A stretch of DNA of 64,000 bases from Pegea sp. RAD2-039 (Eukaryota > Chordata > Thaliacea > Salpida > Salpidae): assembly GCA_034620365.1 (NCBI GenBank), contig JAQGEQ010000091.1, forward strand, positions 620,001 through 684,000, written 5' to 3'. Shown piece after piece: positions 1 to 64,000 of this stretch. Each line of letters starts with the position of its first letter. Position 1 is the stretch's first letter. Under the pieces are notes generated by a model that worked only from the letters and a program-made list of their open reading frames with translations, was not told where the DNA came from and did no database searches. Both the position numbers and the translations under genes were made by a program.

Positions 1-935
1 AAGGAAAATTTATCCAAAATTTACAAGCTAAACAAATGTTTGAAATAATTAATAAGATTTAGAAATGGGAGTTTTACCTGATCTACTGTTAAGATCTAAA
101 CCATCTAATCATGAAAAGCTATTTAACTTGTAGGCTATTAGAAATTTTTTTCATAATGAAGTACACCAAACAGCCAAAAGAATGGTAGAAAACATATAAG
201 ACTAAAGATTAAATTTCTTAAAAAATGATTTTAAATCATCCTATTGTATAATTAAGTAACTTGTTTATAGTAAGTGTATAAAAGCAACATTTACCTCAGC
301 TAATAATATTGAGAATAAAAACTATTAATGTTAACTTTAAATAATATTGTAGTCATGTAAGAACTTGCCAGTAATTAAATCATCAAGTTTTAAGCAAATA
401 AGAGGTATTTAAAAAGGTTAAACAAGTTCAACATAACCAGCAACTAGTTTTTATCTCTACATAAATAGCAAAAACCCTAGTAAAATCTACCACCAGTTGA
501 AAATAGTCAAATCCTAAAGTAGTTTTTCAATCTTGATGAATAGAAATTTAACCGAAATTATTAACTGCTAAATGAATACGACAGTAGCTGATGAGTCTAC
601 GACTACTACAAGTAGTTGTGTACTTTAAGACTGACTTCTCGGAAACATAAGAATGGTTTTAATCAAGGTGACTGTTTGTTTATATACCCATCACTAACTA
701 TACTACTTCTTGAATAAAACAATTTCTAATTCCACTGATGTAATTGCGATAGAAGGTTTCACAAATAACTTCTATTCAAGAAAATTTCAATTTGATAGTC
801 GAATGCACAATGCTATAAAAAGAAGGAATTTCGTCAACTTGTGATGAAATATGGGCGGACACGAGAAAAAACAGACAAATTTCAGACAATCAGAAAATGT
901 GATGGCTACTGCTTGATTAACTTGACTTGTATTTA
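1..935. other. Intergenic, downstream of ARL13B
   Basis: This AT-rich stretch lies 3' of the minus-strand ARL13B stop codon. I see no convincing exon, RNA gene or repeat in it. The part nearest the gene is probably its 3' UTR. Confidence 0.5.
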
Positions 936-3929
936 TCAACTGCTTGATACAATGACTTGCTCTTTTGTTGAACCTGGAAGATTTTGCATAAAATAAAGAT
1001 TAAAATAGAATGAAAGTGAGGTACCTTTTATATCATCTTTTGAAAGTTGAAGGTCTTCATTTAGAATGAAGCTACGATTGATTGATGATAGGTTAAGGGG
1101 TGGTAAAGAGACGGGTTTTTTTAGAGGTAGTAAAATTCCCTGGTTTTCAAGGTCATCAGAAAGTGGTTTGACTTTGTTTTTATTTCTTTTCTTTTTTTTC
1201 TTCTTTTTTTCTTTATCAAGAACTGATGAAAAGTAAGATTTTTTATGAATAAAACAAGATTGAGATGAAATTATCTTACTTTGAATTTTACTATCATCAC
1301 AATAACCTTCATCAAAAGAAGACGGCTTCAAATCTGTAAATGAAATTTTAGTTTTAAACAAGATGCACGAGTAATCCTTCCTGCATCTATTAGATTACCT
1401 GCTGAAATATTTTGGTGAATTTCTTCTTCAGCTTCATTTAATCGACAACTTTCACAGCTTTTAACTTCAACAAAATCATCAATAATTGAACCAGGTAATT
1501 CAGCAGCTTGTTCATCAACTATAACATTCCCAAAACCTCTATTGACACACCCACCAGCTGTTTCATTCATCTCATCTACAGATTGCTTCACGCTTGATTG
1601 ACTTTTCAATAATCTCTCTGCAAGACTTCTTTTCTTTGATCTCTTTCCTGACCTTCCATAATGCTTACGATCGCTGACATCTGCATCCTTGTTTGAAGGA
1701 TCTTCTATAAGATTAGATTGATCTTTGACTGGGATTGTGTCGAGATCAGTTTCAGGATGTCCATAACACACATCAGGGCAATAAATGAGATCAACAGGAT
1801 GAGATGATCTTGGAGTAGGGTGGGAGTTTGGTTGAATGTTTGATTCTAGTTGAATGTTTGATTCTAGTGATGTGGTCTCACAGTGACCAAAACTAGGCTT
1901 CGAGTCCACTTGATTGAAACAGTCGTCCATCATTTGGTCTTTATCAAGTATTTCTCGTTCACTAGGAGTGATCTTGCGACCTTCAGGGAATTCTTTGACA
2001 GGAACAAGGACCTCATTACTAGTAGCCTCCTCTGTGGAGCAGATTTGAGATGTTGATCCTTCAGTTGTAGTGCAATTAGTAGATTCAAAATCGCAGTGAA
2101 TTGCTAGAGTATCTCTTTGTGTGGAACTTGTGGAGTGACATTTATTTAGAAACTGGACAAATGAGATTGGAGGTCTGCAATTGGAAATTATTTCCTGATT
2201 TTCAGTAGAACTACAAAGGTTCAAATCTTTTGTAGTTTCTGTTGAGCTAATAGTCTGAGAATCGTTTGTTGCGAGTTTTTTACAATTATTTTCTCCTTTA
2301 TTTCTAATCACTTCTTCCAGTAAACTTTTTTTGACGTGGATTTTGTGCTGGTGTCCACTACAGGGTTCACCATTTAATGTTGATGTATCACTTTTCACTT
2401 TCCCGCAATTTCTAATTGCTTCTTCCAGCAAATTTCTGTTGACGTGGATTTTGTGTGGGTCCCCGCTATCTTCTTTGTCACAACTTTTTATCACAAGTCC
2501 TGATGAGTCTCCTGTATCTTGCTCCTTTTGTAGACGTTCTCTGAAATAGAAGTTGTTGATTAAAGAATCAGACGTCAGTTAAGAATGAAAGTAATGTTTA
2601 CCTTTCTTCTCTTCGTTTCTTGACTCGCTCAAATCGGAGAGCTTTCTCTTCTTGTAATTGAAGGTCTCTTTCTTCAGTATCCATTTCAACTCTACTTTTT
2701 AATGTTTCAAATTCATTTTCAATAGAATCCAATAACCACTTGATTCCACAGTTCAATGAGTCGTTATTTTTTTTACCACTAGATTCAACAGCTGATGATA
2801 AAATCTATTTGAGAAAAATGACAGATTAAAATATGAATAAATTTAAAAGATTTCAGATAAACTAAATTGGAAGTTTAAAAAGAAGTATAAAAAGTATCAA
2901 ATAATCAGTCTCTGTGCTCTGTTCTCGACTAACCAATAACTTCTCACCATAGAGATTAACTGATTATTACATTTCTTTTGATTTAATAACTTCAAACTTT
3001 CAAATATTTGGAACAACCTTAAACCATCTAACTTTTGAGAGTTTTTGCCGTTTTGTGCCAACTGTTCTTTCAACTAGAATGTAGAAAACTGTTTCTAAAT
3101 AATTTCTTTAAGTTTAAACAAACACTCAAAAAGCTAAACAGTATATCACTTAAAAATTGTAAAATTCTAAAGAAACTTATTTCTTTTGATATATCAAAAA
3201 TATGATAAGTTTACATTGAAAGTTTTAGGTTTATAGGAAAAGCTTACAATCTGGTAAAGACCATCATCTGATTTGTAAAAGTTTTCCAGTTGCATTTTAG
3301 CTTTTACTTCATCTTCAGTCAATGCATTCTTCTTGTCTTGCTTATTTGCTATACTAAATTGTTCAACATTTTAAAAGTGAAAACATAATTTTTATACCAA
3401 AATATTCAAAGAAAGTAAAATAAGATAAAACAGAAAAACTCACATTAAAATAGGTTTCCCTTTCACATTTTTACTATTCAACAAAGTTTCCAAAACTTTT
3501 TTAGTTTCATCTAATCTTGGGATATCACTTGAATCAACTAAAAAAACCACCCCAAAAGCTTCTGCAAGATAATTTTTCCATATATCTCGAATTCGTTCTT
3601 CGCCTCCAAGGTCCAACACGTTGATATCATATGATCCTTTAGTGATAGTTTAAAAATTTACAATAAAAAATAAAAATTAGTTTAATAAAAAAGCTGAACC
3701 TTTTTTAATTTTTAACGTGTTTAAACCAACAGTAGGTGAAATTGTATTAATTGGTAACCCAGCAAGCTTATTTACTACGGTTGTTTTTCCAGCGCCATCT
3801 AGTCCAGCAAATAATACAGATATTTCACTAAAAAAATAATTTTTCTACAAATAAAATTTTCACAAATAATTGTGAAATTAGTTTTTATAAGTACCGCTTT
3901 TGTCGAAAAGAAGAAAGACAATTTCCCAT
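936..3929 (-). CDS. ARL13B: ARL13B-like ciliary ARF-family GTPase
   Basis: Eight exons: 3929-3895, 3827-3700, 3636-3444, 3353-3248, 2804-2602, 2540-1399, 1333-1025 and 973-936. All phases agree and give about 717 aa. Residues 1-12 (MGNCLSSFRQKR) carry a myristoylation-type Gly2 and a Cys4. The P-loop GLDGAGKT follows at about residues 20-27, then DLGGEERIRDIWKNY, which is the ARL13 switch II, and the ANKQD guanine-base motif. ARL13 proteins lack the catalytic Gln of ARFs; here Glu stands in its place. After the G domain come GIKWLLDSIENEF and a charged coiled coil, as in ARL13B. A long tail of low complexity follows, with a Lys run and KVKPL, which matches the RVxP cilia-targeting site. In known animals ARL13B sits on the ciliary membrane and acts as exchange factor for ARL3. 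The tail is much longer than in the 428-residue human protein. The last intron (1024-974) is read through in frame, so its splicing is less certain. Confidence 0.88.
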
Positions 3930-6900
3930 TGAATGATCTAAGTCTCTTAAGAATTAGAGATTTCCTTTAAAAAATAATTTCTATAATTACTTTAATTGTT
4001 TTACAAAATATTATTTGTATATTTTATTCATTTAATTATTATTATTTTGCTTTAAATGTAAAATTACTAAAGGCATATATTTTTATGATCAATTTTTTTC
4101 CCAAATTTATAAATTTTAGTTTAACTTAGTTTTCCTAAAAACAATTTTTGTTCTAAATTGAGAGTGAACAAAATAGTTAGAATTCTATAAATTTAAAACA
4201 AAATTCAAGTTTATTGATAGTAGAAACTAAAGATAAAATAAGTTAATAAATAAAAGAAATAAATTATATAACTTGAGAATAAATAAAAGCTTTTAAAATC
4301 TGTTTAAAATTAGCAAAGTTCAAACTACCGATATTGATTCAGGATTTAGGTGTTAAAAAATGATTTAAATGTTCAAAAAAAAATCATAGCTTAGTTTTAG
4401 ATTGAGAAAAAACAAGTGAAAATAAAACAAGCTATAGTCATCATCTTAGATTCATAAGATTTACAAATATCTATAATTGCACTTAAGGATCTATCATAAA
4501 GTATTTATAAAAGTAATCATAATCATAGTTATAAATATTAAAATTAGTTGAATAAAAAAATGTAAAATGAACCTAATTTTTATTGTGCAAGTTAAAAAAT
4601 AATAACAAACAAACCCAAATATTAGTAAGCCTTTAATAAAATTACATGAAGATAAAAAAATTATATAAGAAATATATAGTTTTATCTATAAAGTATTAAT
4701 TGATACATGAATAAAAATAAATGATAACTAATGAAAAGAAATTTTAATCTAAAATACAAATATTACATTGATCTTATTAAAAAATCATCATAATCACTTT
4801 AAAATAGTTCCTTAAACATATAATATTTAGTAAACTTAATTTTTTGTTTATACAAAAATTATACAATTCCACAAAAAGAAAGCCAACTCAATTAAAAATA
4901 GAGTTATATAAACAGTTTTAAGAAAATCAACTAATAAACAACTAGCAAATAACATAATACTAAATAACTAAATAACAAAACTCACATTTATTAACTTCAA
5001 TCATAGCTTCATTATTTACAGTGAGAAAATACATAAAGATGTTCACATGTGTAAGCTTTATGCACAGGTAAATACGATGGTTGCCTAGTACTAATCGAGC
5101 AGTGTTTGCAAATTATTTTGTAAAATTTGCTAAAATCTAATTGATTAAAGATTACTAAAGTATAAATTATAGTATTTTGAAATGTTATATTTATATTAAT
5201 ACAATAAACATTTTATCGGTTCATGAAAGTTTCAATTTTTTTTCTGACAATAAATTACTAATGTTTATTTGACAGATTTAAAGTTATTCTACGTGATCGA
5301 TAGTTAGTTAATCCATAAAACTGCGTACCTAGTGGTATTAGTAGATGAAGATAATTATCAAAGTTAAGCTTAAGGCAAATTAATATTGTTGTTCAATAAA
5401 AAAAAATCGGGGGAAAAGTTCAGTTATGAGTATTTAGGACTTAATTAAGTAATTAACTTTTATATAAAAAACTTTTTTATAAAGATAAATTTATTTGTAA
5501 TAGTACATAAAACTGAGTTTAAAAGAATGCTTAAAATAGAACACAAGGATACAAAAATAAGTTACCAAAGTAAAAACTTCATACTTTTTATACTGAATCT
5601 GGTTAAGAAGTGTCAAATATTTTTTTTTATTTCTGTATCTATATCGGTTACAAGTTTGTTAATATGAAAGTATTCATAATTGCGAGTATACAAAGATTGT
5701 AAGAATGGAATCACAGTAAAACTTATACTTTTTTTAACCAATATTTTTATTCAGATGAAGATATAGAGAAGCTACTTTTGAAAAGACCTTTTAATTAACC
5801 CTAAGATAAAAGTATGAAACTTAAAAATTTGGTCATATATAAAATGTCATTATAAAAAATGGATAGAGTCTTATAGATACTAAAGGTAGAAAACATAATA
5901 TTTCTTTAATTTCACTGAAATTTATAATGTTTGAACTGATTTTTTATAGCAATATATTTAATAAATATCAAACATTGTTAGTTGCTTTGCTTGAAATTTA
6001 AAACTATAATTTAAACCCAAAAGCCAGTAGATAGAAACTGGATACACAATTTTTGTGTAATTCTTTTAACTTTGTCATAGAATCTTTTAATATTAAACAT
6101 TTCTATTTATATTACTTTACTTCTTTAAAAAGTAGATGCGATTTTTCAGCTCACACATATTTTAAACATTTTTTTAATTTAAGACCTCTTTCGCCCATGT
6201 AAATAAATTTGAATTACTAATAAGTAGTTATAAACTAATTGATTATGCCTCATAAATGTTCTTTACGTTTAAAACAAAGTTGAATTTTACTTTAGAGGGT
6301 TCACAGTTTTTCACTGTTTAAATTATTTACATCTTTTTCATTGAATAAAGATATAACATGATTATGATCAAAGTTAGAAATTAATTTTCCAAATTCTTTG
6401 CCTATAAATCAATCGTGTTTAGTCATTTTAACATTTTCAACTTTTAAAACTATTTATTAGAAGCTCTAAAAATCACATCATTTAATTTTGTTTTTCTTAT
6501 AACTATAATTTTTCGCAATTACTATTATACTATTTTCAAGCTAATGATTATTAATTTATGTAAATTATTTTAATACTAAAAATATTTACAGGTTTGAAAC
6601 TGATATTAATACAATTGTTTTGTATTTTTATAGTTTTAATTTCTATAATAAAAGCAAATTATGTTATATTTCGAATAATTTTTATTACTAATACTTTGTT
6701 TTAAATCTTGTATTATTCATTAGTAGAAAAAAAGAAGTTGTATTTGGTCATAAAAACCTATTTTCATTGAATCATTAATTTCTTTAATTGTAATTTATAG
6801 GTTAATGCAAAAGTCTGGTCAATTTTTTATATGTTATTTGTATTATAGCAAGCGCGCGTCTACTTAACCTCTGCACAACTTAAGTTAGGTTTGTAAAAAG

Positions 6901-7328
6901 ATTATAACTATTTTTAGGAAATTTTGTTTGATATTTTTGATACACTTGAATAAAACGGTTAACTTCTTAATTATTGAACTAATGTTAGAGATTTTTTTAT
7001 TATTTTTCTTACAGGTAAAAACACAATTTATGTTTTATATCGTCTCACTAAAAATATTGTGAAAATAATAATAAATAATTGTAAAAAATATTGTATTTTT
7101 TGCATTTTAACTCTTTAAAATTCACTTAATATAGAGACAGTAAAAAGACACCCTTCAAATTTTTTTGTGTTAAACATTATTAGTATATCAAAAAAAGAGT
7201 GGAAATAAAGTAATTTGTGTTCCACTACAATTATATCTAACTTTTGCTACAGCAAACATTTTCTTTTCTTATTATAATTTTAAATGCTATTTATAAACTA
7301 AAAACATACAAAATTTTCTCAGTTTAAA
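3930..7328. other. Intergenic between ARL13B and the oxidase gene
   Basis: About 3.4 kb of AT-rich DNA between divergently transcribed genes, so it should hold both promoters. I find no coding exon. The only stretch of clearly different composition is 5041-5133, described under findings. The oxidase start is preceded by a 3' splice site (ttttctcag) ending 6 bases before its ATG. Confidence 0.5.
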
Positions 7329-10300
7329 ATGGAATTCAGATCAATAACAGAACCAACTTTTAAGAATATTTTTGAAGCTAATCTTGCTACAACAACATTA
7401 GATGCTGAAACTGGAGCAAGTGGCTACGGCTTATCAGATACTTTGATATTTTATGTAAATGGCAAAGAGGTAAAATAAGTTTAATGTTGTCAGTACAACA
7501 TTTTTTAGCTGTAGTTAATTTATATATATATATAAGTTTGATAATTGAGTTTATTCAACATTTATAAGCTTCAAGTGAGACATTTTTTGGTTAGATAATA
7601 TTTTCTATTTGTTTTTAAAGTGTAAATAGCTTAGTAATAAGCTTTAAAGTATTTATTTCTTGTAATTAGCTTTAAAAGGTTACATTCTAACATTTGAATT
7701 AATAAATTCTTTAGATTCGAGATGAAAAAATTGAACCTAATATGAATCTGTTGGTTTATCTTAGAACAAAATGTGAGTATTATTCTTATCAATTCAAAAT
7801 ATACATTTTTCGCTGATTTTTTTTTAGTAAAACTTACAGGATCAAAAGTTAACTGTGATGACGGCGTATGTGGTTCATGCACAGTCATGCTTTCAAGATG
7901 GGACATGAAACATAAAAAAGTCATGTCAGTATCGAATTTTTTAACTTCCTAAAACTTCTGATCAATTATTTTAAAATCTATTTTTAATCGTTTAGAAACT
8001 ATTCAGTTAATTCGTCTCTTGTCTCTGTGGCATCTTTGCATGGTCAAGCTGTAACTACTATTGAAGGCATTGCTTCAACTTCAACAAATTTGCATCCTCT
8101 TCAAGTATGATCATTTCATCATCTTTTAATTGTCTTAATAACAAAAAAAAATTATTTTATATTATGAAAAATTTATCATGTGAAGAATTTTTGGTTTTAA
8201 TAAAAAACGTTTAAAAGATTATCTTTTTTAGGAGAGGTTACTTGAATTTAATGGAGCCAGCTGCGGTATTTGTCTCCCTGGTGTAATAATGTCAATGTAC
8301 ACTTTATTATGTAACAAACAATTTCCTACCATGGATGATATTGAAGATGCCTTACAAGGAAATACCTGTCGATGTGGTTCATACTGTTCAATTATCAATG
8401 GTTAGTTGAAGTAGGTGTATACGATGACTTGATATATCTGCTAATGCAGCTTGCAAAACATTTTCAACATCAGCAATTTGTAACAATGAAGACATTGAAG
8501 AAAATGCTCAAAATGATCAAGAGACCAGTGAGTTTTTTAATTATTTTATGTAACTACTGATATAATATTCCATATTCTTTTCAAGCTACTTTAACATAAA
8601 TTTATAAATCTAAATAAAGTTTGGTTAAATTTGCGTTTAACTTTTAGTATTAATTTAATTTAAAAATTCAAACTCTTAAGTTTACAACAAATATTTTCTT
8701 TTTCATTTTTTACTTTTTTTCTTTTAAAATTAATCAAACTTTCGATTTAGGTAAAAATGTTACTGAAACTATTCCAAATATAGCATCTAATAATGAGAAC
8801 CCATTTGAGAACATATTTCCCAAACTACTGCTGGTAAGTGAGTATTTTCATCTGGTTTGGTAAATGTTTGCATTTCGAACAAATACAGAAGCAAAGTAAG
8901 AAAGGAAAGTTTAGCAAGTCTCTGTACTTTAGTAGTGACACTTGCACCTGGTACCGACCAGTCAGTTTAAAAGGTTTACTTAATCTCAAAACAAAGCATC
9001 CAGATGCGAAACTTGTGTGTGGAAATAGCAAACTTGGCGCTGAATATCATTTAGATGGAGAATATATGATCATGATTAATGTTAGCAAAGTTAAAGAAAT
9101 GTGTGAAATTCATATCGAAAATAAAGGTGCTTGTTGAAATCGAGATTATCAATTGTTTAATTGTTTCTTTTTTAAATACCTGATACAATTACTATAATTT
9201 GTTATCTGCAACTATCAGTTGATGAAAATCTGTAATAGTATAAAGTACTTGCTGATAGATAATCGAAAGTTATTTCATCAATCAACAGGTATAACTATCG
9301 GTGCTTCATGTACTCTGAACGAAATCAAAGATTATTTTAATAATTTAATGCAAAAAGACCCAAATAATTTTCAATATCAACCACTTCAAGCTTTTAATAA
9401 AGTCTTGCAGTCTTATGGAGGGAATCAAATCAGAAACATAGCTGTAAGTGATGAAGATGATGATGACGATTATTTCTACTTACAAACTGATACACGTAGA
9501 GTCTAGGAGGAAATATTATGGCTGCAAGCCCTATTTCTGAGCTAAATGCTATTTGGTTGGCTAACGGTTGTTTAGTGAATGTCATGCGTTGTGGAGCCAA
9601 CCAGTGTAGACCCGTCAAAATGAATTCTAAATTTTTTACTGATTACAAAAAGAATTGTATTGCAGAAAATGAGATTGTCTTAAGCGTTTACATACCATTT
9701 ACTACTAAAGTAAGTTTTATTTCATCTCATAGCATCTTTTAACTTCCAATATGATAATTTTAAGAAATAAAATAAGAAGTTATTCTTACTTAAACCTACA
9801 ACAACAGACTTTATGTTGAGCTCTAAAAAACATGCCAACTCATAAACTTATAATTTAGAATCAACATCTGAGAGTTTATAAAGTAAGCAGAAGAAAAACT
9901 GATGATGTTTCGATAGTAAATGCAGCCATGAAAGTTGAATTTCACCCAGGGTCAAGCACAGTTAAACATTTCCGTGTAGCATACGGAGGTCTTTCATCTA
10001 CTCTTATCATGCCTGAAGTTCCCATGAATCAAATCCTGGGCAGGTTGACTTTTCATCAAAATTCACTGACAGTGTTTGAAATTTTTAATTATTTATCAAA
10101 AGAGATTGGCAACACACGAAACTAGTTGATGATATGGCCTCATGGTTACGTCAAGAAGTTCAATTGAAACCTGATTTGCCTGGTGGAATACCTGCTTATC
10201 GTGAAGCACTTGCTATTAGCTTTTTTCAAAAGTTTTATCATGACATAAAAGACCGTCTTCACTCTCAAGAAATTCTTATTGTAATTTTATTTTATTCAAT

Positions 10301-13300
10301 TTTATAAAATCACAAATCAACTGGTTATAACAGGATGGAACTCCGAAAACGGAGCTAAGTTCTTTTCAACCATTGCATAACAAATTAGCAGATTTCAGCT
10401 GCTCAAGAAATTGGCCACAGGTTTAGTTTCATCTTAAATCTAATCTTGTGAAATAATAATCAAATATTTTTCATCTTAGATAACAGATGATGAAATTGGA
10501 AGTTGCAGACCTTATAAATCTGGTAAGCTACATGTTACTGGCAAATCTGTTTTTATCGACGATCTACCCATCTATGAAGGTACTACTTTCTGTTTGTTGC
10601 TATTATCACACAAAAATTATTTGTTTAGATGAGTTATATATTAGTATGGTAACAAGTACTCGTGCTCTTGCTAAGATAGTTAAAGTAGATATATCAGCCG
10701 CATCAAAGCATTCTGGTTTTGTTGATTATATTGATAAGAAAGATATTAAAGGATCGAATCTTTATGGAAGTGACTTAAAAGAAGAAGTTTTTGCTGATGA
10801 AAAAGTAACTTTTTTGAAAGTCTTGTTGCTTGTGTTGTTTCAAAATTGTATTTAGTTCTTATCACTACATTCAGGTGGTACGATTCGGACAAATAATTGG
10901 TTCAGTAGTAGCTAACTCTCACAAACATGCTGTTGAGTGTGCTCAATTAGTTACAGTAACCTATGAAGATATCCCAAACCCTGTTATTACTATTGAGGTG
11001 GTTTACTGTTGTAGTTATTACAAACTAAATTAGATTTAAAAAGTTTATTCACAGGATGCAATTGAACATGAATCATATCACAAGAAGCTACTACTAAAAC
11101 AAGGATCTTCTATTGAAGAATACGAATCTTGTGATGTGAAAGTCGAATCTCAATTTAGGTAGGCTGACGCGATGATGCAATTTGGAATTGTGAAATGATT
11201 ATTTGAAAAACGTTTCGAATTGATTAGAGTTGGACCTCAGCTCCATTTCGACCCTGAAACTCAAAACTGCTTGGTCGTGCCAAAAGAAGATGAAATTGAG
11301 ATTTATTCTTCAACTCAATCTCCTTGTCAAGTTCAAACACAAGTTAGCAGTCTCAATGAGAAACCGACAAAAATGTTTGTTGTCAAAACTGATTTAGGTT
11401 TCAAATATACTGAACATATCTAGCAACAAGATATGTGTAAAAGTAAAGCAATTAGGAGGAAACTACGGAGGCAAAGATCAAAACTCTCTGTATGCTGTTA
11501 ATCCAACTGTCGTCGCTGCTACAAAGTCGGTTTCTTCAACTAGTAGACAGATTTACAAAATTAATCTTTTATTTGTTGTGTTAGACTTTGCAAACCTATA
11601 AGATGCCGGTTTAACAGACATGATGATATGGTGATAACTGGTTCTCAAAGTTCTTTTTTGGCCAAATACAAGGTTGGAATTAGCTAAATACGATTTGTAC
11701 CCGTTTGGTTAGCAGCTAACTATTGAAGAATTATAGATAGGAGCAAAAACTTCAGGTGAAATCGTATCTTTGATATTAGATCTGTACAGTAATGCTGGAA
11801 TTTCAATTGGCTGTTCAGAAGAAATAATGAAACGAGTGATACTATCAATAGACAACGTTTACAAGTTAGTATTTCTGGTTACTTTTAGTTTAATTAGAAC
11901 TTTTACTCATAGAATACCCAACTTACAAGTAACTGGTTATATTTGTAAAACAAATATTGCTTCAAGTACTATGTCACGTGGTAATGGTATCCCACAAGCA
12001 CTGATTATAGCTGAAGATATCATAGAAAAGCTTGCCATTAAGCTTTCAGTAGATTCAAAAAAAGTCGGTGTATTTTGGAATTAATGTTGTAAATAGTGAC
12101 AAAATATTTCTCAGATACGAGAAGTGAATATGTATGTAGATACAGACACAAGTTTTTGTAATCTTCCTCTTAATGGAGTGAATCTTCTTCAATGTTTTGA
12201 TCAATGTGTTGTCAAAAGCTCCTATCTCACTCGTAAAGTTCAAATTGATGACTTCAACCGTAAAAATGTGTTAGTTGTTGTTGTGAAGATTGATTTGATT
12301 GGTTGATGAGTTATTTAACAGCCACCGAAAACGAGGGATTTCTTGTATTGTAAACAAGTTCGGAGTTTTATGTGAAGCTAACCAAGCTGCTTCTGCAACA
12401 GTTCAAATTAACATAGACGGCTCAGTACTCCTCTCGTATAGTGGAATAGAACTAGGTCAAGGTCTGCATACAAAAATGCAACAGGTGGGTTATCAGCGAC
12501 TAATATTGATGCAAATAAAGTGTTTAATACAGATCATCAGCAAAGAACTCGGTGTGTCATGTGACCTTATAAATATCAATCAAACAAGCACAGATACTAT
12601 TCCAAACCCCTGTACAGGGTTTACCACTGTTAGTTTTGACTTGAATGGGATGGCTGTGAAGGTAATTGTATCAAAAATGAGCTGTAGTAAAATTGTGGTT
12701 TCAGAATGCGTGTGAAACGCTAGCTGAACGACTTCTAGTATATCGACAAGACACAACTCTTTCTTGGCAAGATGTTATCAGAGAAGCTCATAAGAATAAT
12801 GTGAATCTTACAGCGTCAGAATCATCATCGTTAGTTGAGTTAAAAGTAGACACGTTTCAATCAAAGACTTCAACAGACAGTTTGTTAATGACTGGAACTG
12901 GAACACAGAAACTGGCGAACTTATAGGGTGTCCGTGGCTATATGCTGCCAGTGGCTGCTCCATTAGTGAAGTTGAATTAGACTGCTTGACTGGTGAACAT
13001 ATCATTATAAGAACTGATATAGTAATAGACGCTGGTAAAAGCCTAAATCCGTTTATTGATATAAGTCAGGTGAGTTTTTAGGCAATTTACTTTTTGAAGT
13101 TAGATAGATAAGTTAATAGGTTGAAAGCGCTTTCATGGAAGGCTACGGATTGTTCTGTCTCGAAGAACCACTTTATTCATCTACTGGCTGTCTTCTTAGT
13201 ACAGGTTCTGCAACTTATAAAATACCATCTTTTGGACAATGTCCACTTCAATTGAATATTCATTTATTGAATGATTCATCAAATGCAAAAGGAATTTATA

Positions 13301-13697
13301 ATTGCAAAGTAAGTTGGTGTTTACATATTGACTGATTGCTTAAAAAATCATCAACTAACAGTCGGTTGAGGAAGGTTCATTGGCTCTTTCAATGTCAATT
13401 TTCTTTGCTATCAAAGAAACGATTAAATCATATCGAAAGAAGTCCAATCTTCCAAATGAGTTTCAACTAGACTCACCAGTTACAGTAGAACGAGCTCGTA
13501 TGTCAATTGGTGATCGTTTTACTTCTCAAGTTAGTTGATTTCATTCAAACTAACAAATTTCACAATTTTCAGCTATATATAATTTACAATTTAATATATT
13601 TGAAAATATTTCTATTGAAATTGATTTTTTTTGTTAGTTTCAGAGGCATTCTTCAAAGAAAACCAGTACCCTCTTACCTTGGAATGTTGCAATATAA
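7329..13697 (+). CDS. Xanthine dehydrogenase/aldehyde oxidase family enzyme, divergent
   Basis: Thirty exons, mostly with introns of 45-75 bp, join in phase to about 1360 aa; the family is usually 1330-1340. Order of domains: an unusual N-terminal extension of about 40 aa, two [2Fe-2S] domains (Cys76/81/84; CGIC 146-149 and CRC 181-183), an FAD domain (SLGGNIMAASPISELN; SRRKTDDVSIVNAAM), then the molybdopterin domain (STQ, ELGQGLHTKM, EVELDCLTG), ending in PWNVAI, which matches the PWSVRV end of XDH. The family oxidises purines or aldehydes with Mo, Fe-S and FAD in the cytosol. Against bovine XDH, Arg880 and Glu1261 are kept (Arg907, Glu1289). Glu802 is Asp829, Phe914 is Asn941, Phe1009 is Cys1036 and Thr1010 is Glu1037. 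The fourth ligand of the first Fe-S cluster is Ser106 instead of Cys. No frame break was found, so it looks functional but with changed specificity. I cannot choose between XDH and AO. Confidence 0.9.
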
Positions 13698-13965
13698 AAG
13701 CTTTCATCCAGAATCCATTTCTCAAAACTACTTTAATTGAATATATATTTCTTAATTTACTGAATTAAATCAGCAGAACATAAAACTTTCATCAAATCTA
13801 TAATTTGAAATTTATAAAAATTCGATAAATTGTTATAATCATAAGTGATGCATCTTTTAAAATAAAAACACAAATTAGAAATATGTCCTTAGATGTAGCC
13901 GAACTTAGTGAATAATTACTAGCATAAATTTTGATGTTTCTTTTCATGATAACTTTTGATGAAAT
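13698..13965. other. 3' flank of the oxidase gene
   Basis: AT-rich 3' flank, probably with the oxidase 3' UTR. It ends at the left border of duplication copy A. No gene seen. Confidence 0.4.
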
Positions 13966-15812
13966 TCTCAATTTCATATAAAGAAGTTTATAAAATTCCA
14001 AAAGACATAGAGGAAAATACGGATTAATTAATTAGCTCAATAAAAATAATACATTTGCTAATAATCACATAAGATTAATGACTATACAAATTATCTTAAG
14101 GAAGTTCTTGCAATAAATTATTTTATATAGAAGATATACGCATGAAAATGTCTGCGAAAGTTTCTTAAAAAGAACAGAGAACTTTCCATCGGTTTACATC
14201 TGTAAAAAATGATTTTTTCTCTGTGTGAAATACTTGTTTATTTTCTTGAAATCATTTTAGATGAATTTACAAAAAGCTTATTGCAAAATTTCAACAATCA
14301 AATTAGCTTGCTTCTAAGCATAAATTTACTCCATTGTTTTAATGACTTCTTTACATAAACCAGCTATTGACAGAAATTGTCTATTAATATCAAAGGAAAA
14401 AAATTCAATTACTAACCGTTTTATACTTAATTAAGTTAGAACAATTACTTAATAAAACGGTTATTTCTTAATTGATACCTAAAGCGGAAGTCCCATAGGC
14501 TTAAATACTCCTTCTGCTGAAAGAATATCAGATCAAATGTTTTTGAATGCTGTGCATTTAGAAGATGTTATAAAAATAATCTTATGTATTTTGAAGTTCT
14601 TATGAGAAATATTTCTTTAAATTTAGCCATTAGCGTTACTTACAAAGCTTATAAAAACTATAGATATAACTTGTTATCTTTAAGTACTACCTTAAAAGAA
14701 ACAAAAGATTCTGATTATATTTATAATCTTTTTTATTATACTAGTAAAGTCGATAATGATGCAAGAAAATTCGAGAAACTTTTTAGATAATTGCTAAATT
14801 AAAAGTATTTCTGATAAGAAAAAGACTTGATTATTAAATAATCATCTAGTAGTTTTATTTTTGAAATATATATTCCAAAAACTCGACTTTTATTATGTTC
14901 TGAAACTTCTATCATTTTAGAAAAATAAGAAAATGAACTCTAAATTGATTATTGCTTTGGTTGCTATCTGCTTTGTTGCCTTGTCCCAAGGTTGTAGTCA
15001 AAGCTCGTAAGTATTATTGCTTCTTATTACAATTTAGTAAAATCACGAAAAAATAATCAAAGTAAATTAAATTTGCAGAAAAAATACGGTTAGTGCTATT
15101 AACAATGACGAATCTGTAAGTATTTTAGAAATGTTTTTGAAAAGTCTTAAACAATTAAGTTAAAATCTTAATTTCAGTTCGATCGTACTACCTATGATCA
15201 AATTCTTGCAAAACTCTTCAGCCAACTAGTCAAACGAGTCGGAGTTGCTAGCGCTAAGAAGCTTGTAGCTGATCTTACTAAAAAATATCCAGTTCAAGGA
15301 TAAGGTTCGTAGCAAATTTCAAATTTCTTTAAAGTTACTTTTGAACTTCAGTTTTAACTATGAGTTGTAAACAGTAAAAATACTTTAATTTTTATAATAT
15401 TTTGAAAATTAAAATAAAACCATGACTTTTAAACTAAAAATTTATTTAACAGCTTTGAAGTACAAAGGTACGTACTAAATTTGGGATACTAATAATTTGG
15501 GATACATACTGATATATAGTGATATTTACTGGAATTGTGTTCTTTAGTATTAGTTTTTTCAAACTCATCAATAAAACAAATTGGCAAAAAGCTTAAAGAA
15601 TATCTTTATTTTGTTACTGGTTTAGCATAGGCAAAGATGAAGTTAATGGTATAAGCTTAGTAAGGAACTAAATATAATCTCAATATGCTTAAAATGGTGT
15701 GACTGTTAGTCAAATTAGATTAATCAAATCATATAAAAATGTTTTTGTGTAAATTCAAAGATGTAAGTATGATAGAGACCAACACAACATATATAATAAA
15801 TATTGTTGAAGT
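13966..15812 (+). repeat. Segmental duplication, copy A
   Basis: This 1.85-kb block is nearly identical to 35700-37470. It starts at a sharp border (ctcaatttcatataaagaag) and fades out at about 15812. It holds a complete secreted-peptide gene with both introns, so the copying was at DNA level and not by retroposition. Differences between the copies are scattered substitutions and a few indels. Copy A has about 70 bp extra near 14350-14420 and an 18-bp tandem repeat near 15480-15500. The peptide exons differ at only one base. Confidence 0.93.
14933..15303 (+). CDS. Small secreted cationic helical peptide, copy A
   Basis: Three exons (14933-15006, 15079-15115, 15178-15303) encode 78 aa. Exon 1 gives a clear signal peptide (MNSKLIIALVAICFVALSQG) and CSQS. 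Exon 2 gives a short polar spacer ending NNDES. Exon 3 gives about 41 residues from FDRTTYDQ to KKYPVQG, with about +5 net charge, no Cys, and spacing that suggests an amphipathic helix. The last residue is Gly, which could be converted to a C-terminal amide. The layout (signal, short spacer, linear cationic helix, terminal Gly) resembles that of cecropin-type antimicrobial peptides or a peptide hormone, but I see no sequence homology to a named family. A strong 3' splice site ends 12 bases before the ATG. Exon structure, start and stop are the same in copy B, which supports the model. Function is not known. Confidence 0.82.
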
Positions 15813-18800
15813 GTTAATCAATATTTATGATTATATACAGATATCTATATATTATTAAATAAATATCAATCAATTTCTATTTAAAAAGTTTTATTGTGAA
15901 CTTTTATACAAAAAAGTTTAATTGAAAATTTATAAATGTCACTTTTTCTCTCTAACAAACATTTTGAAAAGATAACAAATAATCTAGTGTCAGTCCTTTT
16001 AGTTGATCAATTAGGTACTTTCATCATCAGTTAGCTTTATCGTAAAGCAAATCAGTTGTCACTTTTACAAGATTTCTTATGAAACTAAAACTTTAAATTC
16101 AGTTTCTATGTAGATAAACCTAGATCACTGTTTTCGAATTTCTTCAAAACAATCTGACAAAATTTTTTCATTTTTACAAAAACTTTTACTGAAATAAGTA
16201 GTACATTAATTTAGAGAATCACTTTAAAATTTGGAACATTTTTATGGTTTTAGAAATATTCATTAAAATTATTGAATACATTTATACTAACTACATACAA
16301 AAACTTTATAAATTAAATATTGTTTTAAAAACTTATAAAATATAAGCTTGAAAAAATTAAGAATCAACTTTAAACATAATAATTTGTTTGAAAGTCTTGT
16401 AAAAGCTCACTGATTTCAGCTTGACACTATTATATAGAAGACTATTTATTACATTTAATAATCTATTATTTGACATACAATCATAAATATTTATTTTGTA
16501 AAAAAGGAAAACATATCGAATGTAATTTTTTTTTATTCAATAATAGTTATAATGATATAATATTAATAATGGTGATACTAATATTTCCCATCTTTTATAT
16601 TTCTTCCTTTTTAATAATGGCAACTTCTGAGAAAAAATTAACCCGATGAATAATATGATAATAATAATGGAATAAGAATTATTGGAAGAAGAAATCATTT
16701 CGTTTTCATTTCTGAAACCACTGCCTAGAGTTCTAAAATGGGTAAACATTTTGACTAATCAGACGCAAAGACTAGTCCATTATTTTTTCTGTGTCATATA
16801 AGAATTTGAAGTTTGAGCAGAAGTATCAATCTGATCTCATCCAATAATCTTATTTTGTTAGTCTATACCTTGGAGTTTAAGTATCCTTCGTCGTGATTTT
16901 ACTAACGCCGGTCATTAACATTTTTAGCCGCTAAAAAAGTAAGCATTGTTTTGAATATTGATAAGAGTCATTGACCTAAGTATAAATTTCCAAAAGTTTT
17001 ATAAGATTAAGTTTTAGATATTGATTTACTCTTAAATGGAAAAATTATTTGCCTTACAAAAAACATTTTGAATTATTAGAAGAGGTAATATATGAGTTTA
17101 AAAAAGCTATTAATTTCAAAATTTTTGTTTAATTATTTATAAAAATTGTAATTTTAGAAATTAGGCAAAGTATTACAATTCATAAAACAGTTTAAAGTTA
17201 TTTAGAATTTTTATTTTAATCTACACAAATTTTGTAGAAACAAAACATTAAAATATCTTAAAATTTTCTTTTAAAGTTATTTCAATGTTACAAACAAAAA
17301 TGTTTGAGGCAGTGAAAATATTTTCTTTAAAATGTTTAAAGCTATGTAAAAGATACCAAAAAAATAGTTAAAGATCATTTGAGATCTGAGATTCTCCCTT
17401 TCATCAGTAAATAAGATTCATGATACAACTCATAAATTGATTATTAAACTTAACACCTTTTTAATATACATCAGTCTAAATATTAGTATATCTATATAAT
17501 ATTTCAGAAATACAAACTCTATTCTCACAGTCCTTTCTGTCCTTGTAGTATAGCACAGTGTTAGAATACAATTTACAGGTGACTTTTTAGGTTAAATACT
17601 GATTAAGTTTCTTGTTTATCACAAAAATATATCATAAAAACAAAAAGTAGGATGAGTATTAAGCTCACTTATAATTATGAAACAAATACACATCAGTTTA
17701 AATAAAGATATTATTAAATAGAATGCAATGATAAATCAAAAGGTTGTAAGGCATTTATTATAGAAAAAGTAGTAAATGTTGTTTTTTAACCCAAAAGTTG
17801 TAATTTCTAACTATTGTTTTTATTAAACTAGCAATTCTGAAAACTTGTTTAATAGTAAGCTGTTGATGAATAAGCATTATATAAAAAATAAACGTTTTTA
17901 GAATTATAAGCTTTTTTTTCATATATAAGTAAAAACTTTAGTATAAGTGAACTTTGGTGTAAGTGAAGTAAATACTTTCTTAAGTATGAAATTAAATACA
18001 GTAAAAGTAAACATCTGTTTCAAATTTTTATTAAGGTAATCATAATTTCCAGTTTAGGTTTGAAAGGTATATCTTGTTAATAAATTATAATTGTTAGTGT
18101 GGTTATTCATGATTATAATTAACGTTTAAATCTTATATAAATTCTAATTTTTAATTCTAAAAAGATTTAAAATAAGTAAAAACTTCAAATAAGTGGATAA
18201 TATTCTTCTGTATTAATTTACTGGGAACTACTTGAAAATCCAAAAAGTAAAATTCTAGACGAAAAATTAGTTGAGAAATAGTTTACAGAAGCAACAATAG
18301 TAGCAAAAACCAAAACTTTAAAAGAAATCTATTGTTCTTGTAAAGTCCTCATAATAAAAACATATTTTTTTTCAATTATCCAAACAAGTTATTATGATTT
18401 AGTTGAAAAACACGATACATTTTTCTTTCAAGTTTATATTATACATGCAAAGCGTGAAGATGCTTATTTTCTTTTTTTAGTTTATACTAACACGTTTTTA
18501 TTTAAACTTTTAATTTATACAGAACAGTAGAATATTATTTAAAAACATTACAAGTTGTAGTCAGGAATTTATGTGAGGTTTTTTTTCGATTGATTTGACT
18601 AGTTTTTAAAGTGAACAAAACTTTATTGCTTGTTTAAAGGTCTGAATTTTTTACCAAATTAATATTTCAACTGACTTTGACCTTTATAAAATGGTAAACT
18701 GAAAAGTTTTATACGGTACTTGTCTTTAGTTGATTGTGTTTTACATTAAATTAAAAGTTTTTCTTTAAAAAAAGATTGCTCATGTACTAAAGGTTTGAAG

Positions 18801-21334
18801 ATTTAATTCGAAATTATTTGAATAGTTTGAATATTTGATATTAAAGTTTATTTTTCACAAAAAAAAAACTGTTTTATTCATCTTGTGTATTGTTAAAACT
18901 AAAAAAACTCTATTGAAAAAAATGTATTTTTTCGTGAAGAATAATATTTTATATCACTATATGTTCTGAACAAAGTTTTTTGTTCTTTTTAATATTTTAA
19001 TCGTTCAATTAAACCATTAAGTACTTTGTAAATGCAAATTTAGAATACATAGAGCACTACCAGTTTTTCATTTGCCTTATATAAGTGAGAGGTTACAGAA
19101 TGTTTTATTTTTGGAATACTTACATAATTTGTTTTGTTTTTTGAAATCTAAAAGTATAATTAATAATTTTGATAATCGATATAAACTGTACATAAATCGT
19201 TCAGTTTTAATAATCATAAGTATACACAGCAACAATTTTTCAAGCGATATAATCTAAAGTAGTTTACTATTTAGTTCAAAAATGTACTATTCTATTTTAG
19301 ACGGTAAAACTTTTTAATAACGAATCTTTAATCAAATAAATTGTTCAATTAAACTATATTGAAGATATTTGAGTTATCTAGCTAAAGTGATTTGCTAAAA
19401 ATGCTGAACTACTTAAAATTTTTGTTTTTGATATTTATTAGATTGTTTACAAAACAGTGGGTTGAAAGGCAGCGTAGTGATTGTAAAAAAGCTGCTAGAT
19501 ATAAATCAGCAAAAAATATTTTAAGAGATAAGATAAAAGAGTAAAATGCATACTCTATATACACTTTAAAAAGTTTTAAAAATACAGTTAATTCTATTAG
19601 GCATTTTATTTATTGTCAAATCATTAATTTTTATCTTTTTGTCAACTAATAGTTATTTGTTTCTATTGCAAAAAAAGCTTGACATTTTTTGAACTATTGA
19701 AATTAATGAAAATATAAATTTTTAAGTGGCAAGGAAATTAACCAAGTTAAAAAAGCTTTTCTAACTTTAAATAGATATTGAGACAAAATATGCCTAACTT
19801 AAGTTGTAACTATAAAGTAAATTCATTGTTTCCTACTAAGTTTGTAATTTGTTTTGACTTTTAAACAACTTTTAAATAAAAAAAATAAGCTTGATGTACT
19901 TTAAAAGTATTTCAAAAAGGTATTACCGGCACGCCCACAAGACAACCAATGAAAAGAAAGTAGACAAGTCAAATGTTGTTCTCACAATTTCATTTGGTTT
20001 CACATATATTAGGGCTCAAGCAAAACTATTATGTAAATAGCAATCTTTAGCAGTTTAAAGCAGGAAGTATAGCCGAAATTTCAATTAGTCATAGAAAAAA
20101 AATAGTCAAATTAGTTTATAGAATTTGTTCTCATTTTGTATTACATGTTTTCAGTTCCGGCATTTTCAATTAGTAATTCTATAAAATATAAAAGTTTAAA
20201 GTTTTCAATTATAAACTTCTAAGTCATAAGTCATTAGAACAAGTTTTCAAACAAAAATTGTGGAAATTGTTGTTGGTCTATATAAGTTACTAATTACTTG
20301 ATTAAATTCATTTAAAAAATTATTTTTATTAAAGAAAGCTTTAAATTGTAATTACTAGATGTTATATGATGAATGGTACATACGTCAGTCTGACACATAA
20401 TTTACTCGTCATAACTTATGTGCTAAGATTAGAGTAACTTACTTATCGATTTTTTTACATTTTATTTTCGGAAAGTTACTTTACAAACTTTTTTCTAAAG
20501 TAAATTTTAGATTACTTTTGATAAAGCTTATGAAAGTTACTTTTAAATTTTGTTTATAAATTTTGAAATATAAAATAATTATTTGAGTTCATTGTTTATT
20601 AAGTGCCACAGACTAAAATAAGAATACAACTTAGATAAGTATTGTTGTAGCTTGTTTAACATACAAAAAAGATTGAGCTATTATAGAATATATGTTCACT
20701 CAGATAACTATTAAATGCAACTTTTATAACTGTAAATTACGTTGAATGGCGTATAAATTATTTACCGTTTTTATTTTAAATTAATAATGTATTAAACAGT
20801 CGTTTTTAAAAAAGTTTATAAATGACTCATATTGTTTCAAAAATTAAAAACTTTTTCTATTAATATGATTTACGTCAAAAATAATTTAATTAACATTAAG
20901 ATATTTTTATCTGACGCTTAACATTACCAAGGCTTACTTATAAGCTAAGGAGAAACTAGTAGTTGATTATGGCTTAGTAACATTAGATATTAAGCATAGT
21001 GTATATTTGATGTAATTGTGCAAAAGCCTTTAGTGACACTTGAAATTTGTTTGAAATGTCTGTTTTTTTTAAGAAAACGTCACAGACTATTCTATCATTT
21101 TTATTCTAAATCAGCTTTTGTCTGTGTTTGATTTATTTACTGAGTAAGGTACTAAAATAAACAATGAAAAAATAGTTATTATATCAAATAGAAGTCAATC
21201 TAAATTGTTAGTAATTGTTTTAATTCTAATAAACAAGCAAAGTCACTATATTATGTTCATATTCTTTGATTAAACGGTTTCATTTTTTTGGAAGATTAAA
21301 TAAAACTATTATTCAAGATAATTAAACTATTGAA
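15813..21334. other. Long intergenic stretch
   Basis: About 5.5 kb, very AT-rich, between copy A and tyrosine aminotransferase. I found no exon with homology I recognise. A minus-strand open frame at 16537-16749 ends in a hydrophobic run (YSIIIIILFIGLIF), but it is short and has no convincing neighbours. The right end contains the presumed promoter of the aminotransferase gene. Confidence 0.45.
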
Positions 21335-24300
21335 ATGGTTATTGAATCTCCATCCTCAAAACCTGCCACTGAAGAACATTTTATTCAGTAAGTGAATTTG
21401 TCAATCTATTTAAGTAAGTTTTTATACATTCAACTTCAAGAAAAATATCTTTGAAAAGTTTGTTCTAACAGTAAAGTTTTTACAATCGATTTTTATCAAC
21501 AACATTACGTACTGTTGAAACAAACTTTTATTAAAAGCTCTCTGCTATAAATTATAGAGATTTTATTAATTGTTCACTCTTTTAGAACATTGTCTTCAAC
21601 TGAACGAGGAGAGAAAATGTGGAATGTAAAATCTTCAACAACTGCTACAAATACTGTGAACCCAATTAGAAGACTTGTTGATTCAATTACTGCAAAACCA
21701 AATCCTGATAAAAAAGTTATTACTTTATCCTTGGGTAAGTTATAAGACCGTTATTGCATAAAAGATATAAACTACAACAGCTAAAAATTGCTTTTTAAGA
21801 TAAAGTTTTATTTTAGTAACATCATAAACATTTTTCAAAAGGTATTTTTTGCAGGTGATCCAACTGTGTTTGGGAACTTTGAACCTCCTGAAGAAGCTAT
21901 CGCTGCTATTGAAAATGTGGTAAGAAGTGGGAAGTACAATGGTTACGGACCATCATTTGGGTTCAAAGAAGCAAGAGAAGCAGTGGCACAGTTTGTTTCT
22001 GCTCAAAACTCCCCAGTTACTTCCAACGTAAATTAAAATAATAGTTCAAGATAGTAGTTATCACTTTGTTTCCAGGATATTTATCTATCTTGCGGCTGCA
22101 GTGATGCCTTAAATATGGCTATTACAGTGTTTGCGGATTCTGGAGATAATATTCTTATTCCAAGACCAGGTTTTTCTATCTACAAAACTTATTGTCAATC
22201 TATGGGAATTGAGTCTCGTCTATATAACTGCTTGGTATATAATCAATTTTTAAAAACAAAGTTCAATCTTTTTTATATATGTTCAACACATTTTTTGGGG
22301 TTTTAAGTTTTTATTTAATAATTTATGGATATTATTATTGTCAGTTATTTAGCAAATATTTTAATAAGTCGCTTTTATCTTAGTTTCTGTCAACATATAA
22401 ATGTTACAAACAATATTAATATGATAATAATGAAAACCAATATTTAATCAGTTTTAAACAGTAACCTTCTACAGCTACTGACATTTAGTTCCAAAAACCC
22501 TCTGAATAATTTATAAACCTTGTGCAGCTTTACCTGCAGTGAAATTGACATCAAAAAAATATATTTTTATCTGTTGGGTTGTAAATTTAGTTCTATTGTA
22601 AAATTACAAAGCCAAGTAAGAATGTAATTTTAAAGTTTGAATAATTATATTATTTTAGATAGATACAAAACTAGTTTTGTTTCAATTCAAAAAGTTTTAA
22701 AACAACTTTAATAAAACTTGCAACTAAAAACACAAATTTTTTGAATCAAGATATAAACTAAAGTTAAAAAGAATCTATGAGTTAAGTTTTTTGGATGTTA
22801 ATGTAACTATACTAATCTAGAATTCTCTAAAAATGAAATTTACTTTAACTATTGATAACCAAATAACTCCCATCTTCTATTTTATTAACATTTATGTAAT
22901 GAAAATGTTATTGTAATCAAAAGTATATTTGTTTAATAGCCACAGAAATCATGGGAAATAGATCTTGATAGTTTGCCATCTTTAATTGACGACAAAACCA
23001 AAGCAATCATCATTGTAAATCCTTCTAATCCTTGTGGGTCCAACTTCTCACGTCAACATATTCTTGACATCATTGGAGGTAGATGAGTTATTAAAAATGA
23101 CTTTTGACGTAATTTTCTTGTCTTTTAGTCGCTGAAAAGTACAAAATCCCAATAATAGCAGATGAAATTTATGCTGACATGGTAAGCAGTATGTATTGAT
23201 GTGCTATCAGTATTACACTTATGGCTGAGTCATTGTGTATTTACACTGTAAGCTTTTTATGTGTAAAAATTTATATTTGTTTCAAAATAACTTCTAAGCC
23301 CATAAAAATGATGATAAAAAAGAAAACTTAAAAAATGTGTAAAAATATTCATAAAAAAAATAATTTAATTGAATAAAGTAAAATTATGTATTAAAGGTTT
23401 TCAAAGGACAGACTTTCCACTCTTGCGCAAGCTTATCTGTAAATGTACCTGTAATCCAATGTGGAGGCATGGCAAAAAGGTTTTTGTTTCTCTTGTTATG
23501 CTTCATTTAACAGATTAGACAACTAGCTACACAACTGTTAGTACAGAATATGTAGTAACTCAGTTGAAAAATTATATAAGTTTATTTAATTTAATAGTTA
23601 TCATGCTTCACAAAACTTAATTTACTTGGCAAGATAAAGTAATTACTCTAAAAATAAAACTTTTTTCGACTTTCTTTTTATTGTAGTTATTATTTAAACT
23701 AACTTAAGTTTAGAGCAACTGTTTTATGAATAATAAATGATTTATCAGAGGATATTTTTAAAGATTTCTTCTGCCTGGATGGAGATTAGGTTGGGTTGTT
23801 GTCCATGACCGACACAACATTTTGGGAAATAATGTAAGTTTTGCTTTCTTTGTTTACTGCGTCTTAAATAAAATAACTTTTATAGCATTAAATAATTTTG
23901 AATTTACATTGTAATTTTCTATCTACTTATTTCTAGTGATACTTAAACTAATCTTTTAGATTCGAATGGGTCTTTTGAATCTTTCCCAGCGAATACTTGG
24001 TCCTTGTACTTTAGTGCAGGCTGCTTTGCCAGCTATATTAAAAACTCCTAAAAGTTTTCATGAAAAAACTATGGAAAAGTTAGAAGAAAATGCCATTTTG
24101 ATATATAAGAAACTTGAGAAAGTCCCTGGTCTAAAGCCAGTTCGACCAGCTGGTGCCATGTATATGATGGTTTGTATTTTTAAAGTTTTAAGTTATTTGT
24201 TTTCTTAATTTTGGAAATACTTTATACTTAGGTTGGATTTGAAGGTGAAAAGTTTCCTCAAATTGAAAATGATGTGGACTTTTGCAGCAAGCTGATTATC

Positions 24301-24650
24301 GAACAGAGTGTTGTGTGTTTACCTGCGAAGGTATGTAGTAATTTGTATCTTAGAAATTCATCAAAACTTAAATAGATGGAAAAATCCAATTTTACTTTAA
24401 AACACAAATAATTTAAAACTATAAAAAATGATGTTAGTTTACAAACAATCAGTTTGAGTTTTGTTTTAATAAAACAGAATTTAGTTTAAAAATTTAAGAA
24501 TGAAATTAAAGCTTAAAAGTTAACAAGTTTTTATCTTTAAAGTGCTTCGAGATGCCCAATTACTTTCGGTTGGTAATCACAGTTCCTGACTACCTCTTAG
24601 ATGAAGCAGGCTCTAGAATTTCTGAGTTTTGTACTAAATATTATCAATAA
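21335..24650 (+). CDS. TAT: Tyrosine aminotransferase
   Basis: Eleven exons (21335-21387, 21586-21734, 21855-22027, 22076-22234, 22940-23078, 23129-23181, 23397-23479, 23764-23833, 23960-24169, 24232-24330, 24543-24650) join in phase to 431 aa. The match to animal TAT is colinear: [79 protein letters not shown], and [17 protein letters not shown], which holds the PLP-binding Lys. [21 protein letters not shown] and [15 protein letters not shown] follow. The enzyme transfers the amino group of tyrosine to 2-oxoglutarate, the first step of tyrosine breakdown. It is a type I fold PLP enzyme and is complete here. The N-terminal region before NPIRR is shorter than in vertebrates. Introns vary from 48 bp to about 700 bp. 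No sign of damage. Confidence 0.96.
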
Positions 24651-27119
24651 GCACCAAATCAACTTTATTAAAGTTATATATCAAACATTATGATTTGGTA
24701 AAATGTGACATTAAAGAAAATTGTCATTCCATCTTTTAATATAAAGTTATGGTAAACAATTTTCATTTTATAAATTATTCTTATAATCTTTGATTTTAAA
24801 ATGTTAGATTTACAAACAATACATGAATTTGATTTTATGACGCTTTTGGTGCTAAATTTTACTACAATAAGTCAATTTTCATCGAAAATTGAAATTTATC
24901 TATAGTTTAGACTCCACACATATTTTCATATTTGATGTAGCAAAATTCAGTTGTAAAACTGAATGATGAATTAATATATAGAACACTTTGATCTTGAATT
25001 AAAATCATAAAGATTAAGAGATACTTTTATATCCATAGATATATATATTCTTTCACTATTAAATCTTTTTGCAAATGATTTTGTGTTTATTCATCATCTG
25101 TAGTCAAGTAATCTTAAAACAGCTGTTTTATACAGCATTCATAAAGTAAATATCAATATTTATTCTTTTCAGAGTAACGGTAACTCTTTTATTAAAACTA
25201 TTGAAAAATATCAACATTTTTTAAACGTTAATCATTATAGTTAACCAATTAGTCCAGAATTAATTCATTTGTCGTGCTTTTTAATGTTTTATGAATCTTT
25301 GAAATTAAGTATAATAAAAAACTATTGAGTTGACTTATATGTTTCCTAACTTTATTTAAGTGAGGCCACAATATACTTACTTTATGTGGAAAGTCAAACC
25401 ATTCTTTGTTGACTAATAGGTAATATAAAGATTACTACTTACTATCATATATTTTTCCATGAGTTTATATGATTATAAATTATTGTAAAAGATTTTCCTT
25501 AGCTTAACTTTAGCATCTAAAATTATGTTAAATTAAGTATGAGATTTATTATCGTTTATTAATTTCCATAAATGTCCACCGGCAATAAAAAGTGGTTAAG
25601 AAAAAATAAAAAGCTACATTGCTCCTTCGACTACTTTTTGTGAAACTTATTCTTTAAAATTTTTTCCAAAAATTTATTAGAAATAATTTCGCAGGCTGTA
25701 AAAAATTGTTAGTATGCTTGAAAAGCCTATCAGAAACTTATAAATCCATTTGATGGTTTCTACAATATTTCAAAACTGTTTTAATTTTTTGATATGTTAA
25801 ACGATAAAAGAAATGATAGAGTTTACAAATATTTTACTACAAATGGTTAAAAACTAAAGAATGCTATAAATAAGAATCGTAATTTTATGACAAATGAATA
25901 AAATCAAGAAAAAGTTTGTTAATTTTCGATCTAATATTGAATTCAAAATTAAAATTCATTATTTCTAAAAAATTTAAAAAAGGTTTATATATTAAAAGGT
26001 AAACATTTAAAATTCATTATTAACAATTACAAAAAGTAATTTATTTTCTAAATTGTTAATAAATCTTTACAAAAAATTCATAAGCAAGATCTTTTAATAT
26101 AAAGCTTTTAACAGATTTAATTTAAATATAATAGATAAAATATTAACATTAATAAGAATTGTTGGATGTTAACATTCATGAAATCATTTTTATAACAGAA
26201 AGTGTGGCTTTTTTATTTAGGTCGGTCAAAGTTTTAGTTGTAAGAACAAAAAATCATTACAATTTAGAAAATCACCTTGATATTAAGTTGTAAAAACCTA
26301 ACAATAATGTAAGTAGTACCAAGGTGTATGCTTATATAAAAGAGCTTTATTTTGAATAGATTATCAAATAAGTTAACTGTATAATACTGATGTTTAATTT
26401 TATCTTATCTTTATCTTCGTAAATCTCTTTCGGTCGAAGCGGTATAAAAAATGTTAGTAGAAAAGGTTTTATACGAACAAGCCAACTTTTTCGTAGGGCG
26501 AAATTGTTCAAAGTAGTACTTTTGTTAGCGTGATCTGATTTTATAATAACAAAATAAATCAGTTAACCTTTATTTACTACTTACTTGTCAATTTAATTGT
26601 TGTTAAATATATTCCATCTGTATTTTTGAACAACTGTTAATTATTTTTCATTACAGCTTTAAAAAATATATTTTTTCATTTATTTTTATGACTTTAGTTT
26701 CATATCTTGTTTTCTATTTTTCTTGTTAAAGGATAATTTGTTTAGTTTAGAGATAACTTTAAAACTATAATATTATAAGTATTTGCATAATTTTTACTAT
26801 GATTTCAAAAAATAATAATCTATCTGATAAAATTCAAAAAAAAACTTATTAAAAGTAGAATATTTTAATTGCCTAATCTAAAAAAGCGAGAAGTTATCAG
26901 AAAAATTTGTATCAGATATATTTTGTATTTTACTGTCTGTTGTTAATATTAAGTTATTGTTAACTAAATTTTTAAATTTTTTGTCATTTGGTCATAAATT
27001 GCTCTAAAAAACTCATAAGATATTTATTACATTCATTTTCTATATAAATTCAATTCATTTAATTCAATATTTGTATAACTAGAATTAAATTTATTAATTA
27101 ATTTTCATTTTGTCAGAAA
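24651..27119. other. Intergenic between TAT and MRPL27
   Basis: About 2.5 kb of AT-rich DNA. A slightly GC-richer patch at 26415-26560 has short inverted repeats but matches no RNA family I know. No exon seen. Confidence 0.45.
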
Positions 27120-28765
27120 ATGTCATTTCAAAATAGTTTTAGGAATTTTTGTTCTGCTGTCCAATCATCAGGTAAAATTTATTTAGAGCTTACTTATTTA
27201 TATTTTAAAAAAATTTCAGATTTAATTATATTTAAGTTAGGTATTTACATTTCATAGAATTTGAACATATAACAAAAAGATTTTTTATGATAGTTTATTA
27301 TAAAACTTTTAATTTTATTCAATAATTAAATTTAAGATCATAATCTGTTTCTTGTTATTTTAACATTCTAATTTTCTAAATGTATTTTTTTGTATTTCAG
27401 TAAATTTTGTACCAAAACTAAAAGCAGATTCACCATTTATCATTATATCTGCAAATGCATCATCTGGTCAGAAAGGAACTACTCGAAACTACACTAGAGT
27501 AAATAGAAAACGTCACAGAGGTGTACGTGTTTCTGAAGGTCTTTATATTTTAAAGTTATATGCAATATTTATAACGAACACAAAACAATTTGATCAGAAA
27601 GATAATACAAAGTCCTTAATTTAGCATAAATAATGTAGAAAAAATAAGAAAACTGCTGAAGTATAAGTAGATAATTATGAATCAAAAATACAAAATAAAG
27701 TTTTATGATATCTAACTATTTAGTTTTCTTACGTTTATGTAGTTTATAAAATAAACCTATAAAATGATCTCTTATTATTTTATTTAATGTATTTATACAA
27801 TTTAGTTTATCGTACAAAAAACTTGTGTATATTATTTAATAGTTATAAATATTTTTGTATAATTATACATGTTACAAACTTTATTTTGTAAATTCTCTCT
27901 TAATTAAATTAGAAGTACTCATCTGATTATAAAATAAATTAGCTATTAAAATGGTACTACAACTAGATAATAATAATATATATATACTTTTTTTAACTGT
28001 TCTACAATAATATTATAAAAAAACTTTTATTAGACCTTTCTTTGTCATTATGATTTATGTAATTCAAAAATCCAATTATTTAAGGCGACCGTGTTCACAG
28101 TGGATATCATCTTGTAAAACAAATTTCTCGAATTCAATTTTATCCGGGGGCAAATGTAAGATTTTTCATAAGTTGTTGATCATTACTAAATCTTGTTAGC
28201 ATGATCATGTATTCAATCACTAATGTGCTTTCCAAACCGACATAAAAACGAGATTTCATCTTTATACCTTTTCTTTTCTATCGATTCTTCCTGTTATTCA
28301 CAAGTTCTGCCTCTGAACAAAGTTTTCATCTCTCAATTACTACTTTCAATTTATTCTTTAATTTATAAAGTAAGCTAAATGAATAATAATCAACTTGATG
28401 TATTCTTATCTTCAATATTTGGTTTATTTACATCACAAACCTTTTATCAAGTCTTTAAAAGTATCCTTAAAAACTAAAAAAAGTTCTAAACCTTTCATGA
28501 AATATTTTCTAATCAATTTGATATTTTAAGTAGTTTCAAACTGATTATATTTATTGTACAGGTACAATCAGGAAAGAAAAATTATCTGACAGCTTTGTGT
28601 AGTGGAACTATTCGATTTACAAAAGAGATTTTTATTCCTTCACCTAAGTCACCAGAAGCAGAGATAGCAGCAACAATGCCACAAGGTGCATTTATGTACA
28701 AAACATTTGTTAATGTGGTACCTGATGGACAAGTTGGAAATTTTAAACTAGTTGAAACTGTTTGA
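27120..28765 (+). CDS. MRPL27: Mitochondrial large-subunit ribosomal protein bL27m
   Basis: Four exons (27120-27171, 27401-27538, 28085-28155, 28562-28765) give 154 aa, close to the 148 of human MRPL27. Exon 1 and the start of exon 2 supply a presequence rich in Ser, Phe and Arg, as expected for mitochondrial import. The bL27 core follows: NASSGQKGTTRNYTRV, GVRVSEGDRVHSGYHLV, RIQFYPGANVQSGKKNYL. Then comes the mitochondria-specific C-terminal part, GTIRFTKEIFIPSPKSPEAE, MPQGAFMYKTFVNVVPDGQ and GNFKLVETV, which follows the human sequence closely. The protein helps build the large subunit and sits near the peptidyl-transferase centre of the mitoribosome. The ATG lies three bases after a good 3' splice site (ttttgtcag). 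A short protein with only short blocks of strong identity, but the order of motifs is decisive. Confidence 0.93.
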
Positions 28766-29648
28766 GCTTGTAATTATCAAATGCAGTTTTATTTGCAAGT
28801 TTCAACATTAGAATCTACAAAATCGTGCATTTTGTGAAAATCTTTCTAAATCTTCTTTGATAGTTAATAAAATTATCTTGTGGTGATGATTAATTTGTTC
28901 TAGAGATAGTTTTTCTTTAGTGTCTACTCTAATAGTTGATTTACTGGCCCAGCTCATTTACTTTTGTGCAAATATATCAAGTAATTTCAATAATGACTTT
29001 ATTTGTAATAAAAAACATCTAAGCAGGAAAAAATTAGAATATAAAAAAGGTTGTTGGATTTTTTTAGTTTATTGTTCTTTACTGAGCTTTAAATATATAA
29101 CGATTTGTCATTATACTTTAAAGTAAATCTTTAAACATAATTGTCATTAAGAATTCCATTTGTGCAGCAATTCTTGCAATTAAAATATAATTTAAGGCCT
29201 TATAATGTAAAACTATTTATCAGAAAAATTATTAATCATGTATCTGATATGTAAATTATATGTTTACAAAAAAAGGATTTAATTATAATGTTAAGTATAA
29301 CTGATTTTAACGATTACTCACATTTTATGATATTTATACATTATATACAAAATAAAATATTTGCTTTTTCTATCATTAAAATGAAAAATTTAAACGCTCT
29401 TCAAACAAATTAATATCAACTATTTTTTAAATTTCTAGATCATTAGTAACCATAATCAAACTTTAAATTATGTATATTTATTATAAAATGTCAAATTAAT
29501 TTATATTTTCATCATTTTAAAATCTATAAAATCGCTTTAATAATAAGCTTTCGTGACCTAACGGATTTTTTTCAAGAAAAATCCAGAAGTTTCAGGTAAT
29601 ACTATTTGAAACTTATTCAAATTCTAAAAAATACTAATCTTATTTTTA
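28766..29648. other. Intergenic, 3' of MRPL27
   Basis: AT-rich flank; the first part is probably the MRPL27 3' UTR. A candidate exon ending in tttcag|gtaata near 29597 lies just before the Kunitz exon, but its reading frame closes within about 12 codons, so no signal-peptide exon could be placed. Confidence 0.4.
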
Positions 29649-29649
29649 G

Positions 29650-29828
29650 CCCGTTGTAAGGTTCTAAGAAAAATTGGAGGTATTAATCGATACTTTCATA
29701 AAGAAAATTATGGAGCATGTTGATTATCTTCTTTTAGTGGGTGTAAAGGTAATGAAAACAAGTTTTCTTCTTATGAAAAATGTAAAGATACTTGCGGTCT
29801 TCAACATGATCCTTCTCGGCCGAAGTAG
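29650..29828 (+). pseudogene. Kunitz/BPTI-domain exon with in-frame stop
   Basis: After a splice acceptor (tatttttag) the frame reads ARCKVLRK, INRYFHKENYGAC, stop, LSSFSGCKGNENKFSSYEKC, KDTC, and then a real stop. The spacing C-x7-C-x12-C-x3-C and the GNENKF block are those of a Kunitz serine-protease-inhibitor domain. Two things are wrong. The codon right after the Cys30 equivalent is TGA (29721-29723), where a sense codon is expected. The Cys14 equivalent, which pairs with Cys38, is missing, with about four residues lost between Cys5 and Cys30. No signal-peptide exon was found upstream. I take it as a decayed member of a secreted Kunitz family. An error in the assembly could explain the stop but not the missing cysteine. 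Confidence 0.75.
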
Positions 29829-31468
29829 ATTATATAATAATTTGTAAATGAGAAATACTCCATTAAATTTTGACACAAATTATTTTTCCTACAATATTAT
29901 TTTCTTCTCAAATAAACCTTCAACTCTGTATAATGTTTGAATCTAATTTCTACTTTCTATAAAACTGTCAATACAAAACTTCTATATGTACAAGCATTTG
30001 TTTTCTTTTTAAATTTTGGTTTAATTTAATATCTTTTTGTAGCTAAAGCTATGTAACTGTGAATAACAAGCTAGACGTATTGACTTATCTACTAATATTC
30101 TACACTGATTTCTGCCTTCAAGTAAAAATTTATCAGAAATGACTTAAAACATATATTTTAAACTTCATTAAACCGTATAACAGACAAAAAAGAAGTCAGT
30201 TTTTCTCTGTAACTAGAAAAGGCGAATATTAAACTAATATAAAGTTTATTTAATATAAAAAGAAGAAAATTAAGAAGTACTCTGAGAATTCAACTAAGTG
30301 GTGAAATTGATAGGGATGTTTTTCAAGATCTATATGCTATGGCTGAGTTTTCATCAAATTTTGAAAAGAGCAACAAAAGCAAATAAAAATTGGTTAAAAA
30401 TCAGATATTTAAATCAAACTGAACTGTTAAAGAGACTTATTGAAGTATTTAAGATCATTTTGCTGAGTTGTAGAAGATCTTGTAGAAGCTTTTATTTTTG
30501 ATTGGCATAAAAAATATTAATAATAAATTATGTAGGTATTTAAATTTAGACTTATATAGTTATCTATATATAAATGTATATATAAAATAATATGTAGACA
30601 ATATTAGCAAATACAAATGTAGAATTTATATTGTTGATATTATCAATTTTTTGGAAAAATAAGTTTAACATTTTTAACTGGATGCATTATCAGAAAATCC
30701 AATAGCAAAAATATTCATCAATTTTGTGCAATAAATGTAAACAAAATTAGTACTTATTTTAATAATATGCACTGTCATATAACCTACTTATTTAATTGTT
30801 CTTAGAAGTTAAAAGTAATTACTATTATTGTAACTTTTTATTGATAATTTAGGAACTGTAGTGTATTGAGCTTTTGTAGTTTTAAAATATCGGTGAAAAG
30901 TTGCTTATAACGAAATAGACTAATTTTGTCAGCTCTGTTTCATTTTGTTTTTAATCCATTTTATCAGCAGCTAGGGACGCTTTACAAGTTTCATTCATTA
31001 GTTTTCAAAAGGAAATTTTTTGTTTTGTGTTTTTTTGGTAAAACTCATGAACATATTTTAATGGTAAGGTTGTTATTAAAGAAATGAAATTGTTAAAAAT
31101 GTCAAAGACAAAAAGTATCTTAGTTGTAAGAGATAGTTTTAATCCTCTTAGGTAACTAAATTTGTAAAAAAATTGTGCTTGTTTACTATTTTATTAAAAT
31201 TAAGGAGTTATTTTGAAAGCTGTTATATTTCCTCACAAAAAATAATTTCAGATATAAATAATTTAAATAAACTTTGTTTTTTAGAAATCTACATTTCAAT
31301 AAACAAATTTTTTAATCTATCTAAAGTTAAAAAAAAGTTGTTCTTGGTTTTATTATATAAGATTATCTCAAACTAACTGATGGCTAAAGATGACTTTTAC
31401 AATATAGGTTAATCATCATTCTATTAGAAACTGTTTTATTAATTGAATTAAAACTTCTTTTTCAAAAG
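29829..31468. other. Intergenic, 5' of NIM1
   Basis: AT-rich. It should hold the NIM1 promoter and a short first coding exon, which I could not place. The first exon found begins in phase 1 after a splice acceptor, so the start codon must lie in this stretch. The open frame at 30298-30501 has no recognisable features. Confidence 0.4.
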
Positions 31469-33638
31469 TAGAATCATCAGATGAAGGTTCAGCTTATGGA
31501 AATCAACTTGAAAAACTAGATGAAGATGACAGATTAAAACAAGAAGTTAAATCTGATAAAAGAATAGGATTTTATTCTTTTTTAAAAGAACTTGGATCAG
31601 GAAATTTTTCTAAAGTGGTTTTAGCTGTTCATGATTTAACAAAAGGTTTGTTATTATTTTTGTTAAACTTTTTCTAAAATGAATTTTTTTTTTAAATAGC
31701 TCATGTAGCTGTGAAAATTCTGAAAAAAAGTTTGATCACCCCCAAGATCAGAGAGATGCTCTCTCAAGAAGTATCTAATATGGAAAGACTCCATCATCCA
31801 CATATAATCCAACTATATGAGGTAAATATCAAAAAACCATCAAAGAAATATTAAAGCTAATTTAAGAGTAGTTTTTAAATCATTTACTTTCATCGACTAT
31901 TAACTGAGTAATTTTTTATTAAAATGATTATTTAATGATTTTTTTACTTTTTTTTCTTCTTTTAGGTTATTCACTCACCATCAAAACTTTACCTTGCAAT
32001 GGAATTAGCTTCTGGAGGTGATTTACTAACAGAAGTAACTCTGAAAGGTAAACTACCAGAAAGTTTGTCAAAAGTTTTGTTCTCTCAACTTATTTCAGCT
32101 GTACAACATATGGTTCGTAGAAATTTCTTGTTTGTTATAGAACTTGTTTATCATTGAAACCTGTTTTTTCAGCATAATCACAAAGTTATTCATCGAGATT
32201 TAAAGTTAGAAAATATTTTTCTTTCTAAACAAAATTACATCAAGGTAATCTTATAAAATTCTCATAATATTTTATTGGATAACAAAATGAATAAATTATA
32301 TTTTAAATTGAAAAAAGTTTTAATTATGAAACCACTTTTTTGTTTGTTATTAAAAATCCTTGAATAATGTTCTCTATTTCTTATGTTTCAAAAGATTGGA
32401 GATTTTGGGTTCAGTCGTTCATTTTCAAAACTTGGTTCCAACTTTGATACTTGTTGTGGTTCTACTCTATATGCTGCTCCTGAAATTATTTCTCAACAAA
32501 ATTATGACGGAAAACTGGTTGATGTTTGGGCTTTGGGTGTAATTCTTTACTTCATGGTTACAGGTTTACAGTCTTTTGTCTTCTATTTAGTTTAGGGTGT
32601 GTTGCTTAGAGAACATTGTAAAAAATAGAGATATACTTTCAATATTATATTCAGAAAAAGGTTTTTGTTTAAACTTTATTATTATTTAAAATAATAAACT
32701 TAAGTTTTTGATTATATGCAAACAATAGAAGTAAATATTGAACTCTAAAGTTAAATGTTTTGAATAAAGTCACACATATTTGTTTTAGTTATCGAGAAGT
32801 TATTAAAAAGATCTACAAATAATAGAAATCAAAACTAATGAAAGGATTACTTTAAATGTTTTCATCTCTTGACTTTTATTTCTTAGGTGTGATGCCTTTC
32901 AAATCTGAAACATTTGGAAAATTAAAACAGTTAATTCTTAATGGAGTATATCATCTTCCTCCTCATCTTTCTGTTCCCTGCAAACATCTTATTAACGCGA
33001 TTTTGATTACTGAATGTGACAAAAGAGCTTCTTTAAAAGATATTAGGCTTAGTGAGTGGTTAAGTGGGGTATCTATTCCCTCAAACTATCTTTTTTATCG
33101 GTTTGTATCTTTGATTTCTTCAAGACCTTTTCTCTTAAAAGTTTTACTTTTTCAGAAAAGATCCTATTTTAGTGAGTCTTGAAAGCTCTGAAACAGAAGA
33201 AGCACTGGCTGTTTTGTCGATGGAAAAGGTTGGTATCACCAAAAAGAAGATAGAAGAAGCATCTTTGATAAGATCTCCTAATCAAGTAAACTTGATCTTC
33301 TTCTTATTGATCTTTTTAAATGATTTATTTACAAACAGCCAAACATCAAGCTTTATTGTGGAGTTGATGAGAGATCTGCTATGATTGGTATATACAGAAA
33401 CTTTCTTCATCAACATCAAGCTCTTTTACAAGCTTCAAATTCCCGGGAACAAAATGCGATAAAAAAGATGATTGATTTAAAAGTTCATGAAACTTTCCAA
33501 CTCCGTCGTAAACCTAACCACATCTGCCAACATTGTAATCCTTCAGATCCTGATCCTTATCTTTCAGACAGTTTTTTCAACGGATATATCAAATACAATG
33601 AAAAAAGACAAAAGTCAAGACTTTGTTCAATCTTATAA
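31469..33638 (+). CDS. NIM1K: NIM1 serine/threonine kinase (AMPK-related), first exon missing
   Basis: Eight exons (31469-31645, 31700-31821, 31966-32112, 32173-32244, 32395-32563, 32887-33100, 33156-33285, 33339-33638) encode about 442 aa; human NIM1 has 436, so only the first few residues are missing. The kinase domain has RIGFYSFLKELGSGNFSKV (glycine loop), VAVKIL with the catalytic Lys, MERLHHPHIIQLYE, HRDLKLEN, GDFGFS, and the activation loop NFDTCCGSTLYAAPE, which keeps the Thr phosphorylated by LKB1 in relatives. VDVWALGVILYFMVTG and VMPFKSETFGKLK follow. The tail IGIYRNFLHQ and the final KSRLCSIL match the ...KFCSIL end of NIM1, which separates it from other AMPK-related kinases. The Pro-Pro of GSPPYAAPE is Thr-Leu here. 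Its cellular role is poorly known in any animal. All key catalytic residues are present. Confidence 0.93.
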
Positions 33639-35380
33639 ACCTATTTTATATTTTCCTTTTTTGCGCTATGCAGACTTTTTTTGATTTACTACTTTTTTGA
33701 TCCAACTTAAAATAATTTTTTTTCCACTTCCAATTAAGAAACAATTAAATGTAATTAGGGACTTTCAATCAACATTTTCTGGAGTCTTTTTTAATAAACG
33801 ATTGAAAGATGTTGCTACATTTGATACTAGATGTTGAAGGTGGAACGTCTAAGATAATTAAAAGAGAAGTAAAATATTTTACAATTGGACATATGGATAA
33901 AAGATAATTTATAAATATAACATTTAATTCCGTTGATACCAGCCATACACCTTTTCTAATTTTAAAGAAGAACTTTTACTAAAATAACCGATGTACTAAT
34001 TTTACTAATTTTGAAGTAAAAAAGGATAATCATTTGGACAAAATAAAAGGAATAGAACAAAAATAGAAATTTTTTAAATAGAGCATTTTTCTAATATCAA
34101 AATAATTAATCATAAATCACTTTCTAGAAAATATTTTTCCATATTTACGGAAATCTTCTAGAAATATATTCGATTTAAAAAGCAGACTTTTTTTTTAAAT
34201 ATGACAATTAATATACGACAGAATATTAAATTAAGTTTGATAGATTAGACTTACAATTTAGCTTCTTGACCCAAAGCATCTATATTCTTTAACATAATGT
34301 TAGTTATCTACAATAAATAGTTATTTTAATGACTTTTTTTATTTCAATGAGTTTTTTTTCTAATAACCATTTAATGATCTAAAATATAAGATGCAACTAA
34401 TTAACGATGTAATGGTTTTGATATAAAAAAATTTATAAGATAAAGTTATACTTAAGTAAATGTTTATGATTGGAAAAGCTAAGTAAAAATTTTAATTAAA
34501 ATATTTCAAATTGGATTTTTTTCAAAATCTTAACGAATAAACTAATATTGAAAAAATTATTTTTGAAAACAATTTTGAAGATAAATTTTCTAAATTTGTA
34601 TAAACAATATCTCTGTCAATTTACCGATTTTAAAAAAGTCATATTTATAAAAATAATAAATAGTTAAAGCCTTATTTAAGACCTTTCTGTATATAAAACC
34701 AAAATTTATTTTATACAAAATGTGTAAAAGCCAGAAAAGGGATTTGAGTTCCATGAACACAAAAAGTTTTTTTTTCTTTCTTACCATAGTTTTTCCACTT
34801 GCTGCGCTCACGAGCTGTAAATTTACATATATTTTTATTTAAATCTAAAGTTGCTTAGGTTTTTGAAAAATGTAATTGAAAGATCAAAAAACTATTTACT
34901 TTCTCCTCAGTTTTTATCGTATATTTTGCAACAAAATAACTATGTTTTGCTGCCACCTTTGTTTTTAAAATTGATTTTGTTTTCATTTTCAATTCTGATA
35001 AAAAAAATGATCAATAGAATTACTAAATGTTATAACTAAAAGAAAGATTTATCAGTAAAACTAGTCTCAGACATTTTAATTGTATGACTCACTTAGTTTT
35101 AAAGCTATTCAAAATTTACAGAATACCTTACAAAATTTGATTTTGTAGACTAAAGTTAAAGTTCTGCTTTAAAATGATAAAACGAGTAAAGTTTTTAAAG
35201 TATTGTTTGTTTTCTTAAAACTGCTTAAATCGTTAAAATTATTCAAAAGTATTAAATGATTAGTAAGAGATAAAAGAGATATTTTTGCTGTTGAACAACA
35301 AACTAAAATTAGTTTTCTTTCCATGGAATTTTATGTAATACTTAAAACTATTTTCTCAGTAAAAATTTCTTAAAAAACTA
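33639..35380. other. Intergenic
   Basis: 1.7 kb of very AT-rich DNA between NIM1 and the left direct repeat of the copy B locus. No gene or RNA seen. Confidence 0.45.
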
Positions 35381-35690
35381 AAATTCAAATATTTTTTTTT
35401 GCTATTAATGGTCAAAATCTAAAAGTATTTAAAACTGATGCTGTTGAAAATTTATTATTGTTCAAATAATTTCAATTTACTTATATACCCTTAAATACCT
35501 TCAGTACATGTGAGTTTTGTGCAACAAAACAAATTAAAAACATTATTAACAATTCTTTTTGCTTGAAAGTTATGCAGAAATTGTTGTTCAACCATATCTT
35601 AGTAAAACTAAAAAAAACTGTTTTTTTATCCTTTCGAACAAATATAAAACTTTTTTTGTTACTTTTGAATACATTATTAATCCACAAAAT
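35381..35690 (+). repeat. Direct repeat, left (R1)
   Basis: About 310 bp, repeated in the same orientation at 37592-37907 with roughly 5 % difference. It ends at ttaatccacaaaat, ten bases before duplication copy B begins. Both copies stay open in one frame on each strand, but most differences change residues on both strands, so I do not call it coding. Copy A has no such repeat next to it. Confidence 0.85.
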
Positions 35691-35699
35691 TGTTATGTT

Positions 35700-37470
35700 T
35701 CTCAATTTCATATAAAGAAGTTTATAAAATTCCAAAAGACATAGAGGAAGAAATACTGATCTATTTAATTAGCTCAATAAAAATAATACATTTGCTAATA
35801 ATCACATAAGATTAAACACTATAAAAGTTATCTTAAGGAAGTTAGTTCTTGCAATAAATGACTTTATATAGAAGATATACGCATATAAATGTCTGCGAAA
35901 GTTTCTTACAAAGATCAGAGAACTTTCCATCGGTTTACATCTGTAAAAAATGAATTTTTCTGTGTGTGAAAAACTTTATGCTTGTTTATTTTCTGGAGAA
36001 CATTTTTGATGTATTTACAAAAAGCTTACTTAGTGCAAAATTTCAACAATCAAATTAGCTTGCTTCTAAGCATAAATTTACTTCATTGTTTTAATGACAT
36101 CTTTTATACTTAATTGAATTAAAACAATTACTTAATAAAACGGTTATTTTTTAATTGATACCTAAAGCGGAAGTCCCATAGGCTTAAATACTCCTTCTGC
36201 TGAAAGAATATCAGATCAAATGTTTTTGAATGCTGTGCATTTAGAAGATGTTATAAAAATAATCTTATGTATTTTGAAGTTCTTAGGAGAAATATTTCTT
36301 TAAATTTAGCCATTAGCGTTACTTACAAAGCTTATAAAAACTATAGATATAACTTGTTATCTTTAAGTACTACCTAAAAAGAAACATAAAAGATTTTGAT
36401 TATATTTATAATCTTTTTTATTATACTAATAAAGTCGATAATGATGCAAGAAAAATCCAGAAACTTTTTAGATAATTGCTAAATTAAAAGTATTTCTGAT
36501 AAGAAAAAGACTTGATTATTAAATAATCATCTAGTAATTTTATTTTTGAAATATATGTTCCAAGAACTCGACTTTTATTATATTCTGAAACTTCTATCAT
36601 TTTAGAAAAATAAGAAAATGAACTCTAAATTGATTATTGCTTTGGTTGCTATCTGCTTTGTTGCCTTGTCCCAAGGTTGTGGTCAAAGCTCGTAAGTATT
36701 ATTGCTTCCTATTACAATTTAGTAAAATCACGAAAAAATAATCAAAGTAAATTAAATTTGCAGAAAAAATACGGTTAGTGCTATTAACAATGACGAATCT
36801 GTAAGTATTTTAGAAATGTTTTTGAAAAGTCTTAAACAATTAAGTTAAAATCTTAATTTCAGTTCGATCGTACTACCTATGATCAAATTCTTGCAAAACT
36901 CTTCAGCCAACTAGTCAAACGAGTCGGAGTTGCTAGCGCTAAGAAGCTTGTAGCTGATCTTACTAAAAAATATCCAGTTCAAGGATAAGGTTCGCAGCAA
37001 ATTTCAAATTTCTTTAAAGTTACTTTTGAACTTCAGTTTTAACTATGAGTTGTAAACAGTAAAAATACTTTAATTTTTATAATATTTTGAAAATTAAAAT
37101 AAAATCATGACTTTTAAACTAAAAATTTATTTAACAGCTTTGAAGTACAAAGGTACGTACTAAATTTGGGATATATACTGATATATAGTGATGTTTACTG
37201 GAACTGTGTTCTTTAGTATTAGTTTTTTCAAACTCATCAATAAAACAAATTGGCAAAAAGCTTGAAGAATATCTTTATTTTGTTACTGGTTTAGCATAAG
37301 CAAAGATGAAGTTAATGGTACAAGCTTAGTAAGGAACTAAATATAATCTCAATATGCTTAAAATGGTGTGACTGTTAGTCAAATTAGATTAATCAAATCA
37401 TATAAAAATGTTTTTGTGTAAATTCAAAGATATAAGCATGATAGAGACCAACACAATATATACAATAAAT
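35700..37470 (+). repeat. Segmental duplication, copy B
   Basis: Near-identical to 13966-15812, same orientation, 21.7 kb downstream. It includes the full secreted-peptide gene and its upstream region, such as the block from gatacctaaagcggaagtcc to the start codon. It lacks about 70 bp present in copy A near 14350-14420. A single T-to-A change in the block matching 14584-14790 puts a stop in the longest non-peptide frame, which shows that frame is not conserved. Confidence 0.93.
36618..36988 (+). CDS. Small secreted cationic helical peptide, copy B
   Basis: Same length (371 bp), exon layout and 78-residue product as the gene at 14933-15303. The only coding difference is Ser22 to Gly22 (AGT to GGT), just after the signal peptide. 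The mature exon (FDRTTYDQ to KKYPVQG) is identical. Over the rest of the duplication the copies differ by substitutions and indels, so the coding exons look better kept than their surroundings, though the number of differences is small. A splice acceptor ends 12 bases before the ATG, as in copy A. Function unknown; see copy A. Confidence 0.82.
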
Positions 37471-37591
37471 ATGGTTAAATATTAGTTAATAAATATGATG
37501 ATGTACAGATACCTAATAATAAATTGTTTATTCTTTATATAATATTATTTAGATATTTATCCATGTATATTTAAAAATTTATTATGAAAGT

Positions 37592-37907
37592 AAACTTCAA
37601 ATATTTTTTTCTTTTTGTTGTTAATGGTCAAAATATCATTTAAAACTAAAACTGATGCTGTTGAAAATTTAATATTGTTCAAATAATTTCAATTTACTTA
37701 TATACCCTTAAATACCTTCAGTGCATGTGAGTTTTGTGCAACAAAACAAATTAAAAACATTTTCAACAATTCTTTTTGTTTGAAAGTTATGCAGAAATTG
37801 TTGTTCAACCATATTTTAGTAAAACTAAAAGAAATTGTTTTTTTATCATTTCGAACAAATATAAAACTTTTTTTGTTACTTTTGAATACATTATTAATCC
37901 ACAAAAT
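37592..37907 (+). repeat. Direct repeat, right (R2)
   Basis: Partner of R1 at 35381-35690, same orientation, about 5 % different. Together they bracket copy B. R2 breaks off at ccacaaaat exactly where R1 does. After that the sequence is unique (cttttgtatctg), so R2 may be the start of another, deleted, unit. Confidence 0.85.
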
Positions 37908-40900
37908 CTTTTGTATCTGTCGACTCTTTCAATACTAATTATAACAGCTCAGAACTTAATTAAATTTTAATTGCAAATTTTAAGTTATCTGAAATTGAAA
38001 AAATTTCAACAATTTGTTTTTGAATTCTTTAAATATTAACATTACTTTGAAACTTCTTAAAATTAAACAAATTTATGCATATTACTTCTAGTGTTTTAGT
38101 TCTGAAAATTGGTTCTTTGTTTAATTTATAGTTTATCATCTGTTTAAAAAATTGTAATCAAATCAATTTTTATCACTTTATCTTCTGGAGTAAGTTATAT
38201 AACTAAATTGTTTATCTTTAATTGATTATAGAGATTATCTAATTAAAAATTATTGATAACAAGTCAAAAATAATCTTGAAAATTATTTTAACTAAAAAAT
38301 GAAACAATGGTTTGTTTACAGATTGGTTCTGCTGCGTAACAAGTGATATCATCATAACTTTAGGCAGCAGTAATTCATGCTTCACTGAACATTAACAAAT
38401 TTTCGCGTCCATAACATTGATAAGAACGATTACAGATAAAAAAAATCAAAACTGTGGTATTGAAACAGTTTGCTTTTTATAATTTTTCTTAATAACAAAA
38501 CTGTTTTTGTGAAATACAACAATGAAAATGTTTGTTTGTCAGCGATTACTTACTATAGATTTAAACTCAAATAAACTCAATAAATATTTTATACTTCACA
38601 ATTAAAAGCTGCTTTTTGAACTCAAAGAAACTTTTTATGTTTTTGTGAGAAACTAATTTTAATAAATTAATCAGCTATAATTTAAAAATAATAGATTTAA
38701 TTTTTGTTTTGAAACATAAGAAAGAATAAAACTGTTTAAATGTTTTTGAAAATAAAATAACAGAACTTAATGAAAAGTTATGAATAAATTGTTGTTCATG
38801 AACTTACTTAACCTTTACTTCGAAATTGTTTTTTATTTATTATTAGGAATTTAAACAAAAAATAATTCAACAATACTAAATTTGGACTTTAATTATGACC
38901 AATTTACATAACTTTATAAAATATATTACAAAAAATTATTTAATATATTATTTGCAAATTCAAACAAAATTTCTGACACTGAATTAAAGTAAAATAAAAT
39001 TTTAGGAAAAAATTATCTTAGATTTAATATTTTATGATTTGAAAATATTTAAATGAGGTTTTATCGAATTTTTAATTTATTTCAGAGAAATAATTTAAGT
39101 TTGTGAAAAATTATGCATAAATAAATGAACACAACATTTACTAAAAAACCAATCAAATATTTTACATAAATTTTGTTTAATAATACTTTAGTACCAGAAA
39201 TAATCTTTCTATAAAATGAACTGTCTACGAAACTTATAGCAAAGTTTATTTTTAATTTCTAAGAAATATGAAAATTTAAGATTTGCTGTCGAGTGAGTCA
39301 TCACTTACAGACAGAGTATGAATTAAAAAATACAAACTTGTTACTTTTAAAAGAAAGTAACATACAAAGTATACTCTACAAATAACTTCTAAATAACTTT
39401 TGTTTGTTTTTTTTTTAAATTAGTTTATGTTTTTGCCTGCTTATTACATCTTCCAGTCTATTTTTTAAAAACTGTTCGGTAGCACAACATATCATTAATA
39501 AATAAAATGTTATGCTAGTATAATTATAATAATCGTATAGTTATTGTAATCAATAATGCTGTATAATAACATTTAAAATAAATTAGTTTTTCTTCATTTT
39601 TTTATTTTAATATTTGGTATAAGTTTTATTTTTTTTAATATTTACTTATTTTTTATAAACCAAGTAAATTAAAATTGTTAAGTTATCCTGTTCTACTTTT
39701 TATAAGTATTGAGCTTTTTTAATAATGTTCATCGCTCTTATTGTATAGAAATTGGGATAAACTGGCTTTTGTATAGTCATTTTTGAAAAAGCACAAAATA
39801 AACTTTGGTAATAATAAAAACTGATTTTTCACCTTACGATAACGAAACTATCAAATGATACAATTGTTAAGTAAATACAATTATGTTTAAAATATGAGAA
39901 ACATAGAATGGATTTGATGGCTTTGACTAAGCAAAACTTAATGTAAAATATGAATGTCATAATAATTTCAGACAAAATATTCTATTAAACCATTTTTTTG
40001 CTAAGACTTTTTGTATGGATACCAAAACGATAAATAAATTAACAATTACATATGTTTTAAATCTTTTATTTTTGAAAGTAATTCATTTTTCAACGTTGTT
40101 TACTTTTCTTTATTATAAACTAATTGGAAAGGGAACCTTATTTCTATTTTTAGGTACATCAATCACTAACTTATTGAATTTATACTCGATAACAACCAAT
40201 TTTACCGACGTTAAAATATTTCTTTAATTTTTTAACTAGCTTGTTTTTTTCAAGCATAATATTTTTAACTATAAGTTTTAATTTAAAAATATATATTTGT
40301 ACGCAAATGAGTAAAAAGTATTTTTTTTAACTGAATATTTTATTTTTGTTTTAACTACCTTCAGATCTACAACAATAAAAGTTAAAAACATAATACTATA
40401 ATATTGTATTTCAGAGTATATTTTTTATTTAATCAATATATATTTAGATTCTACACATTTTTAAGTATTCAGATAAATTAATTTGTGTGGTTTATAATCG
40501 GTAAAGTATTAATATCATTTTTAGGGTATAAAAAGTTTCTTTTAAGTTTAAGAATTTAGCTTTGAAACAGTTATGTAAAATTAAACACTTGAAAAAAGTT
40601 AATTATGATAATGAAGATACGTATATACATATACCACTAAAGATAGCTTGCTGGTAATATAATTAAAACATTCTTATGTAACACTGAAATAAAATTCTAT
40701 CAGCAAAACCCGTTTAAGTTCTACCTAAGACAAAAGTTTTGAGAAATTCTTGTCTAGTTTTAAAACTTTCATCTGTAAAACTCCTCCATCAACAAAATCT
40801 TGATACTTAACAAACTTATCTGATACAAACTTGTGAGAGATCAATAGTGGCAGGAAGTTCAGTCCTCAACTGTTCTTAAAAACACGCAGAAAAACTTCTA

Positions 40901-42559
40901 AGGAATCTGATTATTAAAAAGTAATTTCTAAATAAACGAAAATGTCATCTTTCAAGTATTTGAAGTAAAACTTTTATATATTTGAAAAAGGATTGTAAAC
41001 CTCAATTTTTGTTTAAATTTATTTTATTAAATATTTTGAATTATTTTTAATTCAGTGGCTTTCCAATGATATTAAGCATAAATCACTTTGAGGTTTCAAC
41101 AGTAAACTTTTATTAATTTTGTTTAAAATATTTCAAATATAACGCCTTTTTAGTTACTCTTATCTTCAAATGTTTTCATTTAAAATTCGTCTAAATTTAA
41201 TCGAGGCAAAAATGCCTACTATACAAAATTTTGTCACATTTCTTTCATTTTATCATTCATGAAAAAGTACATATAAAAAAAGAACTTAAAAATTGTTTAA
41301 ATTTATCGAAATATTTTGATATAAGCTACATTTGTTATTTTTACCTATTTTAATAAATATGTCACAGATGTAGCGGCAGTTTTTTTAAGCAAATATTTAA
41401 ACGTAAAAAATATTTTATTTAATATGCAAATGTGCTTTAAAAGCATTTGAAAATTTTTCTATAATATAAATTCTAAAAATAAAAGCTGCTATTTGCTTTA
41501 GAAGCCTTATATGTGATACTGACATTTAAATAAAATTCGTCAAACCAAAAATAACTCTTAGGAGCTAATAGCTTATTTCTCAGGGACTAAAACATCAGTG
41601 AGATAGCAAAAAATCGAACGAGCTCTTTACTTAAAGATTTCCTCGAAAATTATCTACAGATAAAACAGTCTAGCACTGATGATAAAACTGGATTCATTCA
41701 TGTGCCAGCTGAAACCAAGAATTTGATTAACTTGAAATATTTGCAGAATATTTTCTTGAATCTTTCAAAGAATTGATTTTTTTGATCAAACAAAAAAGCA
41801 ACTAGTATTTTTTGTGAAGCAGAATTAGCATTTCAAGGTTTATACTTTAATTCGAATTACCATTTGAAGGCTGGAATATTAGATAACGAGCTTTTGTTAT
41901 TGTTTAAAAACATCAATTTATTCAACTGTCAAGACATTAAATTGTTACAAAACTAAAACGTCAACTCTCTTTCATGATAAATTGTTTAAATGTTAAAAAA
42001 AATTGTCAAAACTAAAACCTTATATACAAAATTGATTTTTCTTCATTAAGGCAAATTTATTTGAGTTTATTAATCCAATTAAACGGTAAAAGCTACATTG
42101 AAGACAAGTAAATGGGGTAGACAACAAGCCTTTGAAAACGTCAACTAGCACAAAATCTAATTTCCGATCTAACTATGTAACAAATAAGACCATCAAAATA
42201 ACAAGTTTGGTAAATACGTCGCACCAAGCCTCGCTAACCAACTAACTACTAGATGTAGGAGCGTTTTATGGTGGTTGCACCAGCTTAAAAGAGAAACATA
42301 ACGAGAAACGGAGCGTTTTGTTGAAGTACTTCTCCAAGTTTACATACAATTAACTATCTTTGTGTCGCAAATGATGGTATTTTATTGATCATGCTTACAC
42401 TGTACAGGCTTATTGTAAAATTCAATAAAATGCCGGATAACAGCGCGTCTTTAAGGACTATTTCCACTATTCAAGAGGTTATCATAATTAAATTAAAATA
42501 TAAAACAAACATAATTCTAAATTTAAAAGAATGATAACTAGATGGAAACAATTGTGTGG
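37908..42559. other. Long AT-rich intergenic stretch
   Basis: 4.6 kb with many A and T runs. I see no exon, RNA gene or clear transposon. The open frame at 40015-40227 looks like chance in AT-rich DNA. Confidence 0.45.
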
Positions 42560-42992
42560 TAGGCGGTTAAATTTGAACAACAAAAATACAAAACTACTTT
42601 AGTTTGAGTGAAGGTCTAGAAGTTAGCTGAGAAGGGCGATTTGTAAAGATCAGATAAGTGACAACGATTAAACTTTATTCTTATCATTCGAACCCCGGTC
42701 CGTCCGTTCATCTTGAAATAAGTTAAATCAGCAACTGGTCACGTGATACAGGCAGAAAAGACAGGATGAAAACAACCAGATAAGTTGCCAAGATGTTGGC
42801 GATGACTAAACACACCACCACCACCAGCGGCGATGATGTCACTGGGCTGGAAAGTCCCAAGCCACTTTCTTCTAGCCAAGAAGAGTAGGGCGCGAGCTTT
42901 TGTGACGCAAAACAGCGTCGATGTCATAATCATCGACTAAACGCGATTGAAGGAAATAAGAAAGATGATATCGTCGGATAGCGTGGCGTAGT

Positions 42993-43000
42993 TGACGTCA
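42993..43000. promoter_or_regulatory. CRE/ATF palindrome TGACGTCA
   Basis: Perfect 8-bp consensus for CREB/ATF factors, 211 bp from a second copy at 43211. No target gene can be named. Confidence 0.35.
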
Positions 43001-43210
43001 CGATAAATTATTGAAGCACAAAAGAAGAAAGTGAAATTAGCGAAGAAAGACGAGAAACAGAGAAGAGGATGAAGTAGAAACGAAACAGAGTGGACAGATG
43101 CAGACCAAACAGAAGATAAAAGGAAGAGATAGTGGCTTTTTACACCACTAGATCACATGATCGATGGTTTGAGGAAAACCAAAGTATGGTTAATTTGAGA
43201 GAAGAGATGA

Positions 43211-43218
43211 TGACGTCA
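43211..43218. promoter_or_regulatory. CRE/ATF palindrome TGACGTCA
   Basis: Second perfect CREB/ATF consensus in the GC-richer stretch. It could be regulatory or chance; see the finding on the four copies in this window. Confidence 0.35.
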
Positions 43219-43656
43219 TTCAGTAGGGAGCTTCTGGCGTTGTTGGTTGAGTTTGTTAATATGAAATTAGCAAAAATAAAAGTTGAGATATTAATTAGAC
43301 ACGCCAAGCGTGATGGGGTTAGAAGAAGGAAGATAGGGAGGTGTTGACGAGAAGTAGTACACATCAAATAAGATAACAACAAAATCCACAAAAAAACCGA
43401 ATTGCAAATCACAATCATCAAATGAGTTGGGAAGCTTAGTGACCACTCCTAGCTTCCCAATTAACTGTAGAAAGTAATGAGAATGTTTTTCAGATGAAAT
43501 GCGCAAAAGTCAACCAAGAACGAAAAACCACAAAGAGGCCATTAGAATTAATATTGTATTACTTGAAATAATAAAGAGAGAATTATTGTTGAAGAAATTC
43601 CAAATTAGTTACTGGTTGGTTAAAACAAAGTGTTGATAGAAAGTGTGGACTGTTCC

Positions 43657-45872
43657 CTAGATTTTCTTGATCTTCTCGCCCACCACCACCGGGTTTTCTT
43701 TTCGTATTTTAGCTTGGGCACTGGCCTTGTAATCAAATTGGCAGTTATGTTGGTCGGAATATCGATGGGAACCGCAATAGGTGTTACCGCATCGACAGAC
43801 AAAACCTGAAGTGTAAAACTAAGATTGAAGTATTCACAAAATCAACTGAAGAGTATCAAAGTAGAAAGATAAGGTGAATAAATTCAATTGTAATTTACTT
43901 GTGATTGTAGTAGAATGATACAGTAGCAAGCAGTAATAAAGACAAATTAAAATGACATGTCTGCTAGTAAACATGCTTCTACTCACCAGTCAAGCCAACT
44001 TTTTTACGACATAAGGCACATCTTTTCTTTTTAGTTTTTGCCGGAGATGAAGACAGCGAAGAGTCATCAAGTGAGTTCCCGGTTTTGTCGTCGGCACTCT
44101 GCAAGTTGTAGAGAGAAATTTAGTAAAGCAAGAAAGGAAATCATCTTGATACTTGTAATTAAAGTAACTGTTTTTCAACTAAAAATAATTGAAAAGCGAC
44201 ACCTGGAATAATAATGAGCAAAATATATTTCTAAGTTTTTAAAATGATGTATGTACTTGAGGAGAATAAGAAGTTAAGGTTGTAGCCGGGTTTGTGGCTG
44301 AAGGGATTGTCATTGGTTGGGTACTGGAAGCAGCTTCTGCTTCTGAATTTTCATTCCTGTCAACATAAAATTAGTCTTTAAAAATAAACAGAAATATTAA
44401 ACATGTAAAAAAACAAATCGTCTCATTATTTAGACCGAGATAGCCGAAAAATATCAACTCAGCCAACGCCTGTTTCATAGAACTGACTAAATATTGACTG
44501 AAATGAGTTTGTTGATCTACTTTTTGCAGTGAACCGAGTTAAACTAGTGGAGAATCGAATATTTTTCTCATTCATGTTTCCTCATTGTTTTGAAAATAAA
44601 CTTTACAGAATTAAAACAAAAGATTATTGAGAACAGAAAATCTATAGACTTATATGAAACAGGAATACTAAAATACAATCAACAAATCATTGAAACAGTA
44701 AAAATGAAATTAAACAAAATAATAAGCTGAAGAAAAAGCAACTGAATTTATTAAAATAATCAAAATAAGTTTACTTTTTGTTTGGAGTACTGTCTCTGGT
44801 ATCTAGAGATGCCATTGCCACTTCGACAGAGTTATTTGAAACATTAATAATAGCATCAGAAGAACTGTAGAAATATTACAAAATAAAATGAGGTTTTCAA
44901 GATTAATTAACTGGTTATAAATGATTTGATGACAATTTAGATGATTTCAAGATTACTATACTGGATGACTAGATGAGCTGTTACATAATCTCTACAAAAA
45001 TTAGTTGTCAGTAAAACAGTTGAGATAAACTCAGTATCAGAAAATCTTAGTGGAAATCTACATTTTTAGAGGATTCTAAAACTATTTATATATAATTGAA
45101 GAAGTCACAGTATGGAACTTATTAAAATTCTTAAAATACATTTTTGAAAACATATTATTTATATATAGACGAAAGCTATTTCGAATTTTTTTTATAATTC
45201 CATGCTTCAAATATAAAAATAGTAGAAGATATAAAAACCTGATCACTTGATCTCTTTTAGATGCAACTGGAGAAATTGCTACAAAATTAAAAAAGAAATT
45301 ATTAGTTGAAGTGTAGAAACTTTAGTTTTTGAAAATCAACTTTTTATCAATCACTTAACAGGTAATCATTCAAATTTGAAATGTTCTAGAAACTTTTTAA
45401 TTTATCATTTAAAGAACATTTTGAAACTTTAAATAAAACATACAAAAGAATGATCTAGATTTCTAGTTTAAAAGGATACAAAACGCAATAGTAAAACGAG
45501 AAGCAGAACAAATTAAATATTCAAATCATGACCATAGTAGAAATAATTTATTTAAAATGTTTGTCACTTAAACATAGAATTCAGTAACCAACAATTTAGT
45601 ATAAATTATCAACTACTCATTGAAAAACCACAAACATCTACTTCTTTTACTACAAACAGATAAAATTGTGTAATCCAAATTGTAAATTAGCTTTTAGGTA
45701 ATTATTTACAAGAGATTATTTAACCTGGCGATATTCTGCCACTGTTATTTTTCTTCTGTAATGTATTTTTGTAGCAGATAGAACACATCCCCTCAGTTTT
45801 AGCGTTTCCATAAAATCCACAACCATTTCTGCAAAGTGTGGGTTGCTGACTTGTTTCGTGGGCACCGTCCAT
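43657..45872 (-). CDS. A20/AN1 zinc-finger protein (ZFAND5/6 type)
   Basis: Exons run from 45872 down to 43657. Exon 1 (45872-45725) encodes [36 protein letters not shown]: an A20 finger with its four Cys. A low-complexity Ser/Thr/Pro middle follows, including TKDRDST-like and [11 protein letters not shown] parts (exon 45278-45239, an optional 30-nt exon near 44966-44995, an exon near 44785-44867 and one near 44260-44350). The C-terminal AN1 finger reads [35 protein letters not shown], and the protein ends [18 protein letters not shown], nearly the same as in ZFAND5/6. These proteins bind ubiquitin chains with the A20 finger and modulate proteasome activity or NF-kB signalling; they are often stress-induced. 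The total is about 230-240 aa, normal for the family. I cannot tell ZFAND5 from ZFAND6. The ATG lies five bases after a splice acceptor, so an upstream exon or a spliced leader is likely. Confidence 0.92.
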
Positions 45873-48800
45873 GATATCTAAGTTACATCATGAAATAATC
45901 TGTTAGCTCAGCTAAATTCATCAATTACAAGAGTATTAAGAGTTATGAAAAATAAAAGTTACAAATAAATTAACTGTAATAAATAGAATTGAGTAAAAAT
46001 TGTTTCAAGATAAAGAAAAATGAATAATTTAATTTGTTATCAAGCTCATCTGTGTTTACTTGTAAATATTTTCAACAAATAAGCTGCAGGAGCTGTTAAA
46101 GTAGTCAATCACATATGAGAAAAGTATTAACGTGAAAAGGGTTTAAAATTGAAAAACAAGTAAATATTATTGGATAAAAAAGTATAAAAATTTGATTTAA
46201 AGTTAATTATTGTCTTTTAAATGAATAAAAACATTAAATTCTTATGAAAAAACTGATAAATAAAATTTTAGGTTGACAAGGAAAAACCAAATTTTATTTT
46301 TAAAGGATGAATTAACTTACCCAAAATGTGAGAAAATTGAAAATAACTCAAACGCAATAGTCACTTCTCAGAATAAACTATCAAAATTTTTATTTAATAC
46401 TTATTATAGCTGCTAAGAAATAAACAAGTTGAAAATTGTTAATCACATTTAATTAATAATTTTAAAACCCAAAGGATTACCTACATATAGTTGCTATCAT
46501 ATGGTATGGACATCATAAAGAAAGAAAGATAAAGCTTAGATTAAACATGAAATAATTAGAAGATATCATTTAAAAAAGCTATTATGAATAAATGATTTAA
46601 GAAAGTGAATAAATTGTCTTGTGAACTATACATACAAATTAATAATATAATTTGCTATGCATAATAAAATACTTAAGTGATAGTTAAGTCTAATTATTAT
46701 TATAGGTTGACTACATCTCAAATAAGATCACAACAAGTTTTTACTTAAATGACAACATAACAAAACTAAAATAACAAAGCTGACATGACAGCCAGCAAAT
46801 GGTGTAGATGATTATATATTTTAACCTTCTAAAACTAAAAGATAATATTTATAATTTAGGAAAAATACCTTGAGGTAAAATCTACATAAGACTAGCCAGT
46901 AATTGTAAAGATAAGCAGTAAATGAGATTTATTTTTAAAATGAGATTTTATTAAAATTTGTTTTAAATAACTTATTTTTCATACCATAAACACTAAGATA
47001 GAAAGTATGATAGTAAAATGACCTATAATGTTATCAATGAAATTTTAGGTTTATACTAATTATCAAATACTGTTTATAAAAACATTATTTGAATTAACTT
47101 CTATATCAATATTAGTTATTTCAGAAATTTTGTTTTGAACTTTAAAAGAGGTTATTTTGTTTATAAACACTTTACAAAAATCAGAAAAATAAACATTGTT
47201 AAATTCAAGATTATTTTTAACTTTGCATTGTTTTTCAGTCTTAAGTAAAAGTGTTTTATGAACATTTGTACTATACATAAATATACTATATAAATATATA
47301 TAGAAAGATATACTATGTATACATTAAAAGCTTACTTTATTTAAATAAAAGTTAAATTTAAACATATAGAAGCTACTACCAAATCTATAACTGCTTAGAG
47401 GCACTACTAAACTAGTTGATAAAAAAAACAGCTAACCCAAAATTTAAAAAACTACTTTCAGCTAATATTAGTAATATTATCATCAGTAAGTATAAAAACA
47501 GACAAAACCTTAAAATATCATTCCAAAAGATTTCTATCAAAGTATTAAATCAAAAGATAATTTCTAATAATATCAAAAATTTGCAAAAAGATCTTTATAG
47601 GAATTTATATTTGAAAATATGACAAAAACTATTCATATAATCCAAATGATAAAAACATAACTAACTGTTTCTAAACCAACTCTTTTAAAGTTATATATAT
47701 AGTTTAAGAATAGAATGTTATTATACATGCAAAATATTTATAGCTAAAAATAGTTGCCAATATCATGAGATACATAAAATCAGATGCTTTTGAATAATAG
47801 GTTAGATATGCGAAAATGGTGAGCTATTTTCAACAGATTTCACCAAATACATGACAAGAATACTCAAGTCATAAAAATGATTTGTCATCATTAACCTAAC
47901 AATAAGGAAGAAATTCTAGTTTAAACAATAAAAACTTGATTTTTGTAGAATTATACTTGTTTCATACAACAACTTTTATTAATAATTATTATAAATTCAT
48001 ATTTGAACCTTTACTTAAAATCTTAAAAAAGTTTCATTCAAAAAAATCAATAATGCCCATACTATAAGATTAATAAACTAATTCTCTAAATAATATTTTA
48101 AGTTATAATAAGTAAAAGCTTTAAGATTCCCTTTATTTACATAATATTTATAAGAGTCAAATAAATCTATATTTTTTATATAATTGATGTATCTTAAAAT
48201 AAAAAATTAGTAAGTTTAGTTTTATACAAAGCTAATTATAAATTCTATAAAACCAATAACCTAGTTATTTCTTTAATAAAATGTTTCATTAAAATAAAAT
48301 AATTTATATACAGTATTTTATAAGTAAACATATAACAGCAAGTTATAACGATAAAAACGGTTTAAAATAAGATTCTTCATAATTATAATACTTAAAATTT
48401 TGAGAAAAAAATTATATAAAATCAAATCACATGAAAACACCTCAAATTGATGATGAACATTGTGGATATGATATAATAACTACTATTCAAATATCATATT
48501 TACAAAAAAATAACTATTTTCATCACTAGCTTAACATGTTTATAAAGAAGTTATAACTTTCCTTGAATTTTTTTCATTAAAAAATCTTTTACTGCAGATA
48601 TTTGAAGACCTAACATAAAATTTTATAAACTGGTTGATAGTACATACCAATTTGTAATAAAATTATAGAATGAATTTTTTTGAGCTGAATACAAAACTTA
48701 ACTGCCTTTAAAAGCAACAATAAAAAAATTATTTTGAACTATAACAAGTATGTAAAGAAAGTTCTAGATCATCAAAAATAAAAAAAAGCAAACATTTAAT

Positions 48801-50150
48801 CAAAACATGAATTTTAGAAAAACTTATATTTACACAACAATCTTACATATATCTTGAAAAATAGTTCAACTAAATAGATTCAAAATTATTGTAATAAAAT
48901 ATATCTAAGACCACATGACATTATGAGATCTTTATTTTGACATAGAAAACAAGAAAAACCAATTTTAAATAAAGGACAAAAAACTATTTCATCTTCAACT
49001 TTGTTATGAGTAAAACTAAAAGTTAAAATGAGACAGAAGCTTCATCATCAACTCATAAATGAAACAACTGATCAGCGATCAGAGACATATTAGTCCATCT
49101 AACATTAACAAACTAACTATTAGTAACCACCAAATTTCATATTTTAAAATCTGTATTTCAACTACATAGCAGATAAAACAAAATAACAAAAGTTTAAATT
49201 ACTATAAAACATCATATTTATCAACATTAAGATCTAGATTCGAAAGTTAGCACAATATATTGACAAAAAAATCAAATAAAAACAATAATTATAAAATGTA
49301 ATGACAATGTACTTCCGGATTATATTGTGGAAGAGAAACCCGATCATGTATAGCTTCGACTACCAGTTAAAGAATTCCATATCGCCATTATTACGACCAA
49401 TACTGATCCAGAAACCAGTTTCATCATTTATAAATATGATTATACAACCAATATATAATAAATATTGCGAAACCTAAGACTACCAACCGCACCTAGCCAG
49501 CCGAAGTCACAAACAAGACGTTGGGCTAAAATAGCCAATAATAAAGCAAGCTATATTGGACTACACCAAATTTCACTCGATATCTTATGATGACATCACA
49601 ATTATTCAGTATAAACTATATTTATATAGAATTGGTGTCGACTGGAAGCAATGATTTTTTATAATAAAAAAAAAAGGTAATATCTTGGAAACGCTGTTCC
49701 TACTTTTTTAAATTTAAAATAACTTAAATATTGTCTAAATTTTGTACAACTTTCAAAAATGTACTTTAAGACTAAGAAAAAATAACTCAACAAAAAATAC
49801 CTCTTCTAAACTTATATTAAAAGCAAATAAATGTCTCAACAATAAAAAGAACCCACTGCAAGTTAAAAAAGTATAAAGTAAGGTAATCTTTTACTTCCTA
49901 CACCTATTATTATTTTTTATATATAAAAGTTTTAAGTGATTGCTGGCATGAAATAACTCTTTTGTAATAAGTATTATTGTACTATACATAAAAGTCAAGC
50001 AAGCGATTATTAAATCAAAGAATTTTCACAAAGCAAAAACGTTAACCATATTGCTATAATATTATAATCTATAAGAATTGGGTTAAGAAAGTACAAGAGA
50101 ATAAAGATGATCGAATAAACATATAAACCTTAAACCTTAAATTTAATATA
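45873..50150. other. Long intergenic stretch upstream of the AN1 gene
   Basis: 4.3 kb, mostly extremely AT-rich with no exon I can support. One GC-richer island lies at 49300-49620, with a CCAAT box on the minus strand (attggctattttagcc) and a half-CRE. It might be the promoter of the AN1 gene, with a long 5'-UTR intron, but that is inference. Confidence 0.4.
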
Positions 50151-51699
50151 TTAGGTAAAGATTAAACCTGAAGCATCTAAATTATCCATTGATGAGTTTT
50201 CGTTGTCAGTTTGTTTAGGGCGCTTTTTAGCTTTCTTATCTTTTTCGTTAAAATCGTTCGAACGTTTCATTTCATCAATATTCTTTTTGTTATTTTTTTT
50301 TAATTTTACGTTATCTAAGAAGAACAATTATTAAAAAAAAATAGTTGTCAATTCTTTAAGTATATTTACGCCATAAAGTAATATTTGTTAGCTTATAATA
50401 AGTATGTATGTTAGCGAGAGGTGTCTCTTCAGGCACTCTCCTTCGCATTTATTGTAATATATAAATACTTCAGATGTCGCAGATATTATACTTGGTACTT
50501 GATTTATTTTACTCTTTTTGCTATTACAACTCTTTAAAGAATACTAAGCTCAACATTTAAAAGTATAAAATCAAAAACAAAAATTAAGAATACTAATCGA
50601 GAAATTGTATTGAAAATTAATAATAATAAAAAATTTAAAAGAAAGTTATGCACATGCAGGATAATTGTAGCTTTTATAGCAACAAGTACAACTAGAAAAG
50701 TTAACTTATTCTCAGATGGGCCACATCTGCTCAGCAATAAACTAATCTAACTAAACTTTCAAACTTATTTTTAGCAGTTTAAGTGAAATTCAGCATTATT
50801 TATTTATTTATTGTTAGTTACAATAATTATTATTTAATTTTATCTTTTTCATCAATCTTTATTCAAAAGCATTTTATTATAGTTATTTATTGCAAATAAT
50901 TCAGAATAATTAATTCATAAAAAGGTTTCACAATAAGCATCATGAAAAGGTATTCAAACTTTTAAGAAAAACTGATTTATTAGAACTACCAATATACGTA
51001 CTTTATATAGTGGTTACAGAAAAAATCTTAATAATTTGTAGACGCTCATAATTATGTTCATTATATTTATTACTTCCTATGTTTTCCTCTTAAATAATTT
51101 GTTGGTGAACTTATTTGGAATAAAGAAAATTTATTATTATAATAACCAAATGAATCTGGTTGTTTCTATATCTACCTAAAAATTTACAATAACAAACTCT
51201 ATTCTGTTTTTACTGGCTTTTATATCAGCAGTTTTTAGTATATGATCTATACTAAAAGATAAACTAAATATAAATGTTAATGCTGTGCTTTTTTTGTAGT
51301 ATATATATGATTTTCACATGCAGTATTTACATACAATAAAAAGAAAGTTTTAAAAATAGGTAACTCAAAAGTTTTTGTTTTAAATAACAATACTGTCTGT
51401 TTATTATTAACAAACTCATAAACAACTAATTTTCAATCTATTCTAAAAATTGAATGGTATAAGTTTCATGAGCCTTAGATAACTCAATATAACTAAACGA
51501 AATAAAAGAACATTACTTTAGTAGCGTTGTGATATAAACTAGAAATAAAAAATGAACTCACCTTTTGCTCATTATAATTTTCAAATAGCAGTCTTCCAGT
51601 AGCTGACTCTAGAATTCCTGCATAAGCCAATTTCAGTTCTAATATATTTTTCCAACTGAACTCATTTATATTTGTGACGTCATTTGCACAGTTAAGTAT
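50151..51699 (-). CDS. Unidentified gene, two exons of a basic protein
   Basis: I do not recognise this gene. Exon A (51699-51562) has good splice sites on both sides and one open frame of 46 codons. It contains NEFSWKNILELKLAYAGILE and SATGRLLFENYNEQK, which look like a folded helical domain. Exon B begins at 50314 after ttcttcttag and runs to a stop at 50151. It is Lys-rich, with KKAKKRPK as a likely nuclear localisation signal, and ends NLDASGLIFT. The phases of A (phase 0 donor) and B (phase 2 acceptor) do not fit, so at least one exon between them is missing from my model, or the two belong to different transcripts. The 5' end was not found. The gene lies downstream of mLST8 on the same strand. 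Alternatively, exon B could splice to the first AN1 exon, since those phases fit. Confidence 0.45.
50414..50446. other. GC-rich hairpin
   Basis: GCGAGAGGTG is followed by a 10-base loop and the partner CACTCTCCTTCGC. This gives about ten pairs with two small bulges, inside an intron or spacer of very AT-rich DNA. It could be a structured RNA or just a palindrome; no family is recognised. Confidence 0.3.
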
Positions 51700-52850
51700 C
51701 TAATAGATACAATTACAACTAAATCTTAAGCAGTTTAATATATATATTATGAAAAGTTATTTTTATAAACATTTAAGCGACTACTTTCTCTTGAATTTAA
51801 ATAATTTTATAGTAAGTATTTAAATGTTTGATATTAGTTTTATAATTAAAACTTATGATTAGATCGATAACCACAAAACTACGACGTTATTGTAATTAAG
51901 TGGTTTCAAGTTTATATCTTACTATAAGCAAAAAAGTTTTAATTTTGACAATATTTATTAAAAAAATCTATAAGATTACCAAGGTTTCTTAAAATAGTTT
52001 ATATCTTTTAAAATCAAATTCGATAAAATAAATATTTACTTAATTGCAGATACTATCAAATTGTTATTATATTAGTCAGTCTAACTCTGAATCTTGTACA
52101 AAAATCTCTATTTGCAGCTTTGCTTTCTTTAAATATTTCATATAAATACCATAAGAACTATTTATTATGTACAATTTTGATATAGTTATTTTCAAGTAAC
52201 TATAATCTTCTTGTTATATCTTCTTCAAAATTATCAACAAATTTTTGATTATAGTTTTTATCACAAATAAATTTATTCTCAATATCTTGAGACAAATTTA
52301 GTTTTATGATAACTTAGAAGATGCACAACACACAACTTACATTTCTAACAATCTTTACAACTAACAATTTATTTATTTTCTTTAAGTTTCAATAATTATG
52401 TTCAAATAGCACTAAAAAGTAAAGTCTATAAAAAATCATCTTCAAAGTGAAGCCCACAAACAACAAATATGTTCTAATAATAAATATATTTTTATCTGTA
52501 TTCAAATTTTGATCATTTTGTTTGAAATAGATTTTCAAACTTAGAGTCATGATAGTTTCGTTAACCTTGTTAAAATTGAGAAAAACTTTTTCTAATAAAT
52601 TATTTTGATTCTTTCTTCTATAATTTTATCTAACTTTTTATTACAATAAAAAGATTTCAAATATTGCCAGAAAATATTGATCTGATGATTAAGTGACAAA
52701 AAATGATTCCATTGTGATAAAAGAAAACTCGAAACAGATTATAAAGCAAAAGAAAACTTAATCATGTTTAAAAAAAGAAAATAGAAGATAAAAAGTTGAA
52801 TTATTTTCAGTAAATAATTCAATTTGCTTCATAAAAGTCTCCTAAACTCT
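51700..52850. other. Intergenic, 3' of mLST8
   Basis: 1.15 kb of AT-rich DNA between the mLST8 stop and the unidentified exon A. It probably holds the mLST8 3' UTR and possibly earlier exons of the next gene. Nothing else seen. Confidence 0.4.
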
Positions 52851-58859
<6,009 letters not shown>

Positions 58860-61800
58860 TATCAAATAATAAATCTTATTCTTAGAGATGAACCTGGGAT
58901 TTATATAATTATTGGTAAATTGTGAAAAATTATTTTTTATGTGTTATTTAGTGCTTTTTTTAGGCTAGCTTTTTTGTTCAACTTATTGAAAATTTAATAA
59001 AAAGTTTTATAACATTTTATTTTTGTATTCTATTACTAAGTTTTTATTTCTTCATGTTCTATAAAGTAAAATTTATCAGTAAAACTAATAGAGTATATAA
59101 AACGATTTTAGAAAAAATTATTAAAATAGAATAAACCATGCTATGTTTATTTATTAAAACTCAAACAGATTAAGTTATTTTAAAAAATATTATTCATGTG
59201 TATAAAGTTTATAAGGCTTATGTGTATAAATAAGGAACTATTTATACTATAATTCAATATTTACCTAAAAAGCTATCTTTTGCTATATCTGATATTATTG
59301 TCAATTTTGCAATAATTATTTAGAAGAAACAAGTAGATAAATAAATGTGTCTAACCTTATTAAAAATACTAATTTTCTATAATAGTTTATTACTTTAAAA
59401 TAGAAAAACGTTTATCAGTTATCAACAAAATATTTTAGCTATTTAGCAAAACTATTTAAAATATGAAATAATATATAATAAACTATTATCAGAGATAAGT
59501 AAAAATTATATTTCTTCATTAATAAACTGATTTCATTTAAAGTAAAACTATTAAAAACCAAAATTAAAAGATTTGTATAATCAATACAACTTTGAAAATT
59601 TTCATAAAAATATAAACTAAATGTTCAACCAAATAAAAGTTTTGAACATTTCTTAAAGAATAACAATAAAAAGATATAATTTAAATATCTATATGATATA
59701 GAAACAAATATTTATTAAGTTTATTGAACCTTAGAAAATTGAAATTTACCTTTAATGAAATATTTTGTTAAACTGTAAGCTTTATATTAAAGTATTAAAA
59801 ACTACAAAAATATGATACTATAGCTAAAAAGTTTTAAAAAATAAATAAAAAATAAAACAGAAAAAAATCCTAAATTTTAAATGTGAAATAATATTAAAAG
59901 TCTTTTAGTAAATAAGAATTTTAAATGTAATAGGTTATTAACAGACAGCAAAGTTAGGTTTAAACTGCAATTTGTGACAGTCAGGCAAAATAAAATTAAT
60001 ATTACTATCAATTTTATTTTTATTATAAGTTGTCAGCTTAAATGTAATAAGGCTTTTTTTTTAAATAAAACACTTTCATTTTTTAATTATAGTTAGTTTA
60101 AATTAAATTTATGGTTATGGAAATCCCCTAACATACGAGTCAACAATAAAAATAGCATTTAAATATCTTAAGCGTAAATTATAATGAAAAATCGTATTAA
60201 TTTAGTAATTTATAAATGGAAGAATTTTTTGTTAAAAAGTAAGTTTAAAATAATTGTTGATTCAAAGCTTTAGTTTAACGTTTTAATGAAGGTATTTTCG
60301 AACTTTACTCTCAGCCACTCTTGATAAGGCTCTAAACAAAAAAAAACTTTAAAAATTAATTCTAAGTATTCATCGGCAAAAGATAGCAGATATGTCGCCT
60401 GTTTTAATTTTTCATAATGATGATGGTAGTGTTAGATGACGAAGACTCGATTACACAAAATAAGTTAGCTCTTGTTAGTTAGCATAAAAATGTTAAAAAC
60501 TAATTTATATTCATGGCTAATATTACTCTGTAACTGTTGAATGAACTTTTTTAAGGAAATAAGGTATTCTATGAGTTATATAGCGAAGCTTTCATTGATT
60601 TTATCTATTTTAGAAAACAAAGATAGTTGATAAAATACAACGCATCTTATTATACTAACAAATTATCAAGCTCGTAAATAATTTGAGTCATATCAAAGAC
60701 TCATTACCAACCTGGTTGATGTGCTAAAATATCGCAAATTATATTCAAATAGTCATATGGATTCTTTTTCGTTATTGATAGAATTATGTTTTAACTGTGT
60801 TTATGAGAATAGATGCAACATTTAATTTTAAATAATAAAAATGTAGATTATTGATATAATTTTGTTTGAATAAAAAAAACTAAAATTGAAAATAAAAAAT
60901 AATCTTTTTTATTTTTATTTTGTAGCGAAAAAATCTTTATATATTTTTCAGGAAGATTTAAGTAAAGAAGAACAAACATGTTAAATCAGACATTATCGGA
61001 GCAGAAAGACCAAAAGAGACAACATAAAAGGTTTTGAAGTTGAATAGAGAAACAAATTTGAATAAAAATTCAGACAAAGTAACAAAAAAAAGATAATCAA
61101 AAAAATTTTCATTTTTTCCAAATTCTTTCAGAAATTTTTAGACTCAGAAAATAAAAAAATAACAAATCTTTAAAATGAGCTGAATAAAAATCAATGATTT
61201 GTCCAAACTTCAAATCTATTCAGGTTTGCATCACATTTAAATAATCACAAATTTACGACATAACGTAGTTTTATGAATTTCACTAATCTTCTGATTTTCT
61301 TTTCTTATATTTAAGATTTTCCTAATTAAAGATCTATATCTGATATTGTTCAGTTGAAATTACTCAATGTAAATCAGGTTTTAGAAGATGAATATCTTTC
61401 AAAATTTTGAAATTAAGTTTCTAAAGTGAACGATGAAAGGGTTTTTTCTGTATTTAGTTCGATATGTGTTAATCAATCACTTATTAGTAAAATAATTAAA
61501 CGAAATATGCTGCAGTGGATTAACCAAAAACATCCCAAGCACCTTTTTTACAGTAAAATAGCTTGAACTTAATTATCTGTAACAAAATTAAAAGTCAAGC
61601 CTCATGCCAAAACTATTTTACTTCCACTTTGGAATGCTATTTATACAAGTATTTGGTTATCACTAGAACTATCATAGTTTTATAAATTTATTTTTACAGT
61701 AAAAGTATATGTTGCTTGACTACCGTCAGAACAAACTACAAGTAAAAAGTTGTTTTTTAAGATTTACTAAATATCAAACAATGCCAGTAGTGTTTTTAGC

Positions 61801-62466
61801 ACTAAATTAAAGCACTTAGAAAGTTTGGTTAAAACTGTTTGTGTTATCAAAGCGTAAGTTGAGACTAGTCTGGGCGATTTAGAAAATTAGCTCTTCAATC
61901 AAAAAGTTTTGATCTGTAAAAGATTTTGCTTAATAAAGAATTTATTCGTGGTTGTCAAATAAGCAAAAGATGTGCAATCTATTTTGAAGAAAATATAACA
62001 AAGATAAAGGTTAAAATATAACTTTTTATACCGCTACAAAAGTTGTTAAAATTTATGTATTAATTTATTAAAAGTTAAATATTTATTTGTACTTAAATAA
62101 AAAATTATAAAGTTTTCCGATAAGCCTTAAAGATAAACTTGTTGGTCAGATACTAACAATTTGCATATAGCTATCTAAACCTCAACAAAAATAAAACAAA
62201 TATATTTCATCGGATAATTTTATTTTAGTAAATAATCTTATTTACTTCATTATAAACAAAAAAAAACCATTAACAACAAAAAACTCTAACAAGACTACAG
62301 ATGCCGTGAGTGAAAACTTAAAGTATTAGTTAGCAAACTGCTTTGTGGATAGAAATAAAAAAGAAATATTTCATTTTTTTCGATTCAATTTGGGATCATA
62401 AAGAGTTATTTGTAAAACCTTCAACTTGATATTAATTTAAGTTAATCTTGAAGTATCGAAGCAGAG
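58860..62466. other. Intergenic between mLST8 and the IRF-like gene
   Basis: 3.6 kb, AT-rich. It should hold the mLST8 promoter on the left; a splice acceptor (ATCTCTAAG on the minus strand) lies about 20 bases before the mLST8 ATG. No coding exon recognised. Confidence 0.45.
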
Positions 62467-63966
62467 TTAGTTTAATAGTTTCAAAGCTTTACTTATTTTT
62501 TCTGACTTTTTGAAAGACTCATCAATCTGATCAAAATTGGATTTTTCTGATAATTTAAGAATACTTTGAGCTGCGCAAGGAGTAATGAAGAAGGAAATAA
62601 AAGAATCATCTGTTTTACTAGCTAACTGGCATCCAAGACTAAAGATAGAAGTGATGATTGGTTGAGGAGAGTCATTAGAACTCACATATTGGAACCAATC
62701 ACGAACAAATTGATTGTAAGAAAAGATAACTTTCTCTTCATTCGATTTTAACTCTTCAGCACCTTCATTTGATCCATTATTAGCAGAGAAGAAAAAGATG
62801 TCTGACTGACAAAGGCGACGAGCAAGTAACTCTACTTCATCATTCTGAGAAACCAAAACAAGACCAGCATCAAAACCTTCAAGGACTTCACGAAGAGCTT
62901 CATCATCTGGTCCTTCAGGAGGAGGGAAGACGATCGACAACCGAGCAAAATCCGAAATAAGGTCATCCAAAGAGAAAGAACTTGGATGAGTGATTATCTT
63001 CTCATCACCAACATCTCCATAATGAAGACGAAATCCTTGACGGAAGTTGTTGAACTGTTTGTTGATGATCACTTGTGATCTGTACTTCACTACCACTTGA
63101 TAACAGTCGATCTCTGCCTCTGATTAAAAAGATGTTTAGGTTTAGAACTATTATGGTCGAATTTTAATCTGCTTTTTTTAAATTTTTTTTCGATATTTTT
63201 ATTTCTATGATTAGCAGCAAAAATACTTCTGATGAAATATTGAAGTTTGTTGACAGCTTTTATGAACTTTAAATCATTTTCAAGCAAAGTTTTTTTGAAA
63301 TACTTAGGAAAAATTCATTCAGAATAAAAAAAATTGTTTTCAATAAAATAAAATATGAAGAAATTCGATAAACTTCCTTCTTTTTATAACAATTTGATGT
63401 TTTTATAGATCAATTTATCAATTAGATACTAAATAAAGAAGCAAATAAATTGCAAACCTGGTATTTCAAGGCATTTAAGAAGATCTTTTATGTGTGGTAC
63501 AAGAGTTTGATGATAAGTTTCAGATATTGCATCTTTCAAATGACTTGGAGCTGTAAAACGATAAAAGAAAATAATTTCTAAGTTAAAATGAATAATAGTA
63601 ATCAAGAACTTACACCCAGCAAGCTCAGCAGCTTCTAACAACATATGAAATCCTCCTTTGCTCTCATCTTTGGAAGTTTCTACTTCAACACAAGGACCAG
63701 TTTGGACGTTGACGTCATCAGAATACAAAACAACTCTCTGGTCGAGGACATCATTTTTCAGCACTTGATTGCAAGCAACTTCAGTTTGAGTAGATTGCGA
63801 GGATTTCGGTTTCTTTGCCTGATTTTAACATCATTAAAAATTAAAAGAGTAAAAGATGAAGTAAATACATCTGGTGGATTGTCTACAGAATCATCGAGAA
63901 CATCCTGAACAATCTCAATATGTGTCTTGCATTCTTCACTCTCATCTTTGGTTTGTCTTCCGTGAT
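62467..63966 (-). CDS. IRF-association-domain protein, 3' part (runs off the right edge)
   Basis: Four exons (63966-63869, 63818-63614, 63550-63458, 63119-62467) in consistent phase encode the last 350 or so residues. The first 140 are acidic and polar and match nothing I know. From EIDCYQVVVKYRSQVI onward the sequence follows the IRF association domain (an MH2-like fold): FRQGFRLHYGD (compare FYGH/LRL of IRFs), LREVLEGFDAGLVLV, LLARRLCQSDIFFFS (compare YAKRLCQSRIYW), VIFSYNQFVRDWF and SIFSLGCQL (compare FVxxLxxF and xLCFGE). In vertebrates this domain makes IRF dimers and binds phosphorylated partners. The DNA-binding domain, with its Trp repeats, would have to lie beyond position 64000, so I cannot say whether it exists. 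Identity is low but the block order and spacing fit well. Confidence 0.72.
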
Positions 63967-64000
63967 CTAACATCGCAAGATTAAAAGTTCTCGTAGCTAA

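Follow-up and report, generated by a model that had tools for sequence, protein, structure and literature searches.

The two genes found in the window, by which we mean the whole 64-kb stretch that was analysed (C10:620001-684000, C10 being the contig of the window), are best read as members of a precursor family of antimicrobial type, forming within it a branch that is neutral and diversifying and in which exon 3 would serve as a pro-domain, a reading to which we assign, from the sequences, a probability of roughly 0.6. As envisaged here, this would be a large tunicate family of secreted precursors built of a signal peptide, a variable middle and a conserved two-helix exon 3, and the window genes are tied to its antimicrobial-like members because of their layout, their exon phases and the homology of exon 3. 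Compared with the first-pass annotation of this DNA, which took exon 2 for a spacer and exon 3 for the mature cationic peptide, the roles are probably reversed, with the constant tail as the carrier and the variable middle as the product.

Both genes lie on the forward strand, copy A at 14933-15303 and copy B at 36618-36988, and reading of the sequence and splice-site modelling agree on three exons in each, whose 74, 37 and 126 coding bases amount to 237 and encode a 78-residue precursor; the places, the exon number, the length and the single difference between the copies (1/237 coding bases, Ser22Gly) had all been given correctly by the first-pass annotation. In copy A, exon 1 (14933..15006) encodes the signal peptide (residues 1-20; signal peptides were assigned by eye throughout) and, from Cys21 on, the first part of the variable segment, exon 2 (15079..15115) encodes the remainder of that segment, and exon 3 (15178..15303, stop included) encodes the conserved two-helix C-terminal domain, the probable pro-domain. 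Its introns at 15007..15078 (72 bases) and 15116..15177 (62 bases) are bounded by GT-AG, as are both introns of copy B, whose exons lie at 36618..36691 (signal peptide and first part of the variable segment), 36764..36800 (variable segment) and 36863..36988 (with the stop; 126/126 bases the same as in copy A). The variable segment of copy A, precursor residues 21-37 (CSQSSKNTVSAINNDES), is spread over exons 1 and 2, and the earlier notion of one exon per functional part is therefore approximate, as this segment already starts inside exon 1. A secreted, multi-exon peptide precursor is nevertheless what the genes appear to encode, as had been claimed, and exon 3 of both copies indeed lacks Cys, has a counted charge of +5 and ends in Gly.

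The genes are embedded in duplicated blocks (13965..15847 with copy A and 35699..37515 with copy B, strand not assigned), which align in two pieces, 14419-15847 with 36102-37515 at 96% over 1431 alignment columns and 13965-14352 with 35699-36104 at 90% over 406 columns. Two further C10 copies, at a distance of about 150 kb, share with copy A a stretch of 404 bp (98% and 97%) that has sharp limits at 14915 and 15318; near-identical copies could be uncollapsed haplotypes. Between copies A and B the introns differ at 1/72 and 0/62 positions, and because they are as conserved as the exons, the low coding divergence of the pair, which had been set against changes in the flanks, is not a sign of coding constraint.

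An exon-3 protein search of the genome (387 contigs, 105.7 Mb) returned 24 places, 14 of them close and without stops, one with a stop and nine weak. The close copies make up subfamily 1, four on C10 (the window pair included) and ten on C6; intact three-exon models were obtained for 14/14, and one more copy is degenerate, so that the duplication proposed by the first-pass annotation is real but was no two-gene event. Subfamily 2 comprises nine exon-3 copies on C6, C59 and C78 (exon 1-2 models were tried for eight of the nine, of which five were usable, one was poor and two were without a donor), subfamily 3 comprises 12 on C83 and C189 (three gene models whole, one partly), and subfamily 5 comprises six places on C6 and C44 that match subfamily 3 at E 2e-5 to 0.003. 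One further family gene lies at C6:2978609, whose structure, like that of C6:4266096 (one of the six subfamily-5 places), was worked out by eye. Altogether, the family holds at least 42 exon-3 copies without internal stops, at least 28 of them distant from subfamily 1, with a weak match on C37 (E 0.27) left out of the count; with 42 such copies the window genes are therefore no mere pair.

Between subfamilies, genome searches with single sequences gave weak matches (mostly at E about 0.02-0.3), a point against the preferred reading. Exon-3 profiles of subfamilies 1 and 2 align at E 4.7e-9, and these two together align with subfamily 3 at an hhalign probability of 95.9% and E 5.5e-9, on few effective sequences, and in BLASTP one whole subfamily-3 precursor matches one of subfamily 1 at 1e-13, with the signal peptides left in the comparison. 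The exon phases are common to subfamilies 1 and 3. Across subfamilies (13 sequences), exon 3 follows a pattern of helix, VG and second helix with G22, L29 and D32 invariant. The first-pass annotation had suggested helix prediction, and AlphaFold2, run on window exon 3 alone as one sequence, predicts two helices at 3-21 and 23-36 (mean pLDDT 85.4, pTM 0.44).

The earlier statement that the peptide belongs to no named family still stands. A Pfam scan of the precursor and exon 3 (E up to 10) gave only matches under the curated cut-offs and none to cecropin; the best, SEO_C (E 0.0025; 17.7 bits with a cut-off of 26), was rejected as being under its cut-off. For the window genes, a PDB sequence search found nothing better than E 1.3, a Foldseek comparison of the PDB with the exon-3 model listed 19 matches to E 10, the best at 4.9 and none at or below 0.001, and Rfam at the gathering score found nothing in the window. 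A PINS chain from the PDB that matched subfamily-3 exon 3 at E 5.7e-4 and the whole precursor at E 0.001 was set aside as a chance helical match, because no single stretch of it does better than an i-Evalue of 2.7. Twelve exact peptide strings, six from subfamilies 1 and 2 and six from subfamilies 3 and 5, are absent from the open-access papers searched, and among such papers no account was found either of the family or of tunicate peptide genes undergoing conversion exon by exon.

The counted charge of exon 3 is +5 for copies A and B, +3 for four other subfamily-1 examples that were counted and -5 to -6 in subfamily 3, and because it spans +5 to -6 within the family, the cationicity of this exon is not conserved. 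In subfamily 3, it is the middle that is cationic: it directly follows the signal peptide, is led by GW or DW, is rich in Trp, His and Arg, has a counted charge of +4 and a moment of 0.74-0.90, and in the three whole gene models closes with LG/DEQ, with the acidic exon 3 next. The gene at C6:4266096, read by eye, likewise has a basic middle closing with LG/D and an acidic fourth exon. In the available text of PMC7387483, Ciona precursors are ordered as signal, cationic helix and anionic helix, and cleavage before D and DD is reported for styelins and clavanins; because the order in the paralogues matches the Ciona order, exon 3 occupies the position of the pro-region. On this analysis exon 3 is most likely a pro-domain, not the released peptide.

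The first-pass annotation had instead seen in exon 3 a mature linear cationic amphipathic defence peptide or hormone, amidated at its terminal Gly, which in the present family would mean that a former pro-domain has turned effector. We regard this as unlikely, even though the window copies by themselves speak for it: their exon 3 is +5, with two predicted helices that are amphipathic (best moment 0.64, against 0.37 and a charge of +1 for the middle), and the fact that in the window branch exon 3 and not the middle is the cationic amphipathic part counts against the pro-domain reading. The terminal Gly is found in all 14 subfamily-1 copies, and the exon-3 protein is strongly kept in subfamily 2, where a distant pair, C78 and C6:4031165, has 16/23.5 silent and 8/81.5 replacement differences and the protein is therefore under purifying selection. 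The homologous exon of subfamily 3, however, is acidic and stands behind a cationic segment, and the sister copies of the window pair reach only +3. No dibasic site precedes exon 3 in the window copies, Lys-Arg occurring inside the exon and Gly before the stop. The terminal Gly, which had been judged fit for amidation, is missing from subfamily 2, and exon 3 is the most homogenised part of the gene, in contrast to a middle that among the C6 copies is hypervariable. The spacer role of exon 2 is likewise not supported, the middle exon of the paralogues being the cationic part.

If exon 3 is a pro-domain, it would help the middle part to fold or to be packed or transported, for example in haemocyte granules. 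Nine of the ten C6 sister genes have a Gly-Asp junction at the end of the variable segment and would release, after signal cleavage, a short peptide of nearly neutral charge that begins with Cys21 and would be cut ahead of Asp and amidated in the manner of CiEMa; the nine predicted peptides are 13-15 residues long, with Cys first in all. CiEMa is, in the available portion of PMC10888236, a 14-residue Ciona haemocyte peptide for which a cut between Gly and Asp, with amidation, is considered likely, and its secretion rises after LPS. The likeness of the nine C6 genes to what that portion describes thus lies in a short peptide after the signal peptide and in a possible Gly-Asp cut with amidation, although by eye the sequences show no likeness to the 14 residues of the published peptide. 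The junction is also present in 4/5 usable subfamily-2 models. Unlike CiEMa, the window copies are without the Gly, as are all C10 copies (Gly-Asp in 0/4, the window pair included), and they read INN-DES, not NG-D, which counts against the preferred reading; for them, other processing or no amidation is predicted. It is quite unlikely that the secreted chain, about 58 residues long, functions whole and uncleaved, its helices forming the fold and Cys21 perhaps linking dimers. Such a chain would accord with Cys21 in 13/14 subfamily-1 copies and with a two-helix pattern kept across subfamilies, but it sits poorly with a Gly-Asp kept in nine of ten C6 copies amid an otherwise variable segment and with the cleavable layout of the antimicrobial-like paralogues.

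The divergence figures that follow come from plain counting, not from a model-based test, and the paralogues compared exchange sequence with one another. Within C6, the signal peptide has pS 0.060 and pN 0, the introns diverge at 0.088, and exon 3 has pS 0 and pN 0.025, while the variable segment has pS 0.101 and pN 0.326 (dN/dS 3.95); in a bootstrap, the pN of the variable segment minus intron divergence exceeded zero in 5000/5000 replicates. Within C10, the dN/dS of the variable segment is 2.01. In the most divergent of the four C10 pairs examined, the variable segment differs at 8/51 positions versus 1/134 in the introns (p 1.5e-4), and in another at 5/51 versus 1/134 (p 0.006). The window pair itself has no such excess (1/51 versus 1/134). 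Between C10 and C6, the signal peptide has pS 0.271, the introns 0.306 and the variable segment pS 0.467 and pN 0.337, which gives a dN/dS of 0.61, not above 1, and counts against the preferred reading. The replacement excess is thus found among close copies and is absent between clusters and in the window pair. Exon 3 between C10 and C6 has pS 0.017 and pN 0.040, an order of the two values that simple purifying selection does not predict. The most alike cross-contig pair, picked for its likeness, has 0/123 differences in exon 3 versus 40/125 in the introns.

In subfamily 2, exon 3 forms an island of about 120-136 bases, 91-97% alike between several loci that elsewhere do not align in 1.6 kb or align at about 72% upstream only, C6:3962434 and C6:4031165 being an example of such exon-3-only sharing; silent differences in the islands are 1-8 of about 22. 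In subfamily 3, exon 3 differs at 2-4/132 positions in 6/6 pairs, and exon 2 of C83:102 differs at 4/73 from C189:96 versus 12/61 from its C83 relative, whereas for intron 1 the opposite holds (30/151 versus 6/154). In C6 exon 3, all four gametes occur at 5/10 pairs of variable sites. Taken with the divergence figures, the islands, the exon-2 exchange and the four gametes therefore point to exon-sized gene conversion combined with a diversifying middle. In the proposed mechanism, the middle would diversify, and gene conversion between loci would both hold exon 3 uniform and shift exons from one locus to another. A different cause of the uniform exon 3 would be a constraint at the DNA or RNA level (splicing, an overlapping element) that holds its silent sites. 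The uniform block does coincide almost exactly with the exon, plus about 15 bases of intron 2, but the silent sites of subfamily 2 are free to change, as in the C78 pair, other locus pairs of that subfamily are alike in exon 3 only, and the mosaic haplotypes in C6 exon 3 and the exchange of exon 2 in subfamily 3 also speak against it; we consider this explanation very unlikely.

Among known systems, the family was compared with the linear cationic antimicrobial precursors of ascidians (Ci-MAM, Ci-PAP and others in Ciona, as well as styelins, clavanins and botryllin), with which it has in common, going by the available text of PMC7387483, short secreted precursors with a conserved signal, a variable middle and a helical C-terminal region. 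The C83 and C189 paralogues and C6:4266096 fit this layout well. The window genes differ in that their middle is not cationic (+1, moment 0.37) and in that their tail, helical by prediction, is cationic (+5) where that of the ascidian precursors is anionic; a cationic amphipathic segment after the signal is found only in the subfamily-3 paralogues, not in the window genes. The exon-3 profile found no match among pieces of 15 of the 22 published Ciona candidate genes (best E 0.96), and no kappaB-like site (two simple patterns) occurs in the 355-369 bases upstream of 14/14 subfamily-1 genes; both results count against the preferred reading.

Cecropins are small, linear, secreted peptides with two helices, a Gly at the bend and a C-terminal Gly. 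These features recur in the window exon 3, and the first-pass annotation had likened the layout to that of cecropin-like defence peptides. What remains of this is the relation to defence-peptide precursors: no Pfam or PDB match links the family to cecropins, its charge is not conserved, and exon 3 belongs to a larger type of precursor, of which it forms the constant tail.

Under the preferred reading, the active part of such precursors is to be sought in the variable middle and not in the constant tail, and a single tunicate genome would hold one type of pro-domain with charges from -6 to +5, so that functional change of defence-peptide precursors becomes testable within one species. Exon-wise exchange among paralogues would at the same time be a compact case of diversity generated by exon shuffling. 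A bolder and distinctly tentative extension is that a chordate has here acquired a repertoire of more than 40 genes for short, partly amidated secreted peptides by exon-wise evolution, in which conversion copies the carrier exon across contigs and swaps middles, selection diversifies the middle, and one branch has come to make a peptide of nearly neutral charge for signalling or recognition, its pro-domain having reversed its charge.

It has to be noted that the genes carry further splice-like signals. In copy A, an acceptor-like site ending in ttttag was read at 14910..14920 (forward strand), 12 bases 5' of the ATG, as a possible spliced-leader or 5' UTR acceptor, and an acceptor-like AG stands 6-12 bases 5' of the ATG in 14/14 subfamily-1 copies. 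The stop is followed by a donor-like sequence, TAAG/GTATG in the ten C6 copies and TAAG/GTTCG in the four C10 copies, and from these motifs we infer trans-splicing and a 3' UTR intron. The 16-base leader described as the Ciona spliced leader in the available text of PMC7986045, followed by GTA, has 131 matches in the genome (at most one mismatch) versus none for a reversed control, many of them in a tandem array on C4 that repeats about every 199 bases; because this Ciona-type array is present, the genome is that of a tunicate. A search of the assembly for the nematode leader SL1, allowing up to two mismatches, gave no match, and COX1 had no match there. Glycoside hydrolase 6 is known, among animals, as a mark of tunicates. 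One exon of this enzyme in the genome scores narrowly over its Pfam cut-off (27.5 versus 27 bits).

Subfamily 3 paralogues on contigs C83 and C189 of the assembly and the subfamily 5 locus at C6:4266096 encode precursors in which the variable middle segment following the signal peptide is cationic and led by GW or DW, and these genes are candidates for new ascidian antimicrobial peptide precursors, well suited to peptide synthesis. Among the 10 copies of subfamily 1, the window-type genes, that lie on contig C6, exon 3 has five variable sites, all of them A/G and each altering the encoded residue, and silent variants in this exon numbered zero, the numbers being small.

The duplicated block carrying copy B of the window is placed between the two arms of a direct repeat (window positions 35360-35690 and 37572-37907), which are 91% identical over 338 alignment columns; no such repeat was found beside copy A.

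Elsewhere in the window, exon-like frames of the molybdopterin dehydrogenase, xanthine dehydrogenase or aldehyde oxidase type lie within 9198-13081 on the plus strand (PF20256, E 3e-20). On the minus strand, a frame at 62470-63123 matches PF10401, the association domain of interferon regulatory factors, at E 7e-21, and in the PDB it weakly matches IRF5 and IRF9. Further frames match an aminotransferase (21785-22033, +), a protein kinase (32368-32592, +) and a WD40 protein (57070-57432, -), presumably resembling tyrosine aminotransferase, NIM1 and LST8, respectively.

On other contigs lie a tandem array of approximately 199-base units, each containing a Ciona-type spliced leader (C4:1134845-1142220), and an intron-split glycoside hydrolase 6 exon (C14:74494-74718), the latter residing in the genome of an animal.
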